NCBI GenBank assembly: GCA_004153385.1
Contig: SDAL01000003.1
Span: 62,001 to 126,000, forward strand
From: Paracoccaceae bacterium
GTDB taxonomy: Bacteria; Pseudomonadota; Alphaproteobacteria; Rhodobacterales; Rhodobacteraceae
DNA length: 64,000 nt
Direction of reading: 5' to 3'
The stretch's first letter is position 1. Every line of letters begins with the position of its first letter. Below, in pieces: positions 1 to 64,000 of this stretch. Made by a program: the position numbers and the translations under genes. The notes beneath the pieces are model-generated. The model did not search any database, was not told where the DNA came from, and worked only from the letters and a program-made list of their open reading frames with translations.

Positions 1-360
1 TGAACGGATACACCGCCCTCGGCATACCCGTCACGGAAGCTGTGGGATACGTCCGTCTGGGAAAGGGGGGGCTCGGCCATCACCCGATTTGTGCAACAGT
101 GTCCTGTTGCACCATAACAGTAGAGGAGATCGCGGCGGCAGTATTTGAGCCCTTACACTGCAGCGCAGATCACGAGGGCGTCCATTTAGGGCTGCACCTC
201 GTCGTAGCGCCGCCGACGCGGACGAAATCAGCATGTGCGCTGTCGTAAAAACACACTGATACTAGCGGCCAGGCATACAGAAGTCGGTTTGAGCAGCTGT
301 ATTTTCACGCGCGTGTCGGGAGCCTGACGCTGTCCATCAAGGGCGCGGTTCAGGGAAGAA
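1..360. other. Stretch without a supported gene
   Basis: I see no convincing coding sequence here. The short open frames on both strands have arginine- and proline-rich, low-complexity translations typical of antisense frames in GC-rich DNA. The stretch ends at a strong hairpin that closes the neighbouring minus-strand operon. Confidence 0.5.
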
Positions 361-395
361 CGCGAAGCGGTCCTGCGAGAGCGGACCGCTTCGCG
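361..395 (-). terminator. Hairpin terminator of the tautomerase/hydrolase operon
   Basis: A perfect 13-bp inverted repeat (CGCGAAGCGGTCC with its complement, 9-nt loop) lies 5 bp beyond the stop of the minus-strand hydrolase gene. In the direction of transcription it is followed only by a weak pyrimidine tract (TTCTTCCC), so it may be a terminator or a 3'-end-stabilising hairpin. Confidence 0.7.
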
Positions 396-400
396 ACGGA

Positions 401-1387
401 TCAGTCCTCGTTCCGGAGGGTCAGGGCGGTATGTAACCAGTCCTGCACCATCCCGGCGATGTCGTCCGAGTTGTCGTCCATCATCGGCATGTGGGAGTTG
501 CCGGTGATGCCGAGCTTCGGAAGATCCATGTGGTCGGCCACCCCACCAAGGCTTTGCAGCTGCTCGGAATGGGCAAGCGCGTCCTGCTTGTAGGGTTTCC
601 AAGCCGGATGATCGTCGCAATTGTCGCCCCATACGTAAAGATGGGGCACACGCGCGCTAGCGGCCATTTGCTCGGGCGTCATTTCGGGCGCGCCGGCCGG
701 CTCGAGCATAACCACGGCGGCGATCCGGTCCGACATGCGCGCGGCAACGGACTGGGCGAACCAGCCGCCCTGGGAATGGGCGACGATGATTACCTTGTCG
801 AACTGCGAGACAAGCTCGGCATAAGCCGCGACAGAGGCGACCGCATTCGTCGTCCAGCGCGGCACAAATTGCGCGCAAAGCTGGTCGAACTGTCCAGTCG
901 GAAATCGCTGGCCGGGGAAGGGGCTGCGCAGCACCGGGTTCTCCGAGAACCCTTCGGCAGTGCCCATGCGAAACAGGTACCAAGCATCCTCGGCGGTGCG
1001 GAACAGCGGTGCGCTGTCGTAGATCTGCGGATAGGGTGACCACGACGAGCGCCCGCGCTCCACCGCGTCCGAGATGACCACGTCATGTCCCTGCCGGAGG
1101 AACAGCTGCGACCAGCCGGGGCGCCCGTCGGGCGTTGTTTCCCAGGTGACGCCGGTCATTGCGCCGCCATGCCAGAACAGCACGGGGATATCGGTTTGCG
1201 GCGTCTCGAGCATGAAGTGCTGCGCGTAGAGCTGACCGGTGACGTAATGGCCGTTCAGATCAACTGTGCGCGGCGCGGAATCTGGCGAGACCTTCACGGT
1301 CTGGGTCGGCTGGCCCGACAGTTTGACGGTGCGTCCGCTCACATGGAAGGAACGGATGTCGCGCAGGGAAATCGTGGAAGTCGTCAT
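401..1387 (-). CDS. Alpha/beta hydrolase (esterase/lipase-like)
   Basis: A 328-residue alpha/beta-hydrolase-fold protein. An oxyanion-type HGG lies near residues 73-75. The nucleophile elbow AHSQGG carries the likely catalytic Ser near residue 205, and a late histidine in GNSH near residue 299 could complete the triad. No signal peptide is visible, so a cytoplasmic role is likely. The chosen ATG overlaps the stop of the tautomerase gene as ATGA, which argues for translational coupling; the open frame extends further upstream but that extension lies inside the tautomerase gene. As last gene of a TRAP-transporter operon it probably hydrolyses an ester or lactone form of the imported substrate. 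The exact substrate cannot be read from the sequence. Confidence 0.85.
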   Translation of the reverse strand: MTTSTISLRDIRSFHVSGRTVKLSGQPTQTVKVSPDSAPRTVDLNGHYVTGQLYAQHFMLETPQTDIPVLFWHGGAMTGVTWETTPDGRPGWSQLFLRQGHDVVISDAVERGRSSWSPYPQIYDSAPLFRTAEDAWYLFRMGTAEGFSENPVLRSPFPGQRFPTGQFDQLCAQFVPRWTTNAVASVAAYAELVSQFDKVIIVAHSQGGWFAQSVAARMSDRIAAVVMLEPAGAPEMTPEQMAASARVPHLYVWGDNCDDHPAWKPYKQDALAHSEQLQSLGGVADHMDLPKLGITGNSHMPMMDDNSDDIAGMVQDWLHTALTLRNED

Positions 1388-1734
1388 GGCTGGGGCTCCG
1401 GTGTATCGGCAGCGGTGATGTGATCGGGGTCGAGTGCGATGAGCCGCACCCGCGTGCTGTGCCCGGTCACGTGGTGCAGCAGGTCGTGCAGGTTCTGCGC
1501 GGCACGGGCGCGTGTGGTGGCGTCGCGGGCAGGCGAGGCTCGGTGCTGCACTTGGCACAGCACCTCACAGCCTGCCGGGGCAGTTAGCGCTGCGGTGATC
1601 ATCACCTGCACCAGCTGGGGTTTCGCCCCGAGATCCCGAACCAGAATGTCCCGGACTGCCGAGGTCAGCTCCAGCCCCTGGTCCGTGACGGCGCCGGTAA
1701 GATCCGGTGCCACGATGATATGTGCGATGGGCAT
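1384..1734 (-). CDS. Small tautomerase/isomerase-like protein
   Basis: A 116-residue protein whose mature N-terminus would be proline (MPIAHIIV...). Pro-1 is the catalytic base of the 4-oxalocrotonate tautomerase/MIF superfamily, and the length suits the CHMI/MIF-like branch. The start is fixed by a TAAGGAGG ribosome-binding site at about 1741-1748, seven bases upstream; an in-frame ATG seven codons earlier lies ahead of that site and is less likely. The gene sits between the TRAP permease and the alpha/beta hydrolase. By inference it interconverts keto and enol forms of an imported or hydrolysed carboxylate. The family assignment rests on N-terminal proline, size and context, so it is moderately secure. 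Confidence 0.65.
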   Translation of the reverse strand: MPIAHIIVAPDLTGAVTDQGLELTSAVRDILVRDLGAKPQLVQVMITAALTAPAGCEVLCQVQHRASPARDATTRARAAQNLHDLLHHVTGHSTRVRLIALDPDHITAADTPEPQP

Positions 1735-1744
1735 GGAGGCCTCC

Positions 1745-3028
1745 TTATCTTGCACCGAAGACGAGATCCGGCAGCCAAGTAGACACGGCCGGAACGAAGG
1801 TGATGAGTAGCAGCAGCACCAGCATCAGGCCTATGTAGGGAACCACGCCCTTGATGACCTTCTCGATGCCGGTGTCGGCGACCGATTTCAGCACGAAAAG
1901 GTTGAGCCCTACCGGCGGTGTCAGCAGCGCGATCTCCATGTTCACCACCAAGATGACGCCAAAGTGGATCGGGTTGATCCCCAGCTGCAACAGCACGGGC
2001 ACCACCAATGGAACGAAGATCAGGATCACCGAGATCACCTCGAGGAACATGCCCAGCACGAACATGATGAGGTTGGCGATGATCAGGAACTCCCAGGCGC
2101 TCAGCTCCATGCCTTCCACGAAGCCCACCAGTGCGCGGGTAACGCCCGCTCCGGTCAGCCAGTGCGCGAAGGTCAGCGCCGCCAGCACGATGAATATGAT
2201 GACGCCGGTCTGGCGGACGCCTTCCGCCAGGATCGGCAGCACATCGCGCAGGCCGATCTCGCGGTAGAAGGTCAGCGACACGACGAGCGAAACCACGGCC
2301 GAGAGTGCGGCGGCCTCCGAGATCGTTACCAGCCCTGAATAGATACCGCCGAGGATGATGATCGGCACCAGCAGCGCGGGCAGGGCTTGCAGGTTGGCGC
2401 GCATGAACTGGCCCCGGTCGATCGGATCTTCGACGGGCAGATCGTGGCGCACGGCGTAGTAGCGCACGTAGACCACCAGAAGCGCGGCCTGAAGCAGCCC
2501 GGGGATGACGCCGGCAAGGAACAGGCGGGGTACGGATTCATCGACGATGATGCCGTAGATCAACATGGCGAGCGACGGTGGGATCAAGATGCCGAGCGTG
2601 CCGCCCGCGCCGATGGTCCCGGTGGCGAAGCTGATCGGATAGCCGCGCTGCTTCATCGCGGGAATGAGCACCGCGCCGATGGCCAGTGCGGTCGCCACCG
2701 ACGAGCCGGAGATCGCCGCGAACACGGCGGTCGCAAGGATGCACACGATGCCGAGCGCGCCACGCGTGCGGCCGACCCAGGCCGAAGCCATGTCGATCAA
2801 CGCGCGCGCCACGCCGCCGCGCTGCATGAAGGTTGCTGCGATCACGAAGAGCGGGACCGCGACGAGCGTGTAGGAATTCAGATGGTTGGCATATTGCTGC
2901 CCGAGCGAGACCAGCGGGTCGCCTTCGACCACCCAGACCATGACCGCGAGGCCGGACAGGACGAGGAAGATCGGCACTCCGAGCAGCAGGAGAAGGAAGA
3001 AAAGGCACAGGACGACGGTGAGAAGCAT
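1745..3028 (-). CDS. dctM: TRAP transporter large permease, DctM family
   Basis: A 427-residue, very hydrophobic protein with about a dozen membrane segments and DctM hallmarks such as GSSVATALAIG near residue 110 and the segment GTLGILIPPS near residues 144-153. It is the sodium-coupled translocation subunit of a TRAP uptake system and acts in the inner membrane. It lies directly downstream of the small permease gene and upstream of the tautomerase, so all are likely one transcript. Length is normal for the family. The substrate is probably a C4- to aromatic carboxylate but is not determined by sequence. Confidence 0.93.
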   Translation of the reverse strand: MLLTVVLCLFFLLLLLGVPIFLVLSGLAVMVWVVEGDPLVSLGQQYANHLNSYTLVAVPLFVIAATFMQRGGVARALIDMASAWVGRTRGALGIVCILATAVFAAISGSSVATALAIGAVLIPAMKQRGYPISFATGTIGAGGTLGILIPPSLAMLIYGIIVDESVPRLFLAGVIPGLLQAALLVVYVRYYAVRHDLPVEDPIDRGQFMRANLQALPALLVPIIILGGIYSGLVTISEAAALSAVVSLVVSLTFYREIGLRDVLPILAEGVRQTGVIIFIVLAALTFAHWLTGAGVTRALVGFVEGMELSAWEFLIIANLIMFVLGMFLEVISVILIFVPLVVPVLLQLGINPIHFGVILVVNMEIALLTPPVGLNLFVLKSVADTGIEKVIKGVVPYIGLMLVLLLLITFVPAVSTWLPDLVFGAR

Positions 3029-3031
3029 GGC

Positions 3032-3529
3032 TCAGACCTCCGCCGCGGGGCCGCGACCGGTGGCGATCTCAACGATCTGCCACAGGTATGTGGCGGCGCA
3101 GAGGACGAAGCCCACCGGAATTGCAGCGTAGTAGCCCCACATCGGGAAGCGGATCGAACTGTCCGACCGTTCGCCGAGCATCACGGCGAAATCGACCATC
3201 AGCCAGCCCGCGTAGGCGATGAAGCCCGACACGATCACGCCGAAGACGCAGGAAAACAGCCGCAGCGCCACCTGCGCGCGCGGCGACTGGCGCTCGACCA
3301 GCATGTCGACGCCGACATGCATCCGGTCGCGGATCAGGCGGCTGGCCGAGAGCATCACCGCCCAGCCGACGAGGTAGACCGTTACCTCGGCGCCCCAGTC
3401 GGGCAGGCGCATCGGCGCAACATAGCGCAGGACGGATTCGCTGACCGTCAGCAGCGCGGCGGCAAGGGCGAGGAGGCCGGTGGCCCCGGTCTCCAGCCCG
3501 ACAAGGAAAGTCTTCATCGTATTGCCCAT
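3032..3529 (-). CDS. dctQ: TRAP transporter small permease, DctQ family
   Basis: About 165 residues with four predicted membrane segments, as expected of DctQ subunits. It partners the adjacent DctM in the inner membrane. An ATG at 3529 gives MGNTMKTFLVG; an in-frame TTG at 3538 would overlap the dctP stop and is a possible coupled start, and a third candidate is the ATG of MKTFLVG. The dctP-dctQ-dctM order is canonical and the gaps are only a few bases. Confidence 0.88.
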   Translation of the reverse strand: MGNTMKTFLVGLETGATGLLALAAALLTVSESVLRYVAPMRLPDWGAEVTVYLVGWAVMLSASRLIRDRMHVGVDMLVERQSPRAQVALRLFSCVFGVIVSGFIAYAGWLMVDFAVMLGERSDSSIRFPMWGYYAAIPVGFVLCAATYLWQIVEIATGRGPAAEV

Positions 3530-3534
3530 GATGT

Positions 3535-4542
3535 TCAATCGCCGATGGCGTCGGAGAGCTGGGTGATGAACTCGGGATCGATGCCAAGTTCCTCGACCAG
3601 CGCGGGCTGCACACCCATCAGCCGCTGGCGCATGGCGTCGAGATCTTCGTCGGTGGGAACGGCGGTGACGATGCCATTCTCGGCATTCAGGTCCCGGGCG
3701 TCCTGCTGACGCTGCGCCGCAAAGTCACGTTGGCCATCCACCATTTCGTCCCAAGTGTCGACGAAAAGGGTTCGCAGATCCTCGGGCAGCGCCTCAAGGG
3801 CGCGGCGGTTCACCAGCGGCACGTACTGGACGATGGCCTGGCGGTCCTCCATGGCGTATTTCACGCCCGCGTCCCAGAGCTTGGCCGAGGCGACGGATTC
3901 CTGCGTCGCCCAGAGCGAGGACACGGTGCCGGTCTGCAGCGCCTGCGGCACGTCGGGCCAGGAAATCTGAACCGGAACGGAGTCCATCGCCTCGTAACGC
4001 TGAACGGTTGCGGGGCCGCCCGGAACGCGCACCTTCAGCCCGGCGAGATCGCCCGGCGTCTTGAGCTCGGTATCGGTCGAGAACACGGTGCCGAACCCGA
4101 GGTCAATGGGACGGCCGAGTACCTCGACGGGCAGCTTGGCCTCGATCCGCTCGTGCAGGGCGTCGCCGACGGTGCCGTCGACCACGGCGTAGATCTGGTC
4201 ACGACCGAGACCATAGAACATCGGCAGCTGTTCGAAGTCGGCTTCGGGAACGAAGCGCGAGACCAGTTGATACTGCGGGATCGCCATGTCGATGGCCCCT
4301 TGCGCGACGGCAGCAGCGGCCTCGCTGTCCTTGTACTTGGCGGCGGCCTCGAAGATCTCGATCTCGAGCCGACCCTTGGATTTCTCGTCGACCGCCGCCG
4401 CGAATTCCTTGAGCCAGACATTGCGCACATGCTGCGGGCTGGTGTCGAGCGAGACAGTGATCGTGTGATCGGCAGCAAAGGCCGCGCCGACGGACAGGGT
4501 GGTCGCCAGTGCGGTCGCGCCGATGAGGGTGAGTTTCGTCAT
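3535..4542 (-). CDS. dctP: TRAP transporter solute-binding protein, DctP family
   Basis: A 335-residue periplasmic binding protein. A Sec signal peptide (MTKLTLIGATALATTLSVG, cleavage after AAFAA-D) opens it, then a DctP domain with the typical middle-region GLKVRVPGGP near residues 147-156. The ATG at 4542 is preceded by GGAGG; an upstream in-frame extension would bury the signal peptide and is rejected. It is the first gene of the operon and captures the substrate for DctQM. A divergently transcribed LysR gene starts 99 bp away and probably controls it. Confidence 0.92.
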   Translation of the reverse strand: MTKLTLIGATALATTLSVGAAFAADHTITVSLDTSPQHVRNVWLKEFAAAVDEKSKGRLEIEIFEAAAKYKDSEAAAAVAQGAIDMAIPQYQLVSRFVPEADFEQLPMFYGLGRDQIYAVVDGTVGDALHERIEAKLPVEVLGRPIDLGFGTVFSTDTELKTPGDLAGLKVRVPGGPATVQRYEAMDSVPVQISWPDVPQALQTGTVSSLWATQESVASAKLWDAGVKYAMEDRQAIVQYVPLVNRRALEALPEDLRTLFVDTWDEMVDGQRDFAAQRQQDARDLNAENGIVTAVPTDEDLDAMRQRLMGVQPALVEELGIDPEFITQLSDAIGD

Positions 4543-4598
4543 GTTGTCCTCCCAGAAATGACTTAGATCTTTGGTAAGGACAGTTGGCATAAATCTCA

Positions 4599-4637
4599 AA
4601 TAGGGTTAATCTATTCCGACATATAAAATAGTTTATA
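4599..4637. promoter_or_regulatory. Putative LysR operator pair in the dctP/lysR divergent promoter
   Basis: Two inverted repeats lie side by side in an AT-rich gap. ATAG-N7-CTAT (4600-4614, within AATAG...CTATT 4599-4615) has the T-N11-A form of LysR-family boxes. TATAAA-N4-TTTATA (4622-4637) ends 5 bp before the lysR start codon. The first probably serves activation of the TRAP operon and the second autoregulation; both roles are inferred. Confidence 0.5.
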
Positions 4638-4641
4638 CCAG

Positions 4642-5589
4642 ATGGCCGATATTACGCACTCTTTTGACCTTGTTCGCCTTCGCGGCTTTGTCACTGTCGC
4701 CGAGGAGGGCTCGATCACTCTGGCCGCCAGAAAGCTCGGTGTGGCGCAACCGGCGCTTTCGGCCTCAATCAAGAGGTTGGAGCAGGATCTCGGTGTTTCG
4801 CTCTTCTTCCGGCTGCCGCGTGGCATGACCCTGTCGCGCCATGGTCGCGCATTGCTTCCGCAGGTCTATGACGTCTTCGGTCGGCTCGAGGCGATGCGCG
4901 CCACCTTGGGAGAGACAACAACCGAGCCGTCGGGGGAGCTGTCCATCGGCCTGCCACCCTCGGCCTCGGTGGTGCTCACGCAGCCTTTGTTGCGCAGCCT
5001 GCGCGATGCCTTTCCCAAGGTCCAACTCCGGCTCGTCGAGGCGATGAGCGGCTATCTCTACGACTGGGTCGAGGCGGGGGAACTCGACATCGCCATTACT
5101 TTCAACGGGAGCGATACCGAGACCGTCCGGTCCTGCCCGATCTTCCAGGAAGAGATGATGCTGATCGGCGCGGCACAACAGATGGAAGGGCTCCCCGATC
5201 CTTTCCCGATCGAGCGGGTCCCAGAGCTGCCGCTGATCATGACCTCTGCACGGCACACGCTGCGCAGCAATCTCGAGAACCAGATCGAGGCGCGCGGGCT
5301 GAAGCTCAACATCCGGCTGGAGATCGATGCCGGTCACCAGCTCGTCCGCATGGTCAGCGCAGGGGAGGGCTTTGGCATCTTCGCTCAGAGTGCCTTCGCC
5401 ACGGAGTTGAACAAGGGTGATGTCCGTGCCATCTCGCTCAACCCGCGCTATCAGCGGATAGTTTGCCTGACGTATCATCGGCGCAAGCACCTTGACTGGG
5501 TCCATCAGGCGATACGCAGCCAGCTTGAGCTTCTGATACGCGAACTTCGTCAATCGAATGAATGGCCCGCTACCAGCTGTGCTGGATGA
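4642..5589 (+). CDS. LysR-family transcriptional regulator
   Basis: A 315-residue LysR regulator. The N-terminal winged helix-turn-helix covers residues 10-65 with recognisable text (TLAARKLGVAQPALSASIKR), followed by a linker helix and a periplasmic-binding-protein-like effector domain from about residue 90. It is divergent from the TRAP/tautomerase/hydrolase operon and most likely regulates it, with an imported substrate or product as co-inducer. The start is well placed, immediately after a TATAAA/TTTATA palindrome, which suggests autorepression. Confidence 0.93.
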   Translation: MADITHSFDLVRLRGFVTVAEEGSITLAARKLGVAQPALSASIKRLEQDLGVSLFFRLPRGMTLSRHGRALLPQVYDVFGRLEAMRATLGETTTEPSGELSIGLPPSASVVLTQPLLRSLRDAFPKVQLRLVEAMSGYLYDWVEAGELDIAITFNGSDTETVRSCPIFQEEMMLIGAAQQMEGLPDPFPIERVPELPLIMTSARHTLRSNLENQIEARGLKLNIRLEIDAGHQLVRMVSAGEGFGIFAQSAFATELNKGDVRAISLNPRYQRIVCLTYHRRKHLDWVHQAIRSQLELLIRELRQSNEWPATSCAG

Positions 5590-5730
5590 GTTCGCCCCGC
5601 AGGTTCTCCAATCTTAAGCACCGTGATCAGGATGACGATGAGCCTCCCCATGATTGCGGTGAGGACCACTTTGGTGGGCTTGACCTGTCATAGGTCTGTC
5701 ATCCAGCCACGACCGGAGCCCGGTTGGTGT

Positions 5731-6660
5731 TTACGCCGATCGGCGCAGGTTGAGCAATCGCCCGAAGCGTGGGGTTATCATCTCGCGTGAGCCGGGGCGG
5801 GCGATTGCGGTGGTTAGGGTCCGCGCGTAGTCAGCCGGGGTCTGGTAGTCCAAGGCCGAATGCGGACGCCCGGTGTTGTAGTCGGCAGCCCAAGCGGCGA
5901 TCACGACGCGCGCATGAGCCAAGTGACGAAACATGGTCTGGTTGAGTAGCTCGTCGCGCATTCGGCGGTTGAAACTCTCCACGAAATCGTGTCTCGCATC
6001 GGCTTGCCCGGCGCGATGTAGTGCCATTCGATCCGGTGCTCGGAACACCACCGCAGGATGGCATTCGAGGTCAGTTCCGTGCCGTTGTCGCTGACGATCA
6101 TTCCTGGCTTTCCGCGGCGCTCGATCAGAGCCGTCAGTTCGCGCGCCACCCGGCGCCCCGAAATTGAAGTGTCCGGGATGGCGGCGAGGCACTCCCGGGT
6201 AACATCGTCGAGCACGTTGAGCACCCGGAAGCGCTGGCCGCTGGCGAACTGGTCGTGGACGAAATCCAGTGACCAGCGTGCGTTGGGTCGCGCCTCGACC
6301 AGGATTGGTGCCTGTGTCCCTATAGCCTTGCGCCGGGCCTTTCGCTTGCGCACCGTCAGCCCTTCCTCACGGTAGAGCCGATAGATCCGGTTGATGCCGG
6401 AAGGCTCGCCCTCGCGCCGTAGTAGCACGAAGAGCCGCCGATAACCGAACCGTCTGCGTTCGTTGGCCAGTTCGCGCAGACGGCCACGCAGCTCCGTATC
6501 CGGTGCCCAGCTCGCGCCTGATCGCGGACCATCTTGCGATCCGCCCCGGCAACCCGGCACGCCCGCCGCTCCGAGAGCCCGAGCAGGGACCTCAGATGCG
6601 CGACCGCCTCGCGCTTCACGCATTCGCCATTGTCTCTCGGACCAATGGCGTGACATGGCT
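5731..6660 (-). pseudogene. IS3-family transposase orfB (frameshifted)
   Basis: The rve/DDE integrase-type product can be pieced together from three frames. The N-terminal part (KREAVAHLRSLLGLSERRAC) runs into a different frame near 6500-6520, where ELRGRLRELANERRRFGYRR continues. The catalytic core follows with SLDFVHDQF and VSDNGTELTS (two DDE aspartates). Near 5990-6010 the frame shifts again before FVESFNRRMRDELLN, which holds the final Glu, and the conserved tail WAADYNTGRPHSALDY. At least two frameshifts mean no full-length transposase is made. Confidence 0.85.
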
Positions 6661-6664
6661 CATC

Positions 6665-6921
6665 GTCACCACTTTTTTGAAACCAGTTCCTTCATCGCAG
6701 CGAGATCAAGCATCTGCTCGGCCAGCAGCTTCTTCAGCTTGGCGTTCTCGTCTTCGAGCGTCTTCAGCCGCTTTGCCTCCGGCACCGTCATGCCGCCGAA
6801 CTTGGCTTTCTATGTGTAGAAGGTCCCTTCCGACATGCCGTGCTTGCGACACAGGTCCGCACACTTCGTGCTCGGCCAGGATGCCGATGATCTGCACGTC
6901 CGTGAATCTCGTTCGCTTCAT
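6665..6921 (-). pseudogene. IS3-family transposase orfA (frameshift and stop)
   Basis: The helix-turn-helix protein starts MKRTRFTDVQIIGILAEHE, as in IS407-type OrfA. It loses frame just after AEHE. Its continuation CADLCRKHGMSEGTFYT is followed by an in-frame TAG at 6810-6812 where Trp is expected, then KAKFGGMTVPEAKRLKTLED and a leucine-rich coiled coil ending MKELVSKKW. Two independent lesions show long decay. Confidence 0.85.
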
Positions 6922-6984
6922 TATCCGTCCTCAGGTTGGGCCGGACTCTAATCGAGCGTGGAGGAAAAATCCCGTGGCAGGTCA

Positions 6985-7269
6985 GCCTCACTTTGGGCTC
7001 GAACCTGACCTTCGCCGCGCCGCAGGGTCAAACGACTGACCGCGCATCATGCGGCGTCGCTCTCTGTCCAGAGCCGACCTGCGCATGAGGACAATCGGAT
7101 GGCCGTTTTCGGCCAATTAAGATCGCGACCACTTCCTGTCCAAAGTGATGGCATTCACGTCGAGAGGTTCAGAGATCTGTGAAATCGCACTGTGGCCTTT
7201 TGCCAACTGACGCTTTCAATGAAACAGGGGCCCGGCGTTTCTTTATGGCGACCGGAAACCTGGATACGG
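6985..7269. other. Gap between IS remnant and LysR gene
   Basis: I find no gene with recognisable protein character in these 285 bp. Short frames on either strand look like chance frames. Confidence 0.5.
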
Positions 7270-8166
7270 TCAGGATCGTGTGGGCTTGACCACTCCGTAG
7301 TCACCGCAGAGGTCCGCGAGGACTGCATGCAGAAGGGCAATGATTTCAGCACGCGGCGCCGCAGTCCTTTCGACAATGCCGATCTGGCGGGTCACCTGCG
7401 GAACACCGAAGGCCAGGCGCATGATGTTCGAATCCTCGGGTTCCTGCAGAGCAACATGCGGCACGACGGAGATACCCAGACCTTGCCGAACGCCTGTGAC
7501 GATTGATCCGATGGTGTCGATTTCGGCCACGTCATTGGTTACGACACCGAGACGGGATAACTCGGTATCGATCAGGTTCGCCAGCGGCACGGCGCTTCGG
7601 AAACGGATGTAGGGTCGCGTGTTCAACAGTTCGATCGGGTCGCTCGCTTCCATACCTCGCGGCACGATCAGCCAAAGCGGTTCACGAAGGAAGGGGCTCC
7701 AGCGCAAGGTGCCGGGAATCCCGAGGTGTTCCGCGACGATAGCGGCGTCGAGCCGTCCGCCGGCCACGTCCGCGATCAGGGTCGAGGAAAGGGACACACG
7801 CAAGCTTGGCTTCAGATCCGGATAGCGCCCGCGCATCTGCACCATGGCGCGCGGCAGCAGGTTGAGCGCGCTTGAGCGGACCGACCCCAGCATCAGCGTC
7901 CCGGCGATTTGGTCACCGCGCAAGCTGGCCTTGGCGTCCTCGGTGCGGCGCAGGATATCCCCGGCCATTTCAAGGACCTGAAGTCCATCTGGCGTGATCC
8001 GGGGCGGTCGTTTGGTGCGGTCGAAGATGGTCACGCGCAGTTCATCCTCTAGCGCGTGAACCTGCTGGCTGACGGCCGAAGGTGTCAAGCCGACAACGTC
8101 TGCCGCTTGCGCGAAGGTGCCGTGGGATTGAATGGCCAGAAGGGTCTTGAGTTGCCGTGTGTCCAT
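7270..8166 (-). CDS. LysR-family transcriptional regulator
   Basis: A 298-residue LysR protein beginning MDTRQLKTLLAIQSHGTFAQ. The HTH (AADVVGLTPSAVSQQVHALE) lies at residues 21-40 and the effector domain starts near residue 91 (LMLGSVRSSALNLLPR). It is transcribed away from the large catabolic operon that starts at 8355; the 188-bp shared promoter region suggests it is its regulator. The gap contains an imperfect TTCT-N13-AGAA repeat at about 8182-8202 that could be an operator, but this is weak. Confidence 0.92.
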   Translation of the reverse strand: MDTRQLKTLLAIQSHGTFAQAADVVGLTPSAVSQQVHALEDELRVTIFDRTKRPPRITPDGLQVLEMAGDILRRTEDAKASLRGDQIAGTLMLGSVRSSALNLLPRAMVQMRGRYPDLKPSLRVSLSSTLIADVAGGRLDAAIVAEHLGIPGTLRWSPFLREPLWLIVPRGMEASDPIELLNTRPYIRFRSAVPLANLIDTELSRLGVVTNDVAEIDTIGSIVTGVRQGLGISVVPHVALQEPEDSNIMRLAFGVPQVTRQIGIVERTAAPRAEIIALLHAVLADLCGDYGVVKPTRS

Positions 8167-8354
8167 GATCTTATCCAGTTTTTCTAAATCTAATAACCAG
8201 AATTACGCGCTTTTGTGAAGTCATTCTTGGCAGTACGGTATCCACCCAAGGAGGACACCCATAGCCGGTTCGGGAGACCGCTGTGGGCCAATCGAAAAAC
8301 AGAGACACGAAATGGCGCGCCCCGAGGCTTCGGGACGCTATGGAGATATGTGCG

Positions 8355-9365
8355 ATGAGCAAGACAATCCTGGTAACGGGACCCGACCTTGATCCGTCCG
8401 CCGCCCGGCTGGTGGCAGACCACGGTTACCAGACGGTGCATACCCCGCCCTATGCCGACAGCGCGGTGATTTCCGAGTATCTTCAGGAGACTGGCGCCGA
8501 GGGGATCGTATCGCGCATGGGGCGTCTGGACGCCGCCGTTATGGACGCGGCGCCGCAGCTCAAGGTGATTTCGAAGCACGGTGTCGGGGTCGATAATATC
8601 GACATCCAGGCCGCTGCCGATCGGGGGATCCCGGTGCTGGTCGCGACCGGCGCCAACGCGGTGTCGGTTGCCGAACATGCCATCGCGCTGCTGCTGGCGA
8701 CAGTTAAGCGTATCCTGCCGCTGGATGCTGGTCTGCGGGCCGGGCGATGGGAAAAGCCGGGCTTTTCCGGGCGCGAGATTGCCGCATCGACCATGGGCCT
8801 GATGGGCATGGGAGCTATTGCACAGGCCACGGGTCGCATCGCCAAGGGACTGGGGCTTCATCTGCTGGGCTATGATCCATATGCCCCCGACAGCGCCTTC
8901 GAAGAGCTGGGCGTCACACGCTGCGAGACGGTCGAGGACCTTTTGGCCGGGTCCGAAATCTTGTCGCTGCATTGCCCGCTGACCGAGCAGACGCGCGGCC
9001 TTCTGAACGCCGAGAGCATAGCGCAGATGCCCAAGGGCGCTTACGTGATCAACACCGCCCGCGGCGGACTGATCGACGAGGCAGCGTTGGTCGCCGCGAT
9101 CCAGAGCGGACATCTCGCAGGCGCCGGTCTCGACACCTTCGCGGTCGAACCGCCCGAGGCCGACCACCCGTTTTTCGCCGTGCCGGAAATCGTGCTGACC
9201 CCGCATATCGGTGGTGTCACCCGCCAGGCGGGGGCGCGGGTCGGCGTGGATGCCGTGCGCGGGATATTTCAGATCCTCGATGGGCAGCCTGTCGCTCCCG
9301 AACGCATCATCAACCGCAAATTGCTGGCCGCCGCAACGGCCGAGCCTGCCAATATGGAGAAATGA
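8355..9365 (+). CDS. NAD-dependent 2-hydroxyacid dehydrogenase (SerA/D-isomer family)
   Basis: A 336-residue D-isomer-specific 2-hydroxyacid dehydrogenase. The Rossmann motif appears as GLMGMGAIAQATGR near residue 145, the catalytic Arg in NTARGG near residue 233, a Glu in the following segment (VEPPEADHP) and the catalytic His in TPHIGG near residue 283. There is no ACT regulatory domain, so a catabolic hydroxyacid enzyme is more likely than serine biosynthesis. ATG at 8355 was chosen because the upstream extension lacks family character. It is the first gene of the thirteen-gene operon and overlaps the aldolase gene. Confidence 0.88.
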   Translation: MSKTILVTGPDLDPSAARLVADHGYQTVHTPPYADSAVISEYLQETGAEGIVSRMGRLDAAVMDAAPQLKVISKHGVGVDNIDIQAAADRGIPVLVATGANAVSVAEHAIALLLATVKRILPLDAGLRAGRWEKPGFSGREIAASTMGLMGMGAIAQATGRIAKGLGLHLLGYDPYAPDSAFEELGVTRCETVEDLLAGSEILSLHCPLTEQTRGLLNAESIAQMPKGAYVINTARGGLIDEAALVAAIQSGHLAGAGLDTFAVEPPEADHPFFAVPEIVLTPHIGGVTRQAGARVGVDAVRGIFQILDGQPVAPERIINRKLLAAATAEPANMEK

Positions 9366-9367
9366 CC

Positions 9368-10048
9368 ATGACCACCGGGTTCCGTATCCTCAAACGCGAG
9401 CGCGTCGCTGATCCTGAGATCGTCGCCGAATTCGCCAAGCTGCCCGTCGCCAATGTCTCCGACAGCATGTCGCGCATGACCGCTGCCGGATCGCGCCTGC
9501 GCCCGATGCACACATCCGGCGGCATGGCGGGCGTTGCGCTCACCGTAAAAGCGCGCCCAGGCGACAACCTGATGCTGCATGCGGCCATCGACCGGGCGGT
9601 GCCCGGCGACGTGATCGTTGTCGATGCGGGCGGCGCGCTGGACAACGCGCTGATGGGCGAGCTGATGTTGGCCTACGCGATCAAGAAGGGCGTCGTCGGT
9701 TTTGTCATCGACGGTGCGATCCGTGATCTGGACAATTTCCGCGAAACCAACCTGCCCACTTGGGCGGCGGGCGTCAACCATCGTGGCCCCTACAAGGACG
9801 GCCCCGGAGAGGTGAACGTGCCCATCGCCATTGACGGCATGGTGATTCACCCGGGCGATATCGTCATCGGTGACAGCGACGGTGTGCTCTGCGTGCCGAT
9901 TGAGGGGGCCGAGGCAATCCTGAAAGCAACTCAGGACAAGTCTGCGAAAGAAATCACACAGATGGCCGCCATTGAAGCGGGCACAAACGACCGGACCTGG
10001 GTCGACCGCGCCCTGAAAGAGCGTGGCTGCGCCTTGCCGGAAGCCTGA
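9368..10048 (+). CDS. RraA-family aldolase (HMG/CHA aldolase-like)
   Basis: A 226-residue member of the RraA/4-hydroxy-4-methyl-2-oxoglutarate aldolase family. The diagnostic region GGALDNALMGELMLAYA (near residues 90-106) is followed about 20 residues later by DGAIRD with the substrate-binding Arg and metal-binding Asp. These divalent-metal aldolases split 4-hydroxy-4-methyl- or 4-carboxy-4-hydroxy-2-oxoadipate to pyruvate plus oxaloacetate/pyruvate. An ATG at 9362 overlaps the upstream stop, but GGAGA at 9356-9360 is only 1 base from it and 7 from the ATG at 9368, so the latter is preferred. Its place beside transporters and a tannase fits gallate or protocatechuate 4,5-cleavage products, though ring-cleavage genes are absent here. 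Confidence 0.85.
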   Translation: MTTGFRILKRERVADPEIVAEFAKLPVANVSDSMSRMTAAGSRLRPMHTSGGMAGVALTVKARPGDNLMLHAAIDRAVPGDVIVVDAGGALDNALMGELMLAYAIKKGVVGFVIDGAIRDLDNFRETNLPTWAAGVNHRGPYKDGPGEVNVPIAIDGMVIHPGDIVIGDSDGVLCVPIEGAEAILKATQDKSAKEITQMAAIEAGTNDRTWVDRALKERGCALPEA

Positions 10049-10075
10049 CACACCCGCATGAAACGGAGGAGTAAC

Positions 10076-11029
10076 ATGCTTAATATTTTCAAGAAAACCG
10101 CCATTGCAGGCGCGATGATCCTGTCCGCAGGGGCAGCGCTGGCCGAATATCCCGAAAAGCCGATCGAGGTGATCGTCGGGTATTCGGCCGGCGGCGGCAC
10201 CGATGTGATGGCGCGCACCGCCGCGCCCTTCATCGAGAAATACCTTGGCGACGGCGCAAGCCTTGTCGTCAAGAACATGCCCGGTGCCTCGGGCCAGATC
10301 GGCGTCACCGAGGCGGCCAATGCCGACCCGGATGGCTACACACTTGGCACCTTCAATCTGCCGGGCATGATGGCCCGCACCATCGACCGCGAGGCCGGCT
10401 ACGATCGCGACAGCTTTACCTATCTGGCCAACGTGGTGAACGATCCCAACGTCATCGTGACCTCCAAGGCCAGCGGGCTCGATACGCTGGACAAGCTTTT
10501 GGAAGAGGCAAAGGCCAATCCCCTCGCGATCACCGTCGGAATGTCGAGCCTTGGCGGCGATGACCATTTCGCGCTGATCAAGCTTGAGAAGGCGACCGAT
10601 ACCGAGTTCACCATCGTCCCGTTCAAGGGCTCTGCACCGGCACGCACCGCGCTGCTTGGCGGCCATGTTGCCATGGGCATCCTGAACATCTCGGAAGTGG
10701 CCGAATTCCAAGACCAGCTGAACGTGCTGGGCGTTGCCACCAAGGAACGCTCGCCCTTTTCCCCCGACCTGCCGACCTTCAAGGAGCAGGGGCTTGACTT
10801 GGTGAACGGCTCCATGCGCGGCTTTATCGCGCCTGCCGGTTTGCCAGAGGACGTCCAGGCCAAACTGATCGAGGCCTTCTCGCAGCTGTCCGATGATCAG
10901 GAGTTCCTTGACGCCATGGCCGCGACCGCGAACCCGGTTGAAGTGGTGACCGGCGAGGAGTTCAAGCAGCTCACGTCCGATCTCTATGACCTCGCCGACG
11001 GCGTGTGGCAAACCACCCCCTGGAACTGA
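10076..11029 (+). CDS. Tripartite tricarboxylate transporter binding protein (TctC)
   Basis: A 317-residue extracytoplasmic solute receptor (Bug/TctC family). The signal peptide MLNIFKKTAIAGAMILSAG ends at ALA-EYPEKP. The family signature PEKPIEVIVGYSAGGGTDV follows, then GASGQIGVTEAA and PDGYTLGTF. GGAGG lies just upstream of the chosen ATG. It feeds the TctBA permease encoded immediately downstream. A close paralogue lies at 14122 in the same operon. Confidence 0.93.
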   Translation: MLNIFKKTAIAGAMILSAGAALAEYPEKPIEVIVGYSAGGGTDVMARTAAPFIEKYLGDGASLVVKNMPGASGQIGVTEAANADPDGYTLGTFNLPGMMARTIDREAGYDRDSFTYLANVVNDPNVIVTSKASGLDTLDKLLEEAKANPLAITVGMSSLGGDDHFALIKLEKATDTEFTIVPFKGSAPARTALLGGHVAMGILNISEVAEFQDQLNVLGVATKERSPFSPDLPTFKEQGLDLVNGSMRGFIAPAGLPEDVQAKLIEAFSQLSDDQEFLDAMAATANPVEVVTGEEFKQLTSDLYDLADGVWQTTPWN

Positions 11030-11126
11030 GCCCAACGCGCGTGAGGGGGGAGCCCTCCCTCACGCCGCCCAGTCCCTGAGGGCGTCGCCCCTCAGACATC
11101 TCACCCCTCATACCGAAGGCAATCTC

Positions 11127-11588
11127 ATGACCGAGAGCCGTAAATCCCGCCTGACAAGGCCCGAGACCCTGACTGCGGTCGGCATCATCGTGGTCGCCGC
11201 CGGGTTCCTTGTTCCGACCTATGATCTGCGCGCGATTTCCGCGCTGCTGCCCGCCGCCATGCTGATCGGCCTGATCGTGCTGTCGGTGTTCCTGTTGCTT
11301 GCCGACCAGCGCAAGGCCAGCGCCGGCGAAGATGCCGCGCCCATGACCAAGGCGCCCAAGCGGGTGATCGGGGCCTTCCTGATGATCGTCAGCTACGCGC
11401 TGGCCTGTGATTTCGTCGGCTTCTACGTCAGCACAGCCGTGACGATCCCGCTGGTCGCGTGGACCTTCGGCTATCGCAGCCCGGTGGGCCTGCTGATCGC
11501 GACTGTGATCGTCGTCGGCACGATCTGGGCGATCTTTGATTTCGGGATGTCGCAGGACTTCCCCACTGGCCGTCTTTGGGGGCGTTGA
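11127..11588 (+). CDS. Tripartite tricarboxylate transporter small permease (TctB)
   Basis: A 153-residue membrane protein with four hydrophobic segments, the normal topology of TctB. It lies between TctC and TctA with a 3-bp gap to the latter. The upstream 97 bp after tctC are C-rich and contain no start with a better ribosome-binding site. Sequence conservation in this family is low, so the call depends on topology and context. Confidence 0.85.
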   Translation: MTESRKSRLTRPETLTAVGIIVVAAGFLVPTYDLRAISALLPAAMLIGLIVLSVFLLLADQRKASAGEDAAPMTKAPKRVIGAFLMIVSYALACDFVGFYVSTAVTIPLVAWTFGYRSPVGLLIATVIVVGTIWAIFDFGMSQDFPTGRLWGR

Positions 11589-11591
11589 ACA

Positions 11592-13088
11592 ATGTATTCT
11601 GATCTTTTCCATGCCCTGCCGGATGTCTTTGCCTGGACAAATTTTGCCGCTGTCGTGATCGGCGTGATCGCGGGCATCGTTGTCGGCGCCATGCCGGGTC
11701 TTTCGGCCACCATGGCGATCTCCGTCCTCGTGCCCTTCACCTTCGGCCTTGAGCCACTTGTCGCGCTCGGCCTGATGGCGGGCATCTATAACGGCGCGAT
11801 GTACGGCGGCGCCATTCCCGCCGTGCTGCTGCGCATTCCCGGCACGCCTGCCGCCGTCGCCACCACGTTCGACGGCTACCCGATGGCGCAGAAAGGCGAG
11901 GGCGGTTTCGCGCTTCAGGTCGCGGTCGTGTCCTCGTCGATCGGCGGCATCGCCTCGGCCTTTGCGCTGATGCTGCTGGCGCCGCCGCTCAGCAAGGTGA
12001 CGCTGCTGTTCGGCCCGTCCGAGGTGTTCTGGGTTGCGGTCTTCGGCCTCGCCTCGATCATCTTTCTGCTGGGCGGAAACCCGGTAAAGGGTCTGATTTC
12101 GGCCTGTTTCGGAGTCTTCGTGTCGGTCATCGGCTCGGACCCCATCTATGGCAACGACCGCTTTACCTTTGGCCAGCTCGAGATGCTCGACGGCATCAAC
12201 ATCGTGATCCTGCTGGTCGGCCTTTACGCGCTGCCGCCGGTGATCGACCTGCTGGAAACGCCGCTCAAGACCGATGGGGTCAACAGTTCCAAACTGGGGA
12301 CCGAGCCGATCTGGAAGGCGCTGCCGCGGATGAATTACTGGAAGACATGGCTGCGCGGCTCGCTCCTTGGTATCTGGATCGGCATCCTGCCCGGCGCGGG
12401 CGGCTCTATGGCGGCCTTCATGTCCTATAACGAGGCGCGCCGTACCTCGAAGCACCCCGAGAAATGGGGCGAGGGCGAACCCGAGGGCGTCGCCGCAGCC
12501 GAGGTCGCCAACAACGCCGACACCGCATCTGCGCTGATCCCCGCGCTGACGCTGGGCATCCCGGGCACGGCCGTGGCTGCGGTCATGCTGGGTGGCTTGC
12601 TGGTGCATGGCCTGCAACCGGGGCCGATGCTGTTTCGTGATAACCCGGACATCGTCTTCGGCTTCATGTGGCAGTTCCTGTTCGGCGCGATCCTGCTGGT
12701 CCTGCTGGGCGGCTCGCTGGCGACCAACTCGTTTGCACGCCTGCTGAATCTGCCGCGCCCGCTTCTGGGGTCGGTGATCATCGTGCTCATGCTGATCGGT
12801 GTCTATTCGATCCATGGCCGCATGTTCGACGTCTATCTGATGCTCGGCTTCGGGGCGATCGGTTGGGTGATGGACCGGCTTAAGTTCCCGCTACCGCCCG
12901 TCGTGCTGGGCCTGATCCTTGGCGGGTTCGCGGAAGAGAACCTCCGCCTTGCGCTGCGGATCGGACGCGGTGATCCGATGGTGCTGTTCCAGAACACCAC
13001 CAGCCTGATCCTCGTGGCGCTGACCGTCGCCGTGGTTGTCGGCCCGACGCTGAAGAAGCGTTTCATCGACCGCCGCGAGAAAGCGTGA
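11592..13088 (+). CDS. Tripartite tricarboxylate transporter large permease (TctA)
   Basis: A 498-residue TctA with about twelve membrane segments. The family signatures are clear: GAMPGLSATMAIS near residue 32, YGGAIPAVLLRIPGTPA near residue 75, and the inverted-topology second copy ILPGAGGSMAAFMSYNEARR near residue 260. It forms the channel of a secondary, proton- or sodium-coupled carboxylate uptake system with TctB. The following gene begins inside its stop codon region (GTGA). Confidence 0.95.
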   Translation: MYSDLFHALPDVFAWTNFAAVVIGVIAGIVVGAMPGLSATMAISVLVPFTFGLEPLVALGLMAGIYNGAMYGGAIPAVLLRIPGTPAAVATTFDGYPMAQKGEGGFALQVAVVSSSIGGIASAFALMLLAPPLSKVTLLFGPSEVFWVAVFGLASIIFLLGGNPVKGLISACFGVFVSVIGSDPIYGNDRFTFGQLEMLDGINIVILLVGLYALPPVIDLLETPLKTDGVNSSKLGTEPIWKALPRMNYWKTWLRGSLLGIWIGILPGAGGSMAAFMSYNEARRTSKHPEKWGEGEPEGVAAAEVANNADTASALIPALTLGIPGTAVAAVMLGGLLVHGLQPGPMLFRDNPDIVFGFMWQFLFGAILLVLLGGSLATNSFARLLNLPRPLLGSVIIVLMLIGVYSIHGRMFDVYLMLGFGAIGWVMDRLKFPLPPVVLGLILGGFAEENLRLALRIGRGDPMVLFQNTTSLILVALTVAVVVGPTLKKRFIDRREKA

Positions 13089-14125
13089 CCGCGAGCCCGC
13101 ATCATAGGGTTCGCGAGGATTGGCTGGCGCTGGGGCAGGAGGAGACTCTTGCCCCGCAGCAGCCGATCTTCGACTGCCATCACCATCTTTGGGACCGGCC
13201 CGAAGGACGCTACCGGGCCAAGGAGCTGATGGCGGATGTGGGCGCGGGCCATGACGTGCGGGCGAGCCTTTATGTTCAATGCCGCACCGGCTACCGCGAT
13301 CACGGCCCCGAAAGCTTGCGCCCAGTGGGCGAAGTCGAAACCGTGCTCGACTGGACGCGCGGTCAGGATCGGTTTCCGGCGGGCATCATCGCCATGGCGG
13401 ACCTGCAACTGGGCGACGATGCGCGCCCGGTCCTCGACGCGCTGACCGAGGCGGGGCAGGGCAGGGTGGTCGGCATCCGCAACACCACCGCCTGGCACGC
13501 AGATCCGGCCGTGCGCTCCAATCCCAACCCGCCGCCCGAGGGCCTGTTGCAGACACGCGCCTTCATTGATGGCGCAAGGGCGCTGGCCGCCCATGGCCTG
13601 ACGCTCGACGTTTGGGCCTACCAGACGCAACTGGACGAGGTCCGCGCCCTGGCTCAGGCCGTGCCGGAACTGACCGTCATCGTCGATCACTGCGGCGGCC
13701 CGCTTGGCGTTGGCCCGCATGATCGCTTCGACAGACAGAATTTCCGCGCTTGGCGCGACGCGCTGGCCCCTGTTGCAGCGCTTCCCAACACCCGCATCAA
13801 GATCGGCGGCTTCGGCCTTGGCGTCTTTGGCTGGCGCTACGCCGACGCAGCGCTGCCGCCGCATTCCGAGACGCTGGCCGAGGACTGGCGCCCTTGGGTG
13901 GAAACTTGCCTCGACCTCTTCGGGCCGAGGCGCGCCATGTTTGAAAGCAACTTCCCCGTGGACAAGGGGCAGGTGAGCTACCGGACGCTGTGGAACGCTT
14001 TCAAACGCCTTGCCGCTCCGCTGAGCGCGGGCGAGCGCGATGACCTGTTCTGGCGCAGCGCGACGCGCGCCTACGGCATCGACGACCAGATTTTCGCACA
14101 TGACACTGGGAGGATACTGTCATGA
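13085..14125 (+). CDS. Amidohydrolase family 2 hydrolase (lactonase-like)
   Basis: A 346-residue TIM-barrel metal hydrolase of the amidohydrolase-2 family. The N-terminal metal motif is FDCHHHLWD near residue 28, a conserved His appears in IVDHCGGP near residue 201, and the C-terminal Asp in ESNFPVD near residue 296. Related proteins hydrolyse sugar or dicarboxylate lactones and 2-pyrone-4,6-dicarboxylate. It starts with GTG overlapping the tctA stop by four bases, and its own stop overlaps the next ATG, so coupling is tight. Inside an uptake operon it likely opens a lactone or cleaves a C-N/C-O bond of the imported compound. Confidence 0.88.
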   Translation: MTASPHHRVREDWLALGQEETLAPQQPIFDCHHHLWDRPEGRYRAKELMADVGAGHDVRASLYVQCRTGYRDHGPESLRPVGEVETVLDWTRGQDRFPAGIIAMADLQLGDDARPVLDALTEAGQGRVVGIRNTTAWHADPAVRSNPNPPPEGLLQTRAFIDGARALAAHGLTLDVWAYQTQLDEVRALAQAVPELTVIVDHCGGPLGVGPHDRFDRQNFRAWRDALAPVAALPNTRIKIGGFGLGVFGWRYADAALPPHSETLAEDWRPWVETCLDLFGPRRAMFESNFPVDKGQVSYRTLWNAFKRLAAPLSAGERDDLFWRSATRAYGIDDQIFAHDTGRILS

Positions 14126-15063
14126 AAACACCCCTTACCGCGCTTGCGCTGGCCCTCATGGCCACCGCCGCAGTCGCCGAATACCCCGAAAAACCCGTCG
14201 AGGTGGTCGTCGGCTATTCCGCCGGTGGCGGCACCGATGTGATGGCCCGCACCGTGGCGCAATTCCTTGAGCGGGAACTGGGCGATGGTGCATCCGTCGT
14301 GGTCAAGAATATGCCCGGCGCCGGTGGCCAGATCGGCTTCACCGAGGTTTCCGAGGCTGCGCCCGACGGCTACACGCTGGGCACCTTCAACCTGCCTGCG
14401 GCCCTTGCCCTGACCAAGGACCGCGCGGCGGATTACGACGTGGACAGCTTCACCTATCTTGCGAATTTCGTCGAGGACCCGAACACGATTACCGTCGCGG
14501 CCACGTCGCCATTCCAGACCCTGGACGAGCTGATCGATGCGGCTAAAGCCGACCCCGGCGCGATCACGCTGGGTCTGTCGAGCCTTGGCGGCAACGACCA
14601 TTTCGCAGCCAACATGATGCAGGACGCAAGCGGCGCGGAATTCACGCTGGTGCCGTTCAAAGGCGCATCGAACGCGCGCACCGCGATCATGGGGGGGCAT
14701 GTGGCCGCCGGAACCATGACTTTGGGCCAGACCTCGAACTTCCCCGACGACCTGCGCGTACTAGCCCTACTGGCCAACGAACGCTCGCCCTTCCGCCCGG
14801 ATGTGCCGACCGCCAAGGAGCTGGGCTATGACGTTCAGATGTCGTCGCTGCGCGGCATCGTCGCCCCCGCGGGGCTTGACGACGCGACGACCGATCAGCT
14901 GCGCGCCGCGCTGAGCGCCGTCAACGAGAACCCCGACTTCCAGGCGATGATGGCCGAGCAGGGCAACCCGATCGCCTTCAAGGTCGGGGGTGACTTCGCG
15001 GCCATCGCCGCCGAACAGGACGGCATTGCAGCGCAGATCTGGGCCGAAACACCCTGGAAATAA
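14122..15063 (+). CDS. Second TctC-type binding protein of the same operon
   Basis: A 313-residue Bug/TctC receptor with signal peptide MKTPLTALALALMATAAVA-EYPEKP. It is strikingly similar to the product at 10076: both share EYPEKP, VVGYSAGGGTDVMART (one residue differs), KNMPGA.GQIG, YTLGTFNLP and SFTYLAN. No second TctB/TctA pair accompanies it, so the two receptors probably share one permease and widen its substrate range. This is a tandem duplication followed by divergence, by inference. Confidence 0.93.
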   Translation: MKTPLTALALALMATAAVAEYPEKPVEVVVGYSAGGGTDVMARTVAQFLERELGDGASVVVKNMPGAGGQIGFTEVSEAAPDGYTLGTFNLPAALALTKDRAADYDVDSFTYLANFVEDPNTITVAATSPFQTLDELIDAAKADPGAITLGLSSLGGNDHFAANMMQDASGAEFTLVPFKGASNARTAIMGGHVAAGTMTLGQTSNFPDDLRVLALLANERSPFRPDVPTAKELGYDVQMSSLRGIVAPAGLDDATTDQLRAALSAVNENPDFQAMMAEQGNPIAFKVGGDFAAIAAEQDGIAAQIWAETPWK

Positions 15064-15107
15064 GGCCGCAACAGAAAGAAACCACTGGATTTCGGGAGGA
15101 GAACAGC

Positions 15108-16112
15108 ATGAAACACAGGACGGGCACCGTATTTGCGGCGGCGCTGCTGCTTGGTGCGCTGCCGGCATCCGCCGAGAGCGATCCTGAGATGTCGGCGCGC
15201 CATGTGGCCGCCGCAGAGGCCGCCGCGGGAGAAGACCTCGCGCATGTGCTGGGCCACTGCAAGAAGATCGGCAAATCCTTCACCATTCCCCATGACAAAG
15301 GGCACGAGATGCTGGAGCGTCTGGTCGGCAAGGGCGATGTGCGTTCCACGGCCATCTTCGACAACCTGGTCTTCCTTGGCACGTCTTGGACCACGACGTG
15401 GGCGATCCCCACATCCGATGGCATCATCCTGATCGATGCGCTCAACAATGAAGACGAGGCCAAGCGCTTCATCGAGGGCGGGCTGCGCGAGGTCGGGCTT
15501 GATCCGGCCGACATCAAGAAGATCGTCGTCTCCCATGCGCATGGCGACCACTACGGCGGTGCCGCCTATCTGCAGAAAAAATACGGCGCCGAGATCATCA
15601 TGTCGGACACCGACTGGCAGGAGCTGGAGAAGGACGAACTTCAGTTCGATGATCCGCTGTGGGGCCGTCCGCCCGAGCGCGATGTGAGCGTTGGCGATGG
15701 CGACACGGTGACGTTGGGCGACACGACGATCACCCTGTTGGAAACGCCGGGCCACACGCCCGGGACGCTGTCGACCATCGTTCCGCTGACGGACGATGGC
15801 GAGGCACACAAGGCGATCATCTGGGGCGGCAACGGGCTGAACTTCGGGCCGAACGCTGCGCAATTCGTGCAGATGATCGGGTCGCAGCGTCGCCTTGCCG
15901 CGATGGCGGGGGAGGAAGGCTTTGACGTGTTCCTGTCGAACCACAAGACCCTTGATGCGACCTACACCAAACTCGACGCCATGGAGGCCGGGGCCGATGG
16001 TAATCCGTTTGTCATCGGGTCGGACCAGGTGGAGCGGGCCTTTACAGCGATGAGCCATTGCGTTGCCGCGCAGCTGGCAAGCTTCGACCCCGAGGCCGTT
16101 CCAGCCGACTGA
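15108..16112 (+). CDS. Secreted metallo-beta-lactamase-fold hydrolase
   Basis: A 334-residue protein with a Sec signal peptide (MKHRTGTVFAAALLLGALPASA) and an MBL domain. The zinc motif HAHGDHYGG lies near residue 145 and a further His in ETPGHTPG near residue 214. Thus it is periplasmic, like subclass-B3-type lactamases and secreted lactonases/sulfatases of the same fold. Context in a catabolic operon argues for lactone or ester hydrolysis rather than antibiotic resistance. A GGAGG-containing ribosome site precedes the ATG. Confidence 0.87.
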   Translation: MKHRTGTVFAAALLLGALPASAESDPEMSARHVAAAEAAAGEDLAHVLGHCKKIGKSFTIPHDKGHEMLERLVGKGDVRSTAIFDNLVFLGTSWTTTWAIPTSDGIILIDALNNEDEAKRFIEGGLREVGLDPADIKKIVVSHAHGDHYGGAAYLQKKYGAEIIMSDTDWQELEKDELQFDDPLWGRPPERDVSVGDGDTVTLGDTTITLLETPGHTPGTLSTIVPLTDDGEAHKAIIWGGNGLNFGPNAAQFVQMIGSQRRLAAMAGEEGFDVFLSNHKTLDATYTKLDAMEAGADGNPFVIGSDQVERAFTAMSHCVAAQLASFDPEAVPAD

Positions 16113-16168
16113 AACAAGACGGAACGGGCCGCAAAGCCCGTCCCGACACTTTGAAACCGGAGGAAATC

Positions 16169-17137
16169 ATGACCATCAAAACCCTCGGCGCTGCTGCGCT
16201 GATCGCCGCGTCCGCCACCGTCGCACATGCCGACGACTGGACCGCCTACACCTATTCGTCCGTCTCGACGACGTCCGCCGTCAAGGGCATGAAACGCATC
16301 GTCGAGCGCGTCGCGGAAGACACCGACCTGACCATCGACCTGCACCTTGGCAAGACCTTGCAAATCGCCTCGGCAGACATCACGCAGGCCGTGGGCGATG
16401 GCATCATCGACATGGCGGCGGATTTCTTCTTCTCGGGCAGCGTACCGATCGCGCGGGTGCTGAACCTGCCGATGCTGATCGAAAACGACGAAGAATGGGC
16501 CAAGGCCTACGGAGCGATGGAACCGACGCTGGTCGAGGCTTTCGAACAGCAGGGCGTCGTGCTGCTGGGCAGCTACCGCTACCCGGAACAGACAATCTTC
16601 ACCACCTTTGAGATAAACTCTCTTGCAGACCTCGAAGGTCACAAAATCCGCGTGACCTCGCCCGAGCAGGGCAAGTTCATCGAGATGTTCGGCGGCGCGC
16701 CGATCACCCTGTCGGGCTCCGAAGTGCCGACCTCGCTGGAGCGCGGCGTGATCGAGGGCGTGCTGACGGCGTCGGCGGGCGGGGCGAAGAACTGGCACGA
16801 GTTCCTGCCCTACAACTACCGTTTCGCGGTGAACTACGGCAACTCGATGATCATCGCCAATGCCGACAGCTTCGACGCGCTCTCCGAGGACACCCAGACC
16901 AAGCTGCGCGAGATCGTCGCCGAAGAAGGCCCCGCGACCACCGCGGCCTTCCTCGAAGACGAGGAAGCGCAGAAAACCTCGCAATCCGAGGCGGGCATGA
17001 CGCTGGTCGATGCGGCCGAGGGCGATGCCGAGATGGCGGGCGAAAAGCTGGCGCCGTACTGGGAAGCTTGGGCCGAGGAGAACGGGCCGGAGTATGTCGA
17101 CGCCCTCGCCACCGTGCGCGAAGCCATCGGTAAGTAA
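16169..17137 (+). CDS. dctP: TRAP transporter solute-binding protein (DctP)
   Basis: A 322-residue DctP receptor. Signal peptide MTIKTLGAAALIAASATVAHA precedes DDWTAYTY. The middle region LEGHKIRVTSPEQGKFIEMF corresponds to the conserved DctP carboxylate-binding segment. AGGAAAT precedes the ATG at 16169; the longer open frame overlaps the preceding gene's end and is not used. It begins the second transporter of this operon. Confidence 0.9.
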   Translation: MTIKTLGAAALIAASATVAHADDWTAYTYSSVSTTSAVKGMKRIVERVAEDTDLTIDLHLGKTLQIASADITQAVGDGIIDMAADFFFSGSVPIARVLNLPMLIENDEEWAKAYGAMEPTLVEAFEQQGVVLLGSYRYPEQTIFTTFEINSLADLEGHKIRVTSPEQGKFIEMFGGAPITLSGSEVPTSLERGVIEGVLTASAGGAKNWHEFLPYNYRFAVNYGNSMIIANADSFDALSEDTQTKLREIVAEEGPATTAAFLEDEEAQKTSQSEAGMTLVDAAEGDAEMAGEKLAPYWEAWAEENGPEYVDALATVREAIGK

Positions 17138-17138
17138 G

Positions 17139-17654
17139 ATGCAGACGCATAGCAGAACGGGGCCGGCATCGGCCGGCCCCATTTTCGACGTTGCCGCGCG
17201 GATCACGGGCGCGGCAACCGGCTTGGTTCTCGTCGCGCTCGTCTCGCTGGTCTGCCTCGAGGCGCTGCTGCGCGGCGGCTTCAACTACTCGCTGGGCTTT
17301 GCCGAAGAGCTGACGGGCTACGGCGTCGTCTTCGTGACCTTCTTCGGCGCGGCCCTCGCGCTGCGGGGCAATGCGATGTTCCAAGTGCATTTCTTGCTGG
17401 ACACTTGGCCCGAGGGCACACGCCGCTGGCTGATCCGCGCCTTCGTGCTGATCGCGCTGGTGATCTGCGTGATCCTTGCGTGGAAGACCAAGGACCTGAC
17501 GTTGTCGTCCTTTTCGCGCGGCAAGTTCGCCCCGACCGTCCTGCGCACCCCGCTGTGGATGCCGCAGATCATGCTGCCGGCGGGCTTTTCCGTACTGGCG
17601 TTTTTCCTGGTCGAGCAGTTGCTGCTGACCTTCCGCAAATCCGAGGAAACCTGA
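17139..17654 (+). CDS. dctQ: TRAP transporter small permease (DctQ)
   Basis: A 171-residue protein with four membrane segments, starting one base after the dctP stop (TAAG-ATG). It pairs with the DctM encoded next. The N-terminal 20 residues are polar and probably cytoplasmic. Identification rests on topology, size and canonical dctPQM order. Confidence 0.87.
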   Translation: MQTHSRTGPASAGPIFDVAARITGAATGLVLVALVSLVCLEALLRGGFNYSLGFAEELTGYGVVFVTFFGAALALRGNAMFQVHFLLDTWPEGTRRWLIRAFVLIALVICVILAWKTKDLTLSSFSRGKFAPTVLRTPLWMPQIMLPAGFSVLAFFLVEQLLLTFRKSEET

Positions 17655-17655
17655 C

Positions 17656-18948
17656 ATGGAAGCGATCCTCGCCTTCGGCCTGCTGATCGGCCTGATCCTG
17701 GGCGGCATGTGGGTGCAATTCGCCGTGGCGGGCGCGGGCCTGACCTATATCTGGCTGCTCAAGGGCTTTGGCGGCTGGAAGGCGCTTGGCCTCGTCAGCT
17801 GGGGCGCGGCCAACAGTTTCACCCTTGCTGCCATTCCGCTTTTCGTGCTGATGGCCGAGATCCTGCTGGGCTCAGGCCTGTCGACGCGGCTTTACAATGG
17901 CGTCGCGCCCTTCATGCGGCGGCTGCCGGGCGGCCTGCTGCATACCAACATCGCGGGCAGCGGCATCTTCGCGGCGATCTCTGGCGGCTCCGCCCCCACG
18001 GCCGCTGCGATGTCCACCGTCGCTCTGCCGGAACTGTCCGCGCGCGGCTACAATAAGCGCCTCGTCGCCGGATCGCTCGCCGCGGGCGGCACGCTGGGGA
18101 TCCTCATCCCGCCGTCGATCACCATGATCATCTACGCCACTTTCACCGAAACCTCGATCGCGCGCCTGTTTGCCGCCGGCCTGGTGCCGGGGATCGTGCT
18201 GGCGCTGTGCTACATGGGCTTCATCATGGCGCGTGTGCTGATCAACCCCAAGCTGGCACCAAAATCTGAGACAAAGGCAAGTGCAGGCGATCTGGGCCGC
18301 GCGCTTCTGGACATCGTGCCCTTCCTGATGCTGATCTTCATCGTCCTTGGCAGCATCTACGGCGGTTTCGCCACCCCGACCGAGGCCGGCGCCGTGGGCA
18401 CCGTCGGCGCCATCCTGATCGCCGGGATCTATCGCAAGCTCAGCCTGAAACTGCTCAAGGACGCGCTGTCGCGCACCGCCTCGATGAGCGGCAACATCCT
18501 GTTCATCGTTTTCACCTCGATGATCTTTGCCTATGCCACCGCACTATCGGGCGTCGGCGAGGACCTTGTCGGGATGCTGGAAGAGGCCAATGTCTCGCGC
18601 CTGACCTTCCTGCTGATCATCATGGTGGTCTTTGCGATTCTGGGCTGCTTCATGGAAGGGCTGGGCATGATCGCGATCATCGTCCCGGTGATCTTCCCGG
18701 CGCTGATGGCGATGGACGTGGACCCGATCTGGTTCGGCGTCTTTGTGGTGATCCTTGTCGAGCTGGGCCAGCTGACCCCGCCGCTGGGGGTGATCCTGTT
18801 CGTGGTGGCCTCCTCGTCGGACGAGGTAAAAGTCGAGGACGTGATCATGGGCACCTTGCCCTTCTTCCTCATCATCGTCGCCTTCATGCTGCTTTTGATC
18901 GGCGTGCCCGACATCGCGCTGTTCCTGCCGGAGTTCACGTTCGGATGA
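17656..18948 (+). CDS. dctM: TRAP transporter large permease (DctM)
   Basis: A 430-residue DctM with the signatures GSGIFAAISGGSAPTAAAM near residue 97 and GGTLGILIPPSITMIIYA near residue 142, plus the late LTPPLGVILFV. It is the ion-coupled channel of the second TRAP system of the window. Its stop overlaps the next ATG (ATGA). Confidence 0.94.
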   Translation: MEAILAFGLLIGLILGGMWVQFAVAGAGLTYIWLLKGFGGWKALGLVSWGAANSFTLAAIPLFVLMAEILLGSGLSTRLYNGVAPFMRRLPGGLLHTNIAGSGIFAAISGGSAPTAAAMSTVALPELSARGYNKRLVAGSLAAGGTLGILIPPSITMIIYATFTETSIARLFAAGLVPGIVLALCYMGFIMARVLINPKLAPKSETKASAGDLGRALLDIVPFLMLIFIVLGSIYGGFATPTEAGAVGTVGAILIAGIYRKLSLKLLKDALSRTASMSGNILFIVFTSMIFAYATALSGVGEDLVGMLEEANVSRLTFLLIIMVVFAILGCFMEGLGMIAIIVPVIFPALMAMDVDPIWFGVFVVILVELGQLTPPLGVILFVVASSSDEVKVEDVIMGTLPFFLIIVAFMLLLIGVPDIALFLPEFTFG

Positions 18949-19904
18949 CCCATACCTATCCTTTTCCCGAGCCGGTCATCATCGACGCCGAGATTTTCAC
19001 CGAATTGCCCGACACGCTGCGCCGCACCGGCCAGCCGTCCTATTGGGCGGAAAAGAACCGGCGCGGTGCACCTGCGGACAGCTTTCTCGAGGGGCCGTCG
19101 TTCGACCGCGATGGCAACCTGTGGTTCGTGGATATCCCCTTCGGTCGGGTCTTCCGCGCCGATCCTGCGGGCGAGATCAGCCAGATCGCCGAATACGACG
19201 GCCAGCCCAACGGGTTGAAGATCCACCGCGACGGGCGGATCTTTCTGGCCGACTACCAGAACGGCATCATGTTGCTCGACCCGAAAACCGGCGCTGTGAC
19301 CAAGGCGCTTGGCGATGCGGATACCGAAAGCTTCAAGGGCTGCAACGATCTGCATTTCGGGCGCGACGGCGCGCTTTACTTCACCGATCAGGGCCAGACC
19401 GGATTGCAGGACCCCACGGGTCGGGTCTGGAAGTGGGTGCCCGATACCGGCGCGCTGACCTGCCTGATCGACAAGGTGCCCAGCCCCAACGGGCTGGTGC
19501 TGGACCTTGCCGAACACGTGCTGTTTCTGGCCGTGACGCGGGCCAATGCCGTCTGGCGGCTGCCGATCTCGCCCTCGGGGCGCGTCAACAAGGCAGGGCT
19601 GTTCATCCAGTTTTCGGGCGGTCGTGCCGGGCCGGACGGGCTGGCGCTGACCTCTGATGGCGGCGTGGTGGTGTGTCAGACCGGCATGGGCCTTGTCTGG
19701 GTGCATGATGTGCTGGGACGGCCCATCGCCGTGGTGCGCAGCCCGCGCGGTTTGGGGACCACCAACTGCGCCTTTGGCGGGCCGCAGGGGCGGACCCTCT
19801 TCATCACCGAAAGTGACAGCGGCAGCATTCTGAAAGCAGAGCTTCCCGCCGGCCTTGGGATACAGGGCGCGCCGATGTTCTCGGGATACGGGGCATCAGA
19901 ATAA
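18945..19904 (+). CDS. SMP-30/gluconolactonase-family lactonase
   Basis: A 319-residue beta-propeller of the SMP-30/Gluconolactonase/LRE family. The metal-ligand Glu is in FLEGPSFDRDGNLWFVD near residue 46-62, Asn in the YDGQPNGLKIHRDGR stretch near residue 91, and further propeller strands include CNDLHFGRDGALYFTD. No signal peptide is seen, so it is probably cytoplasmic. It would hydrolyse a sugar or muconate-type lactone from the pathway served by this operon. Confidence 0.88.
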   Translation: MTHTYPFPEPVIIDAEIFTELPDTLRRTGQPSYWAEKNRRGAPADSFLEGPSFDRDGNLWFVDIPFGRVFRADPAGEISQIAEYDGQPNGLKIHRDGRIFLADYQNGIMLLDPKTGAVTKALGDADTESFKGCNDLHFGRDGALYFTDQGQTGLQDPTGRVWKWVPDTGALTCLIDKVPSPNGLVLDLAEHVLFLAVTRANAVWRLPISPSGRVNKAGLFIQFSGGRAGPDGLALTSDGGVVVCQTGMGLVWVHDVLGRPIAVVRSPRGLGTTNCAFGGPQGRTLFITESDSGSILKAELPAGLGIQGAPMFSGYGASE

Positions 19905-19940
19905 GACCTTGCAAGAAACGAGATCGGTGAGGAGGAAACC

Positions 19941-21524
19941 GTGAGAGACAATTTTCGAGGGGTCGTTGGCGCCGCCTCGCTGCTGGCGTTGGCTGCGGGA
20001 ACCGCCCACGCGCAGAACCGGGCCAGCTTTTCAGAGGTTCCGCAGGGCGCCTGGTTCAGCTTTGCCCCTGTCAGCCCGGCCATGGATTGCGCTTCGATCG
20101 AGAGGCTTGCCCTTGACGAGGTGACATTCCTGAAGGCCACCGCCGTGGACACGGGCGACGCCCCCGCCTTTTGCCGCGTCGAGGGTATCATTCGCCCCGA
20201 GATCAAGTTCGAGATCGCGCTGCCCAATACGTGGAACCGGCGTCTCTACATGTTCGGCAACGGCGGCTACGCGGGCCGCGATCTGTCCAGCCCCCAGCGG
20301 GTCGCCAATCGGGACGCTGCCGTAAAGAACGGGTTCATGTCGGTGCAACAGAACACCGGGCACGATGAGCGCACCGACCCGTTGGGCACCTTTGCCGACG
20401 GGAATCTTGAAAAACTCGTGGACTATTCGCATCGCGCCGTCCACGTCACCGTGAACACCGCCAAGGCGCTGGCCGAGGTTTATTATTCGGACCGTCCCTC
20501 CTACTCCTACTGGGATGGATGTTCGACCGGCGGGCGCCAGGGCCTGATGTCCGCGCAGCGCTACCCCACGGATTTCGATGGTATTGTGGCGGGCGCACCC
20601 GTGCTGGAATTCAACAACACCCAGCTGTGGAACGTCTACAACGCGCAGCAACTTCTGAAGGGCCCGCTGTCCTATGACCAGCTTCCGGTCCTGGCCAAAG
20701 CCGTGATGGGAAAATGCGACGCAGCGGATGGGCTGGAAGACGGGCTGATCACCGATCCGCGTCAGTGCAATTTCGACCCGGCGACAGATCTGCCGCGCTG
20801 CGAAGGCGCGGCAGGAGAGACCTGTTTCACGGATGATCAGATTGCCGCCGTGCAAGGTCTGCATGACGGTGTCATTGTCGACGGCGAACAGGTCTACCCC
20901 GGTGTGCAATGGGGTGTGGAAGGGATCGACACCAACGGCAACAGTGGCTGGAAGGCCTGGATGGTCACGGAAGAAGGCCAAAGCCGCCAGCTCGCCTATG
21001 GTGAAACCTACGTGCAGAACATTGCGCTGCTGCCAAAACGCGGCACCGATATCGACTGGCGGTCCTTCGACATCCCGGCGAACTTCGGGGATGTCCAGAT
21101 GGCCCGCGACCTGCTGGACGCCAACCAGCCTCACCTGTCCGAGTTCGAGCGCCAGGGCGGGCGCATGATCTCCTATTTCGGCTGGTCCGATCCGGCGCTC
21201 AATCCGATGATGGGCGTGAACTACTACGAGGACGTTCGCGAAACGATGGGGGCGGAGCGCACCTCCGCGTTCTACCGCCTGTTCATGGCGCCGGGCATGT
21301 TCCATTGCCGCGCAGGCTATGGGCCGGACAGCTTCGATGCCATGGTGCCGTTGATCAAGTGGGTTGAAACCGGCGAGGCCCCCGAGCAGATCGTCGCACG
21401 CCAGATCAAGGACGGTGAAACCCTGCGCAGCCGCCCGCTTTGCCCCTATCCGCAGGTCGCCAGATATTCGGGCGAGGGAGACGAGACTGACGCGTCCAGC
21501 TTCAAATGCGCGCTCCCGGAATAG
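19941..21524 (+). CDS. Secreted tannase/feruloyl esterase
   Basis: A 527-residue member of the tannase/feruloyl esterase family. A signal peptide ends at TAHA-QNRA. The nucleophile motif WDGCSTGGRQG lies near residue 191-201, with Cys directly before Ser as in the family's disulfide-clamped triad, and FHCRAGYGPDSFDA supplies the His and partner Cys near residue 454. GTG at 19941 is preceded by GGAGGAAACC. Such enzymes release gallate, ferulate or similar phenolic acids from plant esters in the periplasm or outside; the operon's transporters could then take these up. It is the last gene of the operon. Confidence 0.9.
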   Translation: MRDNFRGVVGAASLLALAAGTAHAQNRASFSEVPQGAWFSFAPVSPAMDCASIERLALDEVTFLKATAVDTGDAPAFCRVEGIIRPEIKFEIALPNTWNRRLYMFGNGGYAGRDLSSPQRVANRDAAVKNGFMSVQQNTGHDERTDPLGTFADGNLEKLVDYSHRAVHVTVNTAKALAEVYYSDRPSYSYWDGCSTGGRQGLMSAQRYPTDFDGIVAGAPVLEFNNTQLWNVYNAQQLLKGPLSYDQLPVLAKAVMGKCDAADGLEDGLITDPRQCNFDPATDLPRCEGAAGETCFTDDQIAAVQGLHDGVIVDGEQVYPGVQWGVEGIDTNGNSGWKAWMVTEEGQSRQLAYGETYVQNIALLPKRGTDIDWRSFDIPANFGDVQMARDLLDANQPHLSEFERQGGRMISYFGWSDPALNPMMGVNYYEDVRETMGAERTSAFYRLFMAPGMFHCRAGYGPDSFDAMVPLIKWVETGEAPEQIVARQIKDGETLRSRPLCPYPQVARYSGEGDETDASSFKCALPE

Positions 21525-21546
21525 ATGATGGCTTGAAATACCTCGT

Positions 21547-21572
21547 CCCAGGCGGTGTCGCGCCGCCCGGGG
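21547..21572. terminator. Hairpin between convergent operons
   Basis: CCC-A-GGCGG and CCGCC-C-GGGG can pair around a 7-nt loop, 22 bp past the tannase stop. A clear T-tract is missing on either side (AATGTAAAAAA follows on the plus strand), so its role as a bidirectional terminator is only plausible. Confidence 0.4.
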
Positions 21573-21701
21573 AATGTAAAAAACGCACCATTTATAATAC
21601 CGCATGCGTCCGATGGCGGTGCTCTTTGTGGTTCACGGACACCCTGACACGCCCGTTTGGCTATTCGCGCGCTGCGTTCCGCAGACTGATTGCCACGAGC
21701 G

Positions 21702-22835
21702 CTAGACCCGATGCAGCACGTCCGGACCGATTTCGGACAGGCCGCGCAAGCCCAACAGGCCCAGATTGCGGGTGATCTCGGTCTTCAGAATGTCGATGGC
21801 CCGCTCGACCATCGGCTGGCCGCCCAGCGTTGCCGCATAGAGAAACGGCCGCCCTACCAGCACCATGTCCGCGCCGAGCGCCAGCGCCTTGATCACATCG
21901 GTGCCGCGCCGGATGCCGCCGTCGATCAGCAGCGCCATGTCTCCCGCCTGCGCCCGCGCCTCGGGCAGGATGCGCAGCGGCGAGATGGCGTGATCGAGTT
22001 GTCGGCCGCCGTGGTTCGACAGGATCACCGCGTCACAGCCAAGCGCGCGGGCCTGCGCCACGTCGGCGGGCGCGATCACGCCTTTCAGCACCAGCTTGCC
22101 GGGCCAGAGGTCGCGCATCAGCGCAAGGTGATCCCAATTCAGGTGATCCTTGCGTCCGAAATCCCGCGCCGCCTGTTTCGAGATGATCGGCGCGCCGCGC
22201 ACGGCATCGGAATTCTCGAAATGCGGCATGCCCCGCATCAGCGTGGGCAGGAAGGTGCCCAGCACCCAACGGGGCTTGATGGCGACGTCCCAGATCAGCC
22301 GGGGCGTGACCTTGAGCGGTGTGGAAAAGCCCGCGCGCAGGTTGTTTTCGCGGTTGGCCAGTACGGCAGTGTCGGCGGTCAGCACCAGCGTGCCGAAACC
22401 CGCCGCCCGCACGCGGGCGATCAGGGCGCGGATGCGGTCCTCCTCGCCGGGCAGATAGGCCTGGAACCATGCTTTCGGGTTGGCGGCCACTACGTCTTCC
22501 ATGCGGGTGAGGGACGACCCGGAGAGCACGAAAGGCAGGCCTGTCGCCGCCGCCGCGCGGGCGAGGGCCACATCCCCGTCGCGGGCCATCAGCGCCGAAA
22601 GCCCCATCGGTGCGACGCCGAAGGGCGCCGTGTAGCTTTCGCCCAGAAGAGCGCAGGCGGTCGAGCGCCCCTCGACCCCGCGCAGCACGTTCGGCACCAG
22701 TCGCCAGACGTCCAGCGCATCGCGGTTGTCCTGCCTTGCCGCGCCCGTCTCAGCCGCGCCCGAGACGTAGCCGAAAAGCGGGCGCGGCAGACGCCGCCGC
22801 GCGGCAGGTTCGAAGTCATCCAGAGTCAGACGCAT
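21702..22835 (-). CDS. FMN-dependent alpha-hydroxyacid dehydrogenase (LldD-like)
   Basis: A 377-residue TIM-barrel flavoprotein of the L-lactate dehydrogenase/glycolate oxidase/mandelate dehydrogenase family. The catalytic His and Arg are in SNHGGRQLD near residue 263, and the FMN phosphate loop in LLIDGGIRRGTDV near residue 295 and VGRPFLYA. It oxidises an L-2-hydroxy acid to the 2-oxo acid, usually passing electrons to the quinone pool. Its start overlaps the amidohydrolase stop by one base (TGATG overlap). It is the distal gene of the tctCBA operon, so its substrate may be the imported hydroxycarboxylate or its hydrolysis product. Confidence 0.9.
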   Translation of the reverse strand: MRLTLDDFEPAARRRLPRPLFGYVSGAAETGAARQDNRDALDVWRLVPNVLRGVEGRSTACALLGESYTAPFGVAPMGLSALMARDGDVALARAAAATGLPFVLSGSSLTRMEDVVAANPKAWFQAYLPGEEDRIRALIARVRAAGFGTLVLTADTAVLANRENNLRAGFSTPLKVTPRLIWDVAIKPRWVLGTFLPTLMRGMPHFENSDAVRGAPIISKQAARDFGRKDHLNWDHLALMRDLWPGKLVLKGVIAPADVAQARALGCDAVILSNHGGRQLDHAISPLRILPEARAQAGDMALLIDGGIRRGTDVIKALALGADMVLVGRPFLYAATLGGQPMVERAIDILKTEITRNLGLLGLRGLSEIGPDVLHRV

Positions 22836-23602
22836 CAGAAACCGTAGAGCTTTTCAGGGTTGCCCCACATGCATCGCGTGAAGCTATCCTGGCTCAATGC
22901 CCCGCGGCACAGCTCCAGCATCGGCGGAATTTCGGGCACCGGTTCGGGGGTCATCACATGCGGCCAGTCGCTGCCCCAGATGATCTGGTCGGGGAAGGCA
23001 GCGCCAAGGCGTTCGATCAGCGCGCTCAGGTCGCCGTAGTGCCCGATATCGCGACTGACCCGCGTGGGCGAAAGCTTGGCCCAGACGCGTCCCGTTTCGA
23101 GCAAACGGAACAGGGGGGCCGGTGCGGCAGGATCGACATGGCCCATATGGTCGAGAACCAGCCGCAGTCCCTCTGGCAGATCGGCCACCATATCGGCAAG
23201 CCGGTCAAAGCTGCGCTGCTCGGTATTCAGCTCGATATGCCAGCCGACCTCGGCCACGCGTTTTGCAAGTTCCGGAAGCTGATCAAGCGCGCTGTGCCCA
23301 AGCCCTGCACGGTCCTGAATGCGGGTCGCGCGGATGCCGGCGGCGTTCAGCGCTTGCAGGTCGGCATCGGCGTCGATCATCGCAACGCCGCGCAGCGCGA
23401 CGGGTCCGTCGGTGCCCAGAACCTCAACCAGCCGTCTGTTGTCCGTCCCGTCGACCGAGGCCTGCACCACCACCGCGCGGCGCACGCCCAGCGGCGCGGC
23501 CTCGTCCATATAGTCGCGGATGTCACGGGCGGGCGGCACATAGGCGCCGGTCTGCGGTGCCTCGGTCTTGGCAAAGGAGTGGATGTGGCAATCGGTGATC
23601 AT
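22835..23602 (-). CDS. Amidohydrolase family 2 protein, LigI/PDC hydrolase-like
   Basis: A 255-residue TIM-barrel hydrolase. The N-terminal DCHIHSF supplies the metal-binding HxH; VVVQASVDGTDNRRLVEVL resembles the substrate loop of 2-pyrone-4,6-dicarboxylate hydrolases; VLDHMGH near residue 149 and WGSDWPHV near residue 213 supply the later His and Asp. This size is short, as in LigI-like lactonases. It overlaps tctA by four bases and lldD by one. A role in opening a cyclic lactone within aromatic breakdown is suggested by homology only. Confidence 0.85.
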   Translation of the reverse strand: MITDCHIHSFAKTEAPQTGAYVPPARDIRDYMDEAAPLGVRRAVVVQASVDGTDNRRLVEVLGTDGPVALRGVAMIDADADLQALNAAGIRATRIQDRAGLGHSALDQLPELAKRVAEVGWHIELNTEQRSFDRLADMVADLPEGLRLVLDHMGHVDPAAPAPLFRLLETGRVWAKLSPTRVSRDIGHYGDLSALIERLGAAFPDQIIWGSDWPHVMTPEPVPEIPPMLELCRGALSQDSFTRCMWGNPEKLYGF

Positions 23603-25074
23603 ATGCGGGGCTTTCTCAGGCTGAAGAACAGGCTGATGGCCAGCGACAACACGGTCAATGCCACAAGCCCGATGGTGATGGGTGAGCCCACAAAGATGCC
23701 ATAGCCACCGCCCGAGGTCAGAAGGGCCTGCCGCAGGCTTTGTTCGAACGGCGCGGCGAGGATCAGCCCGATCAGCAGCGGCGGCAGGGGGAAGTTCGCG
23801 CGCCGCAACAGAAAGCCCAGCACGCCCGCACCCAGCATCACCCAGACGTCGAACAGGCTGTTGTTCACGGAAAACGCGCCGAAGATGGCGAGGATCGTGA
23901 TCGCGGGCAGCAGGTGGCGCGGCTGGATGCGGGTGACGTGGATCGCCACGCGGAAGAAGAGCAGGCCAAGGATCACCGTCGGGATGGACGACAGCAGAAG
24001 TGCTTGAAAGATGGCGTAGACCTCCAGCCCGTGATCGCGAAACAGGAACGGCCCCGGCGCAAGCCCGTGCAGCATGAAGGCGCCAAGGATCACCGCCGTC
24101 ACCGCATCACCGGGGATCCCCAGTGCCAGCGTCGGCACCAGCGCGCCGCCGGTCACGGCATTGTTGGCGGCCTCGGGGGCTGCGACACCTTCGGGCGCGC
24201 CCCTGCCGAACGCGTCCGGATCGGCAGAGCGTGAGCGGGCGAGGCTGTAGCTCATGAAGGCGGGTACGGTGGAGCCGATCCCCGGCAGGATACCGACAAA
24301 GGTGCCGATGAGCGAGGACAGGAACAGCGTCATCCGCATCCGCCACAGTTCGACGAACCTCACCGCAGAGCTTTTCAGGGGCGGTACCTCGGCATCGCCC
24401 ACCAGCGGTTCACGGTCGAACGCCTGCAAGAGGACCTCTGACATGGCGAAGAGGCCGATCAGCACAGGGATCAGCTGGAACCCGTTTTCAAAGGCGAAGG
24501 ATCCGAAGGTAAAGCGCGGCGTGCCGCTGATCGGGTCAAGCCCGACGATCCCTGCGCAGGCCCCCACGAGAACCATGATAAGTGCGTCGAGCTTCGATCC
24601 GCCACCGAACAGCACGATGACCAGCAGGGCGAACACCATCAGCATCGCCATCTCGGCCGGGCCGAAATCCAGTGCGAAGCGCGCCAAGGGTTCGGCCAGC
24701 GCCATCAGGACAAGGCAGCTGAAGATGTTGCCAATGACGCTGGCATAGAGAGCAAAGCGCAGCGCTCGCCCGCCCTCGCCACGGCGTGCCATGGCGAACC
24801 CGTCGATGGCCGTCGCTGCGGATGACGGCGTGCCCGGCACGTTCAGAAGCACCGCCGAGATCGACCCGCCGAAGATCGCGCCCTGATAGACCCCAAGCAG
24901 CAGGATGATCGCCGGTATCGGCTGCATCGAGAAGGTGACCGGAATCAGCAGCGCGATGGCCATGGTGGGCCCGAGGCCGGGGATCGCGCCGATGATGATC
25001 CCCGAGACGATCCCGACAAGCGCGGCGACCAGCACCCAGAGGTTCAGAAGTTCGAGAAAAGCATCGACAAGCAC
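23599..25074 (-). CDS. Tripartite tricarboxylate transporter large permease (TctA)
   Basis: A 491-residue TctA. Diagnostic stretches are GAIPGLGPTMAIALLIP near residue 29, FGGSISAVLLNVPGTPSSAA near residue 72 and GILPGIGSTVPAFMSYSLAR near residue 256. It forms a carboxylate uptake channel with the adjacent TctB. It is a separate lineage from the TctA at 11592, as the conserved segments differ at many positions. Confidence 0.94.
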   Translation of the reverse strand: MLVDAFLELLNLWVLVAALVGIVSGIIIGAIPGLGPTMAIALLIPVTFSMQPIPAIILLLGVYQGAIFGGSISAVLLNVPGTPSSAATAIDGFAMARRGEGGRALRFALYASVIGNIFSCLVLMALAEPLARFALDFGPAEMAMLMVFALLVIVLFGGGSKLDALIMVLVGACAGIVGLDPISGTPRFTFGSFAFENGFQLIPVLIGLFAMSEVLLQAFDREPLVGDAEVPPLKSSAVRFVELWRMRMTLFLSSLIGTFVGILPGIGSTVPAFMSYSLARSRSADPDAFGRGAPEGVAAPEAANNAVTGGALVPTLALGIPGDAVTAVILGAFMLHGLAPGPFLFRDHGLEVYAIFQALLLSSIPTVILGLLFFRVAIHVTRIQPRHLLPAITILAIFGAFSVNNSLFDVWVMLGAGVLGFLLRRANFPLPPLLIGLILAAPFEQSLRQALLTSGGGYGIFVGSPITIGLVALTVLSLAISLFFSLRKPRI

Positions 25075-25113
25075 GGCTTGCGCTCCTTTGAGGTCTGGAA
25101 TGGATGGGCAGGC

Positions 25114-25578
25114 TCAGGGCAGGGGGATGCTAAGCCCATGCCGTCCGCCAAAGGTCACGACAGCTGCCACGATCAGCGGCAGAACCAGCAAGAGGGGACG
25201 GCGTTCACCCAGCATGAGGGCCACGACGATACCTGCACCGGCGGCCCCGAAGAAGAACCCGACCTGCGGCATCGCCCATAGCGCCGCTGCGCTGCTCGCG
25301 GTGACGGTCAGGACGCGACCAAGCCGGACGGGGTTGCCAAGCGGGAAATCCTTGGCGCGCAGGCTTAGTACAAGGCGGAGCGCCACGGCCGCCGCCAGCA
25401 GCCACAGGGCGAGGCGAGGAAAGGTGCGCGCATCCGGTCCGGAGGCGCCGAAACCGAACACTTGGATCTGACTGTCGAGACTGTAAAGACCCCAGGCCGC
25501 TGCCGCCAGTAACAGGCCGGTGGTCAGCGTCCGGAAGCCTGGGCGGGCGATCCCGCCCCCTTGGCCGTTGCTGCTCAA
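25114..25578 (-). CDS. Tripartite tricarboxylate transporter small permease (TctB)
   Basis: A 154-residue protein with four membrane segments (for example LTTGLLLAAAAWGLYSL near the N-terminus). It starts within the end of the tctC gene (ATGA-type overlap) and precedes tctA by 39 bp. The call rests on order, size and topology. Confidence 0.82.
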   Translation of the reverse strand: MSSNGQGGGIARPGFRTLTTGLLLAAAAWGLYSLDSQIQVFGFGASGPDARTFPRLALWLLAAAVALRLVLSLRAKDFPLGNPVRLGRVLTVTASSAAALWAMPQVGFFFGAAGAGIVVALMLGERRPLLLVLPLIVAAVVTFGGRHGLSIPLP

Positions 25579-26525
25579 TTTCCGAGATCCTTGGCGATCT
25601 CGCGGTAGGCGGCGAGGTTCTCTTGGATCGTTGCCGCAAGATCTTTGCCCGACATGATCCGCACCGGTTGGCCGAGATCGGTCATGAATGTCTCGAAGTC
25701 GTCCGACGAGGCCACCTCGGTGAAGGCGGATTCAAGCTTGGCGATGATCGCGGGATCGGTGCCGGCAGGGGCCATGATGCCGACGATCGAGGGGAATTCC
25801 ACGGCCAGCCCCGCCTCTTTCAGCGTCGGTGCATCCGGAAAGTCCGGGTCGTTCGTGCCGTCGAGCACGCCCAGAAGGCGCAGCTGACCGTCCTGAACAA
25901 GGTCGCGATAGGCCGGAACCAGTGCCGCGTCCACGTGGCCGCCCAGCACCGCCGCCGTCGCCTTGGAGGCACCGTCGAAGGGCACGTGCTGCAGCATCGC
26001 ACCGGTGTCCTTGGCAACCGAGGCGAAAGCCAGATGCGCGCCGCCCATGGCGCCCGCGGTGCCATAGGTCACGGCGCCGGACTTGGCACCCTCGATCAGC
26101 GCGTCGAGTGTGTCGTAGGGGCTGTTCGCCGGAACCACGACGCCGTGGAACGGGCCTGAATAGTTCAGGATCGGGATGAAGTCGGCCTGCGGGTCATAGC
26201 CCACATCGCGCAGCGCCGGTGTGACGAAGGACGGCGACGAGGTCGTCGCAATCAGCGTGTAGCCATCGGGCTCGGCAGATGCCACGGAGCGCATCGCATT
26301 GGTACCGCTGGCGCCTGGCTGGTTTTCCACGACGATGGGTTGGCCGAGGATTTTTTCGGCCATTGTCGCCATCTGGCGCGCCGAAATATCAGTGGTGCCA
26401 CCCGCCCCATAGGGCACGACGAGGGTGATCGGACGGGTCGGGTACTCCTGCTGCGCGACGGCGGCAAGCGGCGTGATCGCCAACCCGGCCAAAAGGGCCA
26501 GGGTCGAACGGCGTGTGTATCTCAT
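25575..26525 (-). CDS. Tripartite tricarboxylate transporter binding protein (TctC)
   Basis: A 316-residue Bug/TctC receptor. A twin-arginine-like N-terminus (MRYTRRSTLALLAGLAITP) leads to AVA-QQEYPTRPITLVVPYG, the family signature, then GASGTNAMRSVASAEPDGYT. TRRSTLALLAG resembles a Tat signal but Sec export is also possible. GGAGGATACC precedes the ATG. It is the first gene of a tctCBA-amidohydrolase-lldD operon. No regulator gene flanks it. Confidence 0.92.
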   Translation of the reverse strand: MRYTRRSTLALLAGLAITPLAAVAQQEYPTRPITLVVPYGAGGTTDISARQMATMAEKILGQPIVVENQPGASGTNAMRSVASAEPDGYTLIATTSSPSFVTPALRDVGYDPQADFIPILNYSGPFHGVVVPANSPYDTLDALIEGAKSGAVTYGTAGAMGGAHLAFASVAKDTGAMLQHVPFDGASKATAAVLGGHVDAALVPAYRDLVQDGQLRLLGVLDGTNDPDFPDAPTLKEAGLAVEFPSIVGIMAPAGTDPAIIAKLESAFTEVASSDDFETFMTDLGQPVRIMSGKDLAATIQENLAAYREIAKDLGN

Positions 26526-26994
26526 GGTATCCTCCCAAGGATCGAAAGTGCTGGCCGATGGCTGTGGTGGTCGGCTGGAAACCTGTTGGCCGTCGGCGCG
26601 TCAATGTGTGGCCTGCAGTCCGGCCTCCCACCGGATGTTCGATCATGACCTTTATTATTTTTAACTAAAAGCGCTAAAAATTTAAGTTTAAAAACAGATA
26701 TCTTTCATCAACCGCCTTGTCCACGTGCCAAACCAAAGGCGGCAATATATCCTGCTTATACCGCAACGACCCGTCGACACGACTTCAATGCACTCTTTGT
26801 CGGAGCCACCTTGCGCAGGCCGCGGCCAGCTTTGGGCGTGGGTGAACCAGACGTTGCGAAAGTCGAAACGCGCTGTCAGGTCGCGCTGCCAGAAACAGTT
26901 GAGATCATCAATTTTTCATCGGTCTTCGATCACGGCAGAGCACCGGTTTGCACCGCGATAAAAAATGCTCACAAGTTTTGCAACGTTTCGTTGG
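26526..26994. promoter_or_regulatory. Upstream region of the second tctC operon
   Basis: No gene is apparent in these 470 bp. A notably AT-rich core lies at about 26650-26700 (TTATTATTTTTAACTAAAAG, a central AGCGCT, then TTTAAGTTTAAAAAC), in contrast to the surrounding GC-rich DNA. It probably contains the tctC promoter and control sites; no precise box can be assigned. Confidence 0.4.
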
Positions 26995-27299
26995 CTACGC
27001 ATCGCTGCCATTCGTGTTGGTCGCAGTGAGGGCCTCTTTCCGCCCCCTTTGCATGTCATGCCGAGTCCGGCGGCGTGATCGTGCCGGAATGTCCGTTTCA
27101 ATGTTCCGGTAAGATCGCGTTTTCAGAGGCAGAGAAAGTCCGCAATCCGCCCTCCCTGCAGGTGAGGCCAGCTGATGCAGATGCAGAACGAATGTCGTGA
27201 TTGGGTCTAGGTGCAGCCATTGTTGTTTAGAACTGTATAGGTTGCTAATGTTTGTCGTGCTTGCAGCCACATTAAATTGCAGCCGAAAGAGTTGGTAGG

Positions 27300-27790
27300 T
27301 TACGACGGTCGTCTGATCCCGCAACCAATATTGATTTACCAAAATCAGCAGTATCCTCATAACCCGCTCCGGCGGGTTTTTGCGTTTGAGCCGGCCTTCC
27401 GCTTCAACCGTCAGCCATAGCAGGCGTGCCAAAGCCCTCTCAAGATCAACGCTCAGACGGCCAATGTCCGCATCCGGCATGAGCACAAGGCGTTCCACCA
27501 AAGACTGCAGCGCGTCTTTCGCGACGGGGATACCTGTGCTGTTGACCAGACCCGCAATCAATCCCGCCGCCCGCTCGCGGCAGCTCACCGCCATCAACGG
27601 GTGGATCACAATCGGGTCCGGGGCAGGGGAGACGAAAAACCAGTGCACGCGCCAGCTCTCGCCTTTGATGGTCCAACGCGATCATCGGGTCCGTGACCTG
27701 CGCCGCCGGAACACCTGCAATCATCGCGCCCACCAGCTTTTGATGATCGCGTTTGGTCTGCGCCAAAATGCGGTCCAACTTTTCGAGCAG
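27300..27790 (-). pseudogene. Serine recombinase C-terminal remnant
   Basis: Two frames on the minus strand together match the C-terminal end of large serine (resolvase/invertase) recombinases. One gives KRDHQKLVGAMIAGVPAAQV...MIALDHQRRELARAL (about 27778-27655); after a frameshift near 27650 the next frame continues with PDPIVIHPLMAV...CRERAAGLIAGL, ALQSLVERLVLMPDAD and LSVDLERALARLLWLT. The catalytic N-terminal domain with its Ser is missing upstream. It is a fossil of an integrated element. The match to the family is from recalled sequence pattern and would need a search. Confidence 0.55.
27361..27381 (+). terminator. Rho-independent terminator-like hairpin
   Basis: AACCCGC-TCCG-GCGGGTT followed by TTT gives a 7-bp stem, 4-nt loop and T-run in the plus direction. 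There is no intact plus-strand gene upstream, so it may belong to the decayed mobile element. Confidence 0.6.
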
Positions 27791-27982
27791 ATCACGATAC
27801 GGGGCGAGGAGGGCACTCGAACTGGTCGGGCTTTGTTCGTAACAGGCCGCGTGCGTCGGGCGACAGTTTCTGCATATTCACCGCCCCTTTGCGCGGCAAC
27901 CGAATTGACGATGCGTGGCGAACTCTCAAAGTGGTTCCGGGCCATGAAGGACAATTCAGTCATGCCGCGGGTGGGAGGGGAT

Positions 27983-28432
27983 CTAGGCTAGCCATCCAAG
28001 GAGATCGTGTAAGGACCTTAACAGGTCTTGGGGCTGAGCAGAAATATTTGCGCACACCACGGACGGCTGTGGAACCGCAAGACGGTCAAACAACGGCCCA
28101 AGACCAAGCGCGTCAAAGATGGCTTGGTGCTGGTGAGCGAAGGCAAGCAAGAAGAGAATGATAATCGGCTCTCCACCATACCGGGCGTTCTGCTTCACAT
28201 GATCGCCAAGCAGGCGACGGATAGCACTTGGCGAGATCGCTTCCGAAATCTGGTCGAAGCACACTCTGGCGCCGACTGCTCTTAAACGGGTTTGCCAACC
28301 GACTGGCGGACACGACCGATCTGGAACGCGTAAATGAATTGCCAAAGCAGTCTCGACCCGCGGCAGGTCCAGCTGCGTGAACCCATCGGCACGGTTGCGC
28401 GTGGTTCGCCCGCTGGCGATCAAGTCGCGCAT
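27983..28432 (-). CDS. Unrecognised open reading frame after the flavoprotein operon
   Basis: A 149-codon frame whose ATG overlaps the stop of the HcnB-like gene (ATGA-type), as coupled genes do. The predicted protein (MRDLIASGRTTRNRADGF..., a hydrophobic patch EPIIILFLLAFAHQ in the middle) matches no family I know. It may be a real small gene, a truncated regulator, or chance reading of decayed DNA next to the recombinase fossil. I give it low confidence. Confidence 0.25.
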   Translation of the reverse strand: MRDLIASGRTTRNRADGFTQLDLPRVETALAIHLRVPDRSCPPVGWQTRLRAVGARVCFDQISEAISPSAIRRLLGDHVKQNARYGGEPIIILFLLAFAHQHQAIFDALGLGPLFDRLAVPQPSVVCANISAQPQDLLRSLHDLLGWLA

Positions 28433-29844
28433 CAGTGGTCAAGATCGCCATAGGCCCCCAACGGCACCGGCTTTACGGGCAGATGAGCGTTGAAATGACC
28501 GGCTTGCGCGATCTGGGTGTTGTGGTGCATTGCGATCCGCGCGGCCACCGTGCCTTCACAGTAGCGCCCCTGACAGACGCCCATTCCGGTGCGGCACTCC
28601 AGCTTGGCGGCACTGGCAGAGGTCAGGAAGGGATTGCAGGTCAGGGCGTCTTCCAGCTGTCCGCTGGTGATTTCTTCGCAGCGGCAAATGACCGTGGCGC
28701 TGTGATGCGACAGATCGGCCAGCGCGGTGCGGTTCGGCTCGAACATGGTTTGCATGACCCCGGCAAATCGTTCGGAGCTTTTCAGCAGCGCCTGCGCCCG
28801 GTTGACCTCTAGAGGATCGGCCCCGACCCCCAAAGAGTGTGCGATGGCCTGCCCGGCCACCAGCCCTTCAGCATGGGCGCGTCCAGCGCCGGCAACCCCT
28901 GTCTGTTCACCCGCCACGAAGATCTCTTGCACACCGGTGCGGAAGTTATCATCGTGTTGCACCGTCCAGCCGCCGCCGGCGGAGTGCCAAGACAGGGCGC
29001 AACCTGCCTGCCGGGCCAGCTCGGTCGACGGCGTGAACCCGTAACCAAGCGCCAGAACATCGGCCTCGAATTCGCGGGCAGTCCCCACGGGTCGCCACTG
29101 GGCATCGACTTTGCGAAGGCTTATCCGCAGCGGACCCTCGCCGGTCTGTTCGACCGCCGAAATCAGAGTGCGGCGCAAAAGCGGCACGCGGTGCCGCGCG
29201 ATCACCGCCATGGCACGCAAGGCCTCGGTGAAGATGGAGACATTTCCGGGGATGGCTGGCAAAGTCCGCGCCATCTCGAGGAACCCCGGCAGGTCACGCG
29301 CCAGCGCGATGGCGGCCAGATCGGCCCCCGCTTCAAGCAATTGCGCCGCAAGGATCAGCTGGATCGGGTGCGACCCGGCCACGACGATTTGGCGTCCGGC
29401 CAGCAGTTTCTGGCTTTTCAGCAGGGACTGGACTGCGCCGGCCGTCATCACGCCGGGCAAGGTCCAGCCCGGGAAGGCGACCGGCATGTCATAGGCGCCC
29501 GTGGCCAGCAGCACACGGCGTGCCTTGATGCGCGTGCCGCGCTGCCCATCGCTCACAGCGAGGCTGATCTGCCCCTCGGGGTCGCGCAAGATGCCAAAGA
29601 CAGTTTGGCGGAAACGGGTTTCGATGAGCGGATGCTCCTCGAAGTCCTCGATGAGATCCCGGGCCCAGCCGTAGGGGCGGTACTGCCCGTGCCGGACGCC
29701 GAATTCCTCGGGCGGGCGGCGAAAGATCTGTCCGCCCGCACGGGCCTGTTCGTCGATGACCACCACCGACAGCCCTGCACGGGCAAGCTGAAGCGCGCCG
29801 GCCATGCCGGCTGGTCCGGCTCCGACAATTGCAACATCGTGCAT
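28432..29844 (-). CDS. FAD/NAD-linked oxidoreductase subunit with BFD-like [2Fe-2S] domain (HcnB/D-hydroxyproline dehydrogenase alpha-like)
   Basis: A 470-residue flavoprotein. The dinucleotide motif VAIVGAGPAGMAGALQLARAG begins the protein; a second Rossmann segment surrounds QIVVAGSHPIQL, and the FAD-closing motif is IFVAGEQTGVAGAG. At the C-terminus four cysteines (CRCEEI and CRTGMGVCQGRYC) form a BFD-like iron-sulfur site. This architecture is that of HcnB, opine oxidase A and D-hydroxyproline dehydrogenase alpha subunits. Start at 29844 because it overlaps the stop of the small ferredoxin-like subunit gene. With the two following subunits it would oxidise an amino or imino acid and pass electrons to the membrane. 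Confidence 0.87.
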   Translation of the reverse strand: MHDVAIVGAGPAGMAGALQLARAGLSVVVIDEQARAGGQIFRRPPEEFGVRHGQYRPYGWARDLIEDFEEHPLIETRFRQTVFGILRDPEGQISLAVSDGQRGTRIKARRVLLATGAYDMPVAFPGWTLPGVMTAGAVQSLLKSQKLLAGRQIVVAGSHPIQLILAAQLLEAGADLAAIALARDLPGFLEMARTLPAIPGNVSIFTEALRAMAVIARHRVPLLRRTLISAVEQTGEGPLRISLRKVDAQWRPVGTAREFEADVLALGYGFTPSTELARQAGCALSWHSAGGGWTVQHDDNFRTGVQEIFVAGEQTGVAGAGRAHAEGLVAGQAIAHSLGVGADPLEVNRAQALLKSSERFAGVMQTMFEPNRTALADLSHHSATVICRCEEITSGQLEDALTCNPFLTSASAAKLECRTGMGVCQGRYCEGTVAARIAMHHNTQIAQAGHFNAHLPVKPVPLGAYGDLDH

Positions 29845-30128
29845 CACTTGATCTCCTGCATATTGACGACCATGCCTTCGACGACATCCGTCAGGCAGGC
29901 ACGCACCAAGCCGCGACCGTCGACCTGCACGGCGCAATCAAAGCAGGTGCCCATGTTGCAAAATGGCAGCCGGGGATTGCCTTCGCGGGTGTGGCCAAAG
30001 GCTCCGACCTGCGCGGCCAGCAACGCCGTGGCCAGCGTCTCTCCCGCGAAGCTGTCGACAGGGGCACCTTCGAACGTAAAGCGCACGGGGCGGCCTCGTG
30101 CCACCGGCAGTCTGTGGAAATTGGCCAT
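29844..30128 (-). CDS. Small [2Fe-2S] subunit (HcnA-like)
   Basis: A 94-residue plant-type ferredoxin-fold subunit. The cluster ligands are CNMGTCFDC near residues 57-65 and a later Cys in VRACLTD near residue 77. One ligand of the usual four-Cys set (the first, in the CxxxxC stretch) is covered by this arrangement, as in HcnA-like and sarcosine-oxidase-alpha-like N-terminal subunits. It lies between the DAO-type and FAD/NAD-type subunit genes and overlaps the latter by one base. It shuttles electrons between the flavins. Confidence 0.85.
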   Translation of the reverse strand: MANFHRLPVARGRPVRFTFEGAPVDSFAGETLATALLAAQVGAFGHTREGNPRLPFCNMGTCFDCAVQVDGRGLVRACLTDVVEGMVVNMQEIK

Positions 30129-30131
30129 GCC

Positions 30132-31310
30132 TTATCCTTTCGCGTAACGGGCTGGATCGAAACTGCGCAGGTCAGTCAGCGGCTGACGGCCCGCCACAAG
30201 GGCCGCGAGCGCCTGCGCGAAGCTTGGTCCAAGTGTGAAGGCCGACCCGCCCGTGGCGACAAAGGCCCCCGGACATCCAGGGACAGGTCCGACCAAAGGC
30301 AGCTGATCGGGCGTGATGGTGGTGGTGCCGACCCAACTGCGAAGCGCCGGAACCCCGGCCAGCCGAGGCAGCACGCCCATGGCAATCCGCGCGTTGCCTG
30401 CCAAAGAAGACGCCTCCAACTGTGGCTTGGCATCGAAGTCGGGGGTGCCCTCGGCATCGCGAAGTAGCCGCGCGGGCCAGCCGCCGCCGATCAGGATATT
30501 CCCGTCGAGCGCCTGTTTGAGCGACAACCGCCCGCCCGCGTGCTGGACAAGATGGCCAATGAGCGGCGCCATCCGCTGCGTGACCGTCATCATCAGCGCC
30601 AGCGGTATCGTCGGAAGATCCGCCCCCATCATCTGGCCCATTCTCGTGGTCCAGACGCCCGCGGCGATGACCACCGTATCCGCTTGCAACGTTTGGGGGC
30701 TCTCGTCCGAGCCGGCGACAACGCTCCAGCCGCGCCCGCGCCGCGAGAGCGCGCGTACCTCGCTACGGGTGCGGATGTGGGCTCCGGCAGCCAGTGCGGC
30801 CCGCGCGAAGGCCGGGCCGGCGGTGCGGGCATCGGCTTTGCCTTCTGTGGTGCAGTGGGCCGCCGCGATGACCCGATCAGAGAGATAGGGCGCGATGCGC
30901 TCAATCCCGGCGCGGTCGATCATTCGATTGTCGAGCCCCCATGCGCGCTCGATCTCGGTCTTCTGTTCCAGCAGGCGTACTTGGTCAGCGGTCTCGGCGA
31001 TCATCAGGCCGCCAGTCTGCTTTACGACGATCGGCTCTGCGGTGAGGCGCGGAAGGTCGGCCCAAAGCTCTGCGGCGTCCAGATGAAGCGGCATGGCCTC
31101 GGCGGCCTTGCGGGCCTTGTCCAGTCCGCCTTCGATCATGCGGTATTCAAGCTGGAAATGCAGGCTCCCGGCATTGCTGCCGGACGCGTGCTGGTTGATC
31201 TGGTCCCGCTCAAGCAACAGGACGCGACCGCCCTCGCGCGCGATCATCCACGCGGTTGCGCATCCCAGCAGCCCACCGCCGATGATGATCGTGTCGAAAT
31301 GTGCGGTCAT
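30132..31310 (-). CDS. DAO-family FAD oxidoreductase subunit (HcnC/D-hydroxyproline dehydrogenase beta-like)
   Basis: A 392-residue D-amino-acid-oxidase-type flavoprotein. FAD motif DTIIIGGGLLGCATAWMIA starts near residue 6; the end carries GPVPGCPGAFVATGGSAF typical of DAO proteins. It should carry the substrate-oxidising FAD of the three-subunit complex. ATG at 31310 is used because the longer frame runs into the end of the next gene's coding sequence. Substrate candidates are cyclic D-imino acids (cis-4-hydroxy-D-proline) or similar amines, by homology and neighbours. Confidence 0.88.
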   Translation of the reverse strand: MTAHFDTIIIGGGLLGCATAWMIAREGGRVLLLERDQINQHASGSNAGSLHFQLEYRMIEGGLDKARKAAEAMPLHLDAAELWADLPRLTAEPIVVKQTGGLMIAETADQVRLLEQKTEIERAWGLDNRMIDRAGIERIAPYLSDRVIAAAHCTTEGKADARTAGPAFARAALAAGAHIRTRSEVRALSRRGRGWSVVAGSDESPQTLQADTVVIAAGVWTTRMGQMMGADLPTIPLALMMTVTQRMAPLIGHLVQHAGGRLSLKQALDGNILIGGGWPARLLRDAEGTPDFDAKPQLEASSLAGNARIAMGVLPRLAGVPALRSWVGTTTITPDQLPLVGPVPGCPGAFVATGGSAFTLGPSFAQALAALVAGRQPLTDLRSFDPARYAKG

Positions 31311-31317
31311 AATAATC

Positions 31318-32250
31318 TCAATCCAGAGTATGGGTTTCAATGCCCAGCTTGTGCAGGGTCGCCTCGATGCGGCTGATGTCTTGCGGAGCAAGCTCGAGCA
31401 GGGGATCACGGACGAAGCCCGCGGGCACGCCCCGCAACCGCAGCGCGGTCTTCATGATAGCCTGCTGGTTGCCGAACTGCACCCCGTAGTCGGGCCGGAA
31501 CCACTCGGTCATCACGACCCTGTCACGCTCGCCAAGCGCAACGGCCCTGTCCCTGTCACCGGCCGCGATGGCGCGCCAGAAATCCGGATGATCTGCGCCA
31601 AGCACACCGCCCGAGCCCATCAATCCGTCGCCGTGGCCAAGCAGCGCCAGATCGGCCCCCAGTGCGCTGGTGGGCAGGCCGAAATAGCGCACGCGATCCT
31701 CCAGACGGTACATGCCGGTCAGGAATCCGGCAAAATTGCCGGTCGAGTTCTTGATGGCCACCACGTTTTCGATATCGGCCAGTTCATCAAGAAGATCGGG
31801 GTCCATATCGACCACGCAGCCACGCGGCCAGTTGTAGACAGTGATCGGGATCTGCGTCGCATCAGAAACGGTGCGGTAAAAGTTCACGATCTCGGCACGG
31901 TTCGGCACTACATAGGGCGGCGGCGTCAGAAGGATGCCGTCCAGCCCTGCCTTTTCAGCGGCTTTGGCATGGGTGATGGCCTCGGCGGCGGTGAACGCAT
32001 TGCACGCCCCGATCACCCAAAGCCCGGCCTTCTGATACTGCGCTCCGGCCTCGAACAGGTCGGCGCGCTCGGCGGCAGTCATGCTGAACCATTCTCCGCT
32101 GGTTCCGGCAAGGACCACCCCGTGCATCCGCTCGGCAGCCAACCAATCCATCTGTCCGGAAAACGCTTCCAGATCAAGACGGCCCTTGCGGTCGAAGGGC
32201 GTGGTGATGGCGGGAATATAGCCTGTCCATTCGACAGAGTTTCTATCCAT
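31318..32250 (-). CDS. DapA-family lyase/deaminase
   Basis: A 310-residue TIM-barrel enzyme of the dihydrodipicolinate synthase/N-acetylneuraminate lyase family. The carboxylate-binding loop is GTSGEWFS near residue 49, the general-acid Tyr in VYNWPRG near residue 139, and the Schiff-base Lys in VAIKNSTG near residue 167. Members coupled to D-hydroxyproline dehydrogenase deaminate pyrroline-4-hydroxy-2-carboxylate to 2-oxoglutarate semialdehyde; that role fits the neighbours. Start MDRNSVEW at 32250 is preceded by AAAGGATACC. Confidence 0.88.
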   Translation of the reverse strand: MDRNSVEWTGYIPAITTPFDRKGRLDLEAFSGQMDWLAAERMHGVVLAGTSGEWFSMTAAERADLFEAGAQYQKAGLWVIGACNAFTAAEAITHAKAAEKAGLDGILLTPPPYVVPNRAEIVNFYRTVSDATQIPITVYNWPRGCVVDMDPDLLDELADIENVVAIKNSTGNFAGFLTGMYRLEDRVRYFGLPTSALGADLALLGHGDGLMGSGGVLGADHPDFWRAIAAGDRDRAVALGERDRVVMTEWFRPDYGVQFGNQQAIMKTALRLRGVPAGFVRDPLLELAPQDISRIEATLHKLGIETHTLD

Positions 32251-32302
32251 TGCGGTATCCTTTCTTGCCTGCAGGCGTGGTGCCTGCAGGTCTTGTGTGA
32301 TT

Positions 32303-33733
32303 TCAAGGTTTTGTGGGGGTCGGCTCGCCATCAGGACCTTCGAATACGCGGCCCCATCCGGTCAGGACCGACACGATCATCACCCCGGTCAGAACCAGCG
32401 GGTAAAAGGTGACCGGGAAGAGCGCGAAGGTGGTTAACGCCGGGGCGTTTTCGTAACCAGAGGTCAGCAGGGCGCCGATGAACAGGTAGGCGCTCAGCAC
32501 CGGCACGACCGAGGCAAGGCCAAGTGCAAAGCAGTCCATCACATTGGCACGGCGATAGGGGTGAATGCCAAGGCGGGCCCCCAGTTCGTCGGTGATCGAA
32601 CCAAAGGTCAGCATAGCGGCCGAGTTGACGCCGCCGAACAGCACCGTAGTCGCCGAAATCCCGAGGCCGATGGCAAGCTCCGCCCCGCGCGGAGAGGCCG
32701 ACATGCGGCTTTCAGTGAGCGTTTTCACGATCATCTCGAGGATGCCGGCCCCGCGCAGTACACCCATGATGCCAAAGACCGAAATCACCAGCGCCACCGT
32801 GCCAAGCATTCCGTTCACACCGTCATACAGAAAGCCCGCGGGGCTGCCGTCGATCACGCCGGCGATGTCGGACACGCTCAGCAGGCCGGTGGCCAGCCCT
32901 GTGGCAGAGCCAAGCACCAACCCGACGGTCACCGCAAGGAAGATGTTGCGCGTCCACATCGCAATAAAGAGCATGACGGCGACGGGGATAAGCATCAGCA
33001 GCGGCAGTGGCGATGCGCTGGCGGCATAGTCACTTGCCACGGCCGGGGCCGCGGCTCCCGAGCGACCCGCGAGGAAGAACAGGATCGCCGAAATCGGGGC
33101 GGCCACGATAGCATAGCGCAGCCGGTGCCTGACCACGCCGCCCACATCAGCCACCGCATTGCGGTTTCGGAACCGTTGGCTTGAGGATGAAATGATTGTC
33201 GTGTCTGAAATCGGGGCGAGGTTGTCGCCCATGATGGCAGCCGACAGGATCGCGCCGGCCAGTGGTGCCGGTGCCGCGCCGATCTCGATCCCCGCCGCAT
33301 AGAAGATGGGGAAGGCCGTGAACATCGTGCCGATGGACGATCCTGTCGCCATGGCGATAACCCCGACTGCGGCGAAGACGAAGACCGTGTAATAGCCCGC
33401 ATCAAGGCCGATTTCCTGCGCAAGCCAGACAAAGCCCGTGGCCACGCCGGTTGCCTTGATCAGCGCCGAGATCATGCCAACGATGAACAGGATCACGACA
33501 ATCGCGACCGAGGTTTCGCTGCCGATCCCCTCCATCGCGGAATTCCAGAAGCGAGTGTAGTCGCGCGCGAACAGCGCCCCGATCAGCAGCGACACGAAGC
33601 CACCCATGGCAAGCGCGCTCATGTCGAAGGCTTTGAAGACGACAAAATACAGGATGGTGCAAAGCAGGAAAATCGCCGGTGGCACGAAGGCCATCGCGAT
33701 CCCGCCGCGAAACTGAAGCGTTGATTGGTTCAC
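32303..33733 (-). CDS. NhaC-family Na+/H+ antiporter-like transporter
   Basis: A 476-residue membrane protein with 11-12 hydrophobic segments and the family signature MGDNLAPISDTTI near residue 163. NhaC-type proteins exchange ions, but members inside catabolic operons often act as amino-acid or carboxylate exchangers. Located between the VOC gene and dapA-like gene, it is the best candidate importer for this operon's substrate. Confidence 0.88.
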   Translation of the reverse strand: MNQSTLQFRGGIAMAFVPPAIFLLCTILYFVVFKAFDMSALAMGGFVSLLIGALFARDYTRFWNSAMEGIGSETSVAIVVILFIVGMISALIKATGVATGFVWLAQEIGLDAGYYTVFVFAAVGVIAMATGSSIGTMFTAFPIFYAAGIEIGAAPAPLAGAILSAAIMGDNLAPISDTTIISSSSQRFRNRNAVADVGGVVRHRLRYAIVAAPISAILFFLAGRSGAAAPAVASDYAASASPLPLLMLIPVAVMLFIAMWTRNIFLAVTVGLVLGSATGLATGLLSVSDIAGVIDGSPAGFLYDGVNGMLGTVALVISVFGIMGVLRGAGILEMIVKTLTESRMSASPRGAELAIGLGISATTVLFGGVNSAAMLTFGSITDELGARLGIHPYRRANVMDCFALGLASVVPVLSAYLFIGALLTSGYENAPALTTFALFPVTFYPLVLTGVMIVSVLTGWGRVFEGPDGEPTPTKP

Positions 33734-33814
33734 CGGGAACCTCCCATTTGGTTTGTTTGTATTGGCCGACCGGTCAGACCGGGCACCCCCGTCGGCAAGG
33801 GGCGCCTTTCCGGA

Positions 33815-34291
33815 TCATCCAGCGACAGTCGCAAGCGCCATGCCGCTTGTGACATCTGTGATCTGCTGCAGTTCGACGAAGTTTCCGTCGGGGTCACGGC
33901 AATAGCACACACGCATGGGGCCTACGTCCAACGGTGGCGCGTTGAAAACCACGCCTTCAGCGGCCAGCCGGTCGTGGTCGGCCATCACGTCATCGCTGTC
34001 AAAGCATACATGCGACCAGCCTTGCTGGAACAGCGCGCGGTCATCTGCGCGGGTCGAGACAGGCACGCTGTACTCAAATATCTCCACAAACGCGTTGCCG
34101 GCCTTCAGCAGAACCGATTTTGCCGTCGACCGGGGGATGCCGGTGATCTGGCCGGCGAACTCCGACATCTCGGTGCCCGCCTCCCAGCCAAAGCCAGAAA
34201 CCTGCTCCAGTCCAAGCAGATCGCAGTAAAAGCCAAGCAGCCGCTCGAGGTTGCCGGTGGTGATGCTGGGGTGGTGAAGTCCTCGGATCAT
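33815..34291 (-). CDS. VOC-family (glyoxalase/bleomycin-resistance fold) protein
   Basis: A 158-residue single-module vicinal-oxygen-chelate protein. It begins MIRGLHHPSITTGNLER, with the metal His in LHHPS. WSHVCFDSDDV supplies another and the C-terminal DPDGNFVELQQI provides the metal Glu. The longer open frame covers the ridA gene in another frame and is rejected. It may be an isomerase, epimerase or lyase; acting as a racemase/epimerase for the imported imino acid is conceivable because no proline-racemase-type epimerase lies nearby, but that is speculation. Confidence 0.83.
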   Translation of the reverse strand: MIRGLHHPSITTGNLERLLGFYCDLLGLEQVSGFGWEAGTEMSEFAGQITGIPRSTAKSVLLKAGNAFVEIFEYSVPVSTRADDRALFQQGWSHVCFDSDDVMADHDRLAAEGVVFNAPPLDVGPMRVCYCRDPDGNFVELQQITDVTSGMALATVAG

Positions 34292-34299
34292 GTCTGCCC

Positions 34300-34695
34300 T
34301 CAGTTCGCTGCGGTTGCTTCGATTTCGACCATGAGATCCGGTGAGAAAAGGCGGCTCACCCCAACCAGTGTGCTGGCCGGGCGATAGCCCAGATTTCTGA
34401 ACGGGGCGATCAGCGACTCCCAGTGTGCAAGGGTCGCGTCCATATCCGTGGTAAAGATGCGTATTCCCTGCACATTTTCGAAGCCCATGCCGGCCGCCTT
34501 CAAAACTTCGCCAAGGTTCGCAACAGACAGGGCCAGCTGACCGGCCATGTCGCCGGGACATTGCGGTGCGCCATTCGCATCTGTGGCGCATTGACCTGAC
34601 AAGGTCAGAACACGGGTGGCATCGGTGATTTCGCGACCGTGTGCGAAGGCAAAGCTGTCCTGCCAGGACCAGGGGTTAATCTCGCGGGTTTGCAT
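34300..34695 (-). CDS. RidA-family imine/enamine deaminase
   Basis: A 131-residue RidA/YjgF/UK114 protein. These trimeric enzymes hydrolyse reactive imines released by amino-acid oxidation or dehydration, which fits an operon for an amino/imino-acid dehydrogenase. The C-terminal motif region reads RPASTLVGVSRLFSPDLMVEIEA; the catalytic Arg of archetypal RidA appears to be Ser here, as in Rid4-7 subfamilies. It is the first gene of the minus-strand operon; a divergent LysR gene lies 260 bp away. Confidence 0.87.
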   Translation of the reverse strand: MQTREINPWSWQDSFAFAHGREITDATRVLTLSGQCATDANGAPQCPGDMAGQLALSVANLGEVLKAAGMGFENVQGIRIFTTDMDATLAHWESLIAPFRNLGYRPASTLVGVSRLFSPDLMVEIEATAAN

Positions 34696-34727
34696 TATGT
34701 GGTGTCCTCTTCTGTTGGTTTTGGTAT

Positions 34728-34744
34728 CTGCGGTTTTTCCGCAG
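34728..34744. promoter_or_regulatory. Operator-like palindrome near ridA
   Basis: CTGCGG-TTTTT-CCGCAG is a perfect inverted repeat 32 bp upstream of the ridA start. It shares the 10-mer TGCGGTTTTT with the palindrome at 34856, so both are probably sites for the LysR protein encoded at 34956. Confidence 0.5.
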
Positions 34745-34855
34745 CTGGTATCGGCACGCCACGCCGTGACTATGGCCAAGAGCCGTGGCGCGTACGCCTC
34801 GGTCTATGTCACAGGAACGCCACGCTGCGCTCAATGGCATGAAGGTGCAAAAAGC

Positions 34856-34872
34856 GTTGCGGTTTTTGCAAC
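34856..34872. promoter_or_regulatory. LysR-type operator near the lysR start
   Basis: GTTGC-GGTTTTT-GCAAC has the T-N11-A form of LysR boxes (TGC-N7-GCA). It is nested in a larger repeat TGCAAAAA-N9-TTTTTGCA (34846-34870), about 85 bp before the lysR gene. Confidence 0.55.
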
Positions 34873-34955
34873 ACGGCTGCTACCATGGCGATGGCATCCC
34901 ACATGTCTCGCACCGCCCGTGAAAGGAGCCTGTCATCAAAATCAATGAAAACCGA

Positions 34956-35870
34956 ATGGGGGTGCTCCTTCAGGCGTGGCGCAGCGGTTCCATGCGAGCG
35001 GCCAGCGACGTCCTTGATGTGGCGCCATCCTCGATCAGCCGCCAGATTGCGCAGCTTGAACGTGAAATCGGCGCGACACTGATCGAACACGGCGCGCGCC
35101 AACTGCGCCTGACCGAAGCGGGCTATGCTGTGATCGAATACTACCGCGCACGACAGACCGGGTTGGAAAGCCTTGACGCGCAGCTGCAGGATTTGGCCGC
35201 AGCCCGCACCGGAAACGTGCAGCTGGTTCTCGGAGAAGGTTTTCTGGGTCCGGCACTGGACGATACGCTCGACGACTTCATGTTGGCTTATCCAGGTCTC
35301 AAGCTTTCGGTTCGGGTGACCGACACAACACGCATGATCAAACTTCTCTTGGATGATGCCGTGCATTTCGGCGTAGGGTTCCATCCCGCATCGCATCCGC
35401 AGGTCGTGTCTCTTTATCGCGCGCCGGTTCCTTTGATGGCGATCATCCAAGCGTCGCATCCGATGGCCAAACGAGACAGTATCGAGCTTGCCGAATTGTG
35501 CGACCAGCCGCTGGCGCTGATGGAAAGCAGTTTCAGGATTCGGCAGATGCTGGATGAGGCGGCTGCCGACATCGGGCGTATCATCGCGCCGGTGTTCACC
35601 AGTAATTCCATTGCCATGCTGATCCGCATGGCCCGCGTAGGCCACGGAATGACCGTGCTACCCGAATTCAGCGCCAAAGCGCCATTGTCGCAGGGGGAAG
35701 TGCGCGCCATTCCGCTTTTAACGCCGCGCCTTCAATCGGTCTACGTCCATATTCTGGCCCGTCGAAATCGCCAGATGCCGCATCACATCGAAGATCTTGC
35801 GGTGCGGCTGCGCAAAGGTCTGCTGCCTTCAGCGCTGGCGCCGGGCATTGATGACACCACACCGTCCTGA
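34956..35870 (+). CDS. LysR-family transcriptional regulator
   Basis: A LysR protein of at least 304 residues; HTH text is AASDVLDVAPSSISRQIAQL, and the effector domain begins near residue 86. Start is uncertain: the ATG at 34956 (MGVLLQAWRS) has no ribosome site nearby, while GGAG at 34925-34928 is correctly spaced from a non-canonical ATC at 34935, which would add IKINENR in frame. No ATG, GTG or TTG exists between the upstream stop (34920) and 34956. It is divergent from the imino-acid operon and is its likely regulator. Confidence 0.9.
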   Translation: MGVLLQAWRSGSMRAASDVLDVAPSSISRQIAQLEREIGATLIEHGARQLRLTEAGYAVIEYYRARQTGLESLDAQLQDLAAARTGNVQLVLGEGFLGPALDDTLDDFMLAYPGLKLSVRVTDTTRMIKLLLDDAVHFGVGFHPASHPQVVSLYRAPVPLMAIIQASHPMAKRDSIELAELCDQPLALMESSFRIRQMLDEAAADIGRIIAPVFTSNSIAMLIRMARVGHGMTVLPEFSAKAPLSQGEVRAIPLLTPRLQSVYVHILARRNRQMPHHIEDLAVRLRKGLLPSALAPGIDDTTPS

Positions 35871-35872
35871 AC

Positions 35873-35904
35873 CCTTGGCCGCGGCACTGGGATGCGGCCG
35901 AAGG
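35873..35904 (+). terminator. Hairpin after the lysR gene
   Basis: CCTTGGCCGC pairs with GCGGCC-G-AAGG (one bulge) just beyond the stop codon. A T-tract is lacking, so this is a possible weak terminator or 3'-end stabiliser. Confidence 0.45.
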
Positions 35905-36839
35905 TTGAACGGGTATTCCGGTCAGAGTGGTAAATCGAACGCCCCTATCGACCAAGAAGACCCTTAATATAATGGGCATTTCGCACCCCGCATTTTACCG
36001 GGCCAGAGCCTCCAATGTTCAAACGGCTCTGGTGTCCCATTTTTATGACGACGGACAGCGCGTCTTCTTCGACCTTACGTGCCGGGTTCAGGCCTATGAA
36101 GGCTAATGGGACGCCCGCGAGAGTTTTGGAAGGGCTGTGGCGACAGCGCCACCCACGGGGCTGACCACTCCGCTGATATGCGTTTTCGATCCGCTCCCTG
36201 AAATTCATTGAGATCGTGCCTGCGATTGTTGCACGGTCCTCATGCTGCACACTAGACGAATGACCGAAAAGGGAGCCTTTCTCCAAGCCTCCAAGCCTCC
36301 AAGCCTCCAAGCCTCCAAGCCTCCAAGCCTCCAAACGTCGGCTATCGGCCAAGGCTGTGTGGCCATTCTCATTTCTCGACTCCACAAGAACGGTTTCCTC
36401 GATTGACTGCTTTTGGTCCCTTTGCATCGGGACAAAATTTCATATGTACGACCGCTGTAGAATACTGTCCTAATGCGAGCCAGGTTTGGTCGCGTTTTCG
36501 GACAATCTCGTACGGGAGCGATTGCGCCCCTCGCCGCAGGTATCGCCCGTGGTCGTCGCGCTGCCGCAAGTCCGTATCAAGCCCTTGTTGAACGCGCTTC
36601 GCTTTAAAACGAGCATCGGCTGTCAACCGGCATCAGTGGGGCGAAGTGGCCATGGCATTCCTGTCGCGCGTCTGGTTGCAGTGGCCTCTTGGATAAATGC
36701 CGCATGCATCGGCGTGTTATTGCCGTCTAGAGGGGGGAGGATTGTCAGCTTCCATGAGCCTCGACATACTGTCCCGCATCAAAAACAGGCCGGACATCCC
36801 TAATGACACAATGCAACTTCTCGATTTTGAAAACAGCAT
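35905..36839. other. Decayed/non-coding region with tandem repeat
   Basis: No reading frame here gives a recognisable protein. The region is less GC-rich than its neighbours and carries a short tandem repeat at 36281. Together with the IS remnants that follow it appears to be eroding DNA. Confidence 0.5.
36281..36334. repeat. 8-bp tandem repeat (CTCCAAGC)n
   Basis: The unit CTCCAAGC is repeated six full times plus CTCCAA, with no mismatch. Such perfect short tandem repeats are prone to slipped-strand copy changes. In the minus strand the unit would encode repeated Leu-Glu-Ala-Trp-Arg-Leu-Gly-Gly, but I find no real gene containing it. Confidence 0.9.
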
Positions 36840-37226
36840 ATGACTGGTGTGGCGATGAGGCGTAATTCGCAATGGTTTCGCTCTGGAAATCCGCGCGGGA
36901 GACCTATGAAGGTCAACCTGAGGATGGCCTTGCAGAACCGGAAAATGTTCAATCTCTATGTGAAGGAATGGTACGGAAGGCGCGTCTGTGAGGGGTATAA
37001 AGCAGGCGCCGCGGCGCTTTTATCTGGTGGAATCGTCGTGCTGATGCTCAAGGATGCGGAGTTTGCCGCCTCTATGGCGCCGGTGGTGAAGTGGGGAATG
37101 ATTGCCGTTCCAGCCGCATTTTCGATCTACAGCATCACGGCAATATTTTTCCCCGCTGCCCTATTCTGGCTTACCCATCAGCGAGAGGACATAAAACGCG
37201 CTTTGGATGACAAAAAATCTCGTTAG
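36840..37226 (+). CDS. Hypothetical small membrane protein
   Basis: A frame of 128 codons giving two hydrophobic helices (AGAAALLSGGIVVLMLK and MIAVPAAFSIYSITAIFF) between charged ends (RRNSQWFRSGNPRGRPMKV and HQREDIKRALDDKKSR). The composition looks like a real inner-membrane protein of unknown family. Starts at 36840, 36852 or 36906 are possible; none has a strong ribosome site. It stands alone next to IS remnants and could be part of an acquired segment. Confidence 0.5.
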   Translation: MTGVAMRRNSQWFRSGNPRGRPMKVNLRMALQNRKMFNLYVKEWYGRRVCEGYKAGAAALLSGGIVVLMLKDAEFAASMAPVVKWGMIAVPAAFSIYSITAIFFPAALFWLTHQREDIKRALDDKKSR

Positions 37227-37313
37227 CGCACACCAGTGAAGAAAGGCAGCTTTCTGGAAATTTTACGAATTTGACAGTGTTTCATTTTCATCGAAGGCAA
37301 CAATTTCCGCCAA

Positions 37314-37920
37314 GGCGCAGGACCCATAGCCAATAAAGGACACTTGGGGCGAGAGCGATGGCTGAGAGGAGCACCTTTAGGCGCCGGTTGCATCGGGTTG
37401 CCACGCGCCGCCAGTCCTTGGGTCTGTCATACGTGATCCTGATACGGTTAGGGCGTTTGCAGCGGCGCTTGTCATATTTCACGGTTATCTTGCGGCTTTT
37501 TGGGATAAGGATGCAGGCGCGTATCGCTTTGTTTTGCAAGGCGTCGCGGAACCAGTCCGCATCTTAGCCCCGTCCCCGAGCCGCCAGCCGCCAGCGGGCA
37601 GGATGCTGAGCCGTTCCCCGATGTAATCGCCGACCTGCCCGGCAGAGACGAAGCCCCTTACCCTGCCATAGCTTACAGCGGTTGTAGAACGTCTTGTGCG
37701 GCCAATACTCTTTCGGCGTAGTCCGCCATCGCGGTTGACGGGTATAATGCCGCACAGTACGCGCCGATCATCCATGCGAGGCGTGCGGCGGGGCTTCGGA
37801 AAATAGCGATTAAAGCGCGCGAGCTGCGCTTCGGTCAGCAAAAAAGGGTAGACATGTCATCGCTCCTTTTTGACACGCCGTGAGACATGCGGCAGACCTG
37901 CCATCAATGGGCCCTGAGCC
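37314..37920 (-). mobile_element. Deleted IS5-family (IS427-like) element
   Basis: Ends are related inverted repeats: GGCGCAGGACCCAT on the left and ATGGGCCCTGAGCC on the right. Between them pieces of a minus-strand transposase appear in three frames: LLTEAQLARFNRYFPKPRRT and MDDRRVLCGI, then YWPHKTFYNRCKLW, then DWFRDALQNKAIRACILIPK and DWRRVATRC...LSAIALAPSVLYWL. About 600 bp remain of an element normally near 800-850 bp, with frameshifts and an internal deletion, so it cannot move by itself. Confidence 0.8.
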
Positions 37921-38226
37921 AAGGCTAAAGCGTGCCAGTGCCGCGCCGGCCCCATACCCGCGCATCAACATCCGCCGCTTTCTGCTCTGCGCTACCATTT
38001 CATCGCGGCGAGTGTGGTACTGCAATCGACACCGTCGAACACCTCTTCAGCATGTGTATCGCACATATATAGATGCAGCCTTACATACGACGGCTTGCCC
38101 CGTCCCTTACCGGGCGCAGGGGCGGGGCATTCCTGCGAGGTCGCAATGACAATCTGATTGGTGTTAAACGCCATCAGAGCGATGTAGCTCGTCACTTGGG
38201 TTGGCACCGGCCGCGTTTTCTATCTG
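37921..38226. other. Non-coding gap after the IS remnant
   Basis: No supported gene. It may contain the unrecognisable distal end of the aztC pseudogene, which would be transcribed leftwards into it. Confidence 0.4.
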
Positions 38227-38775
38227 TTAAAACTGTCTGGAATCATTGTATTTTTCCAGAAAGCAGACGTTCATGCCCTCGGCCTTGATCTGATCGAACA
38301 ACTTTGCCGCATCGGCCGCAGAGGCCTCGGCAGTAGCCCTGATCAACGCGGCTTCGATATTATTGGCCCACACCCAAACGTTCGTGACGCTGTGCCATAC
38401 ATGGGGATCAGTGACTGTCTTGCCGTCTTCATTAAAGCTGCGGGTCTGGGGCCCTTTCGAGAGGACGATAGGCTGCACATCAGCACCGGATGCTTTGGCA
38501 CGCCTCTTGAACCATGCTGCGAGCCCCGCGCCGTTAAAGAAAGTAACTGCCGGATTTCAGGGCCTTGGCATCCTCGGGAGAGGGCTCGTACTCATGCGGG
38601 CGCCATTGGCAAGCACCAGGCTTTGAATGTTCACACGGTTACTGTCCACGTTCTCTATCACGTCCGCAAGAAGGGTATAACTGGCGACGACAACAATCGT
38701 TTTTGCACCGGATGCGGCTGAAAGGCCAAGGGTCAGCGCTATTGAGTTGGTCCGTCTCAGAACCAATCGTTTCAG
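38227..38775 (-). pseudogene. aztC: Decayed zinc-binding periplasmic protein (AztC/ZnuA-like)
   Basis: Fragments in different frames spell a cluster A-I zinc binding protein. The N-terminus gives LGLSAASGAKTIVVVASYTL and LADVIENVDSNRVNIQSLV; after a frameshift AHEYEPSPEDAKAL appears; after stops and deletions PIVLSKGPQTRSFNED and DPHVWHSVTNVWVWANNIEA. The last part ends FDQIKAEGMNVCFLEKYNDS and then stops well before the normal C-terminus. An intact protein is about 300 residues; roughly half is left. Position in the aztA-B-C order supports the assignment. Confidence 0.8.
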
Positions 38776-39515
38776 GGTGAGGCCGAGCGTCGGCTTCGTG
38801 GTAAGACGCAGATAATAGGAGATCAGCAGCCCGCCGAAGCCAGAACCGGCAGCCGTTACAGCAGAAATTAGGAACATTCCGACACGGCTGCGCGACCATA
38901 GCTGCTCAACACCAAAGGGCATCATCATCAGTCCCACAGCCATCAAGGTGCCAAGATATTGGACGCTTGCGACCAGATTGAAAATGACCGGAATCGGGAA
39001 AATAACGTGATATACAGATCCAAATCCCCCACTCACGCGCAAGAAAGGGGCTCGAAGCCCTCGGCCACCAACGGGCGATAGACAAGGGGCAGCTTGATCA
39101 ATGTGAATGATGCGATGGCTCCGAGGAGATAGAGCGCTTGCGCGTCAATCGCCAGAATGGTGCCCGAAAGGATATGCAGCAGACCGATGTTCGATCCGCG
39201 TCGCAACATAATCACTCCCCCTAGTGCAAGAGACGTTAGATAGAAGCTGGCAAAGCGTGCATTTTCATTCACGCTGGGCGTACGAGTGACGACTCCGGGC
39301 ACTCGCGCCACGCTTAGACCCGCCACCAAACCGCCGGGCTCCATCGCCGGCAAAGACAGGTTGCCAACGATCAAACACCCGATTGCAGCATCAGGCAGGA
39401 CAGTATGGCGCATGGCGTCGCTGACCATGCTCATAAGAAGCAGCATCAGCAGAACGCCAGCGGGGCCTGAACGCACACCCAGAGCACATGAGGCAGAAAG
39501 AGCCTGACGCCATAG
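38776..39515 (-). pseudogene. aztB: Decayed zinc ABC transporter permease (AztB/ZnuB-like)
   Basis: Two overlapping frames carry ABC-3-family permease text: MLLLMSMVSDAMRHTVLPDA and PAMEPGGLVAGLSVA in the first, ending EGFEPLSCA at 39033; the second restarts with GGFGSVYHVIFPIPVIFNLV, QYLGTLMAVGLMMMP and GFGGLLISYYLRL. The frame break lies at about 39033-39042. The C-terminal end runs straight into the aztC N-terminus without a stop, showing a small deletion at the junction. Confidence 0.8.
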
Positions 39516-40256
39516 TCAGCAAAAGTTTCGATAATAAAGGAACAAGGGCTGATCCGTGGCTATCGAATGGGCTCGGCACACATCGGCAGTTTCGTCCGAC
39601 GCTTCAAACATGGCGCGGGCAGCCAGAAGGTTCTGCGATGACATTTTGGACTTGGTCGGTCTCCATGCGCTCATCTCGCGTGCCCACAGTAGGGCTTGTA
39701 GACACCACGCGCGCATCTGTCCAAACTCGTGCAACACCGCAATGACGGTACGGACGTCGCGTCGCAAGAGCCAGAAGATCGCGCGTGGTGCGGGCGTCAA
39801 TGGCCGTGAAGGGTCCGTCCAGAACGCTTACCCGCGCATTCTGCAATAACAGGCGGGCAAAGAGAACGTGCTGAAATGTCCCGGTGGAAAGCGCACTGAT
39901 CGGGCGCTTTTCGACATCCTCCATGCCGACGGCCGACAGGGCCTCGTGCATCTAAGTGATGATGGCGGCGGTTGCCCCGCCGAAGGCGCCTGTGCGGCGC
40001 CAGACGCCCGGTAAGACGGTGTCCGGCGACACTGCGTGGAAAGCCGCGCTATCTCAGCGGCTTGGGGCAAATAGATGACATTCCGCGCCGCGAGCCCACC
40101 CCCAGAAATGACGCCTCTTGCAGAACGCAATGCGCCCACAAGCGCCTTGTGTAGTGAGGATTTGCCAGCGCCGTTCGGCCCTGCAATCGCAGCCATTCTG
40201 CCCGGAACAACTACACCTGATACGTGATGGACCGCGGTGTGCTTGTCATACGCCAT
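39516..40256 (-). pseudogene. aztA: Decayed zinc ABC transporter ATPase (AztA/ZnuC-like)
   Basis: Start and Walker A are intact (MAYDKHTAVHHVSG, AIAGPNGAGKSSLHKALVG), then the frame breaks after YLPQAAEIARLSTQ. A second frame holds the altered signature region (ALSTGTFQHVLFARLLLQNA, where LSGGQ is expected) and a degraded Walker B (VSVLDGPFTAID, Gly for Glu). A third frame carries the end, RTVIAVLHEFGQMRAW. At least two frameshifts plus damaged catalytic motifs make it non-functional. Confidence 0.83.
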
Positions 40257-40356
40257 CCATGAGAAGGCGCTGGCTGTGACCGAAGAGAGTACTGTCCGGA
40301 ACCTCGAAAGTTCATTGAATTTTCTGACGGTCGCATCGGTTCAATGTATCCGTATG

Positions 40357-40371
40357 TGTTATACCATAACA
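40357..40371. promoter_or_regulatory. Zur-like operator upstream of the aztA pseudogene
   Basis: TGTTAT-ACC-ATAACA, a perfect 6-bp inverted repeat about 100 bp upstream of the aztA start. It resembles the GTTAT...ATAAC core of proteobacterial zinc-uptake-regulator sites and the palindromes at 40728, 43496 and 49233. Confidence 0.6.
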
Positions 40372-40492
40372 TTTTGGTTATCTGCTGGCAGCAAAGATGA
40401 TCCAAGAGCACGAAGCTGGAATGCAGGAGGTATGTGAGAAAAGCGACCATCGGGTGGACAACCGCTGTGGGTTCTATCGCGATACCTACCTA

Positions 40493-40646
40493 GGCTCAGG
40501 ACCCATGTTTCGGGGCGGCTGCATGGTTCACGGCTCGCCAAAAAAAAACGATGACATGGCAACCAGATACCTCCTGTGATCAAAGGAGGTCTTCTTATCC
40601 ATCGCTCTCGCCCCAATCGTTTTCTGTTGGCGATGAGCCCTGAGCC
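40493..40646 (+). mobile_element. MITE-like internal-deletion derivative of the IS5-family element
   Basis: Only 154 bp lie between GGCTCAGGACCCAT on the left and ATGAGCCCTGAGCC on the right, the same terminal repeats as the element at 37314. Just before the right end, the plus strand still reads the transposase C-terminus: FLS-IALAPIVFCW followed by a stop, matching the LSAIALAPSVLYW end of the larger copy. An internal hairpin (ACCTCC/GGAGGT, about 40569-40590) also lies inside. It has no coding ability. Confidence 0.65.
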
Positions 40647-40727
40647 TGGCTTCTGAACAGCCGCCCAAGGGGACGTTCACAGGCAGGCGGGTATCGCTGA
40701 ATGGCACCTTAATCACTTTTCACGTAT

Positions 40728-40742
40728 TGATATGTTATATCA
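40728..40742. promoter_or_regulatory. Zur-like operator upstream of aztD
   Basis: TGATAT-GTT-ATATCA inverted repeat containing ATGTTATATCAT, about 110 bp before the aztD start. It probably overlaps the aztD promoter, since the surrounding sequence (CACTTTTCACGTATTGATAT) is AT-rich. Assignment to Zur rests on similarity to the other three sites and on the zinc-related genes. Confidence 0.5.
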
Positions 40743-40849
40743 TTTCATTACTAAGGCGGGAAGGACCTCTAAACCGGGATCTGGGTCTGGCGACCGTTCA
40801 TGCACGTCGCCAGACCCATCAGCTCAAAAGAAAAGGAAGGACATACCAC

Positions 40850-42064
40850 ATGCTAAGGACACGGATAGCGCAAGGTAGCATTGCATTGCTCGCGCTTGCC
40901 GCAGCCCAAGGGGCGGCCGCCGACGAAGATCATAGCGCTTGGAGGCTTTTCATTGCAGATCAGGCGAAGGGCACGGTGACCGTGATAGATCGTGACGCGC
41001 CGGATCAGCGATGGAGCTTTGACTTCTCCGGGCCGTCACGGCTTTATGGTTCTCCCTCCGGACAGACGGTGATCGCGGTGCAGTCTGATGACGACCGGGT
41101 CGATTTTCTGCACAGCGGCATCGCGCTGGAGCAACATGGTGACCATTCCGACATCGCGATCAACGATCCTGCAGCGACGGGGATGCATCTGACCGGGCCA
41201 CGGCCGTTCCATGTCGTGACCCATGGCTACGAGACTGCGATTAACTTCGACCGCGGTGGTTATGCTTCGTTTTTGGCCGAGGGCGCGCTGAAAAACGGAA
41301 CGCTCGAAGTCGAGACGTTTTCGCAGAACCGCGCGCATCACGGGTTTGCCGCACAGCTGGGGGATGTGATCATCAGCTCCGTTGCCTCCGAGGAAGAGAT
41401 TGAACAGGGCAGCGCACCGCAGCGCGTGGGGGTTGCAGCCTATCGCGCCGATGGAGAACGGGTGGGAGAGGTTCAGACCTGCACCGACCTGCATGGCGAG
41501 GCTTTCTCGGGCCGCTACTTGCTGGCAGGCTGCAAGGAGGGGGTGATTGCAATAACCCAAGCCGATGAGGGGGCCGATTTCACCATGCTCCCTTACCCGG
41601 AGAGCTTCCCCGAAGAGAAGACCGGTACGTTGCTGGGGTCTGCGGCGATGCAAGTGTTTCTTGGTGACTACGGCCGCGATTCGGTCGTCATCATCGACCC
41701 GACGGAGGCGCCCTACTTCACCCGTGTAGAGCTGCCCTTCCGCCGTGTTGACTTTGTCCTGGATCCTGCCATGCCGCAATACGCCTATATCCTTACCGAG
41801 GACGGGACATTGCACCGGCTGAACATGCTTTCCGCGCGGATCGAAGCCGCCGAGAGCATGACCCAGCCCTATTCCATGGATGGTCACTGGCGTGATCCGC
41901 GCCCAAGGTTGGCTATGGCAGGGGACCGCATCGCGATTACCGATCCGGCGCAAAGCTTGGTACGACTGGTTGATCCCGTCAGCCTTGAAGAAACAGCGAC
42001 CATTCCGGTCGAGGGGCTGCCATACAACATCCTTGCCGTCGGAGGCAGCGGCCTGATGCATTGA
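40850..42064 (+). CDS. aztD: Periplasmic zinc metallochaperone AztD
   Basis: A 404-residue secreted protein with signal peptide (MLRTRIAQGSIALLALAAAQ, cleavage near GAAA-DEDH). The beta-propeller-like repeats contain sheet motifs such as RLFIADQAKGTVTVIDRD and VSLEETATIPVEGLPYNIL; a His-rich stretch is EQHGDHSDIA near residue 91. In Paracoccus AztD hands zinc to the AztC binding protein. Here it is intact, whereas aztABC next door are pseudogenes, so its present partner is unclear. An AAGGAAGG ribosome site precedes the ATG at 40850; a longer frame starts from TTG at 40727 inside the operator and is rejected. Confidence 0.88.
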   Translation: MLRTRIAQGSIALLALAAAQGAAADEDHSAWRLFIADQAKGTVTVIDRDAPDQRWSFDFSGPSRLYGSPSGQTVIAVQSDDDRVDFLHSGIALEQHGDHSDIAINDPAATGMHLTGPRPFHVVTHGYETAINFDRGGYASFLAEGALKNGTLEVETFSQNRAHHGFAAQLGDVIISSVASEEEIEQGSAPQRVGVAAYRADGERVGEVQTCTDLHGEAFSGRYLLAGCKEGVIAITQADEGADFTMLPYPESFPEEKTGTLLGSAAMQVFLGDYGRDSVVIIDPTEAPYFTRVELPFRRVDFVLDPAMPQYAYILTEDGTLHRLNMLSARIEAAESMTQPYSMDGHWRDPRPRLAMAGDRIAITDPAQSLVRLVDPVSLEETATIPVEGLPYNILAVGGSGLMH

Positions 42065-42088
42065 CGGGGGGCTGTTCAACCCTGTTTG

Positions 42089-42115
42089 AAGGGCCTGCCA
42101 GTGGTGGGCCTTTTT
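42089..42115 (+). terminator. Rho-independent terminator of aztD
   Basis: AAGGGCCTGCC-AGT-GGTGGGCC with following TTTTT gives an 11-bp stem including G-U pairs, 3-nt loop and a T-run, 25 bp after the aztD stop. Confidence 0.75.
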
Positions 42116-42230
42116 CTTGGTGTGTGCGCTTATGCGTGAGTAGGTGTGTCGGCGGGCCTACAAACTTGCGATCGGGCCGATAGGCCGGATGCCGCTTTGC
42201 TTGGGCATGGACATCAGCGGCTGACATGCG

Positions 42231-42259
42231 AAGGGGCCCTCGACAGACGCGGGCCCCTT
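42231..42259. terminator. Hairpin between convergent aztD and adh genes
   Basis: AAGGGGCCC and GGGCCCCTT form a perfect 9-bp stem around an 11-nt loop, 40 bp beyond the stop of the minus-strand dehydrogenase. The T-runs are short on both sides, so termination strength is uncertain. Confidence 0.5.
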
Positions 42260-42298
42260 TATGTCATGGGGCTGATACCCTGTGCGTTCAGGCGTCTA

Positions 42299-43462
42299 TC
42301 ATGCGCGGACGATCACGCCCGGCACATTGTTATTCAGCATCGTTTCGTTCGGCTGGAAGTGAATGACCGAACGGATGGACTTGCCCGCATGCAGCAGATC
42401 AAAGGCTGTATTTATTTGTTCATGCGTCATGTTGTGGGTGATGTAGGGATCAACGTCGAACTCGCCCCGCAGCCATTCGTCAACCATGCCCGGCAGTTGG
42501 CTACGACCCAGCACCCCCCCGAAGGCAGATCCGCGCCAGACCCGGCCCGTGACCAGCTGGAACGGCCGCGTGGCGATTTCTTCACCCGCGCCAGCCACAC
42601 CAATCACGGTGCATTCACCCCAGCCCTTGTGGCAGCATTCAAGCGCCGCCCGCATGACATTTACGTTGCCGATGCATTCGAAACTATAATCTACACCTCC
42701 GTTCGTCATCTCAACGATGACGTCCTGTATCGGTTGAGAAAAACTGGCGGGGTTGATGCATTCGGTTGCGCCAAGCTGCTGTGCCAGCGCGAATTTCTCG
42801 GGGTTGGTGTCGATCCCGATAATCCGGCCCGCCCCTTGCATCTTTGCGCCCTGGATCACCGCCATACCGACGGCGCCAAGGCCGAAGACAGCAACCGTCG
42901 CACCAATCTCGACCTTGGCGGTGTTACGCACCGCACCCATACCGGTAGGGATCGCGCAGCCCATCACGCTCGCTTTTGACAGCGGCGCTTCTTTCGAAAT
43001 TTTCGCGACGGCGATTTCAGGCAGCACCGTGTATTCCGCAAAGGTCGAGGTGCCCATGTAGTGATGGATCTTGCGCCCTTTGTAGCTGAAGCGCGACGTG
43101 CCATCGGGCATCACGCCTGCGCCTTGGGTCTTGCGGATGGTCTGGCAAAGGTTGGTCTTGCCCGACTTGATGTAGGGGCAGTTCGGGTCTTCGGGGGTAT
43201 AGAGCGGGATCACGTGATCACCGGGCTTTACAGAAGTCACACCTGCGCCAAGCTCCTCGACGATCCCGACAGCCTCGTGCCCCAGCACGGCGGGAAACAG
43301 CCCCTCTGGGTCCGCGCCCGAAAGGGTGAACATGTCGGTGTGGCAAAGACTGGTGGTAACGATCCGGATCAGGACTTCTCCCTCCTTCGGACCATCCAGA
43401 TCGATTTCCTCGATTTCGAGCGGGCGGTTGGGTTCCCAAGCGACAGCGGCGCGGATCTTCAT
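42299..43462 (-). CDS. Class III alcohol dehydrogenase/S-(hydroxymethyl)glutathione dehydrogenase paralogue lacking part of the structural zinc site
   Basis: A 387-residue zinc-type MDR dehydrogenase of the AdhC/FrmA class (glutathione-dependent formaldehyde oxidation). Catalytic zinc ligands are present: Cys40 (SLCHTD), His62 (GHE) and Cys169 (GCAIPTG). NAD motif is [10 protein letters not shown]. The structural-zinc loop, normally four Cys as C-x2-C-x2-C-x7-C, reads [17 protein letters not shown]: the first Cys is Asp92 and the third Ile98; only Cys95 and Cys106 remain. A C-terminal tail of about 15 residues ([18 protein letters not shown]) is also unusual. A Zur-like palindrome lies 34 bp upstream. 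Inference: a zinc-sparing isoform for zinc starvation. Start [10 protein letters not shown] chosen by homology to the family. Confidence 0.88.
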
Positions 43463-43495
43463 GATGCGTTTCCTTGTTGTGATGCCAAGTGATAA

Positions 43496-43510
43496 TGTTA
43501 CATAGTAACA
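43496..43510. promoter_or_regulatory. Zur-like operator between adh and the GlxA-type regulator
   Basis: TGTTAC-ATA-GTAACA, a perfect 6-bp inverted repeat with a wider imperfect symmetry (AAGTG...CACTT). It is placed to control adh (minus) and possibly the divergent regulator (plus). The shape is the same as TGTTAT-ACC-ATAACA upstream of aztA. Confidence 0.6.
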
Positions 43511-43584
43511 CTTTTGGCGCGAGGGCTTTGACCCGCGCCATTTGGCCAATCAACCGGCTATATTGGCCACCATAGGGGGTAGGG

Positions 43585-44607
43585 ATGGCGACAGACCAAG
43601 GGGTTGCGCACCGGATGGATCAGAGGCGAGAGGTCGCGCTGATCGTTTATCCCGGCTTCAAGACGCTGGAGGCAACCGGGCCGCTCAGCGTTTTGGGATA
43701 TGCGTCCCAACATCTGGCTGCCGCGGGGCGGGCGGGTGGTTACGATGTTGTCATCGCCGCGCCGAAGGCTGGCCACATTCCGTCTGACACGTTGATGTCG
43801 CTTCAGGCGTCCGTCGCGCTGTGTGATCTCGGGGCGCCCGATACGGTGCTTATTGCCGGGGCGGCCCGCATTGAGGAAGCCTTGGTGCAGGAACCGGATC
43901 TGGTGGCGTGGTGCCGCGACAACGGGCAGAATGTGTCGCGCTGCGCGGCCCTGTGCACAGGATCGTTTTTTCTGGCCGAGGCCGGATTGCTGCACGAAAA
44001 ACGCGCCGCGACGCATTGGAATTACGCGGACCGGCTTCGTCGGCGTTTTGCCGATATCGACGTGGATGCCGATGCGATTTTCGTGCAGGCGGGCCGTTTC
44101 TGGACGTCGGCCGGAGTGACGGCCGCCATCGACCTGACGCTGGCCTTCGTTGAACAGGATTACGGCCGCGATATTGCGCTGGCCGTGGCCCGCGACATGG
44201 TGATGTACCTCAAAAGACCCGGTGGCCAATCCCAGTTCAGTACGCTTCTGACCGGACAGATGTCCGGTCCAAGCGGTTTGGGCGACGTGCTGACCTGGAT
44301 GAGTGCGCGGTTGGACCAGCCTTTGACTTTGGAAGAAATCGCCAGCGAACATCGCATGAGCGTGCGCAGCCTGACGCGCGCCTTCACCGCCGGTTTCGGT
44401 GCCTCGCCCATGGCGACGCTGGAGCGCCTGCGGTGTGAGCGGGCAAAGGCGCTGCTGCTTGATACCGATCTGCCGTTGAAGACGGTGGCCTTTCGTGCGG
44501 GGTTCCGTACGGACGAGCAGATGCGTAAGACCTTCCGTCGCCGGTTTTCCTTGTCACCGCGCGAGTATCGGGCACGCTTTGCAACCTCTGGCAACCCGGC
44601 CGAGTGA
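43585..44607 (+). CDS. GlxA-type AraC-family regulator with DJ-1/PfpI-like domain
   Basis: A 340-residue transcription factor. Residues 10-190 form a glutamine-amidotransferase-like (DJ-1/PfpI) domain: VALIVYPGFKTLEATGPLSV, and CAALCTGSFFLAEAGLL with the nucleophile-elbow Cys. Residues 235-330 hold the AraC double HTH (TLEEIASEHRMSVRSLTRAF and LKTVAFRAGFRTDEQM). The relation to zinc is unclear: it shares the promoter region with the Zur-controlled adh gene and may regulate it in response to an aldehyde or thiol signal. ATG at 43615 is an alternative start. Confidence 0.88.
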   Translation: MATDQGVAHRMDQRREVALIVYPGFKTLEATGPLSVLGYASQHLAAAGRAGGYDVVIAAPKAGHIPSDTLMSLQASVALCDLGAPDTVLIAGAARIEEALVQEPDLVAWCRDNGQNVSRCAALCTGSFFLAEAGLLHEKRAATHWNYADRLRRRFADIDVDADAIFVQAGRFWTSAGVTAAIDLTLAFVEQDYGRDIALAVARDMVMYLKRPGGQSQFSTLLTGQMSGPSGLGDVLTWMSARLDQPLTLEEIASEHRMSVRSLTRAFTAGFGASPMATLERLRCERAKALLLDTDLPLKTVAFRAGFRTDEQMRKTFRRRFSLSPREYRARFATSGNPAE

Positions 44608-44645
44608 CCGCCGCTGGCGCGCACGGTCCCCCGAGGCCAGAGCGC

Positions 44646-45296
44646 TCAGTGAATATACCCTGTTCCGGCCTCCTGTTTTGGGTCTGTGACCGGATCAAGC
44701 ACAAGCAAAAGGCGTGTTTCACCGGTGCCGGCGATCGGGGGCGACCGGTGCAGCAGGCCTGACAGTGGGGTCTCGGGCCAGCGCGTCCCGCGTAGCACGA
44801 TGGGCGAGCCGGTTGGGACGCTCAGGGCGGTGGTGGGGTCATCGCCAGTGCCAAAAATTCCGACTTGCGTCCCGGCGCCCCGATAGGTGCAGATCAGCCG
44901 GGCAGTTACCGCGTCGACATGGAACCTGCGACAGGCGTTGGTCTGGATGACATCCAGTCGCAGCTGCAGGTAGGCGCAGGTCATGACATCGGCAAAGATC
45001 GCCGCCAACGCCGAGACATCCTCGATCAACATGCTGCGCTCAGGGCACTCCGGCGTGCCGCACGCGCGCACCACTTCGATCAGCGCATCGCAGACCGCCT
45101 CGGGCTTGAGTATGATGCGCGCGCGGGGCAATTGCTCTGGCGGTAGGGCGTCGATCCAGGTTTGAAAACGACTAAGCGGTGTGCGTTGCCAGAGTGTGGC
45201 GGCGATGCCGGGCTGGTGCACGGCGGCCAGACCTTCGGGGCCTGACGCGACATGCGTGCATCGCTTCAGCTCTGCGGTTCCCATCATCATCCTCAT
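44646..45296 (-). CDS. DUF1826 family protein of the zinc-starvation island
   Basis: A 216-residue protein I recognise as DUF1826, a family that frequently sits in Zur-controlled clusters. Two Cys/His groupings (VRACGTPECPERS; TNACRRFHVDAVTARLICTY) and the late LLHRSPP could bind metal. Its ATG overlaps the upstream gene's stop (ATGA). Function is unknown; suggestions in the family are metal handling or 2-oxoglutarate-type oxygenation (HVD...H spacing), which I cannot confirm. Confidence 0.72.
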   Translation of the reverse strand: MRMMMGTAELKRCTHVASGPEGLAAVHQPGIAATLWQRTPLSRFQTWIDALPPEQLPRARIILKPEAVCDALIEVVRACGTPECPERSMLIEDVSALAAIFADVMTCAYLQLRLDVIQTNACRRFHVDAVTARLICTYRGAGTQVGIFGTGDDPTTALSVPTGSPIVLRGTRWPETPLSGLLHRSPPIAGTGETRLLLVLDPVTDPKQEAGTGYIH

Positions 45297-45775
45297 GCCT
45301 CCGCTAGCTGGTAGGGCAGCGACGAGTGGTGCAGGACGATACGCAAGCTGCCATCATCGTCTTTTTTGTAGCCAAAGCTCTTGTCGACCGTGGTGAGCGC
45401 ACCGTCCTTGTCGAAAAGCCGTATCCGGCCCATCCACATCGCGATGTCACCCTGAATGAAACTGGCGGCGGTGATGCTCTCGGTCGTCCGCCAGCCCCTG
45501 ATCGCGAAGCCGTTGTCGAGGGGATAGTCGTCACAATGGCCGCAGAAATAGGCCAGCGCGCCAGCCTTCGTCGGACGGAAGGTCTGTTCACCGCTCGTCA
45601 TCGTCGGTTTGAACAGAACCGGCCCGAGGTTGTAGCCGTAGTAGGCATCAAGGTTGGCCGAGGCGATCTGGCGTGCGGCCTTGATGCCGCCTTCTTCGAA
45701 AGCCTTGGAAATGGCGATCTTGCCATTGCCCCAGGTCACGAGGGCCTGCTCTATTTCTTCTTCGGTGATCTGCAT
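45293..45775 (-). CDS. SnoaL/NTF2-like protein of the Zur island
   Basis: A 160-residue protein with the pattern of a SnoaL/CaMKII-association-type fold: helical N-terminus (ITEEEIEQALVTWGNGKIAI), then beta strands ending LRIVLHHSSLPYQ. Homologues in zinc clusters are often annotated as phosphoribosyl-AMP cyclohydrolase, but none of the HisI cysteine motifs is present, so I avoid that name. Two Cys/His (YFCGHCDDYP) near residue 77-86 may bind metal. It overlaps both neighbours by a few bases, implying one transcript from the COG0523 gene downwards. Confidence 0.7.
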   Translation of the reverse strand: MQITEEEIEQALVTWGNGKIAISKAFEEGGIKAARQIASANLDAYYGYNLGPVLFKPTMTSGEQTFRPTKAGALAYFCGHCDDYPLDNGFAIRGWRTTESITAASFIQGDIAMWMGRIRLFDKDGALTTVDKSFGYKKDDDGSLRIVLHHSSLPYQLAEA

Positions 45776-47737
45776 GTTGGGATCCTTTTGGGGGAGTGTC
45801 GGTCAGGGGGCCTTGGCTCAGTCAGCGCGGGGGGCTTTGCCTCTGCCTGCAGGGCCGCGACGGCGGCTTCCAGCGAAAGCGTCGGGGTGCTGGTCGCGCC
45901 ATAGCGGCGGAGGGACACCGTCCGCTCCTTTGCCTCCCGCCCGCCCGGGGCGATCTGCACGGGACTCTTGGTAAGCGCGCGCTCGCGCACGTTGTCGCTG
46001 ATCTTTTCGTCGCGCAGGGTGGTGCCCACCCGCAATCTGGCGGCCGTCAGGTGCGTTGCAACGTTGCGCGCCCGGTCATCTGCGGGCCCCGTCACCATGG
46101 CGACGACGGCCTGACCGGGCGCGAGCCATAGCGGCAGGTGGCCTGCGTGGTGCTCGATCACAATGCCGCTGACCCGTTCAACCGAGCCGAACAGCGCGCG
46201 GTGTAGCAGTGCGGGGGCCAGCTTCTCGCCTGAAGAGGCCACATTGGTGGTGGCGAAGCGTTCGGGCAGGTTGAAATCCACCTGCAGCGTGGCGCACTGC
46301 CAGCCCCGCCCGATGGCATCGCGCAGCACATGTTCCAGTTTCGGCACGTAGAAAGCGCCTTCGCCCGCAAAGATCGTGTAGGGATGATCCGCCCGGTCCA
46401 GCGCGTCACGCAACGCGCCTTCCGACCCGCCCCAGCTTTCATCGCTGCCGATCCGGTTTTCGGGGCGGGGCGACAGCTTGATGCGCACATCTTCGACGCC
46501 GAAGTCGCGGTAGATCGACAGGACGAGGTCGTCGACCGCCAGACATGCGTCGGTCAGCCGGTCGGGCGTGCAATAGATATGTGCATCGTCTTGGGGGAAG
46601 CGGCGCAGGCGCAGAAGGCCATGCAGCGCGCCCGAGGGGGCGTCGCGATGTACCTTGCCGACTTCAGCGCGTTTCAGAGGCAGATCGCGGTAACTTTTCG
46701 AGCCCTGCCCGTAGATCCGCATGTGACCGGGGCACCTCATCGGTTTCAGGGCATAGTTGCGATCGTCCACCGTCTCGGCCAGAAGCATGTTGGCGCGGTA
46801 GGTCTGCCAGTGGCCAGAGATCTCCCACAAGGCGCGAACCATGATGTCGGGGGAGTCCACTGCAACATATCCCGCCTGTTCCTGCCGGTCGCGCATGTAG
46901 CCGGTCAGTGTCGGGAACAGGCGCCAGCCCTTGGGATGCCGGAGCATGGACCCCGGCGCGACCTCCTCGAGGTGGGCGAGAGGTATCTCGCGCCCCAGCC
47001 TGCGGTGATCGCGTTTTTCGGCGTCGGCCATCATGATCATGTGCCCATCAGGCATTGTTTTGTCGGCAAAGGTCACGCCGGAGATCCGGCTGGGCATCTT
47101 GTAATTGCTGTCGCCACGCCAATACGCACCGGCCACAGGGGGCAGCCTGCACGCCGCGCCCGCATCAGCGGTGGTGCGCATGTGCGGCCCCCGGCACAGG
47201 TCGAGCCAATCTCTCTGGTGGTAGATTGTCACCGGCTCGCCCTTTGATATCGCGCTCAAGAAGCGCCAGTTTGTAGGGTTTTCCCGCCGCCTCGTAATAG
47301 GCACGGGCGTCCTCGCGGTTCCATGTTTCGCAGATAAAGGGCACCTTGGCCGCAATGATCTGGTGCATCTTTTCTTCAATCACGGGAAGGCCTTCGGGCG
47401 TGAAAGGCGTGTCGCGCTCGAAATCGTAGTGAATGCCGTCCTCGATCGCCGGGCCGGTGGCAGTCTTTGTGTCGGGCCAGAGCGCCTGCACCGCCTCGGC
47501 CGGAACATAGGCCAAATCGTGGCGGATCAGCTCAACTGCCCGAGGATCATCGCGCGATAGAAGCACGACGGAGGCGCCGTCCGGCAGGGGTGCCGACAGG
47601 TCGCAGAGCGTGCCGTCGACAACTGCCGCAACCGTGCGCTTTGCGAGGCGCGGGCTGATGGCGCTCGCAAGGTCAGTGGCAGAGCTGGATGGCGCAAGTG
47701 GGCGGGTGGCCCTCTCAGGCAGGTGGACATGTCTCAT
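45751..47737 (-). pseudogene. thrS: Second threonyl-tRNA synthetase, frameshifted (Zur-island paralogue)
   Basis: Together two frames encode about 660 residues like a complete ThrRS: TGS domain, editing domain, class II catalytic core and anticodon domain. The frame breaks at a C/G run (47240-47242), where ...LLERDIKG should continue as EPVTIYHQRDWLDLCRGPH. The editing motif HxxxH reads RHDLAYV (His73 kept, His77 to Tyr). Catalytic zinc ligands look kept: Cys in KPMRCPGH, His in DDAHIYCT and His in LLHRAL. Motif 2 is altered (HRDAPSGAL instead of HRNEPSGAL). It could be a real pseudogene or a one-base sequence error in a divergent paralogue. Confidence 0.82.
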
Positions 47738-48011
47738 TCACGGGTCTTTCGTTGATATGCAGGCGGCACCGGGGCGTGGCGTGTGCCGCCTCATGGTCTG
47801 CTTCGTGCCACGCTCCGCGAAGCAGTCCATGACGATCAAGGGCTTCGATGGCGTAGCTGGAACAGGTGGGTTGTGACTGGCAGCCATGCCTCACCCAAGA
47901 AGAGCAAAGCAGGCGCGAGCCCCACTCGGCAGGATCCGGCGCCAGACACCGCCCGGCCGGGAGGGCGGCACACTGGCGTGCCAGAGCCGTCGTGCAAGGC
48001 CGCAGTCCCAT
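47715..48011 (-). pseudogene. YidD-like remnant
   Basis: The central part HGCQSQPTCSSYAIEALDRH-GLLRGAW matches the conserved core of YidD (membrane protein insertion efficiency factor), with its paired cysteines. Before it the usual LSPW-type segment is altered (LLCSSWVRHG), and after RGAW the frame departs from the expected RCHPWG motif; a neighbouring frame reads RRHTPRPGA, which is a degraded version. Thus frameshifts have hit both the 3' end and probably the 5' end. It lies between the COG0523 and thrS genes. Confidence 0.55.
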
Positions 48012-48023
48012 TGGGGCACCCGA

Positions 48024-49196
48024 TCAGAACGGCATTTCGATGGTTTCAACCATCATACCGCCGGCAAACGAGCTGTTTTTATCGTCCTGCGGCTTGGCCA
48101 GCAGCATCCCGAGGCTGGCCTTCAACTCTGCCTCATTCATGTCCCGTGCGATCACCACAATATGGCTGGTGTTGTCCTCTCCCGACCAGTTCTTGACGGG
48201 CACCGGCGCGTCAAAGATGTGCTGTACTGCGTGAAACACGAACGGATGGTTCAGCCCCTCTACATGAACGATACCCTTCATGCGCAACACATTTGGCCCC
48301 TTGAGCGCGATCAGCGTCTCCAGCCAGAGATCAAAGATCTCTGCCGGAATAGCCTCCACGACCGAGATGGAGGCCGAGATAATGCGGTGATCGTGCCCGG
48401 CGTGGCGAGGCCCTGCCGCCGGAGCGAGGTTCGCTGTGGCGACCGCCTTTGGTGCGACGGAGGGGGCACCAAAGCCCGATAGCCCGACGAGTGGGTCTGG
48501 TCTCGTCGATGCAGCCTTCAGCCCCAACCAAGTGTCGATCTCCGAGGCGTCTGCCCCAAGCCGCATCGCTGACAGTCCGAACAAAGTACCTGTAGGGACT
48601 TGGCCATGGTTTGCCGTAATGCGCCGGGCTGTAGCATTGATCCCGTCCAGTCGCTTCTTGAAACGGCCCAAGGTGAGCGCGTCCGTGATGTCGGTCTTGG
48701 ACAGGATGAGCACGTCGGCCATGGCCACCTGCTGCACCGCCTCGAACTGTGCATCGAGCGTGCGCGCGCCTGTTGCTGCATCTGCCAGCGTCACTACGCC
48801 GTCCAGCCGCAGGGCCTGAGCCAGCTGCCGGTCCGACGCCAGCGTGTGGATGATCGGAGCGGGATCGGCGATGCCGCTGGTTTCGATGACGACGCGATCA
48901 AATGCGATCTCGCCGTTCTGCCGGCGCCTGCACAGGGCCAAAAGTGCTTCAGACAGATCCCCGAGCACGGTGCAGCACAGGCAGCCAGAGGACAACAGGA
49001 CGGTTTCTTCCGTCGCGTCCTCGATCAGGTCATGATCTAGACCGACATCGCCGAATTCATTCACAACGACTGCAATGCGCCCGGCGTCCGGGTCCCGAAT
49101 AAGGTGGTTCAGCAGCGTTGTTTTCCCCGCCCCGAGGAACCCTGTCAACAAGGTGACGGGAATACGATTGTCTGGCGCTGCCATAGGAATGCTCAT
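48024..49196 (-). CDS. COG0523-family GTPase (ZigA/YciC-like zinc metallochaperone)
   Basis: A 390-residue G3E GTPase. Walker A is TGFLGAGKTTLLNH near residues 18-31; the metal motif GCLCC lies at residues 71-75; guanine specificity SKTD near residue 176; a His-rich linker PRHAGHDHR near residue 280, and the CobW C-terminal domain from about 287. Such proteins are induced in zinc starvation and deliver zinc to client enzymes. The gene is divergent from the hisI paralogue across a Zur-like palindrome and heads the minus-strand operon (yidD, thrS, SnoaL-like, DUF1826). Confidence 0.9.
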   Translation of the reverse strand: MSIPMAAPDNRIPVTLLTGFLGAGKTTLLNHLIRDPDAGRIAVVVNEFGDVGLDHDLIEDATEETVLLSSGCLCCTVLGDLSEALLALCRRRQNGEIAFDRVVIETSGIADPAPIIHTLASDRQLAQALRLDGVVTLADAATGARTLDAQFEAVQQVAMADVLILSKTDITDALTLGRFKKRLDGINATARRITANHGQVPTGTLFGLSAMRLGADASEIDTWLGLKAASTRPDPLVGLSGFGAPSVAPKAVATANLAPAAGPRHAGHDHRIISASISVVEAIPAEIFDLWLETLIALKGPNVLRMKGIVHVEGLNHPFVFHAVQHIFDAPVPVKNWSGEDNTSHIVVIARDMNEAELKASLGMLLAKPQDDKNSSFAGGMMVETIEMPF

Positions 49197-49232
49197 TTCT
49201 GTACATTTCGTGTTTCGCGTTCACAGTATGTT

Positions 49233-49249
49233 ATGTAATATCATTACAT
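49233..49249. promoter_or_regulatory. Zur-like operator between the COG0523 gene and hisI paralogue
   Basis: ATGTAAT-ATC-ATTACAT, a perfect 7-bp inverted repeat 36 bp upstream of the COG0523 start and 23 bp upstream of the hisI-like GTG, embedded in GTATGTTATGTAATATCATT. It could repress both genes. Confidence 0.62.
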
Positions 49250-49272
49250 TATGCAAGAGAGGAGGATGGAGG

Positions 49273-49719
49273 GTGGATGAAGGACTGGAGTTTCGCGCAC
49301 GTCAGAGCATTGAACAGGTCGAGGAAGGCACCGAGCTTGCGCCCAAGTTCGGTGCTGATGGCCTCATGGCCTGCATCACGACGGATGCACAAAGTGACGA
49401 GGTTCTGATGCTTGGCTCGATGAATGAAAAGGCCTTTCGCCTTACACTCGAGACTGGTGAGGCGCATTATTTCAGCCGTGCCCGGCAGGTGCTTTGGCAC
49501 AAAGGTGTGACCTCCGGACTGGTCCAAAAGGGGATTGAGGCGCGTATCGACGACGATCAGGATGCGCTCTGGCTGCGGGTCGCGATCAGTGGCTCGGGCG
49601 CGTCCTGCCATGTGGGCTACCGGTCGTGCTTTTACCGGGCCGTGCCGCATGGCGGGCAAGTGGATCAAGCGTTGAGCTTCGTCGAAGATCGCAAGACCTT
49701 CGATCCGGTGGCAGTGTAG
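49273..49719 (+). CDS. hisI: Phosphoribosyl-AMP cyclohydrolase paralogue with altered zinc ligand
   Basis: A 148-residue HisI. Family text includes MACITTDAQSDEVLMLGSMN, AFRLTLETGEAHYFSRAR and the C-terminal SCHVGYRSCFYR. The enzyme opens the purine ring of PR-AMP in histidine synthesis and needs zinc. Two of three zinc cysteines are here (Cys112, Cys119); the first, normally the Cys of DCDxDAL, is Asp94 (IDDDQDAL). GTG at 49273 is preceded by GGAGG at 49261-49265, which fixes the start. Being under a Zur-like site, it probably is a back-up enzyme for low zinc. No other his gene is near. Confidence 0.88.
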   Translation: MDEGLEFRARQSIEQVEEGTELAPKFGADGLMACITTDAQSDEVLMLGSMNEKAFRLTLETGEAHYFSRARQVLWHKGVTSGLVQKGIEARIDDDQDALWLRVAISGSGASCHVGYRSCFYRAVPHGGQVDQALSFVEDRKTFDPVAV

Positions 49720-49891
49720 GGTGATGCCGCGAACCTGACCCGACTGTGATGGTGCCTCCGAGTAGCGTCTCGGGCTCGCAAAGGGAGAGGTGCGCCCCAT
49801 ACCGCCAAGGAAGTGGCAGATTTTGCGCGCAATGATCTGATGCTCCACGCGGGCTTCCCGATAAGGTTGGACCAAATAGTGCGAGGATATT

Positions 49892-50146
49892 TTGACCAAT
49901 ACCAACGCTGTAGAGACCGCAAAAACCCTCTGGCACAAACAGCGGGTCAAGCGCTTGGTCCGATCCCGGCTCGGACAGGGGACGCCCTGCCTCGTCTTCG
50001 TTTGCGAGACGGTCTGCACGGATCGGGACTGTCCTGGCCCGGCGATCGAAGTCCGCGTCGTCGACCTCGGCTTACGTGAACGTCGGTTTTCGATCCACAA
50101 GCCCCTCTCTGGCGTGGCCGCCGCGGATATTACCGCCGCGCTCTGA
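49892..50146 (+). CDS. Small conserved-looking hypothetical protein
   Basis: An 84-codon frame from TTG (GAGGAT upstream) gives TAKTLWHKQRVKRLVRSRLG, then CLVFVCETVCTDRDCPGPAI with four Cys, and ends RFSIHKPLSGVAAADI. The alternation of strands and the CxxxCxxxxC pattern look like a small metal-binding or thioredoxin-like protein. I recall similar small proteins next to zinc GTPases but cannot name a family. It may be co-transcribed with the hisI paralogue. Confidence 0.45.
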   Translation: MTNTNAVETAKTLWHKQRVKRLVRSRLGQGTPCLVFVCETVCTDRDCPGPAIEVRVVDLGLRERRFSIHKPLSGVAAADITAAL

Positions 50147-52737
50147 GCGCAGTGTACACGGGGTCGGTCTACAGGGCGTCGTAGGGCCAGCACGATGGCG
50201 TTAACCGCGCCTCGTACATAAGTGGCCTCAAATTCATCAAAGTAATTGATGTTAGGTACTATAATGATTGTGCGACTTTAATCAAAATGGCGGGGCGTGA
50301 TCACTCAAAAGCAGGTCCTGCACATGGCGGCGCTGAACGTCTCTTTCGGGGGGGGCAGACAATCCGTGCCGGGATCGGCCTGGACATCGCGTCGGGGGGC
50401 ATGCGTCGCGCAACGGGCGAACTCGATTATCGGCGCGCAGTCGACATCTGCTGCATCCGGTGCGAGGGTCAGCTGCTATGTCTGATGATCCGTTTGTGCC
50501 ATATCGTCCTGACAAAAGCGCGCCAGATAGGAATGACGGGCACACATTTGGAAGGCTTGTCGCCATCATATCCTTATGCCCCCGATGGGAATAGTCTTTT
50601 GTAACGTCTTGTAAGGCGGCACGGCATTTAACGCCTGATCGCATCTATACGAGTTTGCTCCATCGCTATGGCGAAGGGATAACATGTTCTCTTTTTCGAG
50701 AATGACCGGGTAATCCTCCTGTTTTTAACGCGATGTCATCGTAGAACTTACGCAATCATTTTTTGTCCTTCAGGGGCGTCAACTGGCTGATCAGGGACGC
50801 ATCCATGCCGCGCGCGCCATTGTCACACGGGTCAATGACGTTGCATGGCGCATTTCGCGCGTCATTTATGGATGGATGCCGCGCTCAGGCCGTGCGCGCG
50901 GTGCAGATCAGCCACGGGCACGCCGCCTTCGGCGTGCCGCATGATCGCAAGGATATGGGATCGACCCCACTCCCCGCATATGCAGCAGACGCGCCGCAGT
51001 CATCGCGCTGGGAAAATTATCCGTCCGCATCTCATTGGCCTTAACGCGGGGTTGCCCGCCCACCAAACAAGCCGCGTGCCTATCACCCGCGCCAAGGTTA
51101 TAGGCAACCGGCGCGCGGCAGTGGCCAGCTTTAACGCGAAATCGGCTTCGTTGTTGGCCAGACAGGCCCCTGTGAAATGATCAGATGCGAGACGCTCCGC
51201 GACATTCAGACCGCAGGCTTCATTGTAAAGTGCCCCGATTGCGCTTCGTCTTTCACGCAATTCATACTGTGCACAATTTTTCTACTCTCTCCTTCCATAG
51301 CAATAGGTCGCGTATCGTGGATGCGAGCAGGGGCACTTGGGCAGGGGGGGAGTATATCCATACTGCGCCATGATGATAGTGTCGGGCAGGGCATTGCAAG
51401 CCGGGGAGACGAGATTGGCCGCATCGCCGGTCCTGTTTTCGGGATGTCGAGAGACGTTCAATCATGATCCATTCAGCATGTATCCCAAGCACTTTTCCCA
51501 AGGTCAGTTGTGCCCACGCGACACATTTCGCATCGATCAAGTTTCACATTCCGGTGCTGACAATGCGCGGGCAACAGGCGTTGATAGCAATCTAGTTATT
51601 GGCCCGTTCCAGTGCATCGGCCTGTGTCAGGCCAGACATTCCATTTGAAGGGGGGATAGGGTCCCAAAATCACGAACGGGGGATACGCAACGATCAGGGG
51701 GCACCCCGATGATCGTGCCAAATTCTTTGTGGCCAATCATCTTGCTGTCGCAGCATGATGCCCCCCAGCGCAGATCTCCGTCGACCACGGTGTTGCAGCC
51801 CGCCACCTCCAGATCAGTCGGTCGATGGGGGCTTGCAATGCCTACATTCGCCATCACGACATCTGGCCTGCCAAGGATCATGGCCGCGATGTCGCGCATG
51901 TCCACAAGGCGCCGGACAGGCCGCGCCGCTCGGAGACGGCCTCATTGGCTGACGGGGTCAGATCTGCTCGGAACGAGGCCTTGCAGACGCGAAACCATGA
52001 TATCGGGTTGCCCTTTCGGCCGAGGGGCACGGATCTGGCCATCCTGAAAATGGCAACGGTATCAAGCAAAGCGCATTCTTTCCTTGCGATCACCGCGGTT
52101 TTCAAAGGGGCTGGGGGAGCGCACCCGCGTATGACACCTCATGCGTGACGTGCAAGAAAGAGCGGAGCGCCAAGATTGTTATTGCGGCGTGTGGGCGGGC
52201 GTTGACAGGCACCGACGATCATCTGCTGGCGCCCGCCAGCACGATCTGGTTTGAGAGCCGGCATGCCACTATGGCTGTCCTTGCGGTAGGGATGAACCCC
52301 ATGTCCCGGTGAGGGGGCTCGCAATCGTCTGCGTGGACTGCCAGAGCTTTTGCCTTGGTAAACGGAGGCCTCTGATCGCGTTCGATCAGACCAGCACGGG
52401 GCTGTAACGTCGCCGGGTGCCGCGCCACGTCGGCCATGACAGGAAGGTCGCACGGGCGGCTTTACAGCGAGAACGGTTGGCGGTGAGGCCTGTCTGCAGA
52501 CACCGTGTGCCGTTACGTATGTTGCCCGCAAAACCGTGAGTTCTACACGATTTCATCTGCACATGCAGCGGGGCGGGGTATTTATAGGCAGATCCTCCAT
52601 TGCGGCTTTGGACAAATGCGGCGCGCTTGATATGCTTTCATCGATACGGGCAAACGCCCCGCCCGTTTATGCGCAGGCAGGCTTGCGTGTGATGGGCAAG
52701 GGGGAGGCGTGATCGACCCGCACCAGAGGAACATGAA
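50147..52737. other. Gene-poor, decayed region
   Basis: For 2.6 kb I see no intact gene. Frames are short and frequently broken. A fragment starting about 50297 (VLHMAALNVSFGGG) faintly resembles an ABC ATPase N-terminus; a longer remnant at 51627-52105 has protein-like character. Just before the hglS gene a 6-bp-stem hairpin (ACGGGC/GCCCGT, 52646-52666) could belong to its leader. Confidence 0.55.
51627..52105 (-). pseudogene. Frameshifted gene remnant of unrecognised family
   Basis: Two minus-strand frames join plausibly: the first gives MKTAVIARKECALLDTVAIF, RMARSVPLGRKGNP and DLTPSANEAVSERR; the second, overlapping at about 51880-51905, gives MRDIAAMILGRPDVVMANVG and DLEVAGCNTVVDGDLRWGAS to a stop at 51627. 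The composition is protein-like in both halves, suggesting one gene broken by a frameshift. I cannot assign a family. Confidence 0.35.
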
Positions 52738-54117
52738 ATGACCGATGCTTTCCTTTCGACAGATGCAATCCGCACATTGTTTTCCCGTGCAATGTCAGTG
52801 ATGTATCGCAACGAGGTGCCTGCCTATGGCACGCTTCTTGATTTGGTCCAAGAGATCAATACACGCGTTCTTGCCGCTGATCCGCAGGAGCGTGCGCGAT
52901 TGCAAAACCTCGACCAGCTCGAGCGCATCAGCGAAGAACGTCACGGGGCCATTCGCCTTGGCACGGCAGCAGAGCTTGCGACGATGCGCCGGTTGTTTGG
53001 TGTGATGGGCATGTATCCGGTGGGCTATTACGATTTGTCTGTGGCGGGCGTTCCCGTCCATTCCACAGCGTTCCGCCCGCTGGAGGATGCAGCGCTTGCG
53101 CGCAATCCCTTCCGTGTGTTCACGTCGCTTTTGCGCCTTGATCTGCTCGATGATGCGGCCTTGCGACAGGAGGCGGCGCGCGTTCTGGATACGCGCCAGA
53201 TCTACACGGCTGGCTGCCTTGAGTTGATTGCCAAGGCAGAAAGGCAGGGCGGATTGGGGCAGACCGACGCCGAGACATTCGTGGCACAGGCGCTGGAAAC
53301 GTTCCGTTGGCATGCCCATGCCAATGTGTCCCATGCGTTCTACCGGCGTTTGCATGACGCGCACCGGCTGGTGGCAGATGTGGTGGCCTTCAAGGGCCCG
53401 CATATCAATCACCTGACCCCGCGCACCCTCGATATCGACACCGTTCAGCGCACAATGCCCCAGCGCGGGATCGTGCCCAAAGCGGTGATCGAGGGCCCGC
53501 CCGCCCGCCGCGTGCCGATCCTGCTGCGCCAGACCTCGTTCAAGGCGCTTGAGGAACCGGTGATCTACAGCGATGGCGGTGAGGCGGTGACGGGCCATCA
53601 CACCGCACGTTTTGGCGAGATCGAACAACGCGGTCAGGCGCTGACGCCCAAAGGTCAGGCACTGTATGACAGGTTGCTGAACGAGGCCCGCGCGGCCGTG
53701 TCGCCGCGCGCGGATGGCAGCAATGGCGCGGCGTATATGGCGCATCTTGCGCAGGTCTTTGCGGCTTTCCCCGATGATCTTGAAACGATCCGTGCGCAGG
53801 GTCTGGGGTATTTCCGCTATACGCCCACCGGTCGTGCGGCCCCGGCAGATGCGGATGAGGCCGACCCCGAGGTCCTGATCCGCGCCGGTGTGCTGCGCGC
53901 CGATCCGATCATCTACGAAGACTTCCTGCCCGTTTCGGCGGCGGGAATTTTCCAGTCCAATCTGGGTGACGCGGCCACACAGGCCTTTGACGCCCATCCC
54001 AGCCGTGCCAGCTTCGAGGTCGCTTTGGGCGCGCAGGTGATCGACCCTCATAGCGGTTACGCACAAACGCAAGAGGCCTCTCTGGCGCAGGCGCGCATGA
54101 CGATGGCCCGCAGCTGA
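52738..54117 (+). CDS. hglS: 2-oxoadipate dioxygenase/decarboxylase (HglS, DUF1338)
   Basis: A 459-residue DUF1338/HglS protein. HglS is a non-haem Fe(II) enzyme that turns 2-oxoadipate into D-2-hydroxyglutarate in D-lysine/pipecolate catabolism. The substrate/metal motif RHGAIRLG gives His69 and Arg73; FKGPHINHLTPRTLDID near residues 220-236 gives the second His; and RFGEIEQRGQALTPKG near residue 290 gives the Glu. These match the HglS site arrangement (His, His, Glu plus Arg). AGAGGAAC precedes the ATG. It is followed by the semialdehyde dehydrogenase gene of the same pathway. Confidence 0.88.
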   Translation: MTDAFLSTDAIRTLFSRAMSVMYRNEVPAYGTLLDLVQEINTRVLAADPQERARLQNLDQLERISEERHGAIRLGTAAELATMRRLFGVMGMYPVGYYDLSVAGVPVHSTAFRPLEDAALARNPFRVFTSLLRLDLLDDAALRQEAARVLDTRQIYTAGCLELIAKAERQGGLGQTDAETFVAQALETFRWHAHANVSHAFYRRLHDAHRLVADVVAFKGPHINHLTPRTLDIDTVQRTMPQRGIVPKAVIEGPPARRVPILLRQTSFKALEEPVIYSDGGEAVTGHHTARFGEIEQRGQALTPKGQALYDRLLNEARAAVSPRADGSNGAAYMAHLAQVFAAFPDDLETIRAQGLGYFRYTPTGRAAPADADEADPEVLIRAGVLRADPIIYEDFLPVSAAGIFQSNLGDAATQAFDAHPSRASFEVALGAQVIDPHSGYAQTQEASLAQARMTMARS

Positions 54118-54138
54118 CACGGGGGGGGCGTTCTTACG

Positions 54139-54176
54139 CGCGCGGGCCCCATTCCAACGCGCGGGCCCCATTCCAA
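54139..54176. repeat. 19-bp tandem duplication
   Basis: CGCGCGGGCCCCATTCCAA occurs twice in direct succession between hglS and amaB, without mismatch. It may be a recent replication slip. The flank also holds a loosely similar pair ACTGACGGACATTC and ATTGACGGGCAGG. Confidence 0.9.
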
Positions 54177-54250
54177 ACTGACGGACATTCAAAATTGACG
54201 GGCAGGTGGGCCAATGGCGCACACGACCCCTTCCACCGAAAGGACCATCC

Positions 54251-55774
54251 ATGACCACGACGCCTTTGCCTGAAGTGACCCGAGATACGATGCGGGCCTG
54301 TGGTGTGACCCTTGATCTGGATATGTCGGGGGGCTTGCAGGTGATCTCGCCTGTCACCGGTGAACGTGTGGCCACTCTCGCGGTGCACACGCTGGCGCAG
54401 GCAGAGGAGGCCATCACCACCGCCCACACGGCCTTTCGGGTCTGGCGCAGTGTGCCGGCCCCGCGTCGCGGTGAACTGGTGCGGCTGTTTGCCGAGGAAC
54501 TGCGCAATGCGAAGGACGATCTGGGCCGCATGGTCTCGATCGAGGCGGGCAAGTCCCCGTCCGAAGGGTTGGGCGAGGTGCAGGAGATGATCGACATCTG
54601 CGACTTTGCCGTGGGCCTGTCGCGCCAGCTTTACGGTTTGACCATCGCGACCGAACGCCCCGGCCACCGGATGATGGAAACATGGCATCCCTTGGGCGTA
54701 GTCGGGATTATCACGGCCTTCAATTTTCCATGCGCGCCATGGTGCTGGAACGCGGCGCTTGCGTTGGTGTGCGGCGATCCGGTCATCTGGAAACCGTCCG
54801 AGAAAACCCCGCTGACGGCGCTGGCGTGTCAGGCTGTGCTGGAGCGGGCGCGGTCGCGGTTCGGTGCGGATGCGCCTGACGGGCTAAGTCAGGTTCTGGT
54901 GGGCGGACCGGAGGTGGGTGCCGCGCTGGTGGCCAGCGACAAGGTCGCGCTGATTTCGGCCACAGGCTCGACCCGTATGGGGCGCATGGTCGCCCCGAAG
55001 GTGGCAGAGCGGTTTGGCAAATGCATTCTGGAGTTGGGGGGCAATAACGCAGGTATCGTCTGCCCGTCGGCGGATCTGGATATGACACTGCGCGCGGTGG
55101 CCTTTGGCGCCATGGGAACGGCAGGCCAGCGCTGCACCACCACCCGTCGCCTGTTTGTGCATGCCTCGGTCTATGACCAGATCGTGCCTGCGCTGAAGAC
55201 GGCCTATGGCTCTGTCACGGTTGGCAATCCACTGTCCTCGGACGCGCTTGTGGGACCGCTGATCGACGGGGTGGCGTTCGAGCACATGACACAGGCGCTT
55301 GAAGAGGCCACACAAATGGGCGGTGTGGTGACGGGTGGTGCGCGTGTGCCCATCGAAACGCAGGCGGCTTATTACGTCAAACCCGCGCTCGTCGAGATGC
55401 CCGAGCACGCAGGGCCGGTTCTGCGCGAGACCTTTGCCCCGATCCTGTATGTGATGAAATACACCGATTTCGACGAGGTGATTGAAACCCATAATGCGGT
55501 GGGCGGCGGGCTGTCGTCTGCGATCTTCACCACCGACCTGCGCGAGATGGAGGTGTTTTTATCTGCACGCGGGTCCGATTGCGGGATCGCCAACGTCAAT
55601 ATCGGCACCTCGGGGGCTGAAATCGGCGGTGCCTTCGGTGGCGAGAAGGAAACCGGCGGCGGGCGTGAAAGCGGATCTGACGCATGGCGGGCCTATATGC
55701 GGCGCGCGACCAATACGATCAATTACTCCAAAGAGCTGCCTTTGGCGCAAGGCGTGGTGTTCGATATCGGGTGA
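54251..55774 (+). CDS. amaB: L-aminoadipate-semialdehyde dehydrogenase (AmaB/ALDH7-type)
   Basis: A 507-residue aldehyde dehydrogenase of the antiquitin/ALDH7 class. Catalytic Glu261 (LELGGNN) and Cys295 (GQRCTTTRR) are clear, and the end GGEKETGGGRESGSDAWRAY plus NTINYSKELPLAQG is diagnostic of this class. It oxidises 2-aminoadipate-6-semialdehyde (piperideine-6-carboxylate) to 2-aminoadipate. With HglS upstream and an AmaA-like oxidase downstream it defines the pipecolate branch of lysine breakdown. The ATG at 54251 follows AAGGACCATCC. Confidence 0.92.
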   Translation: MTTTPLPEVTRDTMRACGVTLDLDMSGGLQVISPVTGERVATLAVHTLAQAEEAITTAHTAFRVWRSVPAPRRGELVRLFAEELRNAKDDLGRMVSIEAGKSPSEGLGEVQEMIDICDFAVGLSRQLYGLTIATERPGHRMMETWHPLGVVGIITAFNFPCAPWCWNAALALVCGDPVIWKPSEKTPLTALACQAVLERARSRFGADAPDGLSQVLVGGPEVGAALVASDKVALISATGSTRMGRMVAPKVAERFGKCILELGGNNAGIVCPSADLDMTLRAVAFGAMGTAGQRCTTTRRLFVHASVYDQIVPALKTAYGSVTVGNPLSSDALVGPLIDGVAFEHMTQALEEATQMGGVVTGGARVPIETQAAYYVKPALVEMPEHAGPVLRETFAPILYVMKYTDFDEVIETHNAVGGGLSSAIFTTDLREMEVFLSARGSDCGIANVNIGTSGAEIGGAFGGEKETGGGRESGSDAWRAYMRRATNTINYSKELPLAQGVVFDIG

Positions 55775-55923
55775 ACCGGACCAGCTGGACGGGCGGGCCG
55801 GCGCGGCAGGGGGCTGAGCCCCCCCGCAATGGTGATCTGTGCGGTTATTGTTGTCCAACCTGCGATGGCCTAATGTGGCCCGCGCGGTCGTTTGGCCGCA
55901 CAATCATCAAGATGAGGTCCCTT

Positions 55924-56532
55924 ATGCGGTTATCCATTTTCACGATGCTTGCACTTGTCGCGGCTATGCCGGCGGCGGCCGACGATCTTGATGCGCAGGC
56001 CGTCGCGATGTTCGAGGCCACCTATTCCAAGGACCAGTGCTTCAGCTATGACGCCAGCACCTCTGCCCCTACGCGGCGCGAGGTCACTATTGATGGCATG
56101 TCCGGCCCTGAAACCGTGACGACGTTCGAATTCACCTGTATCACGGGGGCCTATAATATGATCTCGGCCTTTCTGATTTACGATGCAAATCAGGGTTTGC
56201 GCCCGTTGGGCTTTGCGGTGCCGCAGCTTGATATCCAGTATCAACAGACTGGCGAGAGTACCGAAGATTCCGCGCAAGCGTCGCTGGAGCGGATGGATGT
56301 GTCGGGGTATAAAACCGTAATGATGCTGGCAAACCCCTCCGTGGACGAACATACGGGCGAGATTACCTCGTATGAGAAATGGCGTGGCGTAGGCGATGCG
56401 AGCGCCTCGGGGCATTGGGCGTTGACGCCGAACGGCTATGTTTTGAGCGACTACGAAGTTGATCCGACATATGATGGCGCGATCAATCCGGTTGTTGTTT
56501 TGGAAAACGGACAGCCGCCTGCCACCGAGTGA
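55924..56532 (+). CDS. Secreted DUF1176-like protein
   Basis: A 202-residue protein with signal peptide MRLSIFTMLALVAAMPAAA. The mature part contains SKDQCFSYDAS and TTFEFTCITGAYNM (two Cys likely in a disulfide), LRPLGFAVPQL and repeated GHWALTPNGYVLSDYEVD, matching my memory of DUF1176/periplasmic proteins of unknown role. GAGGTCCCTT places the start at 55924; 55912 is an in-frame alternative. It sits between amaB and the acetyltransferase with no obvious link to lysine breakdown. Confidence 0.65.
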   Translation: MRLSIFTMLALVAAMPAAADDLDAQAVAMFEATYSKDQCFSYDASTSAPTRREVTIDGMSGPETVTTFEFTCITGAYNMISAFLIYDANQGLRPLGFAVPQLDIQYQQTGESTEDSAQASLERMDVSGYKTVMMLANPSVDEHTGEITSYEKWRGVGDASASGHWALTPNGYVLSDYEVDPTYDGAINPVVVLENGQPPATE

Positions 56533-56990
56533 GCGCATCGGGATGCGACCGGCTTTTTGGCCGGACACGAGGGCGGATATTCCGGGCCGGTTCTGTTTCA
56601 GCCAGACCGGCCCTGTCAGGCATTGGCGAGGTCAGGCGTTTGCGGGCGAGGGGCCATAGGCGCGGGGTAAATGCCCGTTGGTCCCGGATTTGCGCCTGAA
56701 ACGCGTCGTCTACCACTGTGAAACCGGCGCCTGCTTGCAGGCCGCGACTGCGCTTTGGCCAGAGGGGATGCGTTGCCATTGTGCCCCTGCTGGCGTGCGA
56801 AATGCATCCGGGCCTGTTGGCGTTGCGGCAAGCTGTGCTATCTGAACACGAGGTTGCGCAGAACGGCAGAAGCAGAACGGCAGAAACTGCGGAGGTTGCG
56901 GCAACAATCAGCACAATGCTTTTGAGCATCAGACAGATACTGGACGAAAGCGTGGCATGGAGGCTGCGCAGACAACCACGGGAAAATGAG
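56533..56990. other. Intergenic region before the first GNAT gene
   Basis: No convincing gene in about 460 bp. The GNAT frame stays open through most of it, but the encoded residues are arginine/proline-rich and unlike the family, so I treat it as leader. A small hairpin CCGGC/GCCGG with a T-rich loop lies at 56549-56564. Confidence 0.45.
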
Positions 56991-57980
56991 ATGCGCGAGC
57001 AAGACAAGCATATGTCCGAAATGCCGTTGAGCGCTGCAGCTGATATGCCCCCCGAGGCACAGGCACGCTATAGCGCGTTCATGCAGCGTAAGGTCACGCA
57101 ATTGCAGCAGGAGCTGCTTCAAATCGACGCATATCAGGCGCGTATCGAAAAGCTGGATGCCTCCATGACGGCGCGGCTGCACGAGCTGACGGTGGGGGTG
57201 TTCTGGCCGCATCGTGCCGCTGATCTGGATCTGATGCTGGAGCTGGGCACAGGCTATGTGGCGCTTGACGAGATCGACCGCCCGTTGAGCTCGGCCATGT
57301 CGTGCCGGGTGGGCGATGATTACGCCATGCTGGGGATGATGGTGACAACCCCGCGCTTGCAGGCCCAAGGTACGGGGCGGCGGTTGCTGCGTCGCGTCAT
57401 GGCCGATTGTCTGGGCCGCGATCTGCGCCTGTCGGCCACGCGCTCCGGCTACAGGCTGTATCAGGATGCGGGTTTCGTGCCGGTCGGTCTGATCTACCAG
57501 CATCAGGGGGTGGTGCGGCCGATCCACGCGCCCGCGCCGATGTCGGGTCTGGAAATCCGGCCCTTCGATCCGCACACCGATCTGGCGGCGCTTCGCGCGC
57601 TTGATACGCATGCATACGGTGCTGCGCGTGATGTGATGATGGATGCGTTTCTGGCGCGCTCTGAGACTGTTGTGGCATGGCGCGACGGCGCGATGGCGGG
57701 ATTTGGATCAATGCGCAACTTCGGCAAGGGCAAGGTGATCGGGCCGCTGGTGGCCGAACAGGACGAGATGGCCATGCATCTGGCCGCGCATTTCCTGATG
57801 CAGAACGCGGGGCAGTTCATCCGCCTTGATACTTTGGTGCAAAGCGAGCGTTTTGGCGCGTTTCTTGCCGCCGCAGGGATGGGTGTGTTTGACACAGTCA
57901 CCGAAATGCGCCTTGGCCGGTTGCGGCGTGCGATCACGGGGCCTTTGACCTACGGTCTGGCCATGCAATCGCTGGGGTGA
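56991..57980 (+). CDS. GNAT acetyltransferase with two-domain architecture
   Basis: About 329 residues. An N-terminal helical segment (QRKVTQLQQELLQIDAYQAR) is followed by a GNAT domain with acetyl-CoA motif A (RLQAQGTGRRLLRRVM) near residue 125 and SATRSGYRLYQDAGFVPVG. The C-terminal third (FIRLDTLVQSERFGAFLAAAG) resembles the YitH/HolE-type second domain. The protein at 61841 has the same architecture. Role unknown; it could acetylate an amino-group intermediate of lysine catabolism. Start at 56991 (MREQDK) or 57012 (MSEMPL) both possible. Confidence 0.82.
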   Translation: MREQDKHMSEMPLSAAADMPPEAQARYSAFMQRKVTQLQQELLQIDAYQARIEKLDASMTARLHELTVGVFWPHRAADLDLMLELGTGYVALDEIDRPLSSAMSCRVGDDYAMLGMMVTTPRLQAQGTGRRLLRRVMADCLGRDLRLSATRSGYRLYQDAGFVPVGLIYQHQGVVRPIHAPAPMSGLEIRPFDPHTDLAALRALDTHAYGAARDVMMDAFLARSETVVAWRDGAMAGFGSMRNFGKGKVIGPLVAEQDEMAMHLAAHFLMQNAGQFIRLDTLVQSERFGAFLAAAGMGVFDTVTEMRLGRLRRAITGPLTYGLAMQSLG

Positions 57981-58014
57981 ACCCTGCCACAAAAACGATC
58001 AGCGGACCGAATGC

Positions 58015-58041
58015 AAAAAAAGGGCCAGTCCGGCCCTTTTT
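58015..58041. terminator. Bidirectional Rho-independent terminator
   Basis: AAAAAGGGCC-AGTCC-GGCCCTTTTT: a 10-bp stem with A-run on one side and T-run on the other, located between the convergent GNAT and FAD-oxidoreductase genes. Confidence 0.88.
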
Positions 58042-58064
58042 GTTGCTATGCAGAATGCCTGAGG

Positions 58065-59357
58065 TTACGAAATCCGGTCCTTTAGGCTGAAATACGCGCC
58101 CACAAACGGCAAGAACCACGGTTTTCCGGAATGCAGCGGCACTTTGGGCCATTCCAGCCCATCAAGCGGATTGCTGCCCGTGCGCCCCATTGCCATATCG
58201 GCCAAGGCCTGCCCCATCAGCGTGGACATCTGCGCCCCGTGGCCGGAATACCCCATACCATAGGTCATGCCATCAACCGTGCCCGCCCGCGGATAGCGGT
58301 CTTGGGTCATGCCAACCAGCCCGCCCCAGCAGTAATCGATCTCCACCGATTTCAGTTGCGGGAACAGTTGCGCCATGGATGCGCGCAGGATCTTGCCCGA
58401 TTTCTCGTCAGAGCTTTGATCAGAGCGGGCCGAAAACCGTGCCCGCCCGCCGAAGATCAGCCGGTTGTCCGGTGACAGCCGGAAGTAGTTGCCGATATTC
58501 ATCGAGGTGACATAGGTCCGGTTGCCGGGCAATGTGGCGGCAATCTCGCCCGCGCTCAACGGGCGCGTGGCAATGATATACGATCCCACAGAGATGATCC
58601 TGCTACGGAAATACGACAGGGGCGCCTCCTTGACCGCACCGGAATACGCGCCTGTGGCCACAATGACGCGTTCGGCATGCAGCGTGCCTTTGGGCGTGGT
58701 GATCTTCCATCCCGCCCCGTCGCGCGTGCGCCCCGTCACGGGGGCGTCTTCCCAGATCAGGGCGCCATGGCGGTGGGCCGCTGCGGCCAGACCGTTCACA
58801 TATCGCCCCATATGCATCATTGCCGATTTCGAATAAAGCATGCCACCGTGAAAGGCCTCAGAGCCGATTTCATCCGCCAGTTCCGCCTTTTCCAAAAAGC
58901 GGGTGTCGGGATCGACCTCGCGGTGGATCTGTTCGAAATTGGAGCGAAGACCCGCAACATGGCTGGGCTTGGAGGCCAGTTTCAGCTTGCCCGAGCGGCG
59001 GAAATCACAAGCGATCCCTTCTTCGGCAATGACATCTTCGATCATGTCGATGGACCGGTCATAGGCCTGCCACAACTGTTTGGCCCGTTCCGCCCCGAGG
59101 TGGGATTTCGCCTCGCCAAAGCCGTGTGCCATACCGTTGTTGAGGTGCCCGCCATTGCGGCCGGAGCCGCCTGCGCCCACATGGCGGGCGTCGAGCACGG
59201 CGACACTCACACCCTCGCGGGCCAGTTTGCGCGCCGCGTTGAGGCCGGTAAAACCGGCCCCGATCACGACCACATCAACTTTGCCCTGTACCGGCCCCTT
59301 TTGTGCGGAACCAAATGGATCGGAGGTGGCGTGCCAATAGGATGTGAATTGCATCAT
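58065..59357 (-). CDS. amaA: FAD-dependent amine/imino-acid oxidoreductase (AmaA/PuuB-like)
   Basis: A 430-residue DAO-family flavoprotein. After a family-typical N-terminal tail (QFTSYWHATSDPF) comes the FAD motif VDVVVIGAGFTGLNAARKLA near residue 27, then GAGGSGRNGGHLNNG where the isoalloxazine sits. The C-terminus shows YCWGGLVGMTQDRYPRAG and GMGYSGHGAQMS. In Pseudomonas the same gene type next to amaB and hglS is L-pipecolate oxidase AmaA; gamma-glutamylputrescine oxidase PuuB is the main alternative. Neighbourhood favours AmaA, but substrate is inferred. ATG doublet at 59357/59354. Confidence 0.82.
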   Translation of the reverse strand: MMQFTSYWHATSDPFGSAQKGPVQGKVDVVVIGAGFTGLNAARKLAREGVSVAVLDARHVGAGGSGRNGGHLNNGMAHGFGEAKSHLGAERAKQLWQAYDRSIDMIEDVIAEEGIACDFRRSGKLKLASKPSHVAGLRSNFEQIHREVDPDTRFLEKAELADEIGSEAFHGGMLYSKSAMMHMGRYVNGLAAAAHRHGALIWEDAPVTGRTRDGAGWKITTPKGTLHAERVIVATGAYSGAVKEAPLSYFRSRIISVGSYIIATRPLSAGEIAATLPGNRTYVTSMNIGNYFRLSPDNRLIFGGRARFSARSDQSSDEKSGKILRASMAQLFPQLKSVEIDYCWGGLVGMTQDRYPRAGTVDGMTYGMGYSGHGAQMSTLMGQALADMAMGRTGSNPLDGLEWPKVPLHSGKPWFLPFVGAYFSLKDRIS

Positions 59358-59367
59358 TGTGCCTGTC

Positions 59368-60033
59368 TTACAGTCCGACCACGCCCGGAAGTTCCGAGAT
59401 GTCCTTGATTTCGGTATAGCCATAGTAGGGATTGGCCGGCTCGTGTCCGCGATTGACCCAGACCTTGTTCTTGATGCCCAGATCATGGGCGGTCATCAGA
59501 TCATAGCGGAAGCTGGATGAGACATGCAGCACATCCTCGGGGCCGCAACCCAGCTCGTCGAACATATATTCGAACGGGCGCATCTGCGGTTTGTAGGCCC
59601 CGGCACTTTCTGCGGTGAACACATGCGCAATCGGCGCGCCCAGCTTCTCGATGTTATGCGGGATCTGCGCGTTCATCGAGTTGGTCAGGGCCACCAACGG
59701 AATATTTCCGGCGATTTTGGCAAGGCCTGCGGGCACGTCTGCATGCGGTCCCCATGTGGGCACGCGGTCATAGATCGCCTGCGCCACAGCCGGATCGAAG
59801 CTAATATTATTGCGTTTGCAGGTCCGCTCCAGCGCGTTGTGCACGACGTCCAGATAGGGTTTCCACGCACCAAGCACCGCATCCAGGCGGTAGGCCGAGA
59901 AATCGCGGATGAATTTATCCATCTGCGCGGGGTCAAGCTGGTGTGCATAATGATCGCGCGCGGCATCGGCCATGTTGTACAGGATCATCGTGCCATGGCA
60001 GTCGAAGGTGATGAATTTGGGGCGGAAGGTCAT
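59368..60033 (-). CDS. HAD-superfamily hydrolase, haloacid-dehalogenase type II-like
   Basis: A 221-residue HAD protein. Motif I is TFDCHGTM (nucleophile Asp11; the second position, Asp in phosphatases and often Tyr in dehalogenases, is His13); motif II VALTNS near residue 114; motif III Lys in AYKPQMRPFEYM near residue 147; motif IV VSSSFRYDLMTAHDLG near residue 172. This matches L-2-haloacid-dehalogenase-like proteins, which in genomes are often of unknown substrate. It is upstream of amaA in the same direction with a 10-bp gap, so likely co-transcribed. Confidence 0.85.
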   Translation of the reverse strand: MTFRPKFITFDCHGTMILYNMADAARDHYAHQLDPAQMDKFIRDFSAYRLDAVLGAWKPYLDVVHNALERTCKRNNISFDPAVAQAIYDRVPTWGPHADVPAGLAKIAGNIPLVALTNSMNAQIPHNIEKLGAPIAHVFTAESAGAYKPQMRPFEYMFDELGCGPEDVLHVSSSFRYDLMTAHDLGIKNKVWVNRGHEPANPYYGYTEIKDISELPGVVGL

Positions 60034-60241
60034 GTCTTACTCCGAACATCTAGGATAGGCTTATCGTGGCCCAGACACCGCGACACAGCTTGCCGCGTTT
60101 GGCGATTTCAGCGCAGGAAATTGCGTATCTCCGCCACAGAGCGGCAGGCCGTGCCGTGCTGTTGGCGCATTCGGTGCCAGCATTGCTGAGCAGTCGGCCA
60201 CAATAGCCCTATAGACACAGATATCTGGAACGGAGACCGCC

Positions 60242-60610
60242 ATGACCTGCCTTGTGCCGCTGAATGCGACCCCGACATTTACCCCCACCGAGGCCGACGC
60301 CGCCCCCGACCGCCTGATTGAAGGCGCACCGCATTTCAAGACTTGGGAGCTGGACACAGCGCTTGGCGAGGCCGCGAAATGGGGCAAGATCCGAACCGGC
60401 ATCTGGGAGGCGACGCCTGGCACATCGCGCTCGATCAAAGGTGACACATTCGAATTCTGCCATATTCTTTCGGGCCAGTGCGAGATCAGCGAAGACGGCG
60501 GAGAAACCCATAGCTTCGGTCCCGGCGACAATTTCGTGATGAAGCCCGGTTTTGTTGGCACATGGAAGACCGTATCGACCTTGCGCAAGATCTTCGTGAT
60601 CGCATCATGA
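60242..60610 (+). CDS. Cupin-domain protein (DUF861/cupin_3)
   Basis: A 122-residue single cupin. The barrel motifs show SIKGDTFEFCHILSGQCEIS (metal Glu and His) and GPGDNFVMKPGFVGTW. It belongs to the cupin_3 group related to ureidoglycine aminohydrolase. The stop overlaps the ATG of the deacylase gene (ATGA), so the two products are probably functionally coupled. It is divergent from the HAD-amaA operon over a 208-bp promoter region. Confidence 0.85.
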   Translation: MTCLVPLNATPTFTPTEADAAPDRLIEGAPHFKTWELDTALGEAAKWGKIRTGIWEATPGTSRSIKGDTFEFCHILSGQCEISEDGGETHSFGPGDNFVMKPGFVGTWKTVSTLRKIFVIAS

Positions 60611-61707
60611 GCAGCGCCGCAGAGATCCTTGAGCGGCTGGTGGCCTATCCTACAGTGGTCGGTACCTCGAACGAGGCGCTGATGCGCTATGTGGCCGATT
60701 ATCTGACATCATACGGCGCAAAAGTGCATTTGCTTGCCGGTCCCGAAGGGGACCGGTTCAATCTGTTCGCCACCTTGGGCGATCCGTCGGTGCCGGGGTA
60801 TGTGCTGTCGGGCCATGTCGATGTCGTGCCCGCGACAGAGCCAGAATGGCGCGCCGATCCGTTTGTTTTACGCAATCACGACGGGCATCTGATCGGGCGC
60901 GGCGCCTGCGATATGAAGGGCTTCGATGCCGCCGTTCTGGCGGCCGTCCCGCAGCTTGCGAAAATGGCCCTGCGGGCGCCCATCCATATCGCGCTGTCTT
61001 ATGACGAGGAGGCCGGCTGCAAGGGCGTGCCCCATCTTCTGGCGGCGCTGCCGGATCTGTGTGCGCCGCCCTTGGGGGCGATCATCGGAGAGCCTACAGG
61101 GCTGGTTCCGGTGCTGGCCCATAAAGGCAAGGCCGCGCTGAAGGTGACCGCACAGGGACGCTCGGGCCACAGTTCGCGCCCCGATCTGGGGGTGAACGCG
61201 ATCCACGCGCTGCATCCGGCGCTGGATCTGGCGATCCGTCAGGCGCAGACACTGCGTGACGGGCCACAAGATACGCGGTTCGCGCCGCCCTATTCATCGC
61301 TGCAAGTGGGCACCATCACGGGCGGGCAGGCGATCAATATCATCCCAGAATTTGCGGAGATGCGGATCGAGGCGCGCGCGATTGCAGGGGTTGATCCATG
61401 CGAAATTCTGGCCCCGATCAAGGCCTTGGACGGGCTGCAATGCGAATGGCTTTCCAGCTATCCCGCGCTTGCATTGCCCGCCACGCACCCGCTGGCAGTC
61501 TTGTGCGAGCAGGTCAGTACACATGCGCCCTTGCAGGCGGTCTCTTTTGGTACCGAGGCCGGTCTGTTCCAGCAAGCGGGCGTGCCTGCAATCATCTGCG
61601 GTCCAGGCGATATCGCGCGGGCGCACCGCCCCGAGGAATATATCACCCTCGACGAATTGTCGGCCACGGTCGCGATGATCGAACGGCTGGGCCAGCAGGC
61701 CGCATGA
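60607..61707 (+). CDS. ArgE/DapE-family deacylase (acetylornithine deacetylase-like)
   Basis: A 366-residue M20 metallopeptidase-fold deacylase. Metal ligands are visible in SGHVDVVPA near residue 69, GRGACDMKG near residue 100, SYDEEAGCKG near residue 134, EPTG near residue 165, and the dimer-domain His in GRSGHSSRP near residue 188. ArgE-like enzymes remove an N-acetyl group. Next to GNAT acetyltransferases and lysine-catabolic genes it suggests N-acetylated amino-acid intermediates, rather than arginine synthesis. The start overlaps the cupin stop. Confidence 0.88.
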   Translation: MSSAAEILERLVAYPTVVGTSNEALMRYVADYLTSYGAKVHLLAGPEGDRFNLFATLGDPSVPGYVLSGHVDVVPATEPEWRADPFVLRNHDGHLIGRGACDMKGFDAAVLAAVPQLAKMALRAPIHIALSYDEEAGCKGVPHLLAALPDLCAPPLGAIIGEPTGLVPVLAHKGKAALKVTAQGRSGHSSRPDLGVNAIHALHPALDLAIRQAQTLRDGPQDTRFAPPYSSLQVGTITGGQAINIIPEFAEMRIEARAIAGVDPCEILAPIKALDGLQCEWLSSYPALALPATHPLAVLCEQVSTHAPLQAVSFGTEAGLFQQAGVPAIICGPGDIARAHRPEEYITLDELSATVAMIERLGQQAA

Positions 61708-61715
61708 TCGCAGCA

Positions 61716-61746
61716 GATCCTGCGGTGGCCACCATTGCGCAGGATC
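61716..61746. other. Intergenic hairpin between argE-like and GNAT genes
   Basis: GATCCTGCG and CGCAGGATC form a perfect 9-bp stem with a 13-nt loop, 8 bp past the deacylase stop. It is followed by AAACC, so it is more likely an mRNA processing/stability element or attenuator than a full terminator. Confidence 0.5.
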
Positions 61747-61840
61747 AAACCTGCTGCGGGGTCCGATGATCAGGCGGATCATGCCGCTTTCGACCCCGTA
61801 GCATATCCCTAACATTCCACGGCAAAGCGAGGCCTCTCGT

Positions 61841-62710
61841 ATGATTCCTGCGTCCCATAACGCTCCCCTCCGTTCCGCGCCCGATACCCAGCCAGATACC
61901 AAGCCCGATATCCAGATCGTGCCGTTCGAGGCAGATCATATCGCCGGTGCACTGCGCCTGTCACAGGCCGCAAACTGGCCGCATCGCGCCGAGGACTGGG
62001 CGCTGATGCTGTCGGTGTCGCGCGGATATGTGGCCATGCAGGGCGAACAGGTCGTGGGCACGGCACTGTGTTCGGTAATGGGCGATGTCGCGGCGATCAG
62101 CCTGATCATCGTGGATGCGACGTGTCGTGGCCAAGGTCTGGGCCGCGTCCTGATGGAGCGGGTCATAGCCGAAGGGGGGGCACGCGAATTGCGCCTGACG
62201 GCCACGGCAGACGGGCTGCCGCTGTACGAAAAACTCGGCTTTGTCGCCCAAGGTCAGGTGGTCCAATATCAGGGGACTGCCCGCGCGATGACGCCCGAGC
62301 AGGACGTCCGCACCGGCACTGCTACAGATCTGGCCGCCGCCAGCGACGCCGATCTGGACGCGACCGGCATGAGCCGCGCAGAGCTGCTCGAGTATATCGC
62401 CCAAGACGGCAAGATTTTGACAACCAAGGGGGGCTTCGGCTTTTTGCGCGCGTTTGGTCGCGGCTATGTCGTAGGCCCCGTGGTCGCCCGCACCCCCGAG
62501 GCCGCACGGGCACTGATCGCGGCCGCAGCCACCAGCCACGCGGGACAGTTTTTGCGCGTCGATTTCCCGCAGGAGCGGGAACTGGGACCGTTTGCTGAAA
62601 GCCTCGGCCTGACACATGCCGGTGGCGGTGTGAAAATGACCCGCAATGGCCAGCCGCATATCACAACACATTACCAAACCTACGCGCTTGCTTCGCAAGC
62701 CTTGGGATGA
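61841..62710 (+). CDS. GNAT acetyltransferase, paralogue of the 56991 gene
   Basis: A 289-residue two-domain GNAT protein. Motif A reads DATCRGQGLGRVLMERVI near residue 90, and LTATADGLPLYEKLGFVAQG closes the first domain. The second half (FLRAFGRGYVVGPVVARTPE, FLRVDFPQERELGPFAESLG) corresponds to the YitH/HolE-like domain, and both proteins end with a similar YGLAMQSLG / YALASQALG tail, which supports paralogy. Between the deacylase and aminotransferase genes it may act on an amino-acid intermediate. Confidence 0.83.
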   Translation: MIPASHNAPLRSAPDTQPDTKPDIQIVPFEADHIAGALRLSQAANWPHRAEDWALMLSVSRGYVAMQGEQVVGTALCSVMGDVAAISLIIVDATCRGQGLGRVLMERVIAEGGARELRLTATADGLPLYEKLGFVAQGQVVQYQGTARAMTPEQDVRTGTATDLAAASDADLDATGMSRAELLEYIAQDGKILTTKGGFGFLRAFGRGYVVGPVVARTPEAARALIAAAATSHAGQFLRVDFPQERELGPFAESLGLTHAGGGVKMTRNGQPHITTHYQTYALASQALG

Positions 62711-62724
62711 ACGGGAGCTAATCA

Positions 62725-64000
62725 TGCTGACAAATTCGCTTGTTGAACTGGACCGCCAACACCTTATCCACCCTGTTTCGTCCTTTCACGGCCACGAGGC
62801 GCGCGGCGTGCGTGTGCTGACGGGTGCCAAAGGGGCCACCGTCACCGATGCCGAGGGTCGCGAACTGCTGGACGGTTTCGCGGGGCTTTGGTGTGTGAAC
62901 GCAGGCTACGGCCATGAAAGTGTCGTGGAAGCCGCCGCCGAACAGATGCGCCGTCTGCCCTATGCCACGGGGTATTTCGATCTGGGGGCCGAGCCGCCGA
63001 TCAGGTTGGCCGCCGCGTTGGCGGAACGTAGCCCCGGCGATCTGGATCATATCTATTTCTCCTTGGGCGGATCGGATGCGGTCGACAGCACGATCCGCTT
63101 TGTGCGCTATTACTGGCATGCCAAAGGCCAGCCGAACCGTGACCAGTTCATCTCGGTCGAGCAGGGCTATCACGGCTCCACCACGATGGGCGCGGGTTTG
63201 ACCGCGCTGCCGGGCTTTCACGAAGGTTTTGGCGTGCCCTACGCATGGCAGCATAAAATTTCGTCGCACTATCGCTATCGCAATCCGGTGGAGGGCGATC
63301 AGGCGATCATTGAGGCGTCTGTCGCGGAATTGCGCGCCAAAGTGGCCGATATCGGCGAGGATCGCGTTGCCGCCTTCTATGTGGAGCCGATCCAGGGGTC
63401 GGGCGGTGTATTGGTGCCGCCGAAGGGCTGGATCAAGGCCATGCGCGATGTCTGCACCGAGCTGGATATCCTGTTCATCGCCGACGAGGTGATCACGGGC
63501 TTTGGCCGCACAGGGCCGCTTTTCGCCTGCGAGGAAGAGGGCGTGGTCCCCGATCTGATGACGGTCGCCAAGGGGCTGACCTCTGGCTATGTGCCGATGG
63601 GGGCTGTGTTCATGCGCGATCATGTCTACCAGACCATTGCCGAAGGGGCAGGGGCCAAGGCCGTGGGTCACGGGTTCACCTATTCCGCCCATCCGGTGTC
63701 AGCGGCCGTGGCGCTGGAGGTGCTGAATCTTTACGAGGGTGGCTTGCTGGACAACGGGCGCAAGGCCGGCGCGCGCCTGATGGCGGGCTTGGAAGGGTTG
63801 CGCGATCACCCGCTTGTGGGCGATGTGCGTGGTCGCGGGATGTTGGCGGCGGTCGAACTGGTGACCGACAAGGACAAAAAGACCCCCCTGCCGGCAGAGC
63901 TGCAACCCGCCACCCGTCTGTTTGACCGGGCGTGGCAGGAAGGGCTGATCATCCGCTCCTTTGCGCAAGGGATCTTTGGTTATGCACCGCCTTTGTGCTG
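62725..64000 (+). CDS. Class III PLP aminotransferase (partial, cut by window end)
   Basis: At least 425 residues are in the window; the C-terminus lies outside. Omega-amino-acid transaminase features are LLDGFAGLWCVNAGYGHESV near residue 50, GGSDAVDSTIRF near residue 114, EPIQGSGGV near residue 220, the PLP Asp in FIADEVITGFGR near residue 253, and the Schiff-base Lys in TVAKGLTSGY near residue 283. It could transaminate an amino compound such as 2-aminoadipate, beta-alanine or a diamine. A GGGAGCT ribosome site precedes ATG 62725. It lies 14 bp after the GNAT gene and is likely in the same operon. Confidence 0.88.

Follow-up and report, generated by a model that had tools for sequence, protein, structure and literature searches.

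Overall description of the locus

The window analysed here, a stretch of 64,000 nucleotides, carries on its minus strand a gene for a class III alcohol dehydrogenase (ADH) isoform of 387 residues (42299–43462 including the stop codon). The open reading frame starts with an ATG at 43462, ends with its stop codon at 42299 and contains no internal stop. The protein matches NCBIfam model TIGR02818 (S-(hydroxymethyl)glutathione dehydrogenase/class III ADH) over residues 2–369, that is at full length, with 647.3 bits, above the curated equivalog cut-off of 543.95. The nearest solved structures are those of human class III ADH, the S-nitrosoglutathione (GSNO) reductase or GSNOR; the 50 matches listed in a Foldseek search against the PDB are all ordinary GSNOR/ADH entries, with a TM-score of 0.92 to 3qj5. 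The catalytic zinc ligands Cys40, His62 and Cys169 are all present, as had been predicted from the sequence, and together with Glu63 they are retained at every locus of the alignment set compared. The dN/dS of the gene is 0.03–0.05 against five close relatives (L009–L012, L014) and 0.06 against L013, and rises up to 0.12 when L013 is paired with other relatives, all of these ratios being rough because dS is high (0.6–2.3). Purifying selection on the gene is strong. A sigma-70 promoter scan gave a single weak match, which overlaps the start codon.

The gene sits in an island of zinc-starvation genes, as the original prediction had stated. Next to it and divergent from it is a GlxA-type regulator with DJ-1/PfpI and AraC helix-turn-helix domains according to Pfam (43585–44607, plus strand). 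There follow on the minus strand a DUF1826 protein (44646–45296; PF08856, 183.7 bits), a match to the metal-independent carbonic anhydrase model NF047901 (45293–45775; 181 bits, under the cut-off of 350), a second threonyl-tRNA synthetase (ThrRS) gene, thrS2 (45754–47737), interrupted in the window by a frame change, and a COG0523 (CobW/YciC-type) GTPase, a putative zinc chaperone by its profile match (48024–49196). A stand-alone HisI paralogue, hisI2, lies on the plus strand (49075–49719); its PRA-CH domain (88 bits) covers residues 112–187 of the open reading frame, and the true start is probably inside that frame. On the other side of the ADH gene are an AztD-like zinc metallochaperone (40727–42064, plus strand; 360 bits, cut-off 400) and, on the minus strand, aztA-like (39604–40256) and aztB-like (38557–39476) fragments, each spread over two frames as judged by profile matches and frame reading. 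The tblastn marker for aztC had no match near the ADH gene, and the zinc transporter of the island (38557–40256) looks decayed. Since aztA, aztB and thrS2 are split over frames, part of the island looks decayed around an ADH gene that is intact.

The former structural-zinc loop

Few ADHs are as widespread as class III ADH, whose subunits normally bind two zincs each. In the window ADH, the former structural-zinc loop (residues 90–106; 43145–43195, minus strand) holds Asp92, Cys95, Ile98 and Cys106 at the four positions that we take to be the structural-zinc ligands (97/100/103/111 in horse liver ADH). Cysteines 1 and 3 are thus replaced by Asp92 and Ile98, cysteines 2 and 4 remain, and two of the four structural cysteines of the canonical two-zinc enzyme are kept. 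Zinc-binding residues have been lost at the structural site only, with the catalytic site intact. The original prediction had named these two replacements in a loop of normal length; both are found in the 387-residue frame, and the loop is ungapped in the three alignments of the protein to solved class III ADHs.

The loci compared come from named genomes (80 loci), from genomes of the family (394), the class (385) and the phylum (398), and from a plasmid collection; some of the sampled genomes possibly belong to the same species as others in the sample. Sorting of 134 loci by their loop pattern, which itself defines the two classes, gave 29 variant and 103 four-cysteine loci, with L128 (frame-broken) and L129 (a fragment) set aside; no locus besides these two falls outside both patterns. 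In all, 31 variant loci were gathered. The loop is readable at 30 of them and always reads PEDP-x-C-x-x-I-x-SG, the fragment L129 lacking it, and the four-cysteine loci (n = 103) read EC-xx-C-xx-C. Asp92, Pro93 and Ile98 occur in 28/28 full-length variants, none of which has cysteine at position 92 or 98, and cysteine stands at both positions in 103/103 four-cysteine enzymes. Versions of the loop are EDPNCPMIRSG in Gluconobacter and EDPDCPDIKSG in one Paracoccus; in the copy of Erwinia sp. S63 (L015) the fourth cysteine is also gone, with serine in its place.

Outside the loop, the changes fixed in the variants cluster around the catalytic Cys169 (A164, S165, M167, A170, P172) and in a C-terminal extension of about 17 residues (371–387; 42302–42352, minus strand), which is found in the full-length variants and is short or absent in the four-cysteine enzymes. 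Correspondingly, the full-length variants measure 387–394 residues (28/28) and the four-cysteine enzymes 369–376 (n = 103). Asp51, Glu53, Arg110 and Lys279 align with residues that form the hydroxymethylglutathione pocket in human ADH5; all four are unchanged across 40 sequences, eight variants among them. The window ADH therefore resembles canonical class III ADH/FrmA/GSNOR (human ADH5; PDB 3qj5, 1teh) in its fold, catalytic ligands and pocket residues, with 57–71% identity to the four-cysteine bacterial enzymes compared, and differs in Asp and Ile for structural cysteines 1 and 3, in S165, A170 and P172, and in the C-terminal extension. AlphaFold2 models of the variant and of a four-cysteine relative, built with the same 40 sequences, gave pLDDT values for the loop block of 72/64 and 80/68, respectively, without clear separation; because loop confidence is middling in both kinds of model, they say little about zinc. 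Asp92, Cys95 and Cys106 could make up a weak three-ligand zinc site.

The zinc-dependent paralogue in the same genome is L002, a second class III ADH with four cysteines and 59% identity to the window ADH. Such a second enzyme is present in 21 of the 22 variant-bearing genomes (in G540 as two contig pieces); in the one other, G227, it was looked for and not found. Annotated plasmid records name the variant as the ordinary enzyme.

The palindrome upstream of the gene

A putative Zur-like operator, the perfect 15-bp palindrome TGTTACATAGTAACA (TGTTAC-ATA-GTAACA), lies at 43496–43510, 48 bp upstream of the ATG, in agreement with the prediction of such a palindrome just upstream of the gene. When both strands of the window were scanned with up to three mismatches, it was the sole match, 0.16 being expected by chance. 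More telling than this expectation is its conservation, as the palindrome is kept at −47/−48 in closer relatives. It also resembles the Zur motif GTAAYGTAATAACAT of Paracoccus denitrificans, a species that the nearest named copies suggest to be a relative within the Rhodobacterales; this motif is described in passages of PMC5387054 as verified by gel shift and placed at most 50 bp before the start codon. The ADH copy of Paracoccus sp. MA (L149) has AGTAACGTAATAACA at −52, a sequence that includes bases 1–14 of the pden1338 site.

The 3.77-Mb genome to which the window belongs holds 11 copies of the relaxed motif TGTTAYNNNRTAACA when up to one mismatch is allowed, against two occurrences of the reversed pattern. 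Of the 11 copies, two separate a ZnuA gene (216 bits) from the Fur-family gene divergent to it (21.8 bits, just under the Pfam cut-off of 23.1), one overlapping pair precedes another COG0523 gene, and the island holds three: between the aztA remnant and aztD (40357–40371, no mismatch), before the ADH gene, and between the COG0523 gene and the hisI2 domain (49229–49243, one mismatch). Near four of the 11 copies a zinc gene was looked for and none was evident. A one-mismatch copy stands at the left end of the window (105–119), with no zinc gene evident nearby.

A site with at least 11 of the 12 informative bases stands within about 100 bp upstream in 10/30 variants and 0/102 four-cysteine loci, the scan leaving out the variant L129, which begins inside the gene, and the four-cysteine locus L099, whose best site is 8/12. 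Within 250 bp upstream, an 11/12 site is found at three four-cysteine loci (L017, L060, L069). In Marinomonas (L060, L069), the palindrome TGTTATATTATAACT is 145–158 bp upstream of a four-cysteine frmA, which is followed by an fghA-like gene and has a LysR-like gene, so named from its translation, divergent from it. This palindrome could belong to Zur or to the LysR-like regulator; both loci were counted as four-cysteine controls with a site.

Zinc-related genes around the variant loci

The neighbourhoods were compared in the fetched flanks by tblastn, with markers chosen from variant neighbourhoods and with four-cysteine loci of 1.5-kb flanks excluded, so that 31 variant loci stand against 73 four-cysteine control loci, most of them from other taxa. 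COG0523 or DUF1826 was present at 25/31 variant and 0/73 four-cysteine loci; DUF1826 was present at 22/31 variant loci. Any zinc-starvation marker was present at 27/31 versus 4/73 loci, those four having FolE alone, and at least two kinds of marker at 24/31 versus 0/73. FghA, with which the housekeeping enzyme is partnered, gave the opposite pattern (0/31 versus 51/73), and its absence near the variants is a further difference from canonical class III ADH. A fairer control is provided by 14 four-cysteine paralogues from 12 of the variant-bearing genomes themselves. All 14 have the four cysteines, none is near COG0523 or DUF1826, one is near FolE and eight are near FghA, and their best site within 250 bp upstream reaches 9/12.

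Loss of the loop cysteines is thus accompanied by zinc-starvation neighbours or a Zur-like site at 30 of the 31 variant loci, and the 14 paralogues show no such link, which bears out the predicted association of cysteine loss with zinc context. Judged by sequence only, the variants stand under a Zur-type operator or in an operon with Zur-controlled genes, the exceptions being L012 and, weakly, L122. The arrangements differ among the loci, and it follows that the association with zinc genes was maintained or re-established by several routes. The ADH gene may stand alone under the −47 site with the GlxA-type regulator divergent, or directly behind DUF1826 in an apparent operon without a local site (L120, L121, L124, L125, L127). 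In Gluconobacter (L147, L151, L152) the ADH gene belongs to an apparent operon, folE-hisI-zigA-ADH-carbonate dehydratase, whose site is at −2440; on the Gluconobacter albidus plasmid of L147, which is typed as conjugative, this compact row (6616–10742) stands beside a Fur-family gene and DUF1826. In Erwinia, hisI is downstream of the ADH gene (PRA-CH, 112 bits), and in Sagittula stellata the ADH gene adjoins a znuABC-type transporter and a repressor gene.

Four loci have no zinc neighbour. L012 (Ruegeria atlantica) carries the loop with a site of only 9/12, on a contig that ends 1.2 kb upstream; it is the one close relative in which the loop was not seen together with the zinc context of the original prediction, and the other 30 of the 31 agree with that prediction. 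L013, L122 and L167 have 11/12 sites at −216, −214 and −102, respectively. The motif precedes COG0523 genes as well in the genomes of L013 and L167, where it is further found near thrS2 (L013) and before aztA (L167). Relative to the reversed control, the motif is enriched only in the genome of L167 (19 versus 5) and not in the others, the counts being 8 versus 11 for L013, 9 versus 17 for L012 and 5 versus 8 for L122 (G180). No zinc marker was present at the four site loci examined in G180, and among the sites that were given a locus in the L012 and L122 genomes no supporting motif context was found. The zinc link of L122, and partly that of L013, stands on the lone site.

Distribution and origin of the variant

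A tree was built from the 28 full-length variants and 47 of the 103 four-cysteine rows after the columns of the loop and the C-terminal extension had been removed. The 28 variants form a single clade with support 100/100 and a stem length of 0.43, which groups with FrmA of gammaproteobacteria and others. The paralogue L002 and its Rhodobacteraceae-type kin are separated from this clade by a 100/100 branch. A recent copying of the window ADH from the FrmA of its own genome is ruled out by this topology, and acquisition by horizontal transfer therefore appears likelier. The original prediction of a zinc-sparing stand-in for the two-zinc FrmA/AdhC is in line with the mapping of zinc context, with the qualification that the stand-in does not look like a copy of the FrmA of its own genome.

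The loop change appears from the tree to have arisen once; all full-length variants go back to a single event, and the loci are therefore not independent observations. Gluconobacter L147 and L151 have identical proteins. Among named genomes, the variant is carried by Rhodobacterales, Acetobacteraceae (Gluconobacter), a Rhizobiaceae metagenome-assembled genome and an Erwinia. The variant is uncommon: it was found in at least 13 of the 394 family genomes (11 full and 2 partial, the genome of the window included) and in 9 of the 1688 plasmid records that matched at E values up to 1e-100, the loop having been read in all nine.

Proposed role and alternative explanations

We propose, at a probability of roughly 0.78, that the gene is repressed by Zur and encodes a backup S-(hydroxymethyl)glutathione dehydrogenase, each subunit of which needs a single zinc rather than two. 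In this proposal, the enzyme, an S-(hydroxymethyl)glutathione dehydrogenase/GSNO reductase, would have given up the structural zinc and depend on the catalytic zinc only. When zinc is plentiful, zinc-loaded Zur would sit on the 15-bp palindrome and keep the gene off; when zinc is low, the gene would be derepressed along with the rest of the zinc-starvation set. Detoxification of formaldehyde and GSNO would then fall to the isoform, at a single zinc per subunit, and the housekeeping enzyme with its two zincs would go unmetallated or have its zinc released. We infer the loss of structural zinc in the folded protein, the repression by Zur, the substrate and the benefit of sparing zinc.

A different explanation is that the variant is an extra copy that spares no zinc: Zur would raise the dose of class III ADH against poor metallation, and the change of the loop would be incidental, or else made good by a weaker Asp/Cys/Cys site able to take up zinc. 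An acidic residue does serve as a structural-zinc ligand in Sulfolobus ADH, and the variant keeps its catalytic ligands, both of which fit an extra copy. The same holds for the Zur-linked paralogues of HisI, CysRS, ThrRS, QueD and AmiA that keep their zinc residues, for which copy number is offered as an alternative in passages of Haas et al. (2009; PMC2770081). However, Ile98, which is no possible ligand, is fixed in all 28 full-length variants, the Erwinia copy L015 has serine at the fourth position as well, and the loss is retained in copies of at least four families, whereas none of the 103 four-cysteine enzymes varies at position 92 or 98. We therefore consider an extra copy unlikely.

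The ADH might instead belong to a divergent GlxA-type switch that responds to aldehydes or C1 compounds, with the palindrome as its operator and the zinc genes as bystanders on a plasmid-borne island. The regulator is indeed adjacent and divergent at 14 of the 31 variant loci, with the conserved −47 site between both genes (at two more, L147 and L151, it is about 8 kb away), and nine variant loci are plasmid-borne. This arrangement cannot readily account for the occurrence of the same motif at the znuA/Fur-family, azt and COG0523 promoters of the same genome, nor for its likeness to the verified Paracoccus Zur motif. At L013, L119–L127, L166 and L167 the regulator was not found, yet zinc genes or the site are there, and the motif also precedes COG0523 genes in the L013 and L167 genomes and aztA in that of L167. 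A GlxA-type switch is thus a very unlikely explanation.

That the protein is a decaying or neofunctionalised dehydrogenase to which zinc economy is irrelevant, as the broken aztA, aztB and thrS2 next to it, the frame-broken ADH of L128 (G270) and the short ADH of L152 (344 residues) might suggest, is scarcely credible given an intact frame, a dN/dS of 0.03–0.05 and invariant catalytic and pocket residues.

Within the proposed one-zinc backup, the fixed substitutions at Cys169 (Cys165→Ser, Gly170→Ala, Thr172→Pro) and the C-terminal extension suggest, as a doubtful possibility, that the supply of the remaining metal is altered in the variant clade, the enzyme either being served specifically by the COG0523 GTPase next to it or using another metal. 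If so, zinc-starvation metal control would extend to the whole of this dehydrogenase, which would then be more than just one zinc cheaper.

Comparison with known systems

Some MDR enzymes, such as sorbitol dehydrogenase and some bacterial ADHs, have no structural zinc, and they resemble the window ADH in that the fold tolerates its loss. To our knowledge, these losses are old and family-wide, lie outside class III and have no link to zinc starvation.

Haas et al. (2009; PMC2770081) describe, in the passages concerned, nine Zur-linked paralogue families (HisI, PyrC, Cam, HemB, CysRS, ThrRS, AmiA, QueD and DksA), several of whose Zur-linked members are without zinc residues. The window ADH is like these in being a copy beside a zinc-dependent enzyme, in having lost zinc residues, as some of theirs have, and in clustering with COG0523 and Zur sites; it differs in that class III ADH is absent from the nine families and in giving up only one of two sites. 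The word "dehydrogenase" does not occur in the main text of that paper. ADHs are nevertheless named in Zur studies or a review, among them adhA of Corynebacterium and adhP of Neisseria. The review, in a passage in general terms, counts zinc-free paralogues such as alcohol dehydrogenase among Zur-regulated enzymes (PMC6103462). In the relevant passages, adhA of C. diphtheriae is reported to be activated by zinc and Zur (PMC6711530), and adhA of C. glutamicum is called zinc-dependent, its status as a Zur target being unconfirmed (PMC2823685). These passages on Zur-linked ADHs hold no description of a class III isoform lacking the structural site, and among open-licence PMC papers no class III ADH without structural zinc under Zur was found described. 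Hence, Zur-controlled zinc-sparing paralogues are already known, and a class III ADH that surrenders only its structural zinc site would be an addition to them, since ADH is outside the nine families listed and the adhA cases traced are, in the passages cited, zinc-activated or unconfirmed.

The variant thus offers a natural isoform that apparently lacks the structural zinc only and is found in several families within zinc-starvation clusters. It would add the detoxification of formaldehyde and GSNO to the functions that bacteria run on less zinc. It may also be regarded as a natural experiment on the role of structural zinc in ADH, with the two-zinc sister in the same cell as the control.

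Other genes of the island

The carbonic anhydrase-like protein at 45293–45775, relatives of which are near 12 of the 31 variant ADH loci, is possibly a second metal-free stand-in under Zur. The split thrS2 retains the motifs CPGHM, DDAHI and HRAL, which we take to be the zinc ligands of ThrRS; its counterpart is one open frame in the relative L011 and has two stops in L118. Further along the plus strand (52738–55774), a gene for a 2-oxoadipate dioxygenase/decarboxylase (PF07063, 539 bits) is followed by one for an aldehyde dehydrogenase (PF00171, 414 bits), a pair that presumably serves lysine catabolism.
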